NCBI GenBank assembly: GCA_030372965.1 | Contig: JAUCQC010000087.1 | Span: forward strand, 1 to 46,449 | Origin: a bacterium | GTDB lineage: Bacteria > Zhuqueibacterota > QNDG01 > DTFT01 | DNA: 46,449 nucleotides | Direction of reading: 5' to 3' | Made by a program: the position numbers and the translations under genes | Shown here: positions 1-46,449 of the stretch, piece after piece | Layout: each line of letters opens with the position of its first letter | How positions within the stretch are numbered: the stretch's first letter is position 1 | Notes under the pieces: generated by a model | Told to the model about the DNA's origin: nothing | Databases searched by the model: none | Seen by the model: only the letters and a program-made list of their open reading frames with translations

Positions 1-8
1 TTCGGAAC

Positions 9-41
9 TCGTCGGCAGCGTCAGATGTGTATAAGAGACAG
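9..41 (+). other. Nextera read-1 transposase adapter (artefact)
   Basis: Bases 9-41 match the 33-base Illumina Nextera read-1 adapter, ending in the mosaic-end core AGATGTGTATAAGAGACAG at 23-41. It is not genomic. It makes two false protein ends: an N-terminal MYKRQ read from GTG at 27 on the + strand, and a C-terminal LSLIHI on the - strand. Bases 1-8 have no genomic support either. Confidence 0.97.
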
Positions 42-3000
42 CTTCTGAACCAAGTCCGGCGAAATCCCGCGAATTACGATGAAGCCTTCCATGTGTTCGA
101 CTACAGCCGATCGGACACCATACCCCTGGACTTCGTGAACGGCCACGTCTACCACCGCCGCATCATCCGGCAGTATCTGGGCAGTACGGACACCCTTTAT
201 CTGGACGCCGCGATTCCCGACTGTTTCCCGCCCGAGGACATCCGGAATCTGCGCGTGGACGCGTCGGTCGAGGATCCGGACGCGGCCTCGCCCTCGACCG
301 GTTATTCCCGATGGCACATGAACCTGACCTGGGATCCGGCGACGGACGGGGGCAGCGGGCTCCGGGGGTACCGGCTGTACCGCAAAATCACCGGCTATGA
401 CACCGTGTTCAGCGAAATCCCGGGAACCGGCCCGTACCGCCGCACCGCGTACACGGACCGCCTGACGGACCGGCCGGAAGTCGACATCCGCAACGCGATG
501 ATCCGGTATCGGATCGCATCGGAGGATTTCGTCGGCAATGTCCGCACCTGGGAGCAGTCCGTGTTCGAAACCGGGGAAAGGGCGCTCGGCGGACCGACGC
601 TTTCGTTCGTCAACACCCTGCCGCCGGATCAACTCCTGCGCGGCCCGGACACGCTCTTCGTCCGGGGAAACACCGTCGCCTTCCGGCTCGCGTCCTTTGA
701 CGTCGGCCCGGTGCTGTCGTACCGGGTTTCGGTCAACGGAGTGGAAACGCCGCACCGGAACACCGGTGTCGACACGCTGATCCTCCCGCTGACCGCGGAA
801 ACCTCCCGGATCAAGATCCGCGCGCTGTACCCGGCCGGCCGGTCGAGCGTCTGGTCCGGCGTCAAGGTCGTCATCCGCGCCTCGCGAATGCCCGTTCAGG
901 GCCTGACGGCATCGATCGACACCGCCTACTGGGGCGGCCACATTCACCTGCGCTGGCTCCGGCCCTCGGAGGACGTGTTCCGCTACGAGATTCTGCGCTG
1001 GACGGAAGGGCGGAACGCCACGACCGTCGGCCTGCTGTCCTCCTCGGCGGACACGCTGAGGTGGACGGATTTGTACGGGCAGGATGAGCTGCGAAACGCG
1101 CCGGGGGACACGCTCGAGGCTTACCGCGTCTACCGGTACAGCGTGCGCAAGGTGAACCTGTTCCAGGAGACGACGCCGCCCTCCGACACCGTGTCCGCGT
1201 TCTGCAACCGGCCGCCGCGCATCACGGCCCATGAAGTCAAGAGCGAGAACGGCCGGCTGGTCATCGAACTGCGCTGGACCCGGCCGCGTCCCAACCTGTT
1301 CCGTTCGGACTTCACGTCCCGTGTCCGCGTCTTCTCCGACAGCACCACGGGCGAGGCGTTGACGGAGGTCATCGCGGACGACGACACGACATTCACCTGC
1401 CGGACCGCGGCCCTCGGCCGCAATTCAATATTCCAGGTGCTCGAGATCCCCAACCACGATCCGCAGGGAAGGCGGAGCGCCTGGTCCCAGCCCTACACGG
1501 TGTCGTTCCGCACCGTGGACCTGGCCGTGCTGGCCCAGCCGCGCGGCCGGATGTTCGCCCACTGGGGTGATTCGTTCGTGGACAGCCTCCGCGTCAGCCG
1601 GTTCCAGCTGGTGCGGACCGCGGCCGGCGACACGTTCGACCTGATGCTGTCGAACCGCCAGTCCTCCTTCATGGATTTTTCCGAAACCCTCGTGAACGGC
1701 AGGCTGTACCGCTACGCCGTGTTCGCGCTGGATAGCCTGGATCACGTGGTCGCAGGGGAGGTGAAGGAGGATGTCTGCGACCGGGGATCCGCTTACATCC
1801 CCGACGTCAATCCCCTCGGGATGCGGTATTTCAATTCCGATTCCATCGACGTGTCCTGGCACTGGAACCCCGCCCCTGTCGAGGCGGGCGTGCCGGGAGC
1901 GGTCGTCCCCGTCACCGGCACCCGGGGCGCGGTCTCCTGCAGGCTGCAGGTGAGCGTGTCGCGGTCCTTCCCGTCCGATCCGGACCAGACCCTGACGCAG
2001 GGCCCGTTCCCGGCGGATCCGGACGCCCGCGCGCGGCGCGTGCCGATTCCGGACCTGAGCAACATCGAGAACGCGAGACTCTACTTCCGCATCACGGCCT
2101 CCGACCCCTGGGGCAACCCGGTCGAGAGCATCTGGTCGTCCGATTTCTACCCGGTGCAGACCGTGACATACGATCCCGTCCCGCCCAGGCCGGTGAACGC
2201 GGTGCAGTTCAATTCAACCGCGGCGTACTACGCCTCCCCGGACAGCGTGGTCCGGCGCCTCGCGTGGAGCGGGGCCGGCGTGGAGTTTCCCGCGGATCCG
2301 CAGGAGAACTGGAACGATCTGATCGGCAATGTCGCCGCGTATGAGCTGTACCGGAGCCAGGACGGCGGGCCCGAAACCCTCATCGCCGTTCAGCCGACTC
2401 AGCCGTGGCGAAGCGCGCCCTATGCCTGGGCGGACACGGCGGCGAACGCGGAAACCCGCTACCGAATCGTGTCCGTGGACAGCGCCGGGAACCGGACCGC
2501 CGGCGGGTGGCAGGCGCCCGCGTTCCGCGTCCCGACGCCCGAGCCGCCCGATCCGAGGGGGAAGCGCGCGTGCGCCTGGCGGCCGATTTCCGGAAGCGCG
2601 GCCCAGTACGTGGTGGAAATCGCCATGGACCCGCGGCATTTCCGGTACGCGTACGAGATGAACGCGCCTGCCGGTCTTGACAGCCTGGTCTGCCGGAGCG
2701 TGTGGCTCTCCGACACGGCCTTCGTCTGCCCGACCGGATGGGGCTCCATTCAGTGCGACACGACGTGGTTCCGCATCAAGGCCCGGCGGAGCGAAGGCGG
2801 ATTCACCGCCGAGAGCGGATGGTCTTCGCCCTCGTTTTTCGCCCCGGCGCCCGGCGTCGATCCGATAGCCGCTTCGGGCGCGGACGCCGGCCAGCCCGAA
2901 ACCTTCGGATTGAGCCAGAATTACCCGAATCCCTTCAACGCCTCCACCACGATCCGTTTTTCACTGAAGGACCCGTCGCGGGTCAGGCTCACGGTGGTGG

Positions 3001-3194
3001 ATGTCCGGGGCGCGCTGGTCGACCGGCTCGTGGAAGGGACGCGCCAGGCCGGCCGCCAGACCGTCGTCTGGAACGGCTGTGACCGGAACGGGCGTCCCGT
3101 CGCGTCCGGCCTCTACATCGCGGTTCTCTCCGCGGAATCGGAGACGACAGGCCGGACCTTCGCCAGGCGCGTCAAGATGGTCATGATCCGATGA
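42..3194 (+). CDS. Large secreted fibronectin-III repeat protein with C-terminal sorting domain (5' partial)
   Basis: The reading frame runs from the adapter junction to TGA at 3192-3194 (1050 residues); the true start and signal peptide are missing. The protein is a chain of beta-rich Fn3-like modules with recurring phrases of the type 'YRLYR', 'YELYRSQDGG' and 'RYRIVSVDSAGN'. The last ~85 residues begin with SQNYPNPFNASTTIRFSL and end in RRVKMVMIR, the pattern of type IX (type A) or FlgD-Ig-like C-terminal domains that deliver proteins to the cell surface in FCB-type lineages. It overlaps the next open frame by ATGA, suggesting cotranscription. It probably acts outside the cell as a surface or adhesion protein; the ligand is unknown. 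The first five residues of a naive translation (MYKRQ) are adapter. Confidence 0.9.
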   Translation, partial: LLNQVRRNPANYDEAFHVFDYSRSDTIPLDFVNGHVYHRRIIRQYLGSTDTLYLDAAIPDCFPPEDIRNLRVDASVEDPDAASPSTGYSRWHMNLTWDPATDGGSGLRGYRLYRKITGYDTVFSEIPGTGPYRRTAYTDRLTDRPEVDIRNAMIRYRIASEDFVGNVRTWEQSVFETGERALGGPTLSFVNTLPPDQLLRGPDTLFVRGNTVAFRLASFDVGPVLSYRVSVNGVETPHRNTGVDTLILPLTAETSRIKIRALYPAGRSSVWSGVKVVIRASRMPVQGLTASIDTAYWGGHIHLRWLRPSEDVFRYEILRWTEGRNATTVGLLSSSADTLRWTDLYGQDELRNAPGDTLEAYRVYRYSVRKVNLFQETTPPSDTVSAFCNRPPRITAHEVKSENGRLVIELRWTRPRPNLFRSDFTSRVRVFSDSTTGEALTEVIADDDTTFTCRTAALGRNSIFQVLEIPNHDPQGRRSAWSQPYTVSFRTVDLAVLAQPRGRMFAHWGDSFVDSLRVSRFQLVRTAAGDTFDLMLSNRQSSFMDFSETLVNGRLYRYAVFALDSLDHVVAGEVKEDVCDRGSAYIPDVNPLGMRYFNSDSIDVSWHWNPAPVEAGVPGAVVPVTGTRGAVSCRLQVSVSRSFPSDPDQTLTQGPFPADPDARARRVPIPDLSNIENARLYFRITASDPWGNPVESIWSSDFYPVQTVTYDPVPPRPVNAVQFNSTAAYYASPDSVVRRLAWSGAGVEFPADPQENWNDLIGNVAAYELYRSQDGGPETLIAVQPTQPWRSAPYAWADTAANAETRYRIVSVDSAGNRTAGGWQAPAFRVPTPEPPDPRGKRACAWRPISGSAAQYVVEIAMDPRHFRYAYEMNAPAGLDSLVCRSVWLSDTAFVCPTGWGSIQCDTTWFRIKARRSEGGFTAESGWSSPSFFAPAPGVDPIAASGADAGQPETFGLSQNYPNPFNASTTIRFSLKDPSRVRLTVVDVRGALVDRLVEGTRQAGRQTVVWNGCDRNGRPVASGLYIAVLSAESETTGRTFARRVKMVMIR

Positions 3195-3232
3195 GGACGC
3201 CTCCCGTGACCCGAATCTGGAGAAATCCGTAC

Positions 3233-4321
3233 ATGAAAACCACCCGAATCCTGACGTGCCTGCTGACGCTGATCCAGGGCCTCCTGGCGGCGGGGCCCCT
3301 CTTTCGCGGGACGGAGCGGGATCCCGCGTGGAGAACGTCGCCGGGGATCGCCGCGGTTCTGACGGCGCTGCCCGCGGACCTGACGCCCACGCTTCCCGCC
3401 CCGAGGCTTTACCGGGAGCCCGAATTCACGCTCGGAGAAACGAACTCGCTGGCCTGGCCCGCGGACAGCATCGAAACCGCGGCCGCGTCCGCCGGGTTCA
3501 CGGTCCTCTTCTACGAGATACAGGCGTCATACGACGCGGACGGGGTTTCCGAGGTTCTTTGGGGATTCGTCAACGCGGGCACGGATTCAGCCGTTTTCAC
3601 CGGACTGCCCGAAGGCCCCCCGGTCTCGTACCGGCTCCGCTATTACACCCGCAGCGCAGCGGACGGATTCGGCCTCAGCCTCTGGTCGGACCCGCAGGTT
3701 TCGATTCAGGACGCGCATCCGCCCGTTCTGTCGCGCTGGGATCTCTCGGGCCTACAGTCCGGGGAGACGGCCCGGTGGATCATCGGGCCGGCGCTGAATC
3801 ACCGCATCACCGCGTCGGATCTTCCGACCGGCCGCGTCATGGAGGTGTTCGTCCACGAGAAGAGCGCCGTTGTGGATGAAACCGTGGTCTACGACATCGT
3901 GCCCCCCCGGACGGAAGTGGACACGGTCCTGACGATGAACGCGCTGAAGACTCCGGCCCACCAGGCGGTGACCCTGTCGGTCTGGGTCCGCGACCGCGCC
4001 GGCCAGCCGTCCGACGTCCGGTCCATTGATCTGTTCTGGATCCCGGTCGAGGAATTCCGGATGTTCTCCTTTCCGAATCCGTTCCGGCCGGCGGCGGGCG
4101 AAATCGCGGTCATCCAGGTGCCCGCGCCGGACGCGGCCGTGCTCCGCATTTTCGACCCGTTCGGCAGTCTGGTCCGCATCCTGAGGAAATCCGACGCGGC
4201 GGACCTGTTTTTCCAATGGGACGGCCGGAACGACAGGGGGGACCTGGTCTCCACGGGCGGATACATCTGCGTGGTGGAAGGCCGGGAGAAACAGTACTGT
4301 AAAATCGCAGTGCTCAGATAA
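3233..4321 (+). CDS. Exported protein with FlgD/T9SS-like C-terminal domain
   Basis: A 362-residue protein. I prefer ATG 3233 over the in-frame ATG at 3191 because it starts a clean signal peptide (MKTTRILTCLLTLIQGLLAAG) and follows a GGAG about 10 bases upstream. The middle is a beta-rich region resembling Fn3. The C-terminal ~85 residues carry FSFPNPFRP, then 'VLRIFDPFGSLVRIL' and 'QWDGRNDRGDLVSTGGYIC', the FlgD-Ig / type IX sorting pattern, ending KIAVLR. It lies between the large Fn3 protein and the PorV-like barrel, so it is probably a cargo or surface partner of the same system. Specific function unknown. Confidence 0.85.
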   Translation: MKTTRILTCLLTLIQGLLAAGPLFRGTERDPAWRTSPGIAAVLTALPADLTPTLPAPRLYREPEFTLGETNSLAWPADSIETAAASAGFTVLFYEIQASYDADGVSEVLWGFVNAGTDSAVFTGLPEGPPVSYRLRYYTRSAADGFGLSLWSDPQVSIQDAHPPVLSRWDLSGLQSGETARWIIGPALNHRITASDLPTGRVMEVFVHEKSAVVDETVVYDIVPPRTEVDTVLTMNALKTPAHQAVTLSVWVRDRAGQPSDVRSIDLFWIPVEEFRMFSFPNPFRPAAGEIAVIQVPAPDAAVLRIFDPFGSLVRILRKSDAADLFFQWDGRNDRGDLVSTGGYICVVEGREKQYCKIAVLR

Positions 4322-4338
4322 ACGGGGCGGTCAAGACC

Positions 4339-6402
4339 ATGGATAAATTCAAAGGCACCGGCGGTTTCATCGCAGTGATCAGCTTGTGGACGGCGGCCTT
4401 CGCCTTCGCGGGGCCGGAGGGGGACGCCGGCAGGGCCGGCGCATTCCTGCGTTACGGCGTGGGCGGCCGGGCGCTCGGCATGGGCCGCGCCTTTGTGGGG
4501 GTCGCGGACGACGCCAGCGGCGTGTTCTGGAATCCGGCCGGGCTCGTGGGGGCTTCGCGCGTCGAGATCCAGTCGCTCTATTCCAACCTGTACTTCGACA
4601 GCCGCTATTCGCACCTGGGCATGGTTCTGCCCCGGCCGCTCGACAATCCGAAAAACCCCCTGCTCCGCTTCCTGTTCGGTCCGCGGACCGCGGTGGGATT
4701 CGGCTGGGTCGGGCTCGGCATGGTCGATTTTGAACAGCGCACGGCCACCGCCGAATTCATCGGCCGTTTCGGGCTGGAAGAGAACGCGTTTGCCGCGTCC
4801 TGGGCCAGGGAGGAGGCGGGATCATGGGGCCTGCTGCGGGCCGGCGTCACCGTCAAGGCCGTCAACCAGGGATTTTCCGGACTCGCGGACGGGGCCGGCG
4901 CGGTTCCGGGCGCGGAGGGCAGGGACTGGTCCGCGGGCGCGGATGTCGGCGCCACGTTCCAGCCGATTCACGCGCCCCTGTTCCGGTCGTTTTCGCTCCG
5001 GTACGTTCTGCCGCTCCGGTTCGGCGTCTCGGTGCAGAACCTCATTCAGCCCGCGTGGAAGCTCCAGTCCGGGGAAAACGATCCTTTCCCGCGCTCGGTG
5101 CGCTGGGGGCTCGCCTACCGCTGGGTGCTGAAGGACTGGTTCCCCAGGAGCTGGCAGACGGTCCAGTCGGTCGTGGAGGACGTCGACATACTGACGGCCC
5201 TCGATTGGGAGAAGGCCGAGGGATCCGGCACGGGCGTGTATTTCGGCGCGGAAGGCCGGATCCCGGTTCTGCGGCGCCGACTGCTGTGGTCCCCGCGTTT
5301 CGGCTTCAACAACCAGGCCGAGTGGATGTCGGTCGGCACGGGCCTGACCGTGCCCTTCGCGAAATCAGCCGCGGTCCGCATCGACCTCGCCCATGAACTG
5401 CATCCCGATCTCCCGAACGACACGCGGATGTCCATGACTTTCCAGTTCGGCGTTCCCCGCGACGCGGGCTTCTTCCGGCGCTGGTACGACCGCGCGGGCG
5501 GCGACACAGGCCCCCTGCTGAACATCGTCGCGGACTACCCGAACCCCGAAGTGAACGGAACCGTGAAGGTGCTGGCCGAATCGGACAGCCGGAACGCGTC
5601 CCGTTACAACGACCTGCTGCTCGGCATCGACCGGGCCGAGTGGATGTACCGGACCGCCGTGGATCTTCTGAAACGCAACGAGACGGACAAGGCGCGCCGC
5701 AAGGGCGCGGACGCCGGCCGTGAGTACGCGGCCCTGTTCAGCCGCCAGGAGAATCCGCTCACCGATCTTCAGCTCACCCATTACGGCGAGATGCTCCTGC
5801 TCACCGGACAACCCGAGTCCGCGGTGCCGGTGCTCCGCGAAGTCGAGAAAACAACTCCCCGCACCCATTACCTGACCGGAACCGCGTTCAAGGGCCTGGG
5901 CCGCTGGGATGCCGCGATCGCGGCCTTCGACAGCGCCATCCACAGCATCGGGGTCGCGGGTGAGCCCGTCCTCAACAGCATCGACTGTCTTTCGGCCCTC
6001 GGACTGGCGGAGTCCCTGATCCGGAACAACCGCAACGCCATGGCCCTGCAAGTGCTGGAGGACATGCTGACCCACTGCCAGGGACGCCTCGACGAGGATT
6101 ACCCGAGGTACCCGGTGTTCGAGGACGGCTACTGCGTGGACGACGCCCAGCTGCTCGTCGGCGTCTGCCTGATCCGGATGGCCCGGATCCGCGACGGGGT
6201 GAACGCCCTTCTCGAAGCGGACCGGTTCTATCCCCTCCTGACGAACGGACGCACGGCGGGCGGAATGGCTGACGACCTGATTCAAATGCTCTCGAACGAC
6301 GACACCGAGGGACTTCAGGACGCGGCGGAAACCCTGCTGGACGCCTATTCCGAGGCGCACGGACTCAACGGCCGGAATGCCGCGGTCCGCGCAGGCCGAT
6401 GA
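4339..6402 (+). CDS. PorV/PorQ-like outer-membrane barrel with C-terminal TPR region
   Basis: 687 residues. The signal peptide is followed by the family hallmark GGRALGMGRAFVGVADDASGVFWNPAGLVG near residues 38-70, typical of PorV/PorQ/UPF0164 barrels that shuttle or anchor type IX cargo. Barrel-like alternating strands run to about residue 385. The rest is helical and TPR-like (for example 'LTDLQLTHYGEMLLLTGQPESAVPVLREVEK' and 'GLGRWDAAIAAFDSAI'). PorV-type proteins are usually near 350-400 residues, so the extra ~300-residue helical tail is notable and may bind periplasmic partners. It follows two proteins with sorting domains, which fits a role as their outer-membrane receptor. Family call is firm; role in secretion is inferred. 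Confidence 0.82.
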   Translation: MDKFKGTGGFIAVISLWTAAFAFAGPEGDAGRAGAFLRYGVGGRALGMGRAFVGVADDASGVFWNPAGLVGASRVEIQSLYSNLYFDSRYSHLGMVLPRPLDNPKNPLLRFLFGPRTAVGFGWVGLGMVDFEQRTATAEFIGRFGLEENAFAASWAREEAGSWGLLRAGVTVKAVNQGFSGLADGAGAVPGAEGRDWSAGADVGATFQPIHAPLFRSFSLRYVLPLRFGVSVQNLIQPAWKLQSGENDPFPRSVRWGLAYRWVLKDWFPRSWQTVQSVVEDVDILTALDWEKAEGSGTGVYFGAEGRIPVLRRRLLWSPRFGFNNQAEWMSVGTGLTVPFAKSAAVRIDLAHELHPDLPNDTRMSMTFQFGVPRDAGFFRRWYDRAGGDTGPLLNIVADYPNPEVNGTVKVLAESDSRNASRYNDLLLGIDRAEWMYRTAVDLLKRNETDKARRKGADAGREYAALFSRQENPLTDLQLTHYGEMLLLTGQPESAVPVLREVEKTTPRTHYLTGTAFKGLGRWDAAIAAFDSAIHSIGVAGEPVLNSIDCLSALGLAESLIRNNRNAMALQVLEDMLTHCQGRLDEDYPRYPVFEDGYCVDDAQLLVGVCLIRMARIRDGVNALLEADRFYPLLTNGRTAGGMADDLIQMLSNDDTEGLQDAAETLLDAYSEAHGLNGRNAAVRAGR

Positions 6403-6427
6403 CCGAAACCCAACCGGGATGAATCCA

Positions 6428-7498
6428 ATGAAAAGCGCGCGATCGACCGCCCTCATTCTGTTCTTCGCCTGCCTCGCGGTTCTTCAGTCCGGCGCCGTTC
6501 CGGCCCGCGCCGCCGCCCGTCCGGCCCGGATCCTGCTGGTCACGCCCACGGACGGCCGGAAGATCGATGGACAGGCGGTGCTGTTCAGCTGGAAGGCGGA
6601 GGAGACCGATTCGACCTTCAAGCCCGGTTTCTACGAAGTGCAGATCTGGGACAAGGCGAAGAACTTCAGACGGACGGTGCGGGTCCAGGCGGAAGACTCG
6701 ACCGGATACGGCCAGGCCTGGATACACAATCCCAGGCAGGTGTTCCGGAAACACGGCGCCTACCTGTGGCGGGTCGTGGCTCTCGACGGCAACGGACGCC
6801 AGCGGATTTCAGGGACACGGCGTTTCGTGATGCCGCCCCCGAGAATCAAGCCGCTCATGGCCGGTCCGGGAAAAGGGCATTCCCTCCGTTTGGAATACAA
6901 TCACTGGTCGGATTTCGACTCCTACCGGCGTTTTACCGACCCCCTGTATCCGAAAACCCACCTGAAAAGCTACGCGGACATCGGAATCGGTTTCCGTCAA
7001 AGCTGGGAAACCGCGGTTCCGTTCACGGTTCAGGAACGGCTTTTGCTTCTCTCCCAGATCGGGATGGGCGCCGAACTGACGCCCCGCGTCCGGATTCTGC
7101 AGAACACCTTTCTGGCCGTGGACCCCTGGGTGCGCGGCCGTCAATGCTGGTATTCCACGAGCCTGAAGCATTACTCGGGCACGATTTCGGAAATCGCGGC
7201 CGGCACCGACGTCGTGGTCATGCCGGGCGGCCACCTGGTCCTGTCCGGCGCCTGGCTTCCGGTCAACCGCATCCGCTATGGACTGCGCGGGGGCGGCCTC
7301 CGCACCCTGCAGGGGGCCGGGTGGGAAGCCGGCGTCACGGTGACCCTTCCGCGAAGCCTGCTCTCGGTGATCCGGGTGGCGGGCGTGAACGTCGATTTTC
7401 AGCGGATGCCGATCGGTTTCGTGTTCGGACGGGTCGACGACGGCCTGACGGACATCCGGCTCGATTACCGCAGGTTCTCAATCGAATATCTGTTTTAG
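6428..7498 (+). CDS. Exported protein with Fn3-like domain and beta-strand-rich C-terminal half
   Basis: 356 residues from ATG 6428, which gives a good signal peptide (MKSARSTALILFFACLAVLQSG...ARAAA); ATG 6419 adds three residues and is possible. Residues ~35-135 look like one Fn3/Ig-type domain ('VLFSWKAEE...YEVQIWDKAKNF...GAYLWRVVALDGNGRQRISGTRRFVMPPP'). The remainder has amphipathic strands with aromatic ends and could be an outer-membrane barrel or a secreted beta domain; it ends DYRRFSIEYLF, a terminal Phe as in many outer-membrane barrels. It sits between the PorV-like gene and the ExbB-like gene. No specific function recognised. Confidence 0.72.
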   Translation: MKSARSTALILFFACLAVLQSGAVPARAAARPARILLVTPTDGRKIDGQAVLFSWKAEETDSTFKPGFYEVQIWDKAKNFRRTVRVQAEDSTGYGQAWIHNPRQVFRKHGAYLWRVVALDGNGRQRISGTRRFVMPPPRIKPLMAGPGKGHSLRLEYNHWSDFDSYRRFTDPLYPKTHLKSYADIGIGFRQSWETAVPFTVQERLLLLSQIGMGAELTPRVRILQNTFLAVDPWVRGRQCWYSTSLKHYSGTISEIAAGTDVVVMPGGHLVLSGAWLPVNRIRYGLRGGGLRTLQGAGWEAGVTVTLPRSLLSVIRVAGVNVDFQRMPIGFVFGRVDDGLTDIRLDYRRFSIEYLF

Positions 7499-7503
7499 AC
7501 CGA

Positions 7504-7534
7504 CGGCGCCCGGCCGGACGCGGCCGGGCCGCCG
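7504..7534 (+). repeat. Very stable GC hairpin between envelope genes
   Basis: An inverted repeat of about 12 pairs with a single bulge: CGGCGCCCGGCCG, loop GACG, then CGGCCGGGCCGCCG. It directly follows the TAG of the Fn3/barrel gene and precedes the ExbB-like gene by ~100 bases. There is no T-tract, so it is more likely a factor-dependent terminator, mRNA 3' stabiliser or processing site than an intrinsic terminator. Confidence 0.6.
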
Positions 7535-7630
7535 GATCCATCGGAGACACGCTTCCGGGCGTCCTTCCGCGGTTTCCGGATTCCTTTCGCGGACGGCCCG
7601 CAGAACCAATCAGCAGGAGGTTCAAATCCC

Positions 7631-8998
7631 ATGCGTTCCAATTCCATCACGCGCCTGAAGCGCCTCTGCCTGGCGGGGCTGGTGCTTTGCGGCGTCTCTT
7701 TATTCGGACAGGATCCCGCCGCCCAGGTGGCCATCACCGGCATCCGGAGAGACGTCCATAAGAAGTGGATTTTCATTCCGGACAAGGTCGACTACGCCGT
7801 GTCCTGGAGCGCCCAGATCCGCGAGGGCGAAATCTGGAGGCCGGCCGACCCGGAACGCTACACCTATCGGGTGACCTGTCAGCCCGCGGAGGGGGAATCC
7901 ATCGTTTCGAAACCCGTCACGGGCGGTCTCTACGGGTTCAAGGGCCTCCCCGTGGGGCAGGTCTACGCGTTCACGGTCGAGGCGCTCCGCGACGGCGTTC
8001 CGGTCGCCGAGTCCGAGATCGCGCGGGACACGGCCGGACGTCGGGGCGGGGAGGAGTCGAACGACGACATCGTCCGTTCCGGCTCCGGAGCGGAGAAATC
8101 CGTCTACTGGTTCGAAAAGTACCTGCCGATCAGCGGGCGCTGGGCCTATTTCTGGCGGCCGTCCATCTACGACTCCTCGTCGGTCATCGGCCGGCTCTGC
8201 TTCTGGCTGCTCTGGTGGGCTTGGCTGGCCGGGCTTTTCATCATCTTTTTCCGGTGCATGCCCACGCTCAAGTTTCAGAAAATTTTCCCGATGAGCAGCG
8301 GCGGCAACCGCGGACTGATGCGGGACCTGAAAAAGGACTACGCGGCGCGGATTTCGCCGGAATTCACGAATATCCTGGAACGGTGGAAACAGATCATCGA
8401 CAGCGCCAACTGGGGAATCCGCGAGTTCATCGGCAAGAAGCGCGGCCAGCTCGAATCCTCCACCAACGACCTGTCCGGCGCGAGCGTGAAATACTGGAGC
8501 GAACGCGGCAGCGTGGAGGTGCGCAAGCTGATCGACGAGATCGCGCACAAGAAACTGGACGAATACCCCACGGTCCGGGTGTTCAAGGCGGGGCTCGAGA
8601 ATCACGAAACCGGCGGTTTCCGGTGGATGGACGTGGCCAAGGAAGTGGAGACGTCCATCGAGAACCAGGCGGCCTCCGAGCTGGAGGTGCTGAAGCGCGA
8701 TTCGGTGTACGATTTCCTCTGGAACCTGGGCACCGTGGCGCCCCTGCTCGGCCTGCTGGGGACGGTGACCGGCATTTCCAAGTCGTTCGACGACCTCGCC
8801 AACCTGCCCGACAACGCGACCCAGAAACAGCTCATTCACCAGCTCGCCGGCGGCATTCACGAGGCCCTCTGGACGACCATCGAAGGCCTGATTTTCGGCA
8901 TCACCTTCATGATGATCTACTACTACTACCAGAAGAAGCTCGAGTGGATCTACTCCAAGTGGGAAGAGGATTACGTGTACGTCATTGAGCGCCTGTAG
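7631..8998 (+). CDS. MotA/TolQ/ExbB-family proton channel with N-terminal periplasmic domain
   Basis: 455 residues, preceded by AGGAGG at 7614-7619. A signal peptide (to ~residue 26) leads into a Fn3-like exported domain (~27-150: 'YAVSWSAQIREGEIWRPADPERYTYRV'). TM1 lies near 187-208, a long cytoplasmic helical loop runs to ~355, then TM2 (~363-382, 'GTVAPLLGLLGTVTGISKSF') and TM3 (~413-433, 'TTIEGLIFGITFMMIYYYY') carry the ExbB/TolQ signature. ExbB and TolQ form the pentameric proton channel driving TonB- or TolA-type force transfer. Most ExbBs are ~240 residues and lack the exported domain. Two ExbD genes and a TonB-like gene follow directly, giving a complete motor. Confidence 0.88.
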   Translation: MRSNSITRLKRLCLAGLVLCGVSLFGQDPAAQVAITGIRRDVHKKWIFIPDKVDYAVSWSAQIREGEIWRPADPERYTYRVTCQPAEGESIVSKPVTGGLYGFKGLPVGQVYAFTVEALRDGVPVAESEIARDTAGRRGGEESNDDIVRSGSGAEKSVYWFEKYLPISGRWAYFWRPSIYDSSSVIGRLCFWLLWWAWLAGLFIIFFRCMPTLKFQKIFPMSSGGNRGLMRDLKKDYAARISPEFTNILERWKQIIDSANWGIREFIGKKRGQLESSTNDLSGASVKYWSERGSVEVRKLIDEIAHKKLDEYPTVRVFKAGLENHETGGFRWMDVAKEVETSIENQAASELEVLKRDSVYDFLWNLGTVAPLLGLLGTVTGISKSFDDLANLPDNATQKQLIHQLAGGIHEALWTTIEGLIFGITFMMIYYYYQKKLEWIYSKWEEDYVYVIERL

Positions 8999-9025
8999 AA
9001 CGCCCGGCGCCCCGGGGAACCGAAG

Positions 9026-9628
9026 ATGGCCTTTCAGAAAAAACGGGAACAGAAAGAGCTCAACCTGCCGAGCCTCATCGACGTGGTGTTCCTGCTGCTG
9101 ATTTTCTCGCTGGTGACGATCCCCGTCGAACGGACGGAAAACGTCCAGCCCCAGGAGCAGCGCTCTCCGGCGTCGAGCGAGCTGAAGCTTCCGTTCGTGG
9201 CGAGCCCGAAGGTGGTCGACATCGACCCGATTCTGCGGTCCCTGCTCATCCAGATCGAGAACCGGGACCCGGACGACCCGGCCTCGGGCCGCCTGGTCTA
9301 CATTCTCCGGCCGTCGGAAAGCGATTCCACGATCGGGCAGACTCGGCGGTCCGCGATACGCGATTCGCTGGTCGCGGCCTTTCCGGACAGCTTTCTCGCG
9401 CTCTCCGACGAGGAATTCACCCGCACGGCCGCCTGCCGGCTGATCCGCGATCAGATCCGGGGGCATTTGGACCGGCGGAACCGCCCGTCGGGGTTTCCGC
9501 CCCGGGTCGAGATCCGGGCGGTGAAGGACACCGAATTCCGCATCGTCAACTTCATCATGCGGGAATGCAGCGCCCACGGCGACTCGATCCCGTCGATCTC
9601 GGTGCGGACGTTCAGCCATCCGATGTAA
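9026..9628 (+). CDS. ExbD/TolR-family motor subunit (first of two)
   Basis: 200 residues. A short cytoplasmic basic N-terminus (MAFQKKREQKELNLPS) is followed by one TM helix with the conserved proton-carrying Asp in 'SLIDVVFLLLIFSLVT', then a periplasmic domain of ~165 residues. The final part ('IRAVKDTEFRIVNFIMRECSAHG') matches the ExbD periplasmic fold pattern in which small-molecule-like strands alternate with helices. The periplasmic part is longer than the ~100 residues of usual ExbD. It lies 27 bases after the ExbB-like gene and 12 bases before a second ExbD. Confidence 0.87.
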   Translation: MAFQKKREQKELNLPSLIDVVFLLLIFSLVTIPVERTENVQPQEQRSPASSELKLPFVASPKVVDIDPILRSLLIQIENRDPDDPASGRLVYILRPSESDSTIGQTRRSAIRDSLVAAFPDSFLALSDEEFTRTAACRLIRDQIRGHLDRRNRPSGFPPRVEIRAVKDTEFRIVNFIMRECSAHGDSIPSISVRTFSHPM

Positions 9629-9640
9629 AGGAGAGGGTTC

Positions 9641-10249
9641 GTGGCTTTCAAGAGACGGATCATGGGCCGGAAGGACCTGCAGCTGGTCTCCTGCATGGAC
9701 ATGATTTTCAACCTGCTGCTCTTCTTTCTGGTCACCAGTTACATCGCCACCAACGCCAAATTGGAGAAACGCTTCGTTTTCCCCACCCCCAAGTACGACC
9801 TGGGATCGGCCGAGATCTTCATCCAGTGGATCGACAACCAGTCCGTCTTCTGGATCGACCAGGCGGCCTCCTCGCAGGTCCAGCGCGTGCTCGACCAGTA
9901 TTCCTACATGACCCCGGAGGAGCAGAATCGCGAGACGGTGGCGCTCCTCAAGATTCAGAACAAGATGGACGCCGGCCAGCTGGAGCGGAAGCTCCAGGCC
10001 GTCGTGGACGCGGCCGACGCCAATCCCGGCCGCAAGTATTTCGCGCTGCTGCGATGTCCGAACGAGGTGCCCTACGCGCGCGTGATCGAGGCCGTGGCGA
10101 AGCTGTCCTCCGCGAAGTACGGCAACGTCGAGTACGGGTGCGTGGGCGGCTCGCTCGCCGACCTGCGGATGGGCGTTCTGGAGCGCACCGATCCGGACGG
10201 GAACCTGCGGCGCCTGATTCGCATCGATTTCGAGGGGGCGGGCACATGA
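9641..10249 (+). CDS. ExbD/TolR-family motor subunit (second of two)
   Basis: 202 residues from GTG 9641, supported by AAAGGAGAG just upstream. The N-terminus MAFKRRIMGRKDLQLVSC leads to a TM helix with the conserved Asp ('CMDMIFNLLLFFLVTSYI'). The periplasmic part ends in 'LLRCPNEVPYARVIEAVAKLSSAKYGNVEYGCVGG', a standard ExbD-like motif. It differs strongly from the first ExbD, so the channel may contain a heteromeric ExbD pair, as known for some gliding and type IX motors and some Ton systems. Its stop overlaps the next start as ATGA. Confidence 0.87.
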   Translation: MAFKRRIMGRKDLQLVSCMDMIFNLLLFFLVTSYIATNAKLEKRFVFPTPKYDLGSAEIFIQWIDNQSVFWIDQAASSQVQRVLDQYSYMTPEEQNRETVALLKIQNKMDAGQLERKLQAVVDAADANPGRKYFALLRCPNEVPYARVIEAVAKLSSAKYGNVEYGCVGGSLADLRMGVLERTDPDGNLRRLIRIDFEGAGT

Positions 10250-10893
10250 GGGCCCCGACACGGCACCGCGATGCCGCCGGCGTCCGGCGGGAGCCGGCCG
10301 ACGGCCGAACCGCGGCAACCGGCCGAAGACGGTGGTGGCTGTGGCTTCTCGCGGCCCTTCCGGTCCTGGCCGCGGCCGCGGTTCTCTCCGTCCTGTATCT
10401 CCGCCTGCCCGCGGACAAGCCCTTCGCGCCGCGCATGGCGGCCAGCGAAATCATCGAGGTCCCCAGGCGGCCCGGCATCTACGGCATCCTCATCGACATT
10501 CCCCAGGAAAAGCCCAATGTTTTCGCCGTCGACCTGCTCCGGTCCGAGCCCGTCGACTGGCGCCAGCTGCAGGTGATCGACTACCGGGCCGACGTGCGGG
10601 TGTACGCCATGATCGGATCCGACGGGCGCATCGCGATCACGGACGTGATCGACGTGGACCACGCCCGTGCCGGCCGGTTCATCGTCCAGTCCGTGAAGTC
10701 CTGGGTGTACAAGCCGCTCAAGAGCGGACGCGTGGTGTTCCACTTCAACCTTCCTTCCGAGGGGGAGAAGCTGATCATCTACACGTCCGGCCTGAAGCGG
10801 AATCCGGACATCGACCGGGAGATTCCGGTTCTCGACGGCCGGCTCCACAACGTGGCGGGCATTGATCCGTCGCTCGTGCGGGTGGTCAAGTAG
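10246..10893 (+). CDS. TonB-like single-pass protein
   Basis: 215 residues from ATG 10246, overlapping the ExbD stop by ATGA. A basic N-terminus is followed by one TM helix at ~30-53 ('WLWLLAALPVLAAAAVLSVLYL'). The soluble part has 'YAMIGSDGRIAITDVIDVDHARAGRFIVQSVKSWVYKPLKSGRVVFHFNLPSEGEKL'. This resembles the TonB C-terminal pattern in which 'V.V.F.I..dG.V....v..s......d.a....v..WrF.P....G..V' precedes a beta strand. It lacks the long Pro/Lys-rich spacer of classical TonB, so its reach across the periplasm would be short unless another protein bridges. Position after ExbB-ExbD-ExbD supports an energy transducer role. Confidence 0.7.
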   Translation: MRAPTRHRDAAGVRREPADGRTAATGRRRWWLWLLAALPVLAAAAVLSVLYLRLPADKPFAPRMAASEIIEVPRRPGIYGILIDIPQEKPNVFAVDLLRSEPVDWRQLQVIDYRADVRVYAMIGSDGRIAITDVIDVDHARAGRFIVQSVKSWVYKPLKSGRVVFHFNLPSEGEKLIIYTSGLKRNPDIDREIPVLDGRLHNVAGIDPSLVRVVK

Positions 10894-11081
10894 TCTTCTC
10901 CCGCGCGTTTCGCGCCCCCGGACCATCCGCCCGGGCAACCGTTCTCCGCGGCGGGGAGGAGACCCGGTTCGAGGCCGGCATCGACGCGAAACCCGGGACT
11001 GCTGATATGGGAAAGAAGTCCGTCAATCGGGTATCCGTTTCCATGCGCTGTACGGCGTCCACAAACAATGAGGTTTGTTTC

Positions 11082-14000
11082 ATGCGCATCCAGAAGGTCT
11101 TCACAGTCATCGCGATGACCGTTAGCGTCTCCGCGTCGGCGCAGGAGCCGTTTTTCGGCGCCAGCCGGCTGCAGCTTTTCAACCGCGGAGAATACCGGGC
11201 CGCCGTGGATTCCATCCAGGCCTGGATGAAACGCACCACAGCCGAAACCGAGCTGGGCTACTATTACATCGGCGAGAGCCGGTACAACCTCGGGCTGGCT
11301 TCGGCGAACGCGTCAGAGGCCGCCGGTCATTTCGACGAGGCTTTGGCGGCTTTCGACGCGTGCCTCAAGCGCGTGCCCGTGCGAGATTCGAATCCCTACC
11401 TGCACGACAACGCCCGGTACAAGAAAGCCTGGGCCCATTTCCGCATGTCCGAGCTGAGAGGCTGGGGCGCGGAGGACCTGGAGAAGGCGCAGGCGATTTT
11501 CAGAGACCTGTCCAAGTCCGTCGACGATTCCCTGCGGGTGGCCGCGCTGTACATGGAGGGTGAGACCACGCTCCTGCTTGCGGAGCACCAGCGCCTGCGG
11601 ATCGCGGCCCTGGCGCAGAGTTACCAGGCTCAGAAGGCCGTGGACGGGTGCCTCGCCGCGGCGGCGTCATTCCGCGCCGCGGCCTCGGACCCGGCCGCGC
11701 CCGCGGATCTCAGGACCGCGGCGCTGATACGGCACCGCGACGCCGCGTACGAGCGCGGATGCGTGTATGAATCCGTATCCGGCTCGGCATTCGCGTCGAT
11801 CCGCGACCCGCGAAAGGCATCGACCCCCTCCGCGACCGCGGCCGAATTCTTCCGCCGCGCCGCCTACTCGGGCCTCGCGGATTCGGTTTCCTTCAACGCC
11901 CGGCCCGTGATCGCCGTCTCCGATCTGGCCGCCGGGCTCCACGCTTTTCTGAACAGCGGGTCGGCGCAGGACCGGCAGGCCCTTGACCGCCAGCTTGAGA
12001 GACAGGCCGCGTCCCCTTCGGCGGCGGAGCGCGCGTTCGCCCGGGGCCTGCGAGACAGCCGGGACATCGCGAACAGCGCGGGGTTCAGGGACAACGAGAC
12101 TTTCACCAACCGCATTTTCGCGCTCATCGAGCAGAATCTGACGCCGGCCTACGCCGCCATTCCCGAAGCCCGTTTCTGGGCGGGCCGGCTGAACGCCCTC
12201 ACCGGGGCCGAAGAGGCCAGGGCCGCTTTCGAGACGTTTCTGGCCGAGACCGAAGGATCCTCCGGGGATTTCAGGATGCGGGTTCTGCGAGAGGACTGCC
12301 GGCTTCAGCTCCTCGCCATGTCCTTCGAGAGGGCCGTCTCGGCCGGTTCAGGATCCGCGCTCCGCGCGTTTATCACGGAGGCCGATCAGTTCAAACCGGA
12401 AACCGCCTTCGTCCGCGAGAAGAAAGCCGCGCTCCGCGACCTGGCGTCCGTTCTGCTCGATCCCAAGAACGTGTGGCAGAACCTCGAGGGTTCCCCGGAC
12501 ACCCGGATCGACGCCATCTTCGGAATCGTGCGCAGCCTGCTCGTGCGCGCCAACCAGGTCGTGGGTCAGGACCGGCGGAACATCCTGAACAAGATCGAGC
12601 CCCTGTTCAAATTCACCCAGAGCAAACGCGAGTCCGAAACCCGCTATTACCAGGGCCTGTACCGGTTTCTGGACGCCGAGATCCAGGTCAAGAACAAGGG
12701 CGCCCGGTTCAAGGAGGCGGCCGACCGGGTCAAGGACTGCCGGGGCGAATTTGAGCTCGAGGGGAAATACCTCCGCGCGCGCAGTCTGCTCGCGGCGGAC
12801 GAATTCGACGACGCGCGTGCCCTTTTCATCTCTCTCGTCAACGAGGGCCAGAGCGTCCGGTCCGCTTATTTCCTCGGCGAGATCCTGCGCCGCGAACGGA
12901 AAACCGCGGCCGCCCGGCAGTGCTACGAAGCGGTCATCCGCAGGACCGAGGGCGCGCCGGGGGGCGAGATCTGGGCCAACGCCGCGGCTTCCGCGAACCG
13001 CGCCATCGATGAATCCAGGGAGGCGCTGGCCGGGGACACCGATGTGCTGAACGGCGTCCGGCTCGACGCCATTCAATTCCCCGAGCCCTGGAGCCGGGGC
13101 GGAGACGTATCGGTGGAACAGTTCGTCGAATCCGTGTACCAGAAAACGGCCGTTCTGCAGGAAGGCCTGTCGCTGATGCTCCGGTACGGCATCCCCAAGG
13201 CCGCCTTGTCCCCGTCCGCGTTTTCGACGCCGGGCGTCCGTCCGCGTTCCGCCGTGTTCGCCGGCCTGAACGCCGGAATCCGGGAACGGACCGGCGCCGT
13301 TCTCTCGACGCTGGTGTTGAGCGTCGCGTTTCCGGACGGCCCCGGCGCCGGCGCGTCCGTGTTCGTCAACGGCGAACCCGTCGAACTGGACGGCAACGGG
13401 ACGGTCCGAAAAACCTATTCCCTCGGCGACACAGCCTCGATCCGCGTCACCGGCGAGGGATTCTACCCGGTCTTCCGAACCGTGAAATTCTCGGTGCCGC
13501 GCGAGACCCGTCTCGTGATCTCTCTGGTGCCGGCCCTGTCCTTCGTGCGCGCCGACAGCCGCGGCAGCGCCGATCTCATGCGTTTCGCCGAGCGGCTCGA
13601 CGGTAACGCGGTCTTCGTCCCGGGAGGAGGCGCCGGTCTCGCCGCCACCGGCCTCGTCCGGGCGTTCCAGTCCAACGTGGCGTACCGGGATTTCGCCTAC
13701 TCGAGCGTGCACCAGGGCTATCTGATGACCCAGGCCCGCCAGGGGCGGATTCTGCTCTACCGCGACGCCGCCAACCACGCCGTCGAGGAGGAATTCCGGG
13801 TTCAGTTTGCGGACACGACCCGGCTGGTCAGCCCGGAAGGCGTCTCGGCGGATTCCAAGGGCAATGTCTACGTGGTGGACTGGGCGCGCCACACGGTGTT
13901 CGTCTTCGGGCCGGACGGCGTCTGTCTGCGCTCGTTCGGCGGATTCGGCGAGAACGGACCGGAGGATGTCGGCAAGCCGGCCCGCTTCTGCTATCCGTCC

Positions 14001-14273
14001 CGCATCGCGGTGGCGGAGGACCTGGAGGGCGTCGACATACAGGGAGACCGCTTCCACCGGCCCATCGAACTGTTCGTGACGGACCGGAACGGCATTCACT
14101 TTCTGGATGAGAACGGAACCTACCTGAACTCCGTCGTCATGATGCCGCAGGAAAAGGGATCGCTCACCGCGCTGGCCGTCACGGGATACGGCGCTAGGAC
14201 GTCGATTTCCGCGTACAACCGCCGGACCGGCGAGGTTCAGCGTTTCATGGGAGCGGCCCAGACCGCCAGATGA
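11082..14273 (+). CDS. Exported TPR-PEGA-NHL repeat protein
   Basis: 1063 residues. ATG 11082 is chosen over the upstream in-frame ATG 11007 because it opens a signal peptide (MRIQKVFTVIAMTVSVSASAQ) right after GAGG. Residues ~25-720 are helical TPR-like repeats ('LFNRGEYRAAVDSIQAWM', 'YYYIGESRYNLG', 'SAYFLGEILRRERKTAAARQCYEAVI'). Residues ~747-816 resemble a PEGA domain ('ASVFVNGEPVELDGNGTVRKTYSLGDTASIRVTGEGFYP'). Residues ~866-1040 look like NHL/propeller blades ('GNVYVVDWARHTVFVFGPDGVCLRSFGGFGENG'). It follows the Ton-like motor and is a good candidate for the periplasmic or outer-membrane partner moved by it; this link is inferred from position. The last four bases overlap the next gene. 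Confidence 0.82.
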   Translation: MRIQKVFTVIAMTVSVSASAQEPFFGASRLQLFNRGEYRAAVDSIQAWMKRTTAETELGYYYIGESRYNLGLASANASEAAGHFDEALAAFDACLKRVPVRDSNPYLHDNARYKKAWAHFRMSELRGWGAEDLEKAQAIFRDLSKSVDDSLRVAALYMEGETTLLLAEHQRLRIAALAQSYQAQKAVDGCLAAAASFRAAASDPAAPADLRTAALIRHRDAAYERGCVYESVSGSAFASIRDPRKASTPSATAAEFFRRAAYSGLADSVSFNARPVIAVSDLAAGLHAFLNSGSAQDRQALDRQLERQAASPSAAERAFARGLRDSRDIANSAGFRDNETFTNRIFALIEQNLTPAYAAIPEARFWAGRLNALTGAEEARAAFETFLAETEGSSGDFRMRVLREDCRLQLLAMSFERAVSAGSGSALRAFITEADQFKPETAFVREKKAALRDLASVLLDPKNVWQNLEGSPDTRIDAIFGIVRSLLVRANQVVGQDRRNILNKIEPLFKFTQSKRESETRYYQGLYRFLDAEIQVKNKGARFKEAADRVKDCRGEFELEGKYLRARSLLAADEFDDARALFISLVNEGQSVRSAYFLGEILRRERKTAAARQCYEAVIRRTEGAPGGEIWANAAASANRAIDESREALAGDTDVLNGVRLDAIQFPEPWSRGGDVSVEQFVESVYQKTAVLQEGLSLMLRYGIPKAALSPSAFSTPGVRPRSAVFAGLNAGIRERTGAVLSTLVLSVAFPDGPGAGASVFVNGEPVELDGNGTVRKTYSLGDTASIRVTGEGFYPVFRTVKFSVPRETRLVISLVPALSFVRADSRGSADLMRFAERLDGNAVFVPGGGAGLAATGLVRAFQSNVAYRDFAYSSVHQGYLMTQARQGRILLYRDAANHAVEEEFRVQFADTTRLVSPEGVSADSKGNVYVVDWARHTVFVFGPDGVCLRSFGGFGENGPEDVGKPARFCYPSRIAVAEDLEGVDIQGDRFHRPIELFVTDRNGIHFLDENGTYLNSVVMMPQEKGSLTALAVTGYGARTSISAYNRRTGEVQRFMGAAQTAR

Positions 14274-15151
14274 AGCGGATCCTTCGCACAAAAGTCATCG
14301 TCAACCGCGAGTCCCAGCCGCGGAAGGTCAAGCGGTATCTCAAGCCGTCGCTGAACATCCTGCGGAAGAACGGATTCAAGCTCTCGGTTCATTTCACGAA
14401 ACGGGAAGGGGAGGTGCTGCCGGTGACCCGGCAGGCGCTCGCCGAGGGGTTCGACGCGATCCTCGTGGCGGGCGGGGACGGGACGACAAACGAAGCGATC
14501 AATGCCATCATGCCGAGCGACGTGCCGCTCGGCATTCTGCCGTTCGGCGGCAGCAATGTCGTGGCCCGGGAGCTGTCGATTCCGCTCGATCCGGTCAAGG
14601 CGGCCGAAATCATCGCCCGCCGCGGCATTCGGCGCATCGACCTGGGCCGGGCCAACGGACGCTATTTCGCCATGATGGCGGGATGCGGATACGACGCCTA
14701 CGCCATCAGCCGCACGAGCAAACGGATCAAAAAGATCATCAGCCGCTACGCTTACGTATGGGCCGGCCTCAAGGATTTCTTCGGATACCGGCCGGTTGAG
14801 ATCCGCGTGTCGCTGGACAACGGAAAGGTTCAGGAGCGCGGAACCTTCGTCGTGGCCGCCAACACGCACTTCTACGGCGGATCCCACGAAATGACCCCCT
14901 TCGCGGAGGTGGATGACGGGTTCCTCGACGTTCTGCTCTACAAGGGACGATCCCAGCTGGGACTGGCCCGTTTCGTCCTGAGCCTGTTTTACCGCCAGCA
15001 CCTGAGAATGAAACACGTCCGGTACTACCGGGTGCGGCGCGTGGAATTCCATTCGGACCATCCCACGATCGCCCAGATCGACGGCGATGTGCTGGGCGCT
15101 CTGCCGGTCCGCATCGAGGTCGTTCCGGCCGCCCTGAACGTGTTCTGCTGA
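14270..15151 (+). CDS. Diacylglycerol/lipid kinase family protein (YegS/DgkB-like)
   Basis: 293 residues, ATGA overlap with the TPR-NHL gene. The DAGK catalytic domain is shown by 'AILVAGGDGTTNEAINAIM' with GGDGT at residues 68-72, followed by 'PLGILPFGGSNVVARELSIP'. The C-terminal half has the paired beta-sandwich pattern of YegS/DgkB ('VVAANTHFYGGSHEMTPFAEVDDGFLDVLLYKG', 'VEFHSDHPTIAQIDGDVLGALPVRIEVVPAALNVF'). Such enzymes use ATP to phosphorylate diacylglycerol, sphingoid bases or related lipids at the inner membrane. The N-terminal NPxSG phrase of the family is degenerate here. Substrate cannot be told from sequence. Confidence 0.9.
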   Translation: MKRILRTKVIVNRESQPRKVKRYLKPSLNILRKNGFKLSVHFTKREGEVLPVTRQALAEGFDAILVAGGDGTTNEAINAIMPSDVPLGILPFGGSNVVARELSIPLDPVKAAEIIARRGIRRIDLGRANGRYFAMMAGCGYDAYAISRTSKRIKKIISRYAYVWAGLKDFFGYRPVEIRVSLDNGKVQERGTFVVAANTHFYGGSHEMTPFAEVDDGFLDVLLYKGRSQLGLARFVLSLFYRQHLRMKHVRYYRVRRVEFHSDHPTIAQIDGDVLGALPVRIEVVPAALNVFC

Positions 15152-15175
15152 GCGGCGGCCGCGCGGGAGGACGTC

Positions 15176-16009
15176 ATGGAGCCTGTTCGACACGCGGTTC
15201 TCGCCGGAGACTGGTACCCCGGGGACAGGGCCGAACTCCGTAAATGGATCCGCGCTTTTCTGGATGCCGTGCCTCCGCCGGGGTCCCAAAAGACCGGCCT
15301 CATCGGACTGATCAGCCCGCACGCCGGGTATGTGTATTCGGGTTTCACCGCGGCCCACGGCTACCGCCTTCTGGAGGGTCGCGATTTCGAGATCGCGGCC
15401 GTTCTTTCTCCCTATCACGGAATCCCCTCCGGTGACATCATGGTTCACACCGCTTCCGCGTATGAAACGCCGCTCGGACGCGTTCCCGTCGCAAGGGACC
15501 TGATCGAGGCCATGCGGCGCGACACGCAGGTGACGGAACTGGATGGAGAAGAGGAGCATTCCATCGAAATTCAGCTCCCATTTCTGCAGACGGTTCTGAA
15601 GCCGTTCCGCCTCCTGCCGCTGATGATCGGGAACCGGGACGTGCGGCGGGTGGAAAACGCGGTTCAGGCGCTTTTCCACGCGCTCCGGGAGCAGAACGCC
15701 GTCCTGATCGCGAGCACGGACATGCATCACCTGGACGATTACGAAGACGTCAAGGTCAGGGACAAACAGGTGGCGGACGCGCTGGAAACCATGGAACTCG
15801 ATCGGATACGGAATATTCTGAGGCCGGATGAATGCACGGTTTGCGGCAAAGTGCCGATATCCATTGTGCTGGAAACCGCGATGAAAATGGGCGCCAACCG
15901 CCTTCGAACCCTGTACCGGAGCAATTCACGGGACGAATTCAGGGGAAAATATAAAGGATCATATACAGTCGGGTATCTTTCCGCGGCGATCCTGAAGGAA
16001 TCCGCTTGA
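15176..16009 (+). CDS. MEMO-family protein (AmmeMemoRadiSam system protein B-like)
   Basis: 277 residues, preceded by GGGAGG. Family hallmarks are 'VLAGDWYPGD' near the N-terminus, 'GLISPHAGYVYSGFTAAHGY', 'LDGEEEHSIEIQLPFLQTVL' and 'LIASTDMHHLDDYE'. The His, Cys and Asp positions of these motifs form the dioxygenase-like metal site of MEMO1 (here 'CTVCGKVPISIVLETA'). Bacterial members are often encoded with an AMMECR1 protein and a radical SAM enzyme, neither of which is in this window. The role of bacterial MEMO proteins is not established. The -35 box of the perR promoter overlaps its stop codon. Confidence 0.88.
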   Translation: MEPVRHAVLAGDWYPGDRAELRKWIRAFLDAVPPPGSQKTGLIGLISPHAGYVYSGFTAAHGYRLLEGRDFEIAAVLSPYHGIPSGDIMVHTASAYETPLGRVPVARDLIEAMRRDTQVTELDGEEEHSIEIQLPFLQTVLKPFRLLPLMIGNRDVRRVENAVQALFHALREQNAVLIASTDMHHLDDYEDVKVRDKQVADALETMELDRIRNILRPDECTVCGKVPISIVLETAMKMGANRLRTLYRSNSRDEFRGKYKGSYTVGYLSAAILKESA

Positions 16010-16034
16010 CTTTATGTTAAATTTTCCATAAATT
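16006..16034 (+). promoter_or_regulatory. Sigma-70-type promoter of the PerR-type gene
   Basis: TTGACT at 16006-16011 (5 of 6 to consensus) lies 17 bases before TAAATT at 16029-16034 (4 of 6). It sits at the sharp AT-rich break after the MEMO gene and its -10 box abuts a perfect inverted repeat matching a PerR box. Predicted from sequence only. Confidence 0.65.
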
Positions 16035-16048
16035 AATAACGATTATTA
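16034..16048 (+). promoter_or_regulatory. Putative PerR/Fur-family operator
   Basis: TAATAACGATTATTA is a perfect 6-3-6 inverted repeat. It matches the Bacillus PerR box TTATAATnATTATAA at 11 of 14 defined positions. It overlaps the end of the -10 element and the expected transcription start of the PerR-type gene, the classic arrangement for autorepression. Confidence 0.72.
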
Positions 16049-16090
16049 TTTTTGAATCCATTTGTTTTCATCCGAAAAGCGATCCCAGCC

Positions 16091-16504
16091 ATGAGCCTGA
16101 CACCCGCTCGAAAATTTAAATCCAGCAGACAGCGGGATCTCATTCTCCAGATTCTGCGATCCACGAAATCCCACCCGTCCGCGGCGTGGATTTTCGAAGA
16201 GGCGCGCAAGCACCTGCCCTCGATCAGCCTGGGAACCGTTTACCGCAACCTGGCCATGCTCAAGGAAGAGGGACGGATACGGGAATTGTCCGTCGGCAAG
16301 GGCATCGGTCTTTTCGACGGCGATCTACGGAACCACGACCATATCCGCTGTCTGGTCTGCGGAAGAGTCGAGGATGTGCCGCCTTCAGCCCAGTCTTTCT
16401 CCTATTCCCAGGTCGAAGGCGCGGTCGGCTACCGGGTTCACTGGCACAGTCTCGAGTACTTCGGAGTGTGCCCCGGCTGCGAGACCGCGGCAGCGAACGA
16501 GTGA
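16091..16504 (+). CDS. perR: Fur-family regulator, PerR type
   Basis: 137 residues from ATG 16091; an in-frame TTG at 16052 would add 13 residues but lies only four bases past the operator. A winged-helix DNA-binding half ('SSRQRDLILQILRSTKSHPSAAWIFEEARKHLPSISLGTVYRNLAMLKEEGRI') is followed by the dimer half with two structural Zn CxxC pairs (CLVC, CPGC). Aligned by eye to B. subtilis PerR, all five regulatory metal ligands (His37, Asp85, His91, His93, Asp104) have equivalents: H of 'SHPSA', D of 'LFDG', both H of 'NHDHIRC' and D of 'GRVEDV'. That supports peroxide sensing by metal-catalysed His oxidation. It heads a run of peroxide and superoxide defence genes, its likely regulon. Confidence 0.9.
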   Translation: MSLTPARKFKSSRQRDLILQILRSTKSHPSAAWIFEEARKHLPSISLGTVYRNLAMLKEEGRIRELSVGKGIGLFDGDLRNHDHIRCLVCGRVEDVPPSAQSFSYSQVEGAVGYRVHWHSLEYFGVCPGCETAAANE

Positions 16505-16521
16505 AGGACAGGAGGATTCCC

Positions 16522-16869
16522 ATGAAACGGCCGTTCCGGACATTGATGATCACGGCATTCGTCCTGGCCGGACTGACCGGCGCCTGGCCGCATCCGGCCT
16601 CCGCGGTCAAGCTGGAGTATGATTCCGCATCCCGCATCCTGAAAATCATCGCGGCGCACGAAACGAAAAAACCGGCGGAGCACTACATTCAGTCCGTCGT
16701 CGTTCGACTGAACGGCAAAGAGATCGTCAGGCAGGTGTTCGCGAGCCAGGAGGACGTCACGGCCCTGACCGTCTCCTACAAGGTCTTCGACGCGAAACCG
16801 GGAGACACGGTCGAGGTGACAACCGTGTGCAACGTGTTCGGCAAGAAAAAAGAATCGATCCGTCTGTAA
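16522..16869 (+). CDS. Exported superoxide-reductase-like (desulfoferrodoxin fold) protein with incomplete iron site
   Basis: 115 residues, AGGAGG at 16510-16515. A signal peptide ends near PASA|VKLEY (28/29). The mature part follows the desulfoferrodoxin/neelaredoxin pattern: 'HETKKPAEHYIQSVVVRLNG' aligns with the HPNTVEHHIRWIDL segment, and 'TTVCNVFGKK' with CNxHG. Of the five iron ligands in true superoxide reductase, His46, His54 and Cys103 remain; the N-terminal EKH histidine is missing and the last His is Phe106. It may bind a different metal or have lost reductase activity. Compare the complete enzyme at 23542. The family call is moderate because the protein is short and diverged; a SoxZ-like fold is an alternative. 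Confidence 0.68.
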   Translation: MKRPFRTLMITAFVLAGLTGAWPHPASAVKLEYDSASRILKIIAAHETKKPAEHYIQSVVVRLNGKEIVRQVFASQEDVTALTVSYKVFDAKPGDTVEVTTVCNVFGKKKESIRL

Positions 16870-16890
16870 CGGACGATCCGGAGCAAAGCC

Positions 16891-17649
16891 ATGCGGTACA
16901 ACCACCTGATATCCGTTCTCCCGCTGTTGATTGCCCTCAATGCCCCGGCCATTGAGAACAGCATGCTCAATCTTGAGCGGCCCGCGGCTCTTGAATCCGG
17001 GCAGTCTCAGTTCCTCGTCCAGCACCGCTTTTACGGCGCAGTGGACGATCAACCGCTCGATTCCTTCTTCGGTTTGTCCGAGGGCGCCACTGTCGACCTG
17101 GGATTCCGGATAAGCCCGTTGAAAAAACTCGAGATCCGCCTGCACCACACATTCCTGAACAACGAGTACCGTGTCGGCGCCGGCTATTCTTTCTTTCCCC
17201 TGATCCCCGGGTGCAGGGCGCAGGCGGGGGTCGACTGGGTCTCGTTCAAATCCGGCCGTTTTGTCGAAGGTTACTGGAGAGAAGACCGGGAGTCGGTCTG
17301 GTTCGGCCGCGTCGAACTTCAGGCTCCGACTGTCGCGAGGCTCACGCCGGTCGCGAACGCGGGTTTCGACTCGGACAGCCGCAAAACCGGATTCGGAATC
17401 GGCCTGGACTGCGCCGTTTCCGGGAGTGTCAGCCTGATCGGAGAGTTTTTCCCCCGCGCGGACAGGAGCACGTGGGAAGGCGAACGGTCCGAAAACTGTT
17501 TCGCGGCCGGGCTTCAGTTCAGGACCTACGGGCATCATTTTCTGTTCCAGATCGGGAATTCGACGGACATCGGTCTTCGCCGCATGATGCGGGGCGCTCC
17601 AAACCGGGACTTGAAGTTCGGATTCGGGATCAAACGGCTTTTCGAATGA
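16891..17649 (+). CDS. DUF5777-like beta-barrel protein
   Basis: 252 residues with a signal peptide (MRYNHLISVLPLLIALNAPAI). After a short leader, 'LVQHRFYGAVDDQPLDSFFGLSEGATVDLGFRISPLKKLEIRLHHTFLNNEYRVGAGYSF' matches the DUF5777 pattern of predicted outer-membrane barrels, which recur beside redox and cytochrome-type proteins in anaerobes. Alternating strands continue to the C-terminus. It lies 21 bases after the exported SOR-like gene, so both envelope proteins may work together. Function unknown. Confidence 0.7.
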   Translation: MRYNHLISVLPLLIALNAPAIENSMLNLERPAALESGQSQFLVQHRFYGAVDDQPLDSFFGLSEGATVDLGFRISPLKKLEIRLHHTFLNNEYRVGAGYSFFPLIPGCRAQAGVDWVSFKSGRFVEGYWREDRESVWFGRVELQAPTVARLTPVANAGFDSDSRKTGFGIGLDCAVSGSVSLIGEFFPRADRSTWEGERSENCFAAGLQFRTYGHHFLFQIGNSTDIGLRRMMRGAPNRDLKFGFGIKRLFE

Positions 17650-17707
17650 CCGGGTCCACACGGGATCCGGCGGAAACAACCATGCATGACAGATCAGAGG
17701 GAACGGC

Positions 17708-18211
17708 ATGAAGAAAATGACTGAAAAAAGCCTGCACGACGCGTTCGCGGGGGAGAGTCAGGCGCATATGAAGTACCTGATCTTCGCCAAGCGCGCCGAA
17801 GAGGAGAACAAGCCGAACATCGCGCGGCTGTTCCGCGCCATATCCTTCGCCGAACAGGTGCACGCCACGGGTCATTTCAAGGCCCTCGGCGAGGTCGCGG
17901 GCACGGTTGAGAACCTGCAGGCCGCCATTGACGGCGAGAATTTCGAGGTGGAGGAGATGTACCCCGCCTACGACGCGGTGGCCAAGTTGCAGGCGGAGAA
18001 AGAGGCGATTCGCACCATCCACTACGCCATCGAGGCCGAAAAGATACACGCGGCCATGTACACGGAGGCCAAGCAGGCGGCGAAGGAAAACAAGGACCTC
18101 TCCATCGAGGCCGTTCATATCTGCCCGGTGTGCGGATACACCGTGATCGGCGACGCCCCGGACGCCTGTCCGGTATGCGGTGTCGCGAAGTCCAAATTCG
18201 TCAAATTCTGA
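17708..18211 (+). CDS. rbr: Rubrerythrin
   Basis: 167 residues. An N-terminal four-helix diiron domain carries the paired Glu/His motifs ('[21 protein letters not shown]', '[16 protein letters not shown]', '[32 protein letters not shown]'). A C-terminal rubredoxin-like domain has two Cys pairs (CPVCGY and CPVCGV). Rubrerythrins reduce hydrogen peroxide to water in anaerobes, taking electrons from rubredoxin or flavoproteins; a rubredoxin gene follows at 18769. Placed downstream of a PerR-type gene, it is a likely PerR target. Confidence 0.96.
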
Positions 18212-18250
18212 ACGGCGGGGATGCCCCGCCACGGCGCCGCAGGAGGACGC

Positions 18251-18757
18251 ATGGGAGTTTTCTTTTCCGCGAAGGAAATGGTTCGGATCGCGGTTCGGAA
18301 CGAGGAAACGGGTCTGGATTTCTACCGTCGGGCCGCGGAACGCGCGTCCGCGCCCGAGTTGAAGCGGCTGTTCGACGATCTCGCCGTCCAGGAGCAGGCG
18401 CACAAGGTGAAATTCCTCGCCTTTCTGGACCGCATTCAGGAGCCGGCCCAGCCGGCCGAGAGACCGGCCGACCCCGACGAGACCGGCCGGTACATCGCGG
18501 CGATGACGGACAACCGTTTGTTCGACGGCGAAGACAAGAACATCGCGCTCGCGGCGAAGGCGTCGGACGGAAAGTCCGCCGTCGAGTTCGCCCTGGGTTT
18601 CGAGAAGGATACCCTTCTTTTCTTCTACCAGATGCTGGAACAGGTCCGATCCGCGGACAGGCCGCTGGTGGAGGAGATCATCCGGGAGGAGAAGAGCCAC
18701 ATCCGGCGCCTGGCCGAGATCCGCAAGGAACTGGAATCGCAAACCACGCGTTCTTAA
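18251..18757 (+). CDS. Ferritin-like (rubrerythrin-related) diiron protein
   Basis: 168 residues from ATG 18251, after AGGAGG at 18241-18246. It has two half-repeats with Glu and ExxH motifs: '[20 protein letters not shown]', '[16 protein letters not shown]', '[17 protein letters not shown]', '[15 protein letters not shown]'. There is no rubredoxin domain. This is the erythrin-type family seen in anaerobes, probably a peroxide-reducing or iron-handling diiron protein in the cytoplasm. It is encoded between rubrerythrin and rubredoxin, an operon-like arrangement. Confidence 0.88.
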
Positions 18758-18768
18758 AGGAGGCAGCC

Positions 18769-18927
18769 ATGGATAAGTACGTCTGCATCGTCTGCGGATA
18801 CGTCTACGACCCGGCGCACGGGGATCCGGCCAACGGCGTTCAGCCCGGGACTCCCTTTGAGCAGATTCCGGACGACTGGGTGTGCCCGGACTGCGGCGCG
18901 TCGAAGGACCAGTTCGAGAAGCAGTGA
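18769..18927 (+). CDS. Rubredoxin
   Basis: 52 residues, with AAAGGAGG upstream of ATG 18769. Cys6-x2-Cys9 and Cys39-x2-Cys42 bind one iron; '[33 protein letters not shown]' is textbook rubredoxin. It carries single electrons in the cytoplasm and is the expected donor to rubrerythrin and to superoxide reductase in this cluster. Confidence 0.98.
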
Positions 18928-18953
18928 ACCGGACCGCCCGGGGCGGTTCGTTT
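18926..18953 (+). terminator. Possible terminator after rubredoxin
   Basis: A perfect 6-bp stem ACCGCC / GGCGGT (18933-18938 and 18942-18947, loop CGG) follows the stop, with GAACCG/CGGTTC as an alternative pairing, then GTTT. The T-tract is short, so termination may be partial. Confidence 0.42.
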
Positions 18954-19085
18954 AAAACATCAGCGATTTGTGCGCGATACCCGTCTCCCGATGAGGAAAC
19001 GCTTCAATCGGCGTCGGGGCGGAATACCGCGGATCCGTTTCCGGCCGCCGCCGGAACGGGAACCGATGCTTGACAGGAGGTTTGA

Positions 19086-19574
19086 ATGATCAGCAGGAAA
19101 ATGCAGGACGCGTTGAACCAGCAGATCAACGAGGAAATGTTCTCCTCGTACCTGTACCTGGCCATGTCCGCTCATTGCGAGCAGGAGGGGTTCAAGGGCG
19201 CCGCGAAGTGGTTCGGGGTCCAGGCGGCCGAGGAAACCAGCCACGCCATGAAATTCTTCAAATACATCCTCGAACAGGGCGGGCAGATTGAATTGAAGGC
19301 CATCGCGAAGCCGGAAGGCCCGTTCGGCCCGCTCTCCGACTGCTTCGAGAAAGCGCTGAAACACGAACAGCACATCACCGCGTGCATCCACAAGCTGGCC
19401 GAACAGGCCGTGGCGGAGAAGGATTTCGCCACACAGAACCTGCTTCAGTGGTACGTGAACGAGCAGGTGGAGGAGGAGGCCCACGCGGGCGAGATCGTGA
19501 CGCGGCTGAAGATGGCCGGCGCGAACGGTCTGTTTTTCGTCGATGCGGAGCTCGGTCGGAGGAACGCCGGCTGA
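19086..19574 (+). CDS. ftnA: Ferritin (non-haem iron storage)
   Basis: 162 residues, AGGAGG at 19076-19081. 'LNQQINEEMFSSYLYLAMSAHCEQEGFKGAAKWFGVQAAEETSHAMKFFKYI' gives the first ferroxidase half with ExxH; 'LLQWYVNEQVEEEAHAGEIVTRLKM' gives the second. Length and motifs match bacterial FtnA, a 24-subunit shell that oxidises and stores iron. It follows the rubrerythrin-rubredoxin set after a 158-base gap and would remove free iron that drives hydroxyl radical formation. Confidence 0.95.
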   Translation: MISRKMQDALNQQINEEMFSSYLYLAMSAHCEQEGFKGAAKWFGVQAAEETSHAMKFFKYILEQGGQIELKAIAKPEGPFGPLSDCFEKALKHEQHITACIHKLAEQAVAEKDFATQNLLQWYVNEQVEEEAHAGEIVTRLKMAGANGLFFVDAELGRRNAG

Positions 19575-19586
19575 TCAGAAAGGTCT

Positions 19587-19677
19587 CAGATTGTGAGTCA
19601 ACGATTTGGGATGGATGCTCGGCCTGTACGATTCTTGCTGTTCGATCCGAAATCTTCAATCGTTGATCCGCGATCTG
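19587..19677. repeat. Degenerate inverted repeat before the PFOR gene
   Basis: The arm at 19587-19612 and the reverse complement of 19652-19677 agree at 19 of 26 positions, sharing the core TCAACGATT. Fragments of the same words (GATCAACGATT, ATTGAAGAT, CAGATCGC) recur at 27401-27440. The rest of the 19575-19850 gap has no gene. Confidence 0.6.
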
Positions 19678-19850
19678 GCATTGTTTCATAAATAAGAATC
19701 ACCGGTTTTTAATCAAGCGAGACGGACGGATTCCCCTCGAACACCAGCGAAACCAGGGCGGTTTCGCGGCGCAGGGGAACGCCGTCATTTCGAAACGGCA
19801 ATTTAAATCATCATGCTTTCTATAGATCAAATTCAAGGAGGATGTTTTTA

Positions 19851-22800
19851 ATGAGCAAGAAAATGGTCACCATTGACGGGAATGAGGGCGCCGCGCACGC
19901 CGCCTATCATACTAATGAAGTCATCGCCATCTATCCCATCACCCCGTCTTCGACGATGGGTGAGCTTTCGGACCAGTGGGCCGCCGAGGGAAAGAAGAAC
20001 ATCTGGAACACGGTCCCCCAGGTCACCGAGATGCAGAGCGAGGGCGGCGCTTCGGGCGCGGTTCACGGCGCGCTTCAGGCCGGCGCGCTGACGACCACGT
20101 TCACGGCGTCGCAGGGCCTGTTGCTCATGATTCCCAACATGTTCAAGATCGCGGGCGAACTCACGTCCACCGTGTTCCATGTTTCGGCCCGAACCCTGGC
20201 GACCCACGCCCTGTCGATTTTCGGGGACCACAGCGACGTCATGGCCACCCGCTCGACGGGGTGGGCCCTGCTGGCTTCCAACTCAGTCCAGGAGGCCGGT
20301 GACTTCGCGCTGATCGCCCAGAACGCCACGCTGAACACCCGCATCCCGTTCCTGCACTTCTTCGACGGTTTTCGGACTTCGGCCGAGGTGGCCAAGGTCT
20401 GCCTGCTGTCCACCGAGGAGATGCGCGCCATGATTCCGGACGACCTGGTCCGGCAGCACCGCGAACGGGCCCTTTCGCCCGACCGTCCCTTTGTCCGCGG
20501 CACGGCGCAGAACCCGGACGTGTTCTTCCAGGCTCGCGAGCGCATCAATCCCTTCTACACGGCCTGTCCGGACCTCGTCCAGAAATCCATGGACCTGTTC
20601 GCCTCCGTCACCGGCCGCAAGTATTCCCTCTTCGATTATGTCGGCGCCCCCAATCCCGAGAAACTCATCATCCTCATGGGTTCGGGCGCCGAAGTGGCGC
20701 ATGAGGCCGTGGACCACCTCGTGAAAAAGGGAGAGAGCGTCGGCATTCTCAAGGTGCGGCTCTACCGCCCGTTCTCCCTGGCGCATTTCGCGAAGGCCCT
20801 GCCCAAATCCGTGAAGCAGATCGCGGTGCTCGACCGCACGAAGGAGCCGGGCGCTTCCGGGGAACCGCTGTATATCGACGTGCTCTCCGGCATCGCCGAA
20901 GCCAAGGCCACCGGCCTGCTGGACGCTGGTTTTTCACCCCGAGTCATCGGCGGCCGGTACGGGCTGTCGTCCAAGGAATTCACCCCGGCCATGGTCAAGG
21001 CGATCTATGACGAGCTGGGAAAGAAGGACGCCAGGACCCATTTCACCGTCGGCATCGAGGACGACGTGACGCATCTCTCCCTCGCGGTCGACGCGTCCTT
21101 CTCCACGGAGCCGTCGGAACGCACCCGCGCCGTCTTCTACGGCCTGGGCGCGGACGGAACGGTGAGCGCGAACAAGAGCTCGATCAAGATCATCGGCGAG
21201 GAGACGGATTTCAACGCGCAGGGATTCTTCTTTTACGATTCCAAGAAAGCCGGCACGCTCACGACCAGCTACCTGCGGTTCGGGAAGGATCCCATCCGCT
21301 CCTCGTACCTCGTCGACAAGGCGAACTTCGTCGCCTGCCACCAGTTCTCCTTCCTGGAGCGGTACGACATGCTGGCCGTGGCGGACACGGGGGCCACGTT
21401 CCTGCTCAACAGCCCCCACGGCCCGGATTCGGTCTGGAGCCATCTGCCGAAGAAGGTCCAGGAGGACATCATCCGCAAGAAGCTCCGCTTCTTCGTGATC
21501 GACGCCTACAAGATCGCCAAGGAAGTCGGCCTCGGCGTCCGCATCAACACCATCATGCAGACCTGCTTTTTCGCCATCAGCAACGTGCTGCCGAAGGACG
21601 AGGCGATCGCCTACATCAAGGCCTTCACCAAGAAGAACTACGGCAAGCGCGGCGAATCAATCCTGCAGATGAACTACCAGGCCATCGACAACGCGGTGGC
21701 CCACCTTCACGAGGTGAAGGTGCCCGCTCAGGCCGACAGCCGGTTCGACATGCGGCTGCCCGTTCCCAAGAACGCGCCGGAGTTCGTGAAAAAGGTCACC
21801 GGCCGCATTATCGCCGGTCAGGGCAACGACATCCCCGTGGGGGACTTCCCGGTGGACGGCACTTTCCCGTCAGCCACGACAAAGTGGGAGAAGCGGAACA
21901 TCGCGCTCGAGATACCGGTGTGGGACCCGGACACCTGCATCCAGTGCGGCAAGTGTTCATCGGTGTGCCCGCACGCCGTGATCCGCGCCAAGGTGTATGA
22001 CGCCGGGCTTCTCGCGAAGGCGCCGAAGACCTTTAAGAGCGCGGAGGCGAAGTGGAAGGAGTTCACGGGCATGAAATACACCATTCAGGTGTCGCCTGAG
22101 GACTGCACCGGGTGCTCCCTGTGCTTCCAGGTCTGCCCCGCGAAAAACAAGCAGGACGCGTCCAAGAAGGCGCTCGGCATGGCCACCCAGGCGCCCCTGC
22201 GCGAGGCGGAAAGCGCGAACTGGGAATTCTTCCTCGGGCTGCCCGACATGGACCGGAACCGCCTCAAGGTCAACACGGTGAAGGACCTCCAGCTCCTGGA
22301 ACCGCTGTTCGAGTTCTCGGGCGCCTGCGCCGGATGCGGCGAGACGCCGTACATCAAGCTGCTCAGCCAGTTGTTCGGCGACCGGATGCTCGTCGCCAAC
22401 GCCACGGGCTGCTCCTCCATTTACGGCGGAAACCTGCCGACCACCCCGTACTCGGTCAACCGGGACGGCCGGGGTCCGGCCTGGTCCAACTCCCTGTTCG
22501 AGGACAACGCCGAGTTCGGCATGGGGCTCCGTCTCGCGGAGGACAAGAAAGTGGAGTTCGCCGTCGAGCTTCTGAAGTCCCTGTCCTCGGATCTCGGAGA
22601 CGCGTTCGTGGAATCCCTGGTCGCGTCGGAACAGTCGGATGAAGCCGGAATCAACGCCCAGCGCGGCCGGGTGGCGGAGCTGAAGAAAAAGCTCGCCGGC
22701 ATCCGGAAACCCGAGGCGGCGCAGCTCGCGGCCGTGGCGGATTCTCTCGTCAAGCGCAGCGTCTGGATCATCGGCGGGGACGGCTGGGCCTACGACATCG

Positions 22801-23420
22801 GGTACGGCGGCCTGGACCACGTCATCGCCTCCGGACGAAACGTGAACATCCTCGTGCTCGACACCGAGGTCTATTCCAACACCGGCGGCCAGGCCTCGAA
22901 AGCCACGCCCCGCGGAGCCGTCGCCAAGTTCGCCGCGGGCGGAAAGCCGGCGCCCAAGAAGGACCTGGCCATGATGGCCATGGCCTACACCAATGTCTAC
23001 GTCGCGCGCGTGGCCCTCGGCGCCAACGACGCCCAGGCCGTCAAGGCCGTTCTCGAGGCCGAGGCGTTCAAGGGCCCGTCGATCATCATCGCGTACAGCC
23101 ACTGCATCAACCACGGGTACAGCCTCGTCAACGGGCTGAACCAGCAGAAGGCCGCGGTGCAGTCGGGGTACTGGCCGCTCCTGCGGTACAATCCGGACCT
23201 GGCGGAACAGGGCAAGAATCCGCTGACGCTGGACTCCAAGGCCCCGGCGATTCCGCTCGAGCAGTACATCTACAACGAGACCCGGTACAGCATGCTCACG
23301 AAGACCAAACCGGAACAGGCGAAGCTCCTGCTCCAGCAGGCGCAGGAGGACGTCCGGACCCGCTGGAAGCTCTACGAACACCTGGCGAACATGCCGGCTT
23401 CCGCGGGCAAGTCCGAATGA
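19851..23420 (+). CDS. nifJ: Pyruvate:ferredoxin (flavodoxin) oxidoreductase, homodimeric
   Basis: 1189 residues. ATG 19851 is chosen over 19842 because AAGGAGG (19835-19841) is correctly spaced for it. The order matches single-chain PFOR: N-terminal pyrimidine-binding domain ('NEVIAIYPITPSSTMGELSDQWAAEG'), transketolase C-like domain, a middle domain, an insert with two 4Fe-4S motifs (from residues ~696 CIQCGKCSSVCP and ~752 CTGCSLCFQVCP), a third cluster region (CAGCGETPY ~826) and the TPP domain (GDGWAYDIGYGG ~977, 'DTEVYSNTGGQASKATPRGA'). It converts pyruvate and CoA to acetyl-CoA, CO2 and reduced ferredoxin. Oxygen damages this enzyme class, which fits its position between ferritin and superoxide reductase. 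Confidence 0.97.
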   Translation: MSKKMVTIDGNEGAAHAAYHTNEVIAIYPITPSSTMGELSDQWAAEGKKNIWNTVPQVTEMQSEGGASGAVHGALQAGALTTTFTASQGLLLMIPNMFKIAGELTSTVFHVSARTLATHALSIFGDHSDVMATRSTGWALLASNSVQEAGDFALIAQNATLNTRIPFLHFFDGFRTSAEVAKVCLLSTEEMRAMIPDDLVRQHRERALSPDRPFVRGTAQNPDVFFQARERINPFYTACPDLVQKSMDLFASVTGRKYSLFDYVGAPNPEKLIILMGSGAEVAHEAVDHLVKKGESVGILKVRLYRPFSLAHFAKALPKSVKQIAVLDRTKEPGASGEPLYIDVLSGIAEAKATGLLDAGFSPRVIGGRYGLSSKEFTPAMVKAIYDELGKKDARTHFTVGIEDDVTHLSLAVDASFSTEPSERTRAVFYGLGADGTVSANKSSIKIIGEETDFNAQGFFFYDSKKAGTLTTSYLRFGKDPIRSSYLVDKANFVACHQFSFLERYDMLAVADTGATFLLNSPHGPDSVWSHLPKKVQEDIIRKKLRFFVIDAYKIAKEVGLGVRINTIMQTCFFAISNVLPKDEAIAYIKAFTKKNYGKRGESILQMNYQAIDNAVAHLHEVKVPAQADSRFDMRLPVPKNAPEFVKKVTGRIIAGQGNDIPVGDFPVDGTFPSATTKWEKRNIALEIPVWDPDTCIQCGKCSSVCPHAVIRAKVYDAGLLAKAPKTFKSAEAKWKEFTGMKYTIQVSPEDCTGCSLCFQVCPAKNKQDASKKALGMATQAPLREAESANWEFFLGLPDMDRNRLKVNTVKDLQLLEPLFEFSGACAGCGETPYIKLLSQLFGDRMLVANATGCSSIYGGNLPTTPYSVNRDGRGPAWSNSLFEDNAEFGMGLRLAEDKKVEFAVELLKSLSSDLGDAFVESLVASEQSDEAGINAQRGRVAELKKKLAGIRKPEAAQLAAVADSLVKRSVWIIGGDGWAYDIGYGGLDHVIASGRNVNILVLDTEVYSNTGGQASKATPRGAVAKFAAGGKPAPKKDLAMMAMAYTNVYVARVALGANDAQAVKAVLEAEAFKGPSIIIAYSHCINHGYSLVNGLNQQKAAVQSGYWPLLRYNPDLAEQGKNPLTLDSKAPAIPLEQYIYNETRYSMLTKTKPEQAKLLLQQAQEDVRTRWKLYEHLANMPASAGKSE

Positions 23421-23460
23421 CCGGCCGGTGATTTGAAGGTCGCACCAATCCTTTTCTCGC

Positions 23461-23510
23461 GAGACGTTTGAACGTTCGAACGTGCGAACGGTTGAACGTT
23501 CAAACGTCTC
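23461..23510. repeat. 50-bp palindrome between PFOR and superoxide reductase genes
   Basis: Perfect 17-bp arms (23461-23477 and 23494-23510, GAGACGTTTGAACGTTC and its complement) flank a 16-base centre. The word GAACGTTC occurs in both arms, with GAACGTGC and GAACGGTT between. No T-tract follows. It could be a bidirectional hairpin at the mRNA 3' end, a protein-binding site, or one copy of an interspersed repeat family. Confidence 0.85.
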
Positions 23511-23541
23511 CGGGAATGGAATTCATCGAGGAGGACCGGAA

Positions 23542-23940
23542 ATGTCCAAACTGACCGAATCGATTCAGTCCGCCGACTGGAAGGCGGAGAAGCACGTGCC
23601 CGTCATCGAGTGCGCCGCGGCGGTAAAGGCCGGCGAAGGATTCGACGTGCGGATCACCGTGGGACGGGAAATCGCGCACCCGAACACCGTCGAGCATCAC
23701 ATCCGCTGGATCGACCTCTACTTTCAGGCGGACGGCGCGAAATTTCCCTACCAGGTCGGCCATTTCGAATTCAGCGCGCACGGAGAAAGCGCCGAGGGGC
23801 CGAACCAGGGGCCCGTGCACGCCCTGTCCCAGGTGACGGCGACCGTGAAAGTCACGAAACCCGGAGTCCTGACCGCCCTCGCCCTGTGCAACATCCACGG
23901 ACTGTGGCAGTCGGAAAAGCCGGTCGGAATCTCGGGCTGA
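23542..23940 (+). CDS. Superoxide reductase, neelaredoxin (class II) type
   Basis: 132 residues from ATG 23542 behind GAGGAGG. All catalytic-site elements are present: EKHVP (Glu16, Lys17, His18), HPNTVEHHI (His46, His52) and CNIHG (Cys116, His119), giving the Fe(His)4Cys centre. There is no N-terminal desulforedoxin domain, so it is the one-iron class. It reduces superoxide to hydrogen peroxide with electrons from rubredoxin, without producing oxygen, and hands peroxide to the rubrerythrins upstream. It lacks a signal peptide and should be cytoplasmic. Confidence 0.96.
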   Translation: MSKLTESIQSADWKAEKHVPVIECAAAVKAGEGFDVRITVGREIAHPNTVEHHIRWIDLYFQADGAKFPYQVGHFEFSAHGESAEGPNQGPVHALSQVTATVKVTKPGVLTALALCNIHGLWQSEKPVGISG

Positions 23941-23958
23941 GGCAGGGGAGGAAGCCGC

Positions 23959-24465
23959 ATGCCGATCGATCTCTCTTCACTGTCCGTCGAAAAAGCCCTC
24001 GCCATGGCGGTCCGTTCCGAAACCGACGCGGCGGAGGTCTACCGGAAGCTGAACGGCCAGATCCGGAATTTCATGCTCAAGGAGAAAATGCGTTTTCTCG
24101 AGGAGGAGGAGAAGCGGCACAGGGAACTGTTGACGGCGATTCACCGGAAAGTGGCCAAAGGACGCGAACCCGCCGAAAACGAACGCCCCATTCTTCCCGC
24201 GCTTTCCCTGTCCCTGACGGAGTCCCACTCGGTTCCGGATCTTCTGGAAATCGCGATGGACGCTGAAAAAACGGCCGAGGAGTTCTACGACGGACTCTCC
24301 CAGAACGTCGAAGACCGGGGACTCCGCGAAGTGCTCCTGTACCTCGCCAGCATGGAGCACGGTCATTATTTCCTGCTGAAGGGGGAATATGACCTGTGCC
24401 TGCGGGATGAGGCGTACTTCGACCGCGAGGATTTTCAGTACGACATGGTGCATATCGGACCCTGA
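23959..24465 (+). CDS. Ferritin-like (rubrerythrin-related) protein
   Basis: 168 residues, 18 bases after superoxide reductase, with GGGGAGG upstream. Diiron-type motifs are visible: 'MAVRSETDAAEVYRKL', 'FLEEEEKRHRELLTAI', 'IAMDAEKTAEEFYDGL' and 'YLASMEHGHYFLLKGEYDL'. No rubredoxin domain. It resembles the protein at 18251 in layout but is clearly different in sequence. Probably a cytoplasmic peroxide-reducing or iron-binding protein; exact reaction unknown. Confidence 0.85.
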   Translation: MPIDLSSLSVEKALAMAVRSETDAAEVYRKLNGQIRNFMLKEKMRFLEEEEKRHRELLTAIHRKVAKGREPAENERPILPALSLSLTESHSVPDLLEIAMDAEKTAEEFYDGLSQNVEDRGLREVLLYLASMEHGHYFLLKGEYDLCLRDEAYFDREDFQYDMVHIGP

Positions 24466-24508
24466 GCCGGGCGCGACGCGCACGGGTTTTCCCGCCCGGT
24501 TCGATTTT
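24465..24508 (+). terminator. Terminator-like hairpin after the ferritin-like gene
   Basis: A 10-pair stem (24465-24474 with 24493-24502, one G-U) is followed by GATTTTC. It lies just before the small membrane protein gene and could terminate or attenuate transcription from the superoxide reductase side. The U-tract is short. Confidence 0.5.
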
Positions 24509-24523
24509 CATCGGAGACATTCC

Positions 24524-24844
24524 ATGAAAGACGCCGATTCCGTCCTGATCGTCCGGCACGTGCACCGGTGGAGCGGGCTCCTCCTGATTCTGTTCGCGGG
24601 CGTGAAAATGGTGTCGGGTCTGCGCCTGGCCGGAGCCGCGCCCTTCCCCGGGGAAGCCGCGGCCCGGTGGATGCATTTTTCGCGCTGGGTCGATGTCCCG
24701 TTTTTTCTGCTGTTCTCGGTTCACGCGGCCTACGGCCTGCTCCGGATGCGGATGGCTTCGGTGAGGAACAAGGTCCGGGCCTTCGCCGCCGCAAGCGCCG
24801 CGGCGCTGGCCGTTTTCGCGTTCTTCGCCCGGTACTATTATTGA
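24524..24844 (+). CDS. Small three-helix membrane protein with conserved-looking histidines
   Basis: 106 residues from ATG 24524. Three predicted TM helices: 'WSGLLLILFAGVKMVSGL', 'VPFFLLFSVHAAYGLL' and 'AAASAAALAVFAFFARYYY'. Histidines sit at the membrane edges ('IVRHVHRWSG', 'MHFSRW') and one inside helix 2 (FSVHAAYG), a layout like the haem-b anchors of succinate dehydrogenase and related cytochrome b subunits. A role as a quinone- or haem-linked membrane anchor is plausible but unproven. It lies between a ferritin-like gene and a cysteine desulfurase gene. Confidence 0.65.
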   Translation: MKDADSVLIVRHVHRWSGLLLILFAGVKMVSGLRLAGAAPFPGEAAARWMHFSRWVDVPFFLLFSVHAAYGLLRMRMASVRNKVRAFAAASAAALAVFAFFARYYY

Positions 24845-24860
24845 TCCCGATCTCTTCTGG

Positions 24861-26030
24861 ATGGAACCCATGATCTATCTGGACAACGCGGCGTCGACGC
24901 GGGTCGACCCACGGGTCGTCGAAGCCATGCTTCCGTTCTTCACCGAGACGTACGCGGTCGCGTCTTCGCAGTTTTCCCACACGCCGGGCATTCTGGCGAA
25001 GGAAGCGCTCGACCGGGCGCGCTCCGTTATCGCGGAGCGGCTGGGCGCCGGACCCGATGAAATCGTTTTCACCTCCGGGGGCACGGAATCGAACAATCTG
25101 GCGCTCAAGGGCGCCGCGGCCGCGGCCGGGCCGAAACGGAAGGGCATCGTCTGCTCGGCGGTCGAGCACACTTCGGTTCTGCACACCTGCCGCGCGCTGG
25201 AAAAACGGGGATTCCCGCTCGCCGTTGTCCCGGTCGACGGGGAGGGTTTCGTCGATCTGAACCGCCTCGAAGAGGCCGTGACCGATCAGACCGCCGTCGT
25301 CAGCGTTCAGCAGGGCAACCAGGAGGTGGGCACCCTTCAGCCCCTGGACGCCGTGGCGGACCTGTGCCGGAAAAAAGGCGCGCTGCTGCACGTCGACGCG
25401 TCGCTCTCGTTCACGCAGACCGGCCTCGATGTCCGCTCGATCCCGGCCAACCTGGTCACGGTGACCGCCCACAAGATGCACGGGCCGAAGGGGATCGGCG
25501 CCCTCTACGTCCGGAAGGGGACGGCGCTGGAGAAGATCCAGCACGGCGGCTACATGGAAAACGACCTGCGGGCCGGCACGGAAAACGTCGCGGCCGCGGT
25601 GGGGTTCGGAAAGGCCGTTGAAATCGCCGACGACGCCTCCGTCGAATCGGTCCGCCTTCTTCAGAAAAGACTGTTCGCGCTGCTGCTCGAGGCCGTCCCG
25701 GACGCGCAGGTCAACGGGCCGGCAGACCCGGCGAAACGGCTTTGCGGCAATGTGAACGTGTCCTTCCCCTTCGTCGAGGGCGAATCCGTGGTGCTCCATC
25801 TCGACATGAAGGGCATTGCCGTGATCACGGGATCCGCCTGCTTTTCCCGGTCCCTCGAACCCAGTTACGTGATGATGGCCATGGGTTATTCGCACGAGCG
25901 CGCGCACGGGTCCATCCGGTTCACGCTGAGCCGGTTCAACACCGAGGACGAAATCCGCCGGACGGCCGAAGCCTGCCGGGAGGTGGTCGAGGCGCTCCGG
26001 AGAATCAGCCCGCTGGCGAAAAAGGAGTGA
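24861..26030 (+). CDS. Cysteine desulfurase (NifS/IscS family)
   Basis: 389 residues; ATG 24870 (MIYLDNAAST) is an equally possible start. The family motifs are in order: 'YLDNAASTRVDPRVVEAM', 'IVFTSGGTESNNLALKG', 'SAVEHTSVLHTC', 'SVQQGNQEVGTLQPL', 'TVTAHKMHGPKGIGALYV' with the PLP lysine at ~205, and 'VITGSACFSRSLEPSYVMMAMG' with the catalytic Cys at ~327. It removes sulfur from cysteine to supply Fe-S cluster assembly. The Cys loop differs from the common SGSACTSGS form. The scaffold gene follows 7 bases later, then two sulfur-carrier genes. Confidence 0.95.
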   Translation: MEPMIYLDNAASTRVDPRVVEAMLPFFTETYAVASSQFSHTPGILAKEALDRARSVIAERLGAGPDEIVFTSGGTESNNLALKGAAAAAGPKRKGIVCSAVEHTSVLHTCRALEKRGFPLAVVPVDGEGFVDLNRLEEAVTDQTAVVSVQQGNQEVGTLQPLDAVADLCRKKGALLHVDASLSFTQTGLDVRSIPANLVTVTAHKMHGPKGIGALYVRKGTALEKIQHGGYMENDLRAGTENVAAAVGFGKAVEIADDASVESVRLLQKRLFALLLEAVPDAQVNGPADPAKRLCGNVNVSFPFVEGESVVLHLDMKGIAVITGSACFSRSLEPSYVMMAMGYSHERAHGSIRFTLSRFNTEDEIRRTAEACREVVEALRRISPLAKKE

Positions 26031-26037
26031 GCGGAGC

Positions 26038-26676
26038 ATGTCCATCCCATACACCAAGAAAATCCTGGAACATTTCATGCATCCCCACAACGTGGGGCAG
26101 GTCGAAAACCCCGACGCGACCGCCACCGAGGGCAGCCCCGCCTGCGGGGACATGGTCAAGCTGAGCCTGAAGGTGGACGCGCCGACGAAAACCATCACGG
26201 ATATCAAGTTCGAGTCCTACGGGTGCGCTTCGAACATCGCCACGGGCTCCATCATCACGGACCTGGCCAAGGGACGGACGATCGACGAGGCGAAGGCCAT
26301 CACCTGGCAGAAGGCCAACGAGGAACTCGGCGGCCTGCCGCCGGTGAAGGTGCATTGCGCGGTTCTGGCCGTCGACGCGCTGAAAACGGCGATCGAGAAC
26401 TACGAGCACCGGCACGGCCTTCTGAAGGAAAAAGTCCCGACGGACGAGAAAATCGTGATGAAGCGGCTCTCCCGCGTGATCAATCCGCTCGCCGGGCTCG
26501 ATGTCGTCCGGACCAAGATCGTGACGGAGGTCCGCATCGAGGCGGGCGACGTGACGGTATTCGTCGAACTCCCGGAAGATCACCAGTTTGCCGCCAATCT
26601 CCGGAACGAAATACAGGAGCGCATCGAACCCCTCTGGGACGTTCGCTCCGTGAATGTGGTTTTCAGGGGCAAGTGA
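26038..26676 (+). CDS. IscU/NifU-type Fe-S scaffold fused to a MIP18 (DUF59)-like domain
   Basis: 212 residues. Residues 1-125 are an IscU/NifU-N scaffold with Cys36-Gly-Asp38, Cys63 and Cys107, the three cysteines and aspartate that hold the nascent cluster. Residues ~135-212 ('RLSRVINPLAGLDVVRTKIVTEVRIEAGDVTVFVEL...LRNEIQERIEPLWDVRSVNVVF') follow the MIP18/DUF59 pattern, which helps deliver clusters to target proteins. That second domain has no cysteines, ruling out a NifU-C (CxxC) domain. The fusion puts assembly and delivery in one chain. It overlaps tusA by TGATG. Confidence 0.86.
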   Translation: MSIPYTKKILEHFMHPHNVGQVENPDATATEGSPACGDMVKLSLKVDAPTKTITDIKFESYGCASNIATGSIITDLAKGRTIDEAKAITWQKANEELGGLPPVKVHCAVLAVDALKTAIENYEHRHGLLKEKVPTDEKIVMKRLSRVINPLAGLDVVRTKIVTEVRIEAGDVTVFVELPEDHQFAANLRNEIQERIEPLWDVRSVNVVFRGK

Positions 26677-26903
26677 TGCGGGCGGACCTGTTCGTCGACG
26701 TGACCGGGCAGACGTGCCCCATCCCCCTGGTCGAAATGCGCAAGGCCGTGATGAAGGCGCAGAAGGGCCAGGTCATCGAAATCCGCGGCACGCACGCGGC
26801 CTCGAAGAAGGAAATCCCGATGGCCGCGGATTCCCTGCGGCTGGAACTCCTCGAGGTCAGCGACGGACCCGACGGATCCTGGCGCATTCTCATCCGAAAA
26901 TAG
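26676..26903 (+). CDS. tusA: TusA/SirA-family sulfur carrier
   Basis: 75 residues, start overlapping the scaffold stop. The motif GQTCPIPLVEMRKAV holds the sulfur-accepting Cys14 in the CPxP context, and the C-terminal half has the expected beta-alpha-beta layout. TusA takes persulfide from cysteine desulfurase and passes it on for tRNA thiolation, cofactor synthesis or Dsr-type pathways. Adjacent desulfurase, scaffold and DsrE-like genes fit a sulfur relay. Confidence 0.93.
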   Translation: MRADLFVDVTGQTCPIPLVEMRKAVMKAQKGQVIEIRGTHAASKKEIPMAADSLRLELLEVSDGPDGSWRILIRK

Positions 26904-26957
26904 ACGCGCCGGCTCCGGCCGCGGTCCGACAGGCGGCCGGAATCGGACGGGAGTCCG

Positions 26958-27374
26958 ATGGAAAAAGTGACCATCGTCGTCCACAGCGGCGAGCTGGACC
27001 GGTTCATGAGCGCGCTGATCATCGGCAACGGATTCCTGGCGATGGGCGCCGAAGTCACCCTCTACTTCACCTTCTGGGCCCTCCAGCGCCTGGTCCGTGG
27101 CCGCCTTTCGAAGGCCCCCCTTTCCCGGATGAACTTTTTCGGTCTCGGCGCCTGGATGATGCGCCGGAAAATGGCCAAGGCCGGGGTCGCCTCGCCCGAG
27201 CGGCTCCTCTCGGATTTCCGCGCCATCGGCGGACGCGTCATCGCCTGTGAAATGACCATGGAAATCATGGGCATCGCGAAACAGGACCTCGACGAAAGCC
27301 TGATCGACGAATTCGGCGCCGTGGGACTGTACGTCCACGAGACGCTTGGAGCCTCAAAGACCCTGTTCATCTGA
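26958..27374 (+). CDS. DsrE/DsrF-like family protein
   Basis: 138 residues. 'MEKVTIVVHSGELDRFMSALIIGNGFLAMGAEVTLYFTFWALQRL' matches the DsrE/F/H Rossmann-like fold of the peroxiredoxin-related subgroup. A single well-placed Cys97 ('GGRVIACEMTMEIMGI') may carry persulfide. The C-terminus 'AVGLYVHETLGASKTLFI' is also typical of the subgroup. It lies 54 bases after tusA; TusA and DsrE proteins exchange sulfur in other bacteria. Probable cytoplasmic sulfurtransferase. Confidence 0.86.
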   Translation: MEKVTIVVHSGELDRFMSALIIGNGFLAMGAEVTLYFTFWALQRLVRGRLSKAPLSRMNFFGLGAWMMRRKMAKAGVASPERLLSDFRAIGGRVIACEMTMEIMGIAKQDLDESLIDEFGAVGLYVHETLGASKTLFI

Positions 27375-27400
27375 CGTTTTCCGAACGAACGGGGATATCC

Positions 27401-27512
27401 ATCTCAGATCAACGATTTCGGATTGAAGATCGCAGATCGCACCGCATCCGGACCGACGTTTTCCCGATCATCGATCCACAATTTGCTGACGTGGATTTCG
27501 GACCTTCGGTCC
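27401..27512. repeat. Intergenic patch of repeat words and a small hairpin
   Basis: Bases 27401-27440 share words with the repeat at 19587-19677 (CAGATC, GATCAACGATT, ATTGAAGAT, CAGATCGC) in the order of its reverse complement. A perfect GGACC-TTC-GGTCC hairpin lies at 27500-27512. The gap 27375-27592 holds no gene. Confidence 0.5.
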
Positions 27513-27592
27513 TCAACCTCTGGTCTCAATTTTCGGCCTCCGGTCTGCAGTCGTCATCCCGAGATCGTCCTTTCTCGACAGGAAAATCATCC

Positions 27593-28162
27593 ATGCCCGA
27601 AATGCCCATTCATCCCCTGATTGCCGCGCGCCGCAGCGCACGGGCCTTTGACCCCGGCCGCCCGGTGGAGGCCGCCAAAATTACCGCCCTTCTGGAGGCC
27701 GCCCGTTGGGCGCCGTCCTGCGCGAACCGCCAATCCTGGCGCTATGTCGTGTGCCGGGGGCCGTCTCTTGACGCGCTGCGGGGCTGCCTGAATGCGGGGA
27801 ACAACTGGGCGGTTCACGCGCCCCTCATCGTCGCCGTCGTGACGCGAAGCGATCTTGGATGCCGCATCACGGGTCGCGACTACGCCGGCCTGGACCTGGG
27901 CCTGTCCATGGAAAACTTCATACTCCAGTGCGTCGCGCAGGGGCTCATTGGCCATCCCATCGCCGGATTCGACGAGGAACAGGCGAAAACCGCGCTGGGT
28001 GTCCCGCCGGATCACCGGATTTTCGCCCTGCTCATCGTCGGATACCCCGGAAGCGAGGAACTGCTCGACGAAACCGCCCTGGCCAAGGAAAAGGCGCCCC
28101 GGACCCGGCTGCCACGGGAGGAGACGGTGTTCTGGGAAGGGTGGGGGAAGCCCGGGGCATGA
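27593..28162 (+). CDS. Nitroreductase-family flavoprotein
   Basis: 189 residues from ATG 27593. 'HPLIAARRSARAFDPGRPVEAAKITALLEAARWAPSCANRQSWRYVV' is the FMN-binding N-terminal signature; 'DLGLSMENFILQCVAQGLIGHPIAGFDEEQAKTALGVP' is the second family motif. It binds FMN and uses NAD(P)H to reduce nitro compounds, quinones or flavins; the true substrate is not evident. Its stop overlaps the start of the flavoreductase gene (ATGA), so the two may form an electron-transfer pair. Confidence 0.92.
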   Translation: MPEMPIHPLIAARRSARAFDPGRPVEAAKITALLEAARWAPSCANRQSWRYVVCRGPSLDALRGCLNAGNNWAVHAPLIVAVVTRSDLGCRITGRDYAGLDLGLSMENFILQCVAQGLIGHPIAGFDEEQAKTALGVPPDHRIFALLIVGYPGSEELLDETALAKEKAPRTRLPREETVFWEGWGKPGA

Positions 28163-29245
28163 GCGGACCGGACGATCGGGTCACTTCGTTCCCGAACCCG
28201 GAGAACCGGGAGGCGCCCGCGTCCGGATCCGACTTCCGGATCCGGGTCAACGGGGTCCGGACGCTTCAGTCCGTTTCCGGGGTTTCGCTTCTGGAAGCGC
28301 TCCGTTCGGCCGGCATTTTCCTGCCCTCGGCCTGCGGCGGCCGGGGCATCTGCGGATTCTGCAGATGCACGGTCCGGTCCGGGGCTCCCGCCGGTCCGAC
28401 GGAGGCGGAAATCCGGAGGATCAAGCCCGCGGAGCTCTCCGCCGGCGTCCGGCTGGCATGCCGGATACCGGTCCTCTCGGACCTGGAAATCGAGATTCCG
28501 GAAGCGCTCCTGTCGTACAGGGCTTTTGCCGCGGAAGTGTCGGAAATCACCGCCCTGACGCACGACATCAAACGGATCCGGCTGAGACTCATTCAGCCGC
28601 GTGAGATGCGATTCAAGGCCGGCCAATACGTTCAGATTCAGTCCCAGCCGTATCCGGGAGTGGAAGGCTCGGTATGGCGGTCCTACTCGATCGCCTCGGC
28701 TCCGGACCGCCCGGGAATCCTGGACCTGATCATCCGCCGCGTGCCGAACGGCATCTGCACCACCTGGGTCCACGATCATCTCAAGGTCAGAGACCGGGTC
28801 ACTTTGGCCGGCCCCATGGGCGAATTTTTCCTGCGCGACGGGGGGGGCGGATGCCGTGTTCGTGGCCGGCGGATCGGGGATGGGCCCGTTCGCGTCGATT
28901 CTCGGCGACATGGCCGCGAAAGGCGACCGCCGCAACGTGACGTATTTTTTCGGCGTGGTGTGCAGGCGCGATCTTTATTATCTTGAGGAAATGGAGGCCC
29001 TCCGGGAGAAGCTTCCCGGATTCCGCTTCGTCCCCGTGGTTTCCCAGCCCGAATCCTGCGACAATTGGAAGGGCGAGACCGGTCTCGTCACCGCTCCCCT
29101 GACCGAATGGCTGAAAAGCCGCGGCGGAACGAGCGGCCTGGAGGCGTATCTGTGCGGAAGCCCGGGAATGATTCAGGCCTGCCAGAAGGTGCTGCGGGAT
29201 TTCGGAGCCGCGGGGAACCGTGTTTTCTTCGATCCGTTCTCCTGA
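28159..29245 (+). CDS. NqrF-like 2Fe-2S/FAD/NADH oxidoreductase, frameshifted at a G8 run
   Basis: About 361 residues if one G is removed. Residues ~26-115 are a plant-type 2Fe-2S domain (Cys59, Cys65, Cys68 in 'SACGGRGICGFCRC', fourth in 'RLACRI'). Then a FAD domain ('VWRSYSIASAPDRPG'), and an NADH domain ('VFVAGGSGMGPFASIL', 'AYLCGSPGMIQACQKVL', final FFDPFS). The frame breaks at eight G (28840-28847); seven would join both parts as 'FLRDGGADAVFVAGG'. The upstream frame otherwise runs on to 28986. This is likely a sequencing or assembly error, but a real frameshift or phase variation is possible. Unlike NqrF there is no N-terminal TM helix and no other nqr genes nearby. Confidence 0.85.
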
Positions 29246-29273
29246 TTCCGGCCTCCCGGGCCGAAGGGAGCCC

Positions 29274-29735
29274 ATGCGTGGAATGGACATGAAATCGGAA
29301 GACCCCGACCGGTTTTTCCGCCCCGGTCAGATTTCAAGGGACGGTTTTCTCGGCACGGACCCGCGCGCCGTCGAGGAGATCGTGCGCCAGGACGGCGACA
29401 CGCTCAAGCGGCTCGGTCTGACGGCGGAGGCCGTCGCGGACACCCTGCAGTCGCTGATCGATGCGGCCAGGCAGGGCCTGGAAGGCCCGGTGGAAGCCGG
29501 GGACTGGATCGTCCGGCTGGACTGGGCGAGGGGGCTGGTTCCCTGCCCGTTCGGCGACAAGAAGCTCCAGCCGAAAATCACGGTCGAGGCGGTGAGGAAA
29601 CGGTCCGGGGAGACGATGCTTTTTTCCCGTTTGTCCGTTCACATGATCCGGGAGCACGGGTTCTTCGGCGGGGCGGGCAGTGCTTTCCGGATCGAGCCGG
29701 AGTCAGTGGCGGATTGGATACGGAACGGGGGGTGA
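29274..29735 (+). CDS. Conserved-looking protein of unknown function
   Basis: 153 residues from ATG 29274, with AAGGGAG directly upstream. No signal peptide, TM helix or known motif recognised. The first half is helical ('DPRAVEEIVRQDGDTLKRLGLTAEAVADTLQSLIDAARQGLEG'); the second is mixed ('WARGLVPCPFGDKKLQPKITVEAVRKRSGETMLFSRLSVHMIREHGFFGGAGSAFRIEPESVADWI'). Base composition and start context look like its neighbours, so I consider it a real gene. Confidence 0.72.
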   Translation: MRGMDMKSEDPDRFFRPGQISRDGFLGTDPRAVEEIVRQDGDTLKRLGLTAEAVADTLQSLIDAARQGLEGPVEAGDWIVRLDWARGLVPCPFGDKKLQPKITVEAVRKRSGETMLFSRLSVHMIREHGFFGGAGSAFRIEPESVADWIRNGG

Positions 29736-29763
29736 AGCTGTTCGTGAAAGGAGGGTCTTGTCA

Positions 29764-30702
29764 ATGAAGCGTTTCCTGATCCGGGGAATCTTGGCGTTGA
29801 CCGCCGTCGTTTCCGCCGCATCCGGCACGGTCCGCGGAACGGCCTCCGATTCGACGGCGGTCCCGGCCTCAGACACGGAACTGATCCGCGGCACCTATAC
29901 CTATACTTACGGCGACCGTGAAAGTCTGGTGGACGCGCGTCAGACCTGCAAGGAACTGGCCGTGCGGGATGCCGTCGAATCCTATTATCTTTTCCTGGAA
30001 TCCGTGTCCACGGTTGAGAACAGCGTTGTCCGGCAGGATCTCGTCCGGTCCATCGCGGCCGGTTGCGTCCGGAATCTCCGGGTGACGGATCAGCAGGAGG
30101 CTGGCCGCACGCTGACCTGCACGGTCGAAGGGGAGGTGAATCCCGGGGAAGTCAGCGGACTGATCGCAGCCCGGCAGTCGGCCGATTCCTCCGGACTCCC
30201 CGTTCCGGCAGGAGCCTTTCCGGACTTATCCGCTTCGGCCGGGACATCCGGGAACGAACCCGATTCCGCCCGCGGGGATGAGGACCCGCGCTTCGCCGCG
30301 CTTCTGTCCAGATATGAGAACCGCACCGTCTCCGCGGAACGGGACTTCGGGCGCGCCCGTTACGACGAAGCGCTCGAACGGTTGAAAGAGACGGATGCGC
30401 TTCTCAAGGCTTTCCCGGACGGAGAGCGCGGCGTATTCCAGTCTGAGATGCTCCGCTCCATGACCCGGAGCAACCGTCTGGCCACAGCGGTCGCGCGCTT
30501 CGAGAAGAACAAGGCCGCACGGTCCGCCGGCAGGCAACCGCTCCTGCGGATCGAGATCCGCAGGGCCGCGGAGGAGCTGGAGCGCTCCCTTGAATCCCTG
30601 GCCCGTCTCGACGGTCTCAGCCAGAAGCAGATGGCTGTCCGGAAGGCCTGGACCCTGCGCTGCCGCGGCCAGTTGGCCCGGTCCGCCGTCACGGTCCGCT
30701 GA
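29764..30702 (+). CDS. Exported LPP20/FlgT-N-like protein
   Basis: 312 residues from ATG 29764 after AAAGGAGGG. A signal peptide is followed by 'GTYTYTYGDRESLVDARQTCKELAVRDAVESYYLFLESVSTVENSVVRQDLVRSIAAGCVRNLRVTDQQEAGRTLTCTVEGEV', the pattern of LPP20 and FlgT N-terminal domains (a helix with 'A...A...A' then a 'v....v...' strand and 'VEGEV'). A Ser/Pro-rich linker (residues ~155-180) leads to a helical, coiled-coil-like C-terminal half. Probably periplasmic. The DUF6599-like lipoprotein follows 12 bases later. Confidence 0.65.
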   Translation: MKRFLIRGILALTAVVSAASGTVRGTASDSTAVPASDTELIRGTYTYTYGDRESLVDARQTCKELAVRDAVESYYLFLESVSTVENSVVRQDLVRSIAAGCVRNLRVTDQQEAGRTLTCTVEGEVNPGEVSGLIAARQSADSSGLPVPAGAFPDLSASAGTSGNEPDSARGDEDPRFAALLSRYENRTVSAERDFGRARYDEALERLKETDALLKAFPDGERGVFQSEMLRSMTRSNRLATAVARFEKNKAARSAGRQPLLRIEIRRAAEELERSLESLARLDGLSQKQMAVRKAWTLRCRGQLARSAVTVR

Positions 30703-30714
30703 AGGAGGCAGGGC

Positions 30715-31632
30715 ATGAAGCACGTGATCCGAATCCTCCTGACCGCAGCCGCCGGGATTTTCCTCTCCTGCGGATCCGGCAGGAAGGGGCTCGACCGTCT
30801 GTTTCCGTCCCCGGGTTTCGAGAAAGGGTGGAACTGGGACGGCCGGCCCAGGCATTTCACGCCGGAGAACCTCTACGAGGCGATCGATGGGGAGGCGGAC
30901 CTCTACATCGCATACGGGATCGAGGAGCTCGGCACGCTCCTGTACTACTGGGGGAGCCCCTCCGACACGTTTTTCGTCGTCGATATCTACGACATGGGAT
31001 CCCCGCTGAACGCCTTCGGCGTCTATTCGAATCTGCGTCACCCCGATTACCGGTTCGAGGACATCGGCGACGAGGGGTTCGTGCATGACTACGGCATGAA
31101 ATTCTACAAGGGCCGTTTTCTGGTGGACGTCAAACTGGGCGACTTTTCCGAGAAATGCCGGAGGGCGGCGCTCATCGTGGCCCGTGAAACGGCAAGACGG
31201 ATCCGGAGCACCGGGAAAAACCCGAGTCTGCTCGAAATCCTGCCCGGTGAACAGCAGATCCCCCATACGCTCCGGTATGTCCGGCGCGAGATGCTTAACC
31301 AGGGCTTTCTGCCCGGCGGATTGGAAGCGCGGTACAGCCTGAACGGGTCCGAGATCACGTGTTTTGTCGTGTTTTTCGACTCGTCCGCCGACGCCCGACG
31401 CGGTTTTGAGGAACTCCGGACCTTTCATTCCATGACGGGACAACTCTTTCCCGCGCAACTGCCCGGCCAGGAGGGACTTGCCGCGCACTCGGCTTATCAC
31501 GGCGTGTTTCTCGCCTTCCGACAGGACAGTCTGATCGCGGGCGTTCAGGATCTTCCGGACACGGAGTCCGGGGAGCCCTGGATACGGAGCCTGTACCAGA
31601 GGATTTCCAGTCTGAAAAGGGCGTCCCCGTGA
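30715..31632 (+). CDS. DUF6599-like lipoprotein
   Basis: 305 residues, GAAGGAGG-like site upstream. The signal peptide ends in a lipobox (AGIFLSC|GSG). The mature protein has 'YEAIDGEADLYIAYGIEELGTLLYY' and 'YDMGSPLNAFGVYSNLRHPDYRF', phrases typical of the DUF6599 family found in Acidobacteriota/Aminicenantes-like genomes. Function unknown. It is followed by a terminator-like hairpin and the lipA promoter, so it probably ends its operon. Confidence 0.76.
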   Translation: MKHVIRILLTAAAGIFLSCGSGRKGLDRLFPSPGFEKGWNWDGRPRHFTPENLYEAIDGEADLYIAYGIEELGTLLYYWGSPSDTFFVVDIYDMGSPLNAFGVYSNLRHPDYRFEDIGDEGFVHDYGMKFYKGRFLVDVKLGDFSEKCRRAALIVARETARRIRSTGKNPSLLEILPGEQQIPHTLRYVRREMLNQGFLPGGLEARYSLNGSEITCFVVFFDSSADARRGFEELRTFHSMTGQLFPAQLPGQEGLAAHSAYHGVFLAFRQDSLIAGVQDLPDTESGEPWIRSLYQRISSLKRASP

Positions 31633-31700
31633 ACCGGGATTGAAGCGGGGTCTGAGGCGAATCCGTCCGGTCAGGGCCCGGACCCCGATTGAGGCGGGGA

Positions 31701-31729
31701 AACGGCCGGTTCCGGGCCGGTTCTTTTCT
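31701..31729 (+). terminator. Terminator-like hairpin before lipA
   Basis: AACGGCC (31701-31707) can pair with GGCCGGTT (31715-31722) with one bulge, followed by CTTTTCT. Another small stem, CCCCG/CGGGG, lies just upstream near 31683-31699. Plausible end of the 29274-31632 unit. Confidence 0.42.
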
Positions 31730-31730
31730 G

Positions 31731-31759
31731 TTGATTTAAGGCAAATTATTTCTTAAAAT
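31731..31759 (+). promoter_or_regulatory. Sigma-70-type promoter of lipA, likely leaderless
   Basis: TTGATT (31731-31736) and TAAAAT (31754-31759) are spaced by 17 bases. A start about 7 bases after the -10 box falls at ~31766, while the lipA ATG is at 31768. No ribosome-binding site is visible between. Confidence 0.68.
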
Positions 31760-31767
31760 ACAAGACT

Positions 31768-32655
31768 ATGGAAACGATCCGCGCCGGAGATCAACCGGTT
31801 TGCCCTCAACGACTGCCTCCGTGGTTCCTGCGGAGGCCTTCGGAGAATGAACGGATGCGCGCCGTCAAACGGCTCGTGCGGGAGTTGAATCTCCACACCG
31901 TTTGCCAGTCCGCCGGCTGTCCCAACCTGCCTGAATGTTTCGATCGATCAACCGCCACATTCCTCATTCTCGGAGACCGCTGCACGCGTCAGTGCCGTTT
32001 CTGCGGCGTCGGCAAGGGCATTCCCCTTCCGCCGGATCCCGAAGAACCGGGGCGGGTCGCCGCCGCGGCCCGCAGGCTGGGATTGCGCCACGTGGTTGTC
32101 ACTTCCGTGACCCGGGACGATCTGAGGGACGGGGGCGCGGGAGCGTTCGCGGCGGTGACGGCCGCGATCCATCGTGACTGCCCCGGTTCGGCCGTGGAGG
32201 TCCTGGTGCCGGATTTCGGCGGGAACGGGAAAAGCCTCGAATGCGTGCTCGGATCCGGCGTTGACGTGCTGGCCCACAACGTGGAAACCGTTCCCCGGCT
32301 CTACCGGGAAGCGCGTCCCGGCGCCGATTTTGAACGCTCGCTCCGCCTTCTCAGGTCCGCGCGGAAAGCGGAATCCGGCGTCCGGGTGAAATCCGGCCTG
32401 ATGCTGGGTTTGGGTGAGACAGAGGACGAGATCGGCGAAACCCTTCGGAGACTGGCCGACGCCGGGTGCCACATCGTTTCGCTCGGACAGTATCTTCGGC
32501 CGGCCCTTTCCAGTCTGCCGGTGGCCGAGTATGTTCCGCCCGAGCGATTCGACCGGATGGCGGCTGTCGCGAAAGCCGCCGGAATACCGGTGGTCGTCGC
32601 GGGGCCTCAGGTGCGGAGCTCCTATCACGCCGACCAGGCGGCCGCCGGCCTGTAA
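31768..32655 (+). CDS. lipA: Lipoyl synthase
   Basis: 295 residues. The auxiliary-cluster motif CQSAGCPNLPEC (Cys46, Cys51, Cys57), the radical SAM motif CTRQCRFC (Cys72, Cys76, Cys79) and the terminal RSSYHAD are all present, as is 'PPWFLRRP' near the N-terminus. LipA inserts two sulfur atoms into octanoyl groups on lipoyl domains, consuming its auxiliary 4Fe-4S cluster. No lipB or lipoyl-carrier gene is nearby. No Shine-Dalgarno site precedes ATG 31768, and the promoter is placed for a leaderless transcript. Confidence 0.96.
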   Translation: METIRAGDQPVCPQRLPPWFLRRPSENERMRAVKRLVRELNLHTVCQSAGCPNLPECFDRSTATFLILGDRCTRQCRFCGVGKGIPLPPDPEEPGRVAAAARRLGLRHVVVTSVTRDDLRDGGAGAFAAVTAAIHRDCPGSAVEVLVPDFGGNGKSLECVLGSGVDVLAHNVETVPRLYREARPGADFERSLRLLRSARKAESGVRVKSGLMLGLGETEDEIGETLRRLADAGCHIVSLGQYLRPALSSLPVAEYVPPERFDRMAAVAKAAGIPVVVAGPQVRSSYHADQAAAGL

Positions 32656-32683
32656 CCGCCTTTTATCGCCTTTCAGGTTCAGA

Positions 32684-32703
32684 GCCGCCGGAAATCCGGC
32701 GGC
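32684..32703. repeat. Perfect 8-bp hairpin between lipA and the acyl-CoA ligase gene
   Basis: GCCGCCGG, loop AAAT, CCGGCGGC. No T-tract follows, so an RNA stabiliser or factor-dependent terminator is as likely as an intrinsic terminator. Confidence 0.65.
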
Positions 32704-32771
32704 GAGCGGCTTCCCGGCCCCGGGCGGACTCCGATGAAACCGCACTCGCAGACAGATTCAGGAGAACTTTT

Positions 32772-34325
32772 TTGAATAATCTGTATCACCTTCTCGAACA
32801 ATCCGCGGCCCTGCATCCCGAGAATCCGGCCTTGATCTTCCGGAACCACATGCTGACGTACGCGGCGCTCAAGGACGCCTCGGACCGGCTGGCTTCGGGG
32901 CTCAGGAGTCTCGGACTGGACGCCGGAGACCGCATCGCGCTCATGCTCCCGAATGTGCCGCATTTCGTGATCGGGTATTACGCGTCCCTGAAGATCGGCG
33001 CCACGCTGGTCACACTCTCGGGGTCTTTCCGCGCCGATGAAATACACCGCCGGCTCGACGACTCGGAGGCGAAAGCGATACTGTATTTCGAAGGATTCCG
33101 GTCCTACGTGCATCAGGCCGTTCACGGGCTCGACCGGTGCCGGAATCTGCTCGCGCTCACCGACCAGCCGCAGGCGGGCGAACTCCGCATCAACTCGCTC
33201 CTGGAAAAGCACGAACCGCTAGGGAACACCGCCGAAGTCGGTCCCGATGACACGGCGCTGATCGCCTACACCGGCGGCCTGTCGGGGCACGTGAAGGGAG
33301 CGGAACTGACCCACGCCAACCTCATGTCGAACGCGCAGGCCTGCTTCGACTTTCTCAAGCTCCAGCCGTCGGACGGCGTGATCGGCGGCTTTCCCCTGTC
33401 GCACCTCACCGGCCAGACGCTCGTCATGAACACCTTCATCCGCGCCGGCGCCTCGATCGTGCTCCTGCCGAAGTTCGACCCATCGGCCGTTCCGACGGCC
33501 GTCGCAGAGTACCGCCTGACCCACGTCATCGGCGTGCCCGCGATGATCGCGGAGCTTGCGGTTCAGCCCGAAAGTCCGGAGCCCGCGCCGAGATGCGCGC
33601 TCTCCACGGGAGACGCGCTCCGTCCCGAAACCCTGGAGGCCTTCGAACAGAAATGGCGCGTGCCGGTTCTCGAAGGATACGGCCTCACCGAGGCCTCGCC
33701 CATGGTGTCCTTCAACAGCATAACCCGTGAACGGAAAGCCGGATCCATCGGCCTCCCCCTGCCGGGCGTCGACCTGAAGATCGTGGATGAGAACGACCGG
33801 GAGGTGCGGCCCGGGCAGGTCGGCGAGATCATCGTTCAGGGTCCGAATGTGATGAAAGGGTATCTGAACCGGCCCGAGGCCACGCGGGAGGTGCTCCGCG
33901 ACGGCTGGCTCCGGACCGGCGATCTGGCACGGCTCGATGAGAGCGGTTTCGGCTTCATCGTCACCCGCAAGAAGAACGTCATCGTCAAAAGCGGCTTTTC
34001 CGTGTATCCCGTGGAAGTCGAGAACATCATCGCCGCCCATCCCGGCATCCGCGAAGCCGTGGTCATCGGCCTCCCGGACCCCGTCCAGGGGGAGGAGATT
34101 CACGCCTGCGCCGTCGCGCGGAACGGAGAGCCTCCCGCCGAGTCTGAAATCATCGAATACGTCCGCGAACGTCTCGCGCTGTACAAGTGCCCGCGTTCCG
34201 TTCTTCTCGTTCCGTCCCTGCCCAAGGGACCCACGGGCCGGGTGCTCCGGGACAAGGTCCGTCAGATGCTCGCGGAGCGGTTCCCGGCCATGAAAAACAG
34301 TCCCAAACAAGGAGGCCTTTCGTGA
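32772..34325 (+). CDS. AMP-dependent acyl-CoA synthetase/ligase family protein
   Basis: 517 residues from TTG 32772; AGGAGA at 32760-32765 is correctly spaced and no better ATG exists before the conserved 'LLEQSAALHPENPALIF'. ANL-superfamily motifs: 'YTGGLSGHVKGAELTH' (phosphate loop, diverged from YTSGTTGxPKG), 'EGYGLTEASPMVSFN', 'DGWLRTGDLARLDESGFGFIVTRKKNVIVKSGFSVYPVEVENIIAAHPGI'. The catalytic-lysine position near the C-terminus reads 'PKGPTGRVLRDK', with Arg where Lys is usual. It likely activates a fatty or other carboxylic acid with ATP and CoA, but these changes leave activity uncertain. It overlaps the EF-G-like gene by GTGA. Confidence 0.88.
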   Translation: MNNLYHLLEQSAALHPENPALIFRNHMLTYAALKDASDRLASGLRSLGLDAGDRIALMLPNVPHFVIGYYASLKIGATLVTLSGSFRADEIHRRLDDSEAKAILYFEGFRSYVHQAVHGLDRCRNLLALTDQPQAGELRINSLLEKHEPLGNTAEVGPDDTALIAYTGGLSGHVKGAELTHANLMSNAQACFDFLKLQPSDGVIGGFPLSHLTGQTLVMNTFIRAGASIVLLPKFDPSAVPTAVAEYRLTHVIGVPAMIAELAVQPESPEPAPRCALSTGDALRPETLEAFEQKWRVPVLEGYGLTEASPMVSFNSITRERKAGSIGLPLPGVDLKIVDENDREVRPGQVGEIIVQGPNVMKGYLNRPEATREVLRDGWLRTGDLARLDESGFGFIVTRKKNVIVKSGFSVYPVEVENIIAAHPGIREAVVIGLPDPVQGEEIHACAVARNGEPPAESEIIEYVRERLALYKCPRSVLLVPSLPKGPTGRVLRDKVRQMLAERFPAMKNSPKQGGLS

Positions 34326-36415
34326 AAGAGGTTATCCCGGAAAACATCCGAAATATCGGCCTGGTCGGACACGGCGGTGTGGGCAAGACGACGTTCGCCG
34401 AGGCGCTTCTGTTCACCCTGGGAGAGACCACCCGGCTTGGAAAGGTCGCCGAGGGCACCACGGTGTCGGATTACCATGCCGACGAAATCGAGCGCAAGGT
34501 GTCCATCAGCACGACGCTCCTTCACGGCGAGTGGAAGGAGGTGAAGATCAACTGCCTGGACATGCCGGGATTCTCCGATTTCATCGGCGATACGAAAGGA
34601 TCTCTTCCCTTCGTGGATCTGGCCGTGGTGGTGCTGAACGCGGTGAACGGGATGGAGGTCGGGACCGAACTGGTCGCCGAATACGCCGAAGAGACGAACC
34701 GGCCGTGGTGTTTTTTCATCAACCGGCTGGACAATGAGCACGCGGATTTCGCCAAGGCGCTGCAATCGGTTCAGGACCGGGTCGGCAAGGGCGTCACGGC
34801 CTTCCAGTTTCCGGTGAACTCGGGAGAGGGTTTCAACCGCATCGTGGATCTGCTCCGGATGAAGCTCGTCACGTACGAAACCGGCGGAAGCGGAAAAAAC
34901 ACGGTGTCCGACCTGCCTGCGGACCTGCAGGCCCGGGCGGAGGAGATGCGCACGCGCATCGTCGAAGCCGCGGCCGAATCGGACGACAAGCTCATCGAGG
35001 TGTTCTTCGACAAGGGCACCCTGACCGACGAGGAGCTGCACCAGGGCATCCGGAAGGGCATTCTGGAACGCAATCTGGTCCCCGTGCTCTGCGGCTCGGC
35101 GGACAAGAACATCGGGTCGGATCTTTTTCTGGATTTCCTGAAGGAATACGCCCCGGCGCCCCCGGATTTCAAGACGTTTCAGGCCGCGACCGACGCCGGA
35201 CAGGCCGTCACGCGCAAGGTTTCGGCGTCCGAACCGTTCTGCGGTTTCGTCTTCAAGACCGTCGCAGAGGCCCACGTCGGCGAGCTCTCGCTGATCCGCG
35301 TGTACTCCGGCTCCCTGGCGATGGGCGCCGAGGTCTTGAACTCGAACCAGAAGCAATCCGAGAAAATCGGCCAGATCTACACGCTGAACGGCAAAACCCG
35401 CAAAGAAATGGGCGCTCTCACCGCGGGCGACATCGGCGCCCTGGTGAAGCTGAAAAACACGCACACGGGGCACACCCTGTGCGACAGGAAGAGCCCCGTC
35501 CTCATCGAGCCCGTGAAAGCCCCCGAACCCGTCATCTCCGTGGCCATCGTTCCCAAGGCGCGCGGGGACGAGGACAAGCTCTCGACGGGCCTCCACATGC
35601 TCAATGTCGAGGACCCGAGTTTCACGATTTTCGTGGATCCCGAGCTCCATCAGACCATCATCTCCGGACAGGGAGAACTGCACCTGGCCGTGATCATGCG
35701 GCGGCTCAAGGAGCGTTTCGGAGTCGAGGTGATCGAGGAGAAACCCCGCATCCCGTACCGTGAGACGATCACCGGCAAGGCCGATGAAAAATACCGGCAC
35801 AAGAAGCAGACCGGCGGCGCCGGCCAGTTCGCGGAAGTCTGGATGCGGATCGAACCGCTTCCCCGCGGAACCGGTTTCGTGTTCGAGAACGAAGTCACCG
35901 GCGGCCACATCTCGGGGCCGTTCATCCAGGCCGTCGAGAAGGGCGTCCGGCAGGTGCTCGCGGCCGGCCCGCTTTCCGGCTGCAATGTCATCGATGTCAA
36001 GGCCATCGTCTACGACGGCAAGGAGCATCCGGTCGATTCCAAGGACATCGCCTTCCAGATCGCGGGCCGCGAAGCGTTCAAGCAGGGCATGCTGAACGCA
36101 AAGCCCATCCTGCTCGAGCCGATCTACAACGTCGAGATCAAGGTGCCCGAGGACTGCATGGGGGACGTCATGGGGGACCTGTCGGGCCGGCGCGGCAAGA
36201 TCATGGGCATGGACAGCAAGGGCCATTTCCAGGTCATCAAGGCCAAGGTGCCCCTGGCCGAACTGGACCGGTATGCGACCATCCTGCGGTCCAAGACCTC
36301 GGGCCGCGGCATGTTCACGAGGGCGTTCTCGCACTACGAGCCCATGCAGAAGGATGTCGAAGCCAAGGTGGTCGAGGAGTTCCGGAAGCACAAGGAGAAG
36401 GAAAAGGAGGAATAG
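34322..36415 (+). CDS. Elongation factor G-like GTPase (EF-G paralogue)
   Basis: 697 residues from GTG 34322 after AAGGAGG. All EF-G domains are present: G domain, domain II ('GFVFKTVAEAHVGELSLIRVYSG'), domain IV ('HKKQTGGAGQFAEVWMRIEPL', 'GPFIQAVEKGVRQVLAAG') and domain V ('CMGDVMGDLSGRRGKIMGMDSKGHFQVIKAKVPLAEL'). G-domain motifs are unusual: GHGGVGKTT (residues 16-24) instead of GHIDHGKTT, DMPGFSDF instead of DTPGHVDF, and NRLD (134-137) instead of NKxD. This matches the EF-G2 or EF-G-like group rather than the housekeeping fusA. Its role in ribosome recycling, stress or other steps is unknown. It is cotranscribed with acyl-CoA ligase and HIT genes. Confidence 0.92.
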   Translation: MKEVIPENIRNIGLVGHGGVGKTTFAEALLFTLGETTRLGKVAEGTTVSDYHADEIERKVSISTTLLHGEWKEVKINCLDMPGFSDFIGDTKGSLPFVDLAVVVLNAVNGMEVGTELVAEYAEETNRPWCFFINRLDNEHADFAKALQSVQDRVGKGVTAFQFPVNSGEGFNRIVDLLRMKLVTYETGGSGKNTVSDLPADLQARAEEMRTRIVEAAAESDDKLIEVFFDKGTLTDEELHQGIRKGILERNLVPVLCGSADKNIGSDLFLDFLKEYAPAPPDFKTFQAATDAGQAVTRKVSASEPFCGFVFKTVAEAHVGELSLIRVYSGSLAMGAEVLNSNQKQSEKIGQIYTLNGKTRKEMGALTAGDIGALVKLKNTHTGHTLCDRKSPVLIEPVKAPEPVISVAIVPKARGDEDKLSTGLHMLNVEDPSFTIFVDPELHQTIISGQGELHLAVIMRRLKERFGVEVIEEKPRIPYRETITGKADEKYRHKKQTGGAGQFAEVWMRIEPLPRGTGFVFENEVTGGHISGPFIQAVEKGVRQVLAAGPLSGCNVIDVKAIVYDGKEHPVDSKDIAFQIAGREAFKQGMLNAKPILLEPIYNVEIKVPEDCMGDVMGDLSGRRGKIMGMDSKGHFQVIKAKVPLAELDRYATILRSKTSGRGMFTRAFSHYEPMQKDVEAKVVEEFRKHKEKEKEE

Positions 36416-36419
36416 CCCG

Positions 36420-36953
36420 TTGAGCGGATCCTCCGGAAACGCCGGGGACGGCCCGGACATCCTCTGGGCGCCCTGGCGGATGGAATACATTGAATCCGTC
36501 AACCGGCCCTCGGGCTGCGTGTTCTGCCTGGCCTGGGACGGTAAGGACGACCGCGCGTCGCTGGTCGTGCATCGCGGCGAGTCGGCTTTCGTGATTCTGA
36601 ACCGCTTCCCCTACAACAACGGCCATCTCATGGTGGTCCCGGTCCGCCACACCGCCGATCTGGGCGGCCTGGACGGGCGGGAGAAGCTCGAACTGTTCGA
36701 CCTGCTCGAGGCGTCCCGGAAGGCGCTGGACGAGGCGATGCACCCCCAGGGCTACAATCTCGGGATGAACCTCGGACGGACCGCGGGCGCCGGAATCGCG
36801 GATCACCTGCACTTTCACCTCGTTCCCCGGTGGAACGGGGACACGAATTTCATGCCGATCCTCGGCCACACCAAGGTCGTTTCCGAGGGGCTGGAGCAGA
36901 CCCGGGACAAACTGGCCGGGGCATTTCAACATCTCAACGGAGGTCGAAGATGA
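36420..36953 (+). CDS. HIT-family nucleotide hydrolase/transferase
   Basis: 177 residues from TTG 36420, placed 9 bases after AAGGAGG (36404-36410). Starting here keeps the conserved N-terminal 'ILWAPWRMEYIESVN' that an ATG at 36480 would remove. Zn-type CVFC follows, then 'FVILNRFPYNNGHLMVVPVRH' and the catalytic histidine triad 'HLHFHLVPRW'. It resembles the Ap4A phosphorylase/HIT group that acts on dinucleoside polyphosphates or nucleotide adducts. Its stop overlaps the start of the cyclophilin gene. Confidence 0.93.
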   Translation: MSGSSGNAGDGPDILWAPWRMEYIESVNRPSGCVFCLAWDGKDDRASLVVHRGESAFVILNRFPYNNGHLMVVPVRHTADLGGLDGREKLELFDLLEASRKALDEAMHPQGYNLGMNLGRTAGAGIADHLHFHLVPRWNGDTNFMPILGHTKVVSEGLEQTRDKLAGAFQHLNGGRR

Positions 36954-37537
36954 AGAACCACATTCCGATGTCCGCGTCGCTGATCCTTCTCGCGCTTTCG
37001 CTTTCCGGGTGCGCCGTCGCCGCCCTGAAAAAGCCGAATCCGAAGATCCTCATGCAGACCAGCATGGGGGAGATCACGTTCGAACTGTTCGCCGACAAGG
37101 CGCCGGTGTCTGTGGAGAATTTTCTGCGGTACGTGAACGACGGTTTCTACACGAACACCGTCTTCCACCGGGTCATCCGGGGTTTCATGATCCAGGGCGG
37201 CGGATTCGACAAGGATCTCGTGCAGAAGGAAACCCGCCAGCCGATCGAGAATGAAGCCGGAAACGGACTCTCCAACCGCCGCGGCACGCTGGCCTACGCA
37301 CGCACCATGGTCGTGAACAGCGCGACGTCTCAGTTTTTCATCAACCACCGGGACAATCCGGGCCTGGACCACACCGACGAGACGCCGAACGGATTCGGGT
37401 ACGCCGTGTTCGGAAAGGTGCTGAGCGGAATGGACGTCGTCGACAAGATCGCGGAAACGCAGACCGGATCCAAGAACGGGATGCAGGACGTTCCGGTCAC
37501 CCCCGTCGTGATCCTGTCCGTGAAAGTCCTCGAATAG
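36950..37537 (+). CDS. Cyclophilin-type peptidyl-prolyl isomerase lipoprotein
   Basis: 195 residues, ATGA overlap with the HIT gene. A lipoprotein signal with canonical lipobox LSGC is followed by a complete cyclophilin domain: 'MGEITFELFADKAPVSVENFLRYVNDGFYTNTVFHRVIRGFMIQGGGFD', 'ARTMVVNSATSQFFIN' and 'YAVFGKVLSGMDVVDKI'. It should catalyse proline isomerisation in the periplasm, anchored to a membrane. 'TSQFFIN' and 'FHRVI.GFMIQGG' keep the active-site residues. Confidence 0.95.
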   Translation: MKNHIPMSASLILLALSLSGCAVAALKKPNPKILMQTSMGEITFELFADKAPVSVENFLRYVNDGFYTNTVFHRVIRGFMIQGGGFDKDLVQKETRQPIENEAGNGLSNRRGTLAYARTMVVNSATSQFFINHRDNPGLDHTDETPNGFGYAVFGKVLSGMDVVDKIAETQTGSKNGMQDVPVTPVVILSVKVLE

Positions 37538-37571
37538 CCGGCCCTGTTCCGGAGAAGCCATTGTCACGGAT

Positions 37572-37597
37572 CGGGCGGCCCGCGCATCAGCCGCCCG
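37572..37597 (+). terminator. Hairpin after the cyclophilin gene
   Basis: CGGGCGG (37572-37578) and CCGCCCG (37591-37597) form a perfect 7-bp stem with a 12-base loop; TTCCGCGTTTC follows, with no clear T-run. Possible weak terminator of the 32772-37537 unit. Confidence 0.4.
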
Positions 37598-37667
37598 TTC
37601 CGCGTTTCAGGGATGGCGCTGATCCGGCGGGGGGCCGGAAGCGCCGTCCCCAGCGAGGAGCGGTTTC

Positions 37668-38192
37668 ATGACAATGCGTTCAATTTCCCCGTCTGAATGG
37701 ATCGCCTCGCCCAGGGCCCTGTGGGCGCGGCACTGGCTGGTTCTGACGGCGGGCGATCGAGAATCGGGCGATTTCAACGCGATGACCGTCTCCTGGGGTG
37801 CCACGGGCTTCCTGTGGGAGAAACCTTTCGCGCAGGTCGTGGTTCGCCCCACCCGGCACACGTACGGATTCATGGAACGACACCCGACTTTCACCCTGTG
37901 CGCCTTTCCGGAACGGCACCGGGAGGCGCTCGCGCTTCTCGGATCCCGTTCGGGCCGGGACTGCGACAAAATCGGCCTGTCCGGACTGACCGTTGGAGCG
38001 TCGACGGCCGTGGCCGCGCCCCGATTCGCCGAAGCCGAGCTGGTTCTCGAATGCCGCAAGATCTACTGGCACGATTTCGATCCCGGCCGTTTCCTCGACC
38101 CGTCGATCTCCGCCCACTACCCGCTGAAGGATTATCACCGGGTCTATTACGGTGAAATCGTGGCCGTTCAGGCGGCGCCGGCCGAACGTTGA
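37668..38192 (+). CDS. Flavin reductase-like (flavoredoxin) family protein
   Basis: 174 residues, GAGGAG upstream of ATG 37668. 'WLVLTAGDRESGDFNAMTVSWGATGFLWEKPFAQVVVRPTRHTYGFME' is the FMN-binding split-barrel signature; 'TFTLCAFPERHREALALLGSRSGRDCDKIGLSGL' and 'AELVLECRKIYWHDFDP' are further family phrases. It probably binds FMN and transfers electrons. No partner oxygenase is nearby, so an anaerobic flavoredoxin-like role is more likely. Confidence 0.9.
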   Translation: MTMRSISPSEWIASPRALWARHWLVLTAGDRESGDFNAMTVSWGATGFLWEKPFAQVVVRPTRHTYGFMERHPTFTLCAFPERHREALALLGSRSGRDCDKIGLSGLTVGASTAVAAPRFAEAELVLECRKIYWHDFDPGRFLDPSISAHYPLKDYHRVYYGEIVAVQAAPAER

Positions 38193-38213
38193 AAACGCGA
38201 TGGAAGTCCGAGC

Positions 38214-39302
38214 ATGATCATTGAAATTGAAAGAGAATCGATCGAAACCGTCCGGCAGGTCGGGGACCTGGTCCGTTCCGCGGACTGCCGGCCGGACATC
38301 CTGCACGGAGATCTCTTCACCGTCATCGCGGTTGAGGGCGACGCCACTCGGATCGACATGGATTATGTTCTCACCTTTCCGGGCGTGATCCGGGCCTGGC
38401 GCATCTCCTCTCCGTACAAGTCCATCGCCCGGCGGGTCATCGGCGAAAACAACCGGAAAGTGGAGCGGAAGCGGATTGAAATTTCCGTGCGCGGGGGAGA
38501 CGGCCTGGACCGCGTTTTCAGGGACGGCCGGCCGGTCTTCATCGCGGGGCCCTGCGCCGTCGAGAGCTACGACCAGACCGCGCGGATCGCCGACGGACTG
38601 GCCGCGATCGCCGACCGTCTGGGATGCCGGGACCGGATCATGCTGCGGGGAGGGGCCTTCAAGCCGCGCACGCGCGCCTGGGACTTCCGCGGCCTGGGGT
38701 GGGAGGCGATTGACATTCTGGACCGGGTGCGCGAGAACACCGGTTTTCCCTACTGCACCGAGGTCATGGCCGTCTCCCAGGTGGGGGAAGTCGCCCGCCG
38801 CGCCGACCTGATTCAGGTCGGCACCCGAAATTACCAGAATTTCGACCTGCTCGAGGCCGTCGGCCAGACGCGGAGGCCGGTGCTGTACAAGCGCGGCGTC
38901 TCGGCGGAGCTCGAGGAGTGGCTGTCCGCGGCCGAATACATCGCGCTTCAGGGAAACAAGAACATCCTGCTCTGCGAACGGGGGGTCAAGTCCACCGTGG
39001 CCGGTGATTACAACCGCTCGCACATCGATCTGGACGTCATCCCGGCCGTCCGCGACAGGACGATTCTTCCCGTCATCATCGATCCGAGCCACAGCGCGGG
39101 GCGGGCGGATCTCGTGCCCTACCAGTTCTGCGCGGCTTGCGTGTACGGCGCGAACGGAACGCTCGTGGAGGTGATCGCGGACGACACGGACCGGAAAACC
39201 ATCCAGTGCGACGGCCGGCAGGCCGTCCGGCTCTCCGTGTTCGAGAAGATGATCCGGTTCCAGATCGGCATCGAATCGTCTCCCGTCCGCTTTGATGAAT
39301 GA
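38214..39302 (+). CDS. aroF: 3-deoxy-7-phosphoheptulonate (DAHP) synthase
   Basis: 362 residues. An N-terminal ferredoxin-like/FLD regulatory domain (~1-70, 'MIIEIERESIETVRQVGDLV') precedes the catalytic barrel: 'RPVFIAGPCAVESYDQ', 'IMLRGGAFKPRTRAWDFRGLGWEAIDIL', 'GTRNYQNFDLLEAVGQTRRPVLYKRG', 'NKNILLCERGVKSTVAGDYNRSHIDLDVIP' and 'PVIIDPSHSAGRADLVPY'. It condenses phosphoenolpyruvate and erythrose 4-phosphate to start aromatic amino-acid synthesis. The FLD domain suggests feedback control by an aromatic end product, as in Thermotoga-type enzymes. No other shikimate gene is in the window. Confidence 0.95.
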   Translation: MIIEIERESIETVRQVGDLVRSADCRPDILHGDLFTVIAVEGDATRIDMDYVLTFPGVIRAWRISSPYKSIARRVIGENNRKVERKRIEISVRGGDGLDRVFRDGRPVFIAGPCAVESYDQTARIADGLAAIADRLGCRDRIMLRGGAFKPRTRAWDFRGLGWEAIDILDRVRENTGFPYCTEVMAVSQVGEVARRADLIQVGTRNYQNFDLLEAVGQTRRPVLYKRGVSAELEEWLSAAEYIALQGNKNILLCERGVKSTVAGDYNRSHIDLDVIPAVRDRTILPVIIDPSHSAGRADLVPYQFCAACVYGANGTLVEVIADDTDRKTIQCDGRQAVRLSVFEKMIRFQIGIESSPVRFDE

Positions 39303-39312
39303 GGAGGTTCGG

Positions 39313-39834
39313 ATGAAACGATCCGTTCCGTTCCATTTGGCCCTGCTGTGTCTTTGTCTGGCTCCGGTTCTGAACGGACAGGTCGCCGACACCAGCGGAC
39401 ACACCCGAGCCGGCGGGATTCCGCCGGATTTCAGCGTCACGACCCTGGACGGAAGCTCTTTCACCCTGTCCGCGATGAAGGGACGGCCCGTCGTGATCAA
39501 TTTTTTCGCGATCTGGTGTCCCTCCTGCCGCATGGAAATGCCCGAACTTCAGAAAACCGTTTGGGAGCCTTTCCGGAACGCGGGCCTCGAGGTGCTGGCC
39601 GTCGGCCGTGAGCACACCGCGGCGGAGCTCGACACGTTCCGCGCGCGGCACGGCTTCACATTCGATTTCGCTCCGGATCCGGACCGGTCGATTTTCCGCC
39701 TGTACGCCGACCGGTTCATCCCCAGGACCATCCTGGTGGGCCGGGACGGCCGGATCGCGTTCCAGACCCTCGGATACAAACCGGGGGACATGGACACGCT
39801 GGCCCTCCGAGTCTCCGCGGCGTTGAAACCCTGA
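39313..39834 (+). CDS. Exported TlpA-like thioredoxin-fold protein
   Basis: 173 residues. ATG 39313 is chosen because GAGGAGG (39301-39307) is ideally spaced; upstream TTG/ATG codons at 39292 and 39295 overlap the previous gene. A signal peptide is followed by 'PPDFSVTTLDGSSFTLSAMKGRPVVINFFAIWCPSCRMEMPEL', with redox-active Cys69-Pro-Ser-Cys72. Likely a periplasmic thiol-disulfide oxidoreductase of the TlpA/ResA type. Confidence 0.93.
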   Translation: MKRSVPFHLALLCLCLAPVLNGQVADTSGHTRAGGIPPDFSVTTLDGSSFTLSAMKGRPVVINFFAIWCPSCRMEMPELQKTVWEPFRNAGLEVLAVGREHTAAELDTFRARHGFTFDFAPDPDRSIFRLYADRFIPRTILVGRDGRIAFQTLGYKPGDMDTLALRVSAALKP

Positions 39835-39843
39835 GAGAGAAAC

Positions 39844-40218
39844 ATGGAAACCGCAAAACGAAACGTGGTCGTCCTGGGCGCCAGCGCGAAACGGGAACGG
39901 CACAGCAACAAGGCCGTCCGCCTGCTGAAGAGCGAAGGGTTCACGGTCATTCCGGTGCATCCCTCTCTGGAATCCGTGGAGGGCCTGCCCGTCACCGCCT
40001 CTCTCGGGGAAATCCGCGAGCCCGTGGACACGCTGACCCTGTACGTGGGGCCCCGTCACGCGGCCGTTCTGTCGGACGCGATCGTGGCCCTCAGGCCGGG
40101 CCGCGTGATCTTCAATCCGGGGACGGAGACGCCGGAGCTTCAGGAAAAACTCGCCGCGGCCGGCATTCCGTTTCTGGAGGCCTGCACTCTGGTGCTGCTG
40201 TCCACAGGACAGTTCTGA
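39844..40218 (+). CDS. CoA-binding domain protein (YccU-like)
   Basis: 124 residues. 'VVVLGASAKRERHSNKAVRLLKSEGFTVIPVHPSLESVEGLPVTASLGEIREPVDTLTLYV' is the CoA-binding Rossmann domain of the YccU family; 'FNPGTETPELQEKLAAAGIPFLEACTLVLLSTGQF' closes it. Stand-alone members are small cytoplasmic proteins of unsettled function. It lies 9 bases after the TlpA-like gene. Confidence 0.92.
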   Translation: METAKRNVVVLGASAKRERHSNKAVRLLKSEGFTVIPVHPSLESVEGLPVTASLGEIREPVDTLTLYVGPRHAAVLSDAIVALRPGRVIFNPGTETPELQEKLAAAGIPFLEACTLVLLSTGQF

Positions 40219-40298
40219 AAGACGCCGGTTTCCGGCCGGAGTTTCGCGTGACGGCCGGACCGCAAAATCCTTTTCGCGCATTGCCTGAAAGGATGACG

Positions 40299-40640
40299 AT
40301 GTCGCCCGTGATGAAGACCACGGTTCTTCTGGTCCTTTCCAACTGTTTCATGACGTTCGCCTGGTACGGGCATCTCAAGAATCTCAGCGACCGAAAGTGG
40401 ATCGTCGCGGCCCTGGCCAGCTGGGGCATCGCCCTGTTTGAATACCTGATTCAGGTGCCCGCGAACCGCATCGGACACACGCGCATGTCGCTTCCCCAGC
40501 TGAAGATTCTTCAGGAGGCCGTTTCGCTGTCCGTTTTCGTTCCGTTCGCCTGGCTTTACATGAAACAGCCGCTCCGTTCGAATTACCTCTACGCCGGGCT
40601 GTGCATCCTCGCCGCGGTGTACTTCATCTTCAAGGCCTGA
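40299..40640 (+). CDS. DUF486 (DMT-type) small membrane protein
   Basis: 113 residues from ATG 40299; AAAGGA sits just upstream, and in-frame ATGs at 40293 and 40311 are alternatives. Four TM helices: 'TTVLLVLSNCFMTFAWYGHL', 'WIVAALASWGIALFEYLIQVPANRIGH', 'LKILQEAVSLSVFVPFAWLYM' and 'NYLYAGLCILAAVYFIFKA'. The sequence matches the DUF486 family. Substrate unknown. Confidence 0.93.
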   Translation: MSPVMKTTVLLVLSNCFMTFAWYGHLKNLSDRKWIVAALASWGIALFEYLIQVPANRIGHTRMSLPQLKILQEAVSLSVFVPFAWLYMKQPLRSNYLYAGLCILAAVYFIFKA

Positions 40641-40654
40641 ACCAGGAGGTCCGG

Positions 40655-41263
40655 ATGAGACAGATCGTCCCTGTTCTGCTGGTCCTGTGCGTCGCGGGTT
40701 CCGCCTCCGGCCGGGAGGAGGAAACGCTCCTGTCCGGTCCAGTCACCTCAGGCGGTTTCGGCGGTCCGGTCGTGAAAATGACCCGGATGCACGATTCCTT
40801 CGGCGTCCTGATCGGAGGCCGCGGCGGCTGGATCATCAACCACACCCTGAGCCTCGGCGGCGGCGGGTACGGGCTGGTCAGCCGGATCCGGGTTCCGGAA
40901 GGCGTTTCCGGTCTGCGCGACCCCGTGCTGCGCGTCGGATACGGCGGTTTCGAGGTCGGGTACACACCGCGGTCGGATCGCCTGATTCACCCGGCTCTTT
41001 CCCTGCTCATCGGCGGCGGCAGCGCCGGAACGCGCGAGTCCTGGGAGGAGGATCTGGATGACGACTGGGAGGACGATCCGTCGCTCGATTCCTTCTTCAT
41101 ACTCGAACCCGGCGCCGCGGTTGAACTGAACCTCACCCGGTTCATGCGCGTCGACGCGGGCGTGTCCTGCCGTTTCGTCTCCGGACTGGAGCGGGACGGC
41201 CTCGCCGAGTCGGCCATCGGCGGACCGTCCGCGGTTCTGACTTTCAAGTTCGGCAGCTTCTGA
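40655..41263 (+). CDS. Exported barrel-like protein with an acidic insert
   Basis: 202 residues after CAGGAGG. The signal peptide (MRQIVPVLLVLCVAGSASG) is followed by Gly-rich beta strands ('SGGFGGPVVKMTRMHDSFGVLIGGRGGWIINHTLSLGGGGYGL') and a C-terminal strand ending in Phe ('VLTFKFGSF'), as in outer-membrane barrels. A highly acidic stretch lies near residues 128-145 ('EEDLDDDWEDDP'). Function unknown. Confidence 0.75.
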   Translation: MRQIVPVLLVLCVAGSASGREEETLLSGPVTSGGFGGPVVKMTRMHDSFGVLIGGRGGWIINHTLSLGGGGYGLVSRIRVPEGVSGLRDPVLRVGYGGFEVGYTPRSDRLIHPALSLLIGGGSAGTRESWEEDLDDDWEDDPSLDSFFILEPGAAVELNLTRFMRVDAGVSCRFVSGLERDGLAESAIGGPSAVLTFKFGSF

Positions 41264-41348
41264 GCCGCGGCGGGGCCGTTTTGTCGAATGCAAGCCGGCG
41301 CGGAGGCGCGAAGGTTTCGGGTGAGAATCCCGGGAAAGGATTTCCTGC

Positions 41349-42392
41349 ATGAAAAACCTGTTCCGATTCGGTGCGTCGTCCGCGGTCACACTCGCGGTCT
41401 GGATGCTGTCCTGCGCCGGTTCTCCCGCGATCCGCGTGGACGTGCTGAAGCCCGCCGCCATCCATCTGCCGGGCGTGCGCAAGCTGGCCATCGCCGATTT
41501 TCAGGGCCCCGGGTCGTCCGGTGGGCAGATCTCCACTCTGGTCCAATCCCAGCTTCTGCAGGGGGGACACTTCGAAATCGTGGAGAGGGAACGGCTGACC
41601 CGCATCCTCGACGAGCAGAAACTCGGCATGGCCGGCGTGGTGGACGAATCCACGGCCAAACAGGTCGGCCGGCTTCTCGGCGTGGACGCGCTGATCTTCG
41701 GCGAGGTCAGCCGGTACGGTGTCGAGAAGGACGAAGTCGGAACGGAGAAGGTGGAGAAAAAGGAAGGCACCGGGAAATACGAGACCGTCATCGAAAAGAA
41801 CGTCTTCACCGGTAAGAAGCACAAGGTGAAGCGGGAGATCATGCGCACCGTCTGGGTGGATCAGAAATACCGCATCCGGCGCGGAACCGTGGCCGTGCAT
41901 TTCAGGGTGGTGGACGTGGAGACGGGCAAGCTGCTCGCGGCCCACACCGACTCGAAGAGCTATACCAGCGACAAGGTCGTGGACGGGGGGTCCGCGGCGC
42001 TCAAGCCCGAAGGCGAAATTCTGAACGACCTATCCCTGTCCATCGCCAGGACTTTCACCGAACTCATCGCCCCGCATTCGGTTTCCGAAAGGCGTGTCCT
42101 GGAGCCGGGATCCGGCAAGATGGAGGAGGGAAAACGCTTCGCCCAGGCCGGCCTCTGGCCGGAGGCCGTGTCCGCGTTCGAGGATGCCCTGAAGACCGCG
42201 CCTTCCGATCCGGCCGCGAATTACAACCTCGGCATCGCCCTCGAGGTTCAGGGAGACCTGGACGGGGCTGAGACCCTGTTCAAGAAGGCCCTCGGCCTGA
42301 AATCCAAAAAACTCTACATCGACGCTTTGTCCAGGATCCGCCAGGAGAAACTGGAGAAAGCCAGGCTCGAAGAACAGATGCGGGACCGCTGA
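41349..42392 (+). CDS. CsgG/HfaB-like lipoprotein with C-terminal TPR
   Basis: 347 residues. The N-terminus has a lipoprotein-like signal (AVWMLSC|AGS). 'VRKLAIADFQGPGSSGGQISTLVQSQLLQGGHFEIVERERLTRILDEQKLGMAGVVDESTAKQVGRLLGVDALIFGEVSRY' is the CsgG/HfaB pattern of pore-forming or anchoring lipoproteins. A Lys/Glu-rich insert (~residues 122-165) is unusual. Residues ~258-335 are two TPR-like repeats ('FAQAGLWPEAVSAFEDALKTAPSDPAANYNLGIALEVQGDLDGAETLFKKAL'). No curli genes are nearby, so a more general role in envelope export is likely. Confidence 0.84.
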   Translation: MKNLFRFGASSAVTLAVWMLSCAGSPAIRVDVLKPAAIHLPGVRKLAIADFQGPGSSGGQISTLVQSQLLQGGHFEIVERERLTRILDEQKLGMAGVVDESTAKQVGRLLGVDALIFGEVSRYGVEKDEVGTEKVEKKEGTGKYETVIEKNVFTGKKHKVKREIMRTVWVDQKYRIRRGTVAVHFRVVDVETGKLLAAHTDSKSYTSDKVVDGGSAALKPEGEILNDLSLSIARTFTELIAPHSVSERRVLEPGSGKMEEGKRFAQAGLWPEAVSAFEDALKTAPSDPAANYNLGIALEVQGDLDGAETLFKKALGLKSKKLYIDALSRIRQEKLEKARLEEQMRDR

Positions 42393-42433
42393 TCTCCCGC
42401 ATCGGGAGTCGGCCGGACCGGAGGCGTTTGACC

Positions 42434-43186
42434 ATGCACGCGGACGAACTGGAACGCTGGCTCGACGGCGTTCTGAACATCGGGAATATACCGGATTCCA
42501 GCCTGAACGGCATCCAGGTCGGCAACCGGGGTTCCGTCACCCGGGTGGCGCTCGCAGTGGACGCCTCGGAAGCCTCCATTTCCGGAGCGGCTTCCGCCGG
42601 AGCGGAATTTCTCATCGTCCATCACGGCCTGATCTGGGACAAACCCTTTCCCTGGCGCGGCCCGGCGCTGGGCCGGATGAGGCGGCTCATTGAATCGGAT
42701 ATCGCCCTGTACGCCGCCCATCTGCCGCTCGACCTGCATCCCGAGCTGGGGAACAACGCCCAATTGTGCAAAAAGATGGGATGGGAACGGACCTCGGAAT
42801 TCGGATCCTATCATGGAGTCCTGATCGGCAGAAAAACGGTGTTCGAAGTGCCTGTGCCTTTGAACGACCTGACCGCCCGCCTCGGGTCGCTCCTCGGCGC
42901 GGAGCCGACGGTATGGCGTTTCGGGCCGGATACCGCGGCCAGCGCGGCAGTGGTGAGCGGCAGGGCGCTCAGCATGCTCGATCAGGCGGTTCGGGAGAGG
43001 TGCGATGTCTTCATCACGGGCGAAACCGGGCATGAATCGTACTGGTTCGCGGCAGAAGCCGGAATCAACGTGATTTTCGGGGGGCATTACGCCACCGAGA
43101 CCTGGGGACTGGCCGCGCTGGGGGATAAAATCAAGGAAGAATGCGGACTGGATACCGTGTTTCTGGACCGGCCAACCGGTTATTAA
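42434..43186 (+). CDS. Nif3-like dinuclear metal-centre protein
   Basis: 250 residues. Metal-site motifs of the NIF3/YbgI family are in order: 'SLNGIQVGN', 'LIVHHGLIWDKPFPWRGP', 'YAAHLPLDLHPELGNNAQL' and 'TGETGHESYWFAAEAGINVIFGGHYATETWG'. These proteins form hexameric rings with two metals per subunit and have been linked to GTP cyclohydrolase-like chemistry and oxidative-damage protection, but the role is not settled. Length is the short, single-domain form. Confidence 0.95.
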   Translation: MHADELERWLDGVLNIGNIPDSSLNGIQVGNRGSVTRVALAVDASEASISGAASAGAEFLIVHHGLIWDKPFPWRGPALGRMRRLIESDIALYAAHLPLDLHPELGNNAQLCKKMGWERTSEFGSYHGVLIGRKTVFEVPVPLNDLTARLGSLLGAEPTVWRFGPDTAASAAVVSGRALSMLDQAVRERCDVFITGETGHESYWFAAEAGINVIFGGHYATETWGLAALGDKIKEECGLDTVFLDRPTGY

Positions 43187-43258
43187 GGGCATGATTTTTG
43201 TAGGGTTCGACATTAAAACCCGTTCAACGCGCCGGATCGTGCAATTTGAAAGGTTTTC

Positions 43259-45250
43259 ATGTTCAACCGTCGAACCGTGGATAACAAAATTCTGTTCCCC
43301 GTGCTCCTGTGGACAGGGCTCCTGCTCATTCTCAGCTCCATATCCGCTGTCCTCTACATGCGGAAAAACGCCCGGGAAAAGGTTCACAGCGAATCCATGG
43401 CCCTGATCCGGCTGAATGCCGGTTCCATTTCCGGCTATTTTACCTCCCGCGGCCGCGTCGTCACCACATTCTTCGATAATCCCTTCCTGATCGATTATTT
43501 CCGCAGTTACCGCCAGCGAGCCGGCGCGCTCGGGCCGGTTTTTCCGGCGATCACCCGGTGTTTTCAGAACGTCCTGGATTCGGATACCACGATCGAGTCG
43601 ATTTTTTTCGCGGACGAATCCACCGGAGAATACTTTGACGAGGAGGGCCGCTACGCGGATGCCGGTTATTCCGCCAAGAACCGGCCCTGGTGGAAGCGCA
43701 CGCTGGAGCAGAACCGCCTGTACTGCGGAAGTCCCGATTTCGACATCGCGGACAGCACCATATCGGCTTCAATTCTGATGCCCATCCGCGAAAGCGGGGG
43801 ACAGGTGCTCGGTGTGGGGGGAATCGACATTCTCATCACCACGGTTTCGTCGATCGTCGAGACCACCCGCTATCAGGGGAAAGGACAGGCTTTTCTGACC
43901 GACGAACAGGGCCGGATGGTCTGCTTTCCGGGAATTCCGCCCTCGGTTTCCATGCTGCACGACCTGTCGGCCGTGGATTCCCTTCTGCCGTCGAGTTCCG
44001 GTTTCAAAAGACTGGCGGCCGCGATGGGCCGTTCCGATGAAGGATCCGTCACCCTGCGGTGGGACGGCAAACGGCATGTGGCTCTGTTCGTCCCCGTTCG
44101 GGCCGAATCCCCGTATCTGAACTGGAAGCTGGGTCTGCTGATCCCGGAGAGAACCATCACCTCGCCGGTCCGCCGCCTGACCTGGATTTCACTGATTTCG
44201 GCCCTGGCCGCCATTCTGCTCGTTTTTGTGGCGGTGTCCGCGGTGGTGCACCGGACGGTGCGGCCCCTGCAGGCGCTGGCCCGCCGGCTGGACGAGATGG
44301 CCAACCACGAAGGCGACCTGACGCAGGACCTGCCGGTCGAGACCAGCGACGTCATCGGTCAGACCGCCCGCAATTTCAACCTGTTCATCGGCCAGATCCG
44401 GAACCTGCTCAGGCGCGTGCTGGACAATACGCGGGACCTCGTGAGCCGGACGGAGCATCTTCAGCATCAGTCCGAATCCATCTCGGAAGGCGCGCGTCTG
44501 ATGACGCGTCAGGCCCAGCTGGCGGCCGTGACTTCAGACCAGATGATGCGCAGTCTCGACGAAATCGCGCTGGGCGTCACCCGGGTCGTGGACGCTTCGA
44601 TCCGGTCCAACCGTTCGGTGATCGACGGCGAAAGCATGGTCGGCCAGCGCCGGAACCGCATGAAGGAAACGCTCGACCAGGTCACGCAGATATCCGGGGA
44701 GATGGAGAAGCTGTACTCGGTGTCCCAGGACCTGACGCAGGCCGTGGACGCGATCAAGGAGATCACCGGTCAGGTGACCATTCTTGCGATGAACGCCTCG
44801 ATCGAAGCCGTCCGCGCCGGGGAACACGGGCAGGCTTTCTCGGTCATCGCGGAGGAGATCCAGAACCTCAGCGGCCGGGCGCAGGAGTCCAATCAGCGGA
44901 CGTTTTCCGTCATCCAGGATTTCCGGAAGAGGCTGGACGGTTTCCGCGGCCAGCTTCAGACGGTCCGCGACCGCATCACGGACGAATTCGCTTCATCCGA
45001 GGAGATGCACCGGACCTTCGAATCCGTCAGCGAAACCGTCGGGCGCACGGCCTCGGCGGCCGAGGACATGAAAAACCAGACCGAACACCAGTCCAAAGCC
45101 CTGAGGGAGATCAACCAGAACATCCAGAGCATTTCGGAGGCGTGCGATCAGATCGCGCGCGGCATTTTGGAATCGTTCACGGAGATCACCGCGGTCACGA
45201 ACCGGGTGAAGGATCTGAGCGAATCCGCGGACGCGTTCCGGGTCGAATGA
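43259..45250 (+). CDS. Methyl-accepting chemotaxis protein with dCache-like sensor
   Basis: 663 residues. TM1 at ~11-34; an exported sensor at ~35-306 with dCache-type phrases ('ESIFFADESTGEYFDEEGRYADAGYSAKNRPWWKRTLEQNRLYCGSPDFDIADSTISASILMPIRESGGQVLGVGGIDI'); TM2 at ~307-331; HAMP ~332-385; signalling domain ~386-663. The hairpin tip reads 'AMNASIEAVRAGEHGQAFSVIAEEIQNLSGRAQESN', diverged from the usual '[26 protein letters not shown]'. Cache sensors bind small molecules such as amino or carboxylic acids. No che or flagellar genes are in the window, so the output pathway lies elsewhere. Confidence 0.94.
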   Translation: MFNRRTVDNKILFPVLLWTGLLLILSSISAVLYMRKNAREKVHSESMALIRLNAGSISGYFTSRGRVVTTFFDNPFLIDYFRSYRQRAGALGPVFPAITRCFQNVLDSDTTIESIFFADESTGEYFDEEGRYADAGYSAKNRPWWKRTLEQNRLYCGSPDFDIADSTISASILMPIRESGGQVLGVGGIDILITTVSSIVETTRYQGKGQAFLTDEQGRMVCFPGIPPSVSMLHDLSAVDSLLPSSSGFKRLAAAMGRSDEGSVTLRWDGKRHVALFVPVRAESPYLNWKLGLLIPERTITSPVRRLTWISLISALAAILLVFVAVSAVVHRTVRPLQALARRLDEMANHEGDLTQDLPVETSDVIGQTARNFNLFIGQIRNLLRRVLDNTRDLVSRTEHLQHQSESISEGARLMTRQAQLAAVTSDQMMRSLDEIALGVTRVVDASIRSNRSVIDGESMVGQRRNRMKETLDQVTQISGEMEKLYSVSQDLTQAVDAIKEITGQVTILAMNASIEAVRAGEHGQAFSVIAEEIQNLSGRAQESNQRTFSVIQDFRKRLDGFRGQLQTVRDRITDEFASSEEMHRTFESVSETVGRTASAAEDMKNQTEHQSKALREINQNIQSISEACDQIARGILESFTEITAVTNRVKDLSESADAFRVE

Positions 45251-45326
45251 ACGGACCGCCGATCCGCGCGGTGAAGGACGTGAACCCCGGTCACGGAAAC
45301 CTGTTTTTCGAGGTTTTAAAAAAGCA

Positions 45327-45355
45327 TTTTCAATTTCGAAAATAAATTGTATATT
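45327..45355 (+). promoter_or_regulatory. Promoter of the lysine-rich protein gene
   Basis: TTTTCA (45327-45332) and TATATT (45350-45355) are spaced by 17 bases in a sharply AT-rich stretch. An imperfect palindrome, ATTTTC (45326-45331) with GAAAAT (45338-45343), overlaps the -35 box and could be an operator. Confidence 0.58.
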
Positions 45356-45407
45356 GAATCAGGTCATTTTTTGTCCGGCGGATGGATCTCAGAGGAAGGA
45401 GCGCATC

Positions 45408-45596
45408 ATGAAAAGGACGACGCACCGCAGCAGCACCGGAACCAAGCTGTATGCCGTACGGGATTCGAAGGGACGCTTCAAGGACATCCAATCCTACAAG
45501 AAATCCCACGCGGCGGACCTGAAGAAGAAGAGCAAAGCCGAAAAATCGAAAGCCAAGACGAAAGCGAAACCCAAGGCCAAGTCCAAAAAGAAATAA
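45408..45596 (+). CDS. Small lysine-rich protein with conserved N-terminal core
   Basis: 62 residues from ATG 45408, preceded by GAGGAAGGAG. The first ~36 residues ('RTTHRSSTGTKLYAVRDSKGRFKDIQSYKKSH') form a compact motif that I recall from widespread small bacterial proteins of unknown function. The last ~25 residues are almost only Lys, Ala, Ser, Thr and Pro ('KAKTKAKPKAKSKKK'), like histone H1-type tails, which suggests nucleic-acid binding. It has its own AT-rich promoter and a strong terminator, so it is an independent single-gene unit. Confidence 0.85.
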   Translation: MKRTTHRSSTGTKLYAVRDSKGRFKDIQSYKKSHAADLKKKSKAEKSKAKTKAKPKAKSKKK

Positions 45597-45616
45597 TTCC
45601 ACCATCGTTCATGATT

Positions 45617-45673
45617 CCCCTTCGCGCAGGTTCCGGTGACGGATCCGTCGGTTCCCGCGAAGGGGATTTTTTT
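45617..45673 (+). terminator. Strong intrinsic terminator
   Basis: A perfect 10-bp stem (CCCCTTCGCG at 45617-45626 with CGCGAAGGGG at 45656-45665) is followed by A and seven T (45667-45673). The loop contains a further small palindrome, GACGGATCCGTC. It ends the lysine-rich gene's transcript. Confidence 0.88.
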
Positions 45674-45705
45674 CGCTGGTTCCGTTTCGCACGGATTCGA
45701 AAAGC

Positions 45706-45711
45706 GGGAGG
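45706..45711 (+). promoter_or_regulatory. Ribosome-binding site pointing to a non-ATG start
   Basis: GGGAGG is five bases before an in-frame ATC (45717) of the cupin gene. No in-frame ATG, GTG or TTG lies at a usable distance, which is why the start of that gene is uncertain. Confidence 0.45.
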
Positions 45712-45716
45712 ACGCC

Positions 45717-46199
45717 ATCGATCATTCCCATGAAGTCGAGGGAATCATCCGCCGACACGGCATGGAATGCCACGTCGAGGGCGGCTGGTTCCGGGAGCTG
45801 TACCGTTCCACGGACCGCGTCCGCCATTCGGACGGCCGGGAACGGAACGCGTCGACGGCCATCCATTATCTCCTGACGGGCGGATCGGTCGGCCGGTGGC
45901 ACCGGGTGGCGTCGGACGAACTCTGGCATTTCTGCGAGGGTCAGGCCCTGGAACTGCATGAAATCCCCTCGGATCTTTCGCGCCACACGGTCCACCGCCT
46001 GGATGCGGCGGCGGGCGAATGGTTCCACGTCGTTCCGGCGGGGAGCTGGCAGGCCGCCCGCACCACGGGCGATTTTTCACTGGTCACATGCGTGGTGGCG
46101 CCGGGATTCGAGTACGCGGATTTCCGCCTGCTCTCGGATGAGCCGGAGGCCCTGGAACGCATCGTACGCCGGCACCCCGGGATCGAGGCTTTCCTGTGA
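45717..46199 (+). CDS. DUF985-type cupin protein (start uncertain)
   Basis: About 160 residues. 'EVEGIIRRHGMECHVEGGWFRELYRS', 'STAIHYLLTGGSVGRWHRVASDELWHFCEGQALELHEI' and 'VVPAGSWQAARTTGDFSLVTCVVAPGFEYADFRL' are the motifs of the DUF985 cupin family, with His and Glu positions for a metal or ligand. The frame is open back to GTG 45636, but that codon lies inside the loop of a strong terminator and the extra residues do not look like family sequence. The best ribosome-binding site instead fits ATC 45717, just before the conserved helix. Both starts are given as possibilities. Function of the family is unknown; the fold resembles sugar-binding cupins. Confidence 0.85.
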   Translation: MDHSHEVEGIIRRHGMECHVEGGWFRELYRSTDRVRHSDGRERNASTAIHYLLTGGSVGRWHRVASDELWHFCEGQALELHEIPSDLSRHTVHRLDAAAGEWFHVVPAGSWQAARTTGDFSLVTCVVAPGFEYADFRLLSDEPEALERIVRRHPGIEAFL

Positions 46200-46236
46200 T
46201 GCTTCGGCCGTTCGCCGGTCCGGGACGGCGCCTCCG

Positions 46237-46449
46237 ATGACCGCGCCGCCGAAGACCCTGTCCTGGATGGGGGACAGGCTCAGGCTGCTGGACCAGCGCC
46301 GGCTGCCCGCGGAAACGGCGACCATCGACTGCCGCACGCCGGATGAAGTCGCCGGAGCCATACGGAACATGACGGTGCGGGGCGCTCCGGCCATCGGCGT
46401 GACGGCCGCTTTCGGCCTCGCGCTCGCGGCATCACGCTGCGCTTCTCCT
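46237..46449 (+). CDS. mtnA: S-methyl-5-thioribose-1-phosphate isomerase (3' partial)
   Basis: 71 codons remain before the window ends. 'LSWMGDRLRLLDQRRLPAET' and 'AIRNMTVRGAPAIGVTAAFGLALA' match the N-terminal domain of MtnA (an eIF2B-like fold). The enzyme isomerises methylthioribose 1-phosphate in methionine salvage. ATG 46237 gives the usual N-terminal length; ATG 46267 would cut into conserved sequence. No clear ribosome-binding site is seen. Confidence 0.92.
   Translation, partial: MTAPPKTLSWMGDRLRLLDQRRLPAETATIDCRTPDEVAGAIRNMTVRGAPAIGVTAAFGLALAASRCASP

Follow-up and report, generated by a model that had tools for sequence, protein, structure and literature searches.

An operon that may link an ExbB/ExbD-type motor to type IX-style surface proteins in the phylum Zhuqueibacterota

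The window analyzed here, a contig stretch of 46,449 nucleotides from a genome of the phylum Zhuqueibacterota, carries a nine-gene operon, SORT1-SORT2-PORV-(FNBAR)-EXBB-EXBD1-EXBD2-TonB-like-TPR/NHL, and this gene order, for the most part head to tail, is found again in about 28 of the 82 genomes sampled from the phylum. According to reviews and recent work, the GldLM energy chain drives type IX export, which is specific to Bacteroidota or possibly common to other FCB phyla. The operon adds a separate case in which a proton motor seems to be coupled to carriers of the type IX style. We consider it close to an even proposition that its products form a self-contained trans-envelope machine, driven by protons and equipped with an outer membrane carrier of its own, that pulls on or moves the operon's surface proteins after their export.

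Gene content and conservation

Gene calls and profile scans of the window located all the genes described in the first-pass annotation, i.e., the sorting-domain, PorV-type, putative Fn3/barrel, ExbB-ExbD-ExbD-TonB-like, and TPR-NHL genes. All lie on the plus strand with small gaps or overlaps, which bears out the proposed head-to-tail arrangement (Table 1). SORT1, the first gene, is cut at its 5′ end because the bases that precede it in the window are a Nextera adapter.

Table 1. Features of the operon and of the contig end (window positions)
Feature	Position	Strand	Description	Match
Adapter	9..41	+	Nextera transposase adapter at contig end, not biology; TCGTCGGCAGCGTCAGATGTGTATAAGAGACAG	
SORT1	42..3194	+	Large surface protein, 5′-truncated, predicted type A type IX sorting domain	TIGR04183
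SORT2	3191..4321 (start may be 3233)	+	Second predicted sorting-domain protein, PorZ-like/FlgD-like C-terminus	
PORV	4339..6402	+	Candidate PorV/PorQ-family barrel, 14 strands in the model, with TPR tail	
FNBAR	6428..7498 (likely start 6428)	+	Exported, C-terminal Phe	Weak Ig/Fn3-like match (profile scan)
EXBB	7631..8998	+	TolQ/ExbB proton-channel domain at 315-445	PF01618 (1.3e-20)
EXBD1	9026..9628	+	ExbD/TolR, invariant transmembrane Asp19	PF02472
EXBD2	9641..10249	+	Second, different ExbD/TolR, invariant transmembrane Asp20	PF02472
TonB-like	10246..10893	+	TM helix 25-52, ~33-aa linker, predicted TonB-CTD-like fold at about 85-215	
TPR/NHL	11082..14273 (likely start 11082)	+	TPR/NHL beta-propeller scaffold, signal peptide, no lipobox	

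The first-pass annotation had named conservation of this gene order in relatives as a check on its idea, and the order is indeed kept across families of the phylum. An identical order was found at 26 other loci from 24 genomes, where most proteins are 20 to 48% identical to those of the window, and a chance arrangement is thus excluded. Within the taxonomic order of the source genome, the cluster is present in 10 of the 11 other genomes, and a variant with two ExbB genes occurs in three further genomes of the 82. In three genomes (G004, G007, and G026), the cluster or its variant is present twice, each time together with separate sorting proteins and a separate barrel. The motor and scaffold proteins score nearly evenly throughout the main cluster loci, and the scores of SORT1 and SORT2 fall sharply outside the taxonomic order of the source genome. 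FNBAR is optional, being absent in families f8 and f12 and from most f9 loci.

Properties of the motor, scaffold, and surface proteins

The EXBB protein begins with a signal-peptide-like stretch followed by an extracytoplasmic domain of about 150 residues. Its closest solved relative is TolQ, whose proton-path residues are kept; T378, T415, and T416 are invariant in the EXBB family and E411 is nearly so. Together with the transmembrane aspartates of the two ExbD proteins, the cluster thus has the channel-domain Thr/Glu and ExbD Asp residues of a TolQ/ExbB-ExbD/TolR proton motor. This motor matches PF01618 and PF02472 rather than the GldL/GldM families, and a search for GldLM homologues hidden inside the cluster found none. 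The TonB-like gene has no Pfam match, and the six best PDB matches of its AF2 model (pLDDT 87) are all TonB C-terminal domains. The best Foldseek match (E 0.0066, prob 0.97) has a modest E-value, and the alignment does not extend over the whole model (TMt 0.45-0.55). The domain is predicted from this model to fold like a TonB-CTD, which, with the Pfam matches, agrees with the ExbB-ExbD-ExbD-TonB-like gene set recognized at first reading. The TonB-like protein was found in 26 of the 82 genomes, every one a carrier of the cluster or its variant.

The last gene had been read as a TPR-PEGA-NHL protein; the Pfam scan recovered TPR and NHL repeats, did not confirm PEGA, and detected no OmpA_C domain. 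This scaffold is presumably periplasmic. When the cluster was sought in other phyla, the profile of this scaffold gave no more than NHL- or TPR-level matches across 16 genomes that had been reached via other loci, with none in two Fibrobacter genomes. A scan of genome contigs with an ExbB query yielded, among the matches listed, mostly ordinary ExbB/TolQ.

Two proteins with YPNPFN/FlgD-like C-termini had been proposed, and both are predicted from their sequences to end in type IX-type sorting domains, SORT2 less strongly. The C-terminus of SORT1 (about residues 966 to 1040 of the frame starting at 27) passes the TIGR04183 cut-off (23.8 bits versus 23), and eight of nine family members match this profile at E<=0.01. 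The window protein has 1,050 residues, compared with about 1,460 to 1,494 in orthologues from the same taxonomic order, which have a hydrophobic N-terminus and share 30 to 43% identity with it. SORT2 falls slightly below the FlgD_ig cut-off (26.6 bits versus 27), and 15 of 20 family members align with the PorZ C-terminus. SORT2 scores 489 to 544 bits against its HMM within this taxonomic order, and its conservation in distant loci (e.g., L053, L058, L059, and L061) is mainly C-terminal.

The structure model of PORV contains 14 strands (barrel at about residues 75 to 370) plus a TPR tail (about 376 to 686) that is presumably periplasmic, and its structural matches include FadL and the T9SS protein PorV (6h3i_F). 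Although the window protein itself scores below the PorV_fam cut-off (49 versus 90 bits), every one of the 20 family members matches both PorV_fam and PorVQ2 at E<0.001, and 18 also match PorQ. PORV is a candidate PorV-type barrel with a TPR tail, in line with its initial assignment.

Type IX export genes in the phylum

Sov/SprA was detected in 79 of the 82 genomes and the PorU sortase exceeded its cut-off in 73, in both cases away from the cluster. The source genome carries Sov/SprA (841 bits, cut-off 200, at G000:C126), PorU (830 bits, at G000:C102), and, among numerous PorV-family barrels, a strong one outside the cluster (PorV_fam 301 bits, at G000:C224). The phylum therefore possesses a type IX exporter that is encoded outside the cluster. 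Profiles for GldL, GldM, and GldN, models that lack a positive control, exceeded their cut-offs in none of the 82 genomes, the source genome included; one sub-threshold GldL match was seen in G009. Of the suggested absence of gldK-N and sov homologues, the part concerning GldL, GldM, and GldN thus stands within that limit, and the part concerning Sov/SprA does not. The phylum-wide presence of SprA and PorU with GldL, GldM, and GldN undetected makes the power source of SprA outside Bacteroidota directly testable.

The first-pass annotation had further suggested that the ExbB/ExbD motor might energize surface delivery. The cluster was rejected as the motor that powers type IX export throughout the phylum, because it occurs in only about one-third of the genomes and is absent from near-complete genomes that contain both SprA and PorU (G077, G068, and G020). 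It is still reasonable to read the cluster as a motor dedicated to the surface proteins that it encodes. The cluster was not seen next to sprA in the sprA neighborhoods examined. An ExbB pair lies directly at sprA in the f20 and f21 loci examined and more loosely in f15; these sprA-adjacent genes were also rejected as a general motor, since the pair is not near sprA in the other families examined.

Possible function and related systems

In the machine that we tentatively favor, EXBB, EXBD1, and EXBD2 would assemble into an inner membrane motor of the TolQR/ExbBD type. The output of this motor would pass to the TonB-CTD protein, which, being short, is unlikely to span the periplasm alone, then to the TPR/NHL scaffold and on to the periplasmic TPR tail of PORV. 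SORT1 and SORT2 would first leave the cell through the SprA/PorU type IX system, whose genes lie elsewhere, and then be held at the cell surface by PORV through their sorting domains. The motor would move or pull this surface complex, resulting in gliding, force-loaded adhesion, or surface remodeling. The protein-protein contacts, the direction of force flow, and the function at the level of the cell are what we infer here. Adjacency alone does not prove that SORT1 and SORT2 bind PORV, because PorV-family barrels are numerous in the source genome.

The same motor could instead replace GldLM and drive carrier-substrate complexes out of SprA, either generally or for its own substrates only. In Bacteroidota, an energy need has been inferred for substrate extraction from the translocon (PMC10994853). 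SprA and PorU are present here while no genome exceeds the GldL, GldM, or GldN cut-offs, and the sole other TolQ/ExbB found in the source genome belongs to a Tol locus. However, those Gld models lack a positive control, the cluster is far less widespread than SprA and PorU and missing from near-complete genomes, and it does not lie beside sprA in the neighborhoods examined, so that we regard this replacement as unlikely. Nutrient uptake, too, normally relies on ExbB/ExbD together with a TonB-CTD protein. FadL barrels are structural neighbors of PORV, and PORV and/or FNBAR might thus be a FadL-like importer driven by the TonB-like protein through its TonB-CTD fold, with SORT1 and SORT2 as surface ligand binders. 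We judge such uptake improbable: profile scans of the cluster genes revealed no TonB-dependent receptor with a plug domain, the linker of the TonB-like protein is only about 33 residues long, the PorV/PorQ-family matches point to type IX carriers, and Ton uptake has nothing that corresponds to the large TPR/NHL scaffold.

A static surface-attachment or envelope-stabilizing complex, resembling PorU-PorV-PorQ-PorZ with a second Tol-like system, would accommodate the PorZ-like C-terminus of SORT2, the PorQ-like features of PORV, and TolQ as the nearest solved structure to ExbB. Yet it would not account for a motor reserved for the cluster, with its two ExbDs and its TonB-CTD protein, in a genome that already has a Tol locus and in a cluster whose motor is constant but whose surface proteins are variable. 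We therefore consider it improbable as well.

Returning to a motor that acts on exported surface proteins, several known systems offer comparisons. The operon shares with the Ton system the ExbB-ExbD-ExbD-TonB gene set and order and the predicted TonB-CTD fold, but it has no TonB-dependent receptor, a short TonB-like linker, an additional N-terminal extracytoplasmic domain in ExbB, and a motor associated with sorting proteins, TPR/NHL, and a predicted PorV/PorQ barrel. The type IX system PorE of Porphyromonas gingivalis is a scaffold that likewise joins TPR and a beta-propeller (PMC7192894). This likeness is one of domain pattern; out of the TPR, beta-propeller, CRD, OmpA_C, and lipoprotein features of PorE, TPR/NHL has TPR and NHL only, with no OmpA_C or lipobox found, and its TPR part is much longer.

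In Bacteroidota, the outer membrane protein SprF carries the gliding adhesin and is itself moved from the periplasm (PMC12635249). Bacteroidota type IX secretion and gliding (SprA, PorV, GldKLMN, and SprF-SprB) resemble the present case in several respects: sorting-domain proteins occur with a carrier barrel of the PorV family (a candidate one here), the genomes also encode SprA and PorU, and the surface proteins bound to the carrier are presumed to be acted on by a proton motor. They differ in that, here, GldL, GldM, and GldN are undetected, the motor is ExbB/ExbD/TonB-like, and the locus is apart from sprA. For the link that has been proposed between gliding and type IX export, the operon offers a further case to compare. 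It is possible, though doubtful, that it represents a previously undescribed gliding- or adhesion-type motor, in which a TolQR/ExbBD-type complex moves type IX carrier-bound surface proteins via a TonB-CTD and a TPR/propeller protein. Such a motor would have arisen independently of GldLM, in a phylum with a type IX exporter but no recognizable GldLMN energy chain.

In Myxococcus, AglRQS consists of one TolQ-like and two ExbD/TolR-like proteins and works with GltG, which has a TonB match, and with predicted outer membrane and TPR proteins (PMC3169522). Compared by domain pattern alone, AglRQS-Glt of Myxococcus xanthus and the present operon share a TolQ-like protein, two different ExbD/TolR-like proteins, and TonB-domain, predicted outer membrane, and TPR proteins. 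In contrast, all parts are held here in one operon, the outer membrane carrier is a candidate member of the PorV/PorQ family, and the surface proteins have predicted type IX sorting domains.

Gene content, conservation and distribution of the cluster

The window spans the entire contig C87 of a genome of 304 contigs (3.28 Mb, 84.7% complete), and gene and domain reading confirmed the gene content and coordinates proposed by the first-pass annotation. The two genes for surface proteins with sorting domains (SORT1 and SORT2), the gene for a probable PorV/PorQ-family barrel (PORV) and an optional gene, FNBAR, precede the motor genes, with PF01618 in EXBB and PF02472 in both EXBD1 and EXBD2. A TonB-like gene and TPR/NHL complete the cluster; the TPR and NHL parts of the latter were recovered, while its supposed PEGA domain was not confirmed. 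Since the contig start carries a transposase adapter, SORT1 is truncated in the window; its orthologues in genomes of the same GTDB order measure approximately 1,460 to 1,494 aa. Of the genes 3′ of the cluster, the lipid kinase and MEMO1-like genes hold this position in several members of the order and not in the other families read.

Coordinates of features in and outside the window
Feature	Location	Content
Nextera transposase adapter	window, 9-41	contig start; read through as coding sequence
Genes 3′ of the cluster	window, 14270-16504	lipid kinase, MEMO1-like, Fur-family
Tol locus of the same genome	L064, 9832-12945	TolQ-like, ExbD/TolR-like, TonB_2-containing, TolB-like

To sample conservation, 82 genomes of the phylum were searched with EXBB and 31 stretches around its matches were read. 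Gene order in relatives, which the first-pass annotation had proposed to check, proved conserved. Apart from the window itself, family HMMs recover SORT1-SORT2-PORV-(FNBAR)-EXBB-EXBD1-EXBD2-TonB-like-TPR/NHL at 26 loci (L033-L058) spread over 24 genomes, usually with gaps of less than 60 bases, although this set includes loci cut by contig ends and a few with wider gaps or one additional gene, and a simple gene caller missed one gene each in L041 and L052. FNBAR was found in the window's taxonomic order and, beyond it, at a single locus of G004 (L053). In three loci (L034, L036, and L037), SORT1 is preceded by an opposite-strand gene, consistent with an operon start at SORT1. A variant with two tandem ExbB-like genes and diverged downstream genes (L059, L060, L061, and L062) occurs in family f13 (three genomes) and as the second locus of G026; G004, G007, and G026 each carry two clusters.

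The full-length TPR/NHL profile is bimodal across the 82 genomes, with about 26 far above NHL-only noise, and the TonB-like profile was detected in 26, all of which carry the cluster or its variant. EXBB and TPR/NHL matches combined give 27 carriers; a 28th is G034, where PORV and part of EXBB share a short contig (L063). Pairwise identities are strongly correlated among EXBB, TPR/NHL, TonB-like and EXBD2 (0.86 to 0.91), somewhat less so for EXBD1 (0.77 to 0.82) and least for PORV (0.60 to 0.67). Such correlations are expected for co-inherited genes and on their own are weak evidence.

Motor, proposed transmission and outer-membrane parts

EXBB aligns with TolQ and ExbB structures; its start resembles a signal peptide and leads into an extracytoplasmic part of about 150 residues, followed by TolQ-type membrane helices. 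Its P371, G377, T378, T415, and T416 are invariant, as are Asp19 of EXBD1 and Asp20 of EXBD2; conservation of E411 reaches at least 90%. The sole other MotA/TolQ/ExbB match of the window's genome lies in the Tol locus L064, its other proton-motor locus. The TonB-like protein combines one transmembrane helix with a domain for which TonB C-terminal domains make up the top six PDB matches. Because its linker is so short (about 33 residues, reaching at most approximately 11 to 12 nm when fully stretched), it would need a periplasmic partner, for which TPR/NHL is the obvious candidate.

The PORV model comprises a 14-stranded barrel and about 310 residues of helices, and its best matches include FadL and the T9SS protein PorV (6h3i_F). 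Within the taxonomic order, SORT1 is conserved over its full length (mean column identity, 47%). Outside it, the scores of both sorting proteins are much reduced: several loci retain no recognizable part but the C-terminal domain, and others keep repeat parts as well. The SORT1 score falls from about 2,000 to between 100 and 450 bits, whereas EXBB changes little across the main loci (about 460 to 600 bits; 384 in L058), with even lower values in two-ExbB variants and contig fragments.

Type IX secretion genes and the proposed role of the cluster

In the literature searched, type IX genes are assigned to Bacteroidota and possibly to further FCB phyla; searches under the name KSB1, probably the phylum sampled here, yielded no work on its type IX secretion. 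Of the gldK-N/sov homologues whose absence the first-pass annotation proposed to check, GldL, GldM, and GldN exceeded the cut-off in none of the 82 genomes, and sov is not absent, SprA being present in 79. GldL gave one weak match (G009); GldM and GldN gave none, and as their models matched nowhere, this does not prove absence. Failure of these models through sequence distance seems less likely, because those of SprA and PorU reach 841 and 830 bits in the window's genome. PorU exceeded the cut-off in 73 of the 82 genomes, and the window's genome encodes about a dozen PorV-family barrels above the family cut-off (best, 301 bits).

We considered whether the cluster is a general type IX motor and rejected this, since SprA and PorU are present without it in near-complete genomes, among them G077 (100%), G068 (98%), and G020 (97%). 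We favor instead a dedicated machine that would pull on SORT1 and SORT2, or move them, through PORV; the contacts between its parts and its role in the cell are all inferred. The gene set of the cluster resembles AglRQS-Glt (PMC3169522), combined with a carrier and surface proteins of the type IX style. It also recalls the model, proposed for Bacteroidota, of outer-membrane carriers being driven from the periplasmic side (PMC12635249).

Most of the 82 genomes thus have SprA and PorU, with no detectable GldL, GldM, or GldN that would power type IX export. In families f20 and f21, an ordinary ExbB-ExbD pair adjoins sprA and an M28 peptidase gene (L164, L165, and L166) and is a candidate SprA motor in those genomes. 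The pair is more loosely placed in L160 and L171, and in L165 a TonB_C protein comes next after it.

Follow-up and report, generated by a model that had tools for sequence, protein, structure and literature searches.

A putative autoregulated PerR operator at the head of an antioxidant gene cluster in an uncultured anaerobic phylum, and its relation to PerR proteins with arginine at position 61

The 19-bp palindrome at positions 16032-16050 of the DNA analysed here (the window, 46,449 nucleotides) is, with a probability that we put at roughly 0.8, an autorepressing, peroxide-released operator of the PerR encoded downstream of it, and would govern an antioxidant gene cluster in cis. Judged by its sequence, the box belongs to a type that is common to the PerR proteins of many anaerobes, and is not the classical Bacillus PerR box.

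Results

The predicted operator, its promoter and the genes downstream

The features to which the text refers are the following.

16006-16034, + strand: sigma-70-like promoter, TTGACT (16006-16011), 17 nt, TAAATT (16029-16034); a TTGACA-like element lies upstream of the box in 56/66 related promoters
16032-16050, no strand: palindromic operator of 19 bp, ATTAATAACGATTATTATT (core 16034-16048), overlapping the -10 element and the transcription start predicted near 16041
16091-16504 (ATG), + strand: perR, Fur-family repressor; metal site of PerR type, Arg as the specificity residue of helix 4 (family match, ligand alignment, tree)
16522-16869, + strand: 115-aa protein of no known family, beside a DUF5777 gene also in genomes G011 and G008
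16891-17649, + strand: DUF5777 beta-barrel protein (domain match)
17708-18211, + strand: rubrerythrin (family match; follows perR in relatives)
18221-18757, + strand: second rubrerythrin-like protein (family match; gene order in relatives)
18769-18927, + strand: rubredoxin, CxxC...CxxC (read from the ORF)
19086-19574, + strand: ferritin (family match; gene order in relatives)
19842-23420, + strand: pyruvate:ferredoxin oxidoreductase, PFOR (TIGR02176, 1823 bits)
23539-23940, + strand: superoxide reductase, neelaredoxin type (TIGR00332, above cut-off)
23959-24465, + strand: third rubrerythrin-like protein (family match)
24861-26676, + strand: nifS-like cysteine desulfurase (24861-26030) and nifU-like scaffold (26038-26676) (NifU_N; order kept in G002), the probable end of the cluster

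The core of the operator, TAATAACGATTATTA, lies just 3' of TTGACT-17-TAAATT and 5' of the Fur-family gene, for which TTG at 16052 is an alternative start. The promoter overlapping the box, as described in an earlier sequence-only reading, is indeed present; it is the sole sigma-70-like promoter found on the + strand within 15900-27000, and its -35 hexamer takes in the stop codon with which the MEMO1-family gene upstream ends. The same reading called the box a perfect inverted repeat, which is right for the 6-bp arms around CGA but not for the 7th pair, where C and A are mismatched (6/7 pairs), and the full conserved operator of 19 bp is longer than the 15-mer. Matches to TAATAACGATTATTA with at most 3 mismatches are expected 0.02 times, going by shuffles of the window, and in the 3.28 Mb genome the exact sequence has one copy only, the runner-up having 2 mismatches.

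In the mechanism that we propose, modelled on PerR proteins that have been characterised, a metal-loaded PerR dimer would occupy 16032-16050, whose midpoint is the predicted start (16041), covering the -10 element and blocking initiation from the promoter at 16006. Peroxide would oxidise a metal-ligand histidine and the dimer would be released, upon which perR and the rubrerythrin-rubredoxin-ferritin-PFOR-superoxide reductase-nifSU cluster would be expressed. The whole would then be an autoregulated, mainly local stress operon read as one long transcript; binding, repression, peroxide release and the single transcript are our inference.

Two other observations concern the window. An outer-membrane-type pair, the 115-aa protein and the DUF5777 protein (16522-17649), sits between perR and rubrerythrin. 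At the contig end, positions 9-41 (TCGTCGGCAGCGTCAGATGTGTATAAGAGACAG) are an apparent leftover Nextera sequencing adapter, with an exact match to its 19-base transposon end at 23-41, so that the ORF at 3-3194 begins with artefactual residues (SSAASDVYKRQ).

How far the regulation extends

The genome-wide peroxide regulon that had been envisaged did not emerge. Pattern searches of the window genome (84.7% complete) gave no convincing second strong box, and their 27 matches were no excess over the 47 in a reversed control, so the regulon looks local and the likely targets of the operator lie in cis downstream. The two sites that score next best in the genome were rejected as targets, having no evident connection with oxidative stress: C249:1411 lies before the gene of a sodium:solute symporter (23.6 bits) and C229:35907 before that of a DUF362 protein (23.5 bits). 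Box counts in AT-rich relatives were uninformative, with control counts above the real ones.

The operator could also control perR and the first genes only, with ferritin, PFOR, superoxide reductase and nifSU having promoters of their own, an arrangement that is possible but that we hold to be doubtful. There is room for it, since ferritin is preceded by a gap of 158 nt and PFOR by one of 267 nt, with two more of 118 and 395 nt further on; those of 158, 267 and 395 nt could hide further promoters, and a weak box-like match of 9.8 bits is also found at 19806, 36 nt before PFOR. This match and the other next-best site within the window (10.2 bits) are, however, at the level expected by chance, the search of 15900-27000 gave no other + strand promoter of the sigma-70 kind, and the genes share one strand and an order conserved in relatives, much of it recurring in G002, G006, G005 and others.

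Other members of the phylum have paralogous perR genes with katG (L054, L061) or a ferritin-like gene (L052, L059; in L059 AhpC comes after it) behind them, and the same box stands before katG and before the ferritin-like gene, which ties the box to peroxide defence.

The regulator

The sequence-only reading stated that the protein keeps all five regulatory ligands of PerR, and the alignment bears this out: H37, D85, H91, H93 and D104 of B. subtilis PerR correspond to H28, D76, H82, H84 and D95. Both structural zinc CxxC pairs are present, and C87, C90, C127 and C130 are invariant in 9 orthologs. The protein scores 103 bits with PerR models against 59 bits with Fur models, although its 103.4 bits fall below the NCBIfam PerR equivalog cut-off of 180. 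With the fold, the ligands, the CxxC pairs and the peroxide-defence neighbours all in place, the window protein is by sequence a PerR in the broad, functional sense, for which release by peroxide is predicted.

In B. subtilis, residue 104 decides peroxide sensitivity. The proteins of L019 (genome G004) and L107 have Asn in place of this PerR-diagnostic Asp104, and may sense differently; L019 still has the box.

One residue counts against the reading of the site as a PerR operator. In helix 4, R52 stands where B. subtilis PerR has Asn61, as in Fur, and this Arg is invariant in the 9 orthologs. According to Caux-Thang et al. 2015, as cited in PMC8638851 and PMC8638967, the boxes of B. subtilis PerR and Fur are told apart by Asn61/Arg61 in helix 4.

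Box type and residue 61

The window site agrees with the B. subtilis PerR box at 11/14 positions, as had been counted earlier, but with the B. subtilis Fur box at 11/14 as well, and the earlier description of a near-consensus Bacillus box finds no support: the box is of another type and its regulator falls in an Arg61/Asp104 clade. The second base of the 15-mer is A in both window arms, where the Bacillus PerR box has T and the Fur box G.

That all 102 homologs collected have Arg could not be used as evidence, as YRN was contained in the peptides of that earlier search, which biased the set. A sample of 300 genomes of Bacillota (the phylum of Natroniella) was therefore searched with B. subtilis PerR as query, and 93 loci were analysed: 21 Asn61/Asp104, 45 Arg61/Asp104, 10 Lys61/Asp104 and 17 Arg61/Glu104. 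The box of the Asn61 group was ATTTATAATNATTATAAAT, with T as second base in 31/40 half-sites. The box of the Arg61/Asp104 group was AATARTAATNATTAYTATT, with A in 48, G in 23, C in 3 and T in 0 of 74 half-sites, so that 71/74 have a purine (A or G) at this discriminating position. The window site reaches 22.0 bits under the Arg-type model and 16.0 under the Asn-type one.

In the tree, all Arg/Asp proteins lie on one side of a branch (support 98/82, 62 rows). The clade takes in the window, Desulfovibrio (L143) and Carboxydothermus sequences, and is separate from both the Asn-type PerR and the Arg/Glu Fur clade (support 100/99 for the latter). The association between residue and base gives a Fisher p of 3e-20, a value confounded by descent and with independent events not counted; because the groups are clades, the link between residue 61 and the base rests on few independent events. 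The Lys61/Asp104 proteins (TVYKTL; 10 Bacillota proteins, including L237, L259, L264, L268, L271, L275, L284 and L286) are perhaps a further specificity class; the motif of the 10 loci was too weak for any to be clearly its own.

These data bear on a second alternative, in which the protein would sense iron in the manner of Fur and bind a Fur box, repressing ferritin, Fe-S and related genes in response to iron and not to peroxide. The helix-4 Arg and the 11/14 agreement with the Fur box fit this, as do the ferritin and nifSU genes in the cluster. No Fur-family gene other than perR was found in the window genome at 84.7% completeness, which fits the PerR reading as well as this one. Yet D95 is an Asp at the 104 position, where Fur has Glu, and the Arg/Asp proteins stand apart from the Fur clade. 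The second base is A, not G, in both arms, the neighbours include rubrerythrin and superoxide reductase, and katG and peroxiredoxin-linked ferritin genes have the same box before them. We regard iron sensing of this kind as unlikely; since PerR is itself metal-dependent, an added response to iron is conceivable.

Conservation of the box at perR operons

The position and conservation of the operator, the metal ligands and the gene order are results of computation. The order to which the window genome belongs comprises 12 genomes, and a perR ortholog is found in 9, its own included. In 8/9 the palindrome lies directly 3' of the promoter, and in the ninth (G009) the box is 5' of the rubrerythrin gene that immediately precedes perR. 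A model built from Bacillota only recovers the box in front of every one of the 9 perR operons in the order. Against shuffled versions of these promoters, p <= 0.004 for the 8 with the box directly upstream of perR, and p = 0.001 for the box before the rubrerythrin-perR pair of G009. Absence of the box from orthologous genes in close relatives had been named as what would speak against the operator; with G009 counted through its upstream rubrerythrin gene, it is present in all nine. Chance in an AT-rich intergenic stretch is hardly a credible source of the palindrome: promoter DNA is locally AT-rich in this 63% GC genome, but the independent model places the box at the same spot in orthologs beyond what shuffles of those promoters give, and the window operator scores 32.5 bits against a maximum of 20.6 in a simulated 3.28 Mb genome.

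Palindromic expectation-maximisation on 102 related perR upstream regions (25 from the same phylum, 77 from others) gave the 19-bp palindrome AATARTAATNATTAYTATT de novo, with a log-likelihood of 415 against 58-68 in 8 dinucleotide shuffles, and the window site ranks 6th of 102 against this motif. Among 66 sites with scores over 10 bits, 56 have a TTGACA-like element at most 60 nt upstream (against 17.7 in shuffles), with 25-33 nt the commonest spacing to the box, and this fixed distance indicates that the operator covers the -10 element and the start. Compensatory change between the arms, at first suggested by the orthologs of the order, was withdrawn as a claim (column shuffle over 66 sites, p = 0.61).

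In G001, a genome of the same genus that is 76% complete, no perR ortholog was found. It holds a different Fur-family gene followed by one for an AhpC-type peroxiredoxin (L051:3351-4732), with GATAAC/GATAAT-type boxes on the flanks, possibly another peroxide regulator that replaces PerR.

Discussion

Rodionov et al. 2004 (PMC545781) described delta-proteobacterial perR genes without the B. subtilis box, and predicted Desulfovibrio PerR sites such as AATAGGAATCGTTCCTGTT (Table 7), with perR-rbr-rdl among the targets; regulation by PerR was mainly local in delta-proteobacteria, and the Geobacter box overlaps the -10 element. The Desulfovibrio operators are the same type of palindrome as the window site, with whose reverse strand the central AATCGTT of AATAGGAATCGTTCCTGTT is identical, and the Desulfovibrio protein L143 shares the Arg61/Asp104 clade with the window protein. 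The arms differ, being AT in the window and mostly GG/CC in Desulfovibrio, and the window cluster is larger and belongs to another phylum. Going by sequence comparison, the window protein and its AATARTAATNATTAYTATT operator overlapping the promoter appear to be of the Desulfovibrio-type Arg61/Asp104 PerR. This operator type is thus already known from the 2004 predictions, and the window site adds to it.

With B. subtilis PerR the window protein shares the fold, the five metal ligands and the two CxxC pairs, but Arg replaces Asn61, its box has A in both arms where TTATAATNATTATAA has T as the second base, and it falls in another clade; Asn61, a TTATAATNATTATAA box with second-base T and a score above the NCBIfam equivalog cut-off are the marks of the Bacillus type that the window lacks. 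With B. subtilis Fur (box TGATAATNATTATCA) the helix-4 Arg and 11/14 of the box are held in common, whereas Fur has Glu104 against Asp in the window, belongs to another clade, and the window targets are those of peroxide defence. In Clostridioides difficile, perR lies in a rubrerythrin/superoxide reductase operon with a restricted, peroxide-inducible regulon, and a gel shift has been carried out on the rbr promoter (PMC8546684, PMC11980386). The likeness to the window is in operon makeup and in a regulon that looks restricted, although rbr comes first in C. difficile. A local regulon in the window thus agrees with both delta-proteobacteria (PMC545781) and C. difficile (PMC11980386).

On balance we favour the view that Arg61/Asp104 PerR is a widespread operator-specificity class beside the Asn61 PerR and the Arg61/Glu104 Fur, in which the chemistry of peroxide sensing goes together with a recognition residue like that of Fur and an A/G box. 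It would span about ten or more phyla by record titles, mostly of anaerobes, and in KSB1 one such operator would govern a whole antioxidant cluster in cis. The open literature that we searched held no statement tying the box type to Arg61 across phyla; subscription papers and RegPrecise were outside the search, so one may exist.

For this uncultured anaerobic phylum, the finding provides a specific, testable operator and promoter for an oxidative-stress cluster. A simple rule, in which residue 61 of the regulator is paired with the box's second base, may account for the failure of the Bacillus PerR consensus in many anaerobes; it would also aid the annotation of peroxide regulons where the Bacillus box finds nothing.
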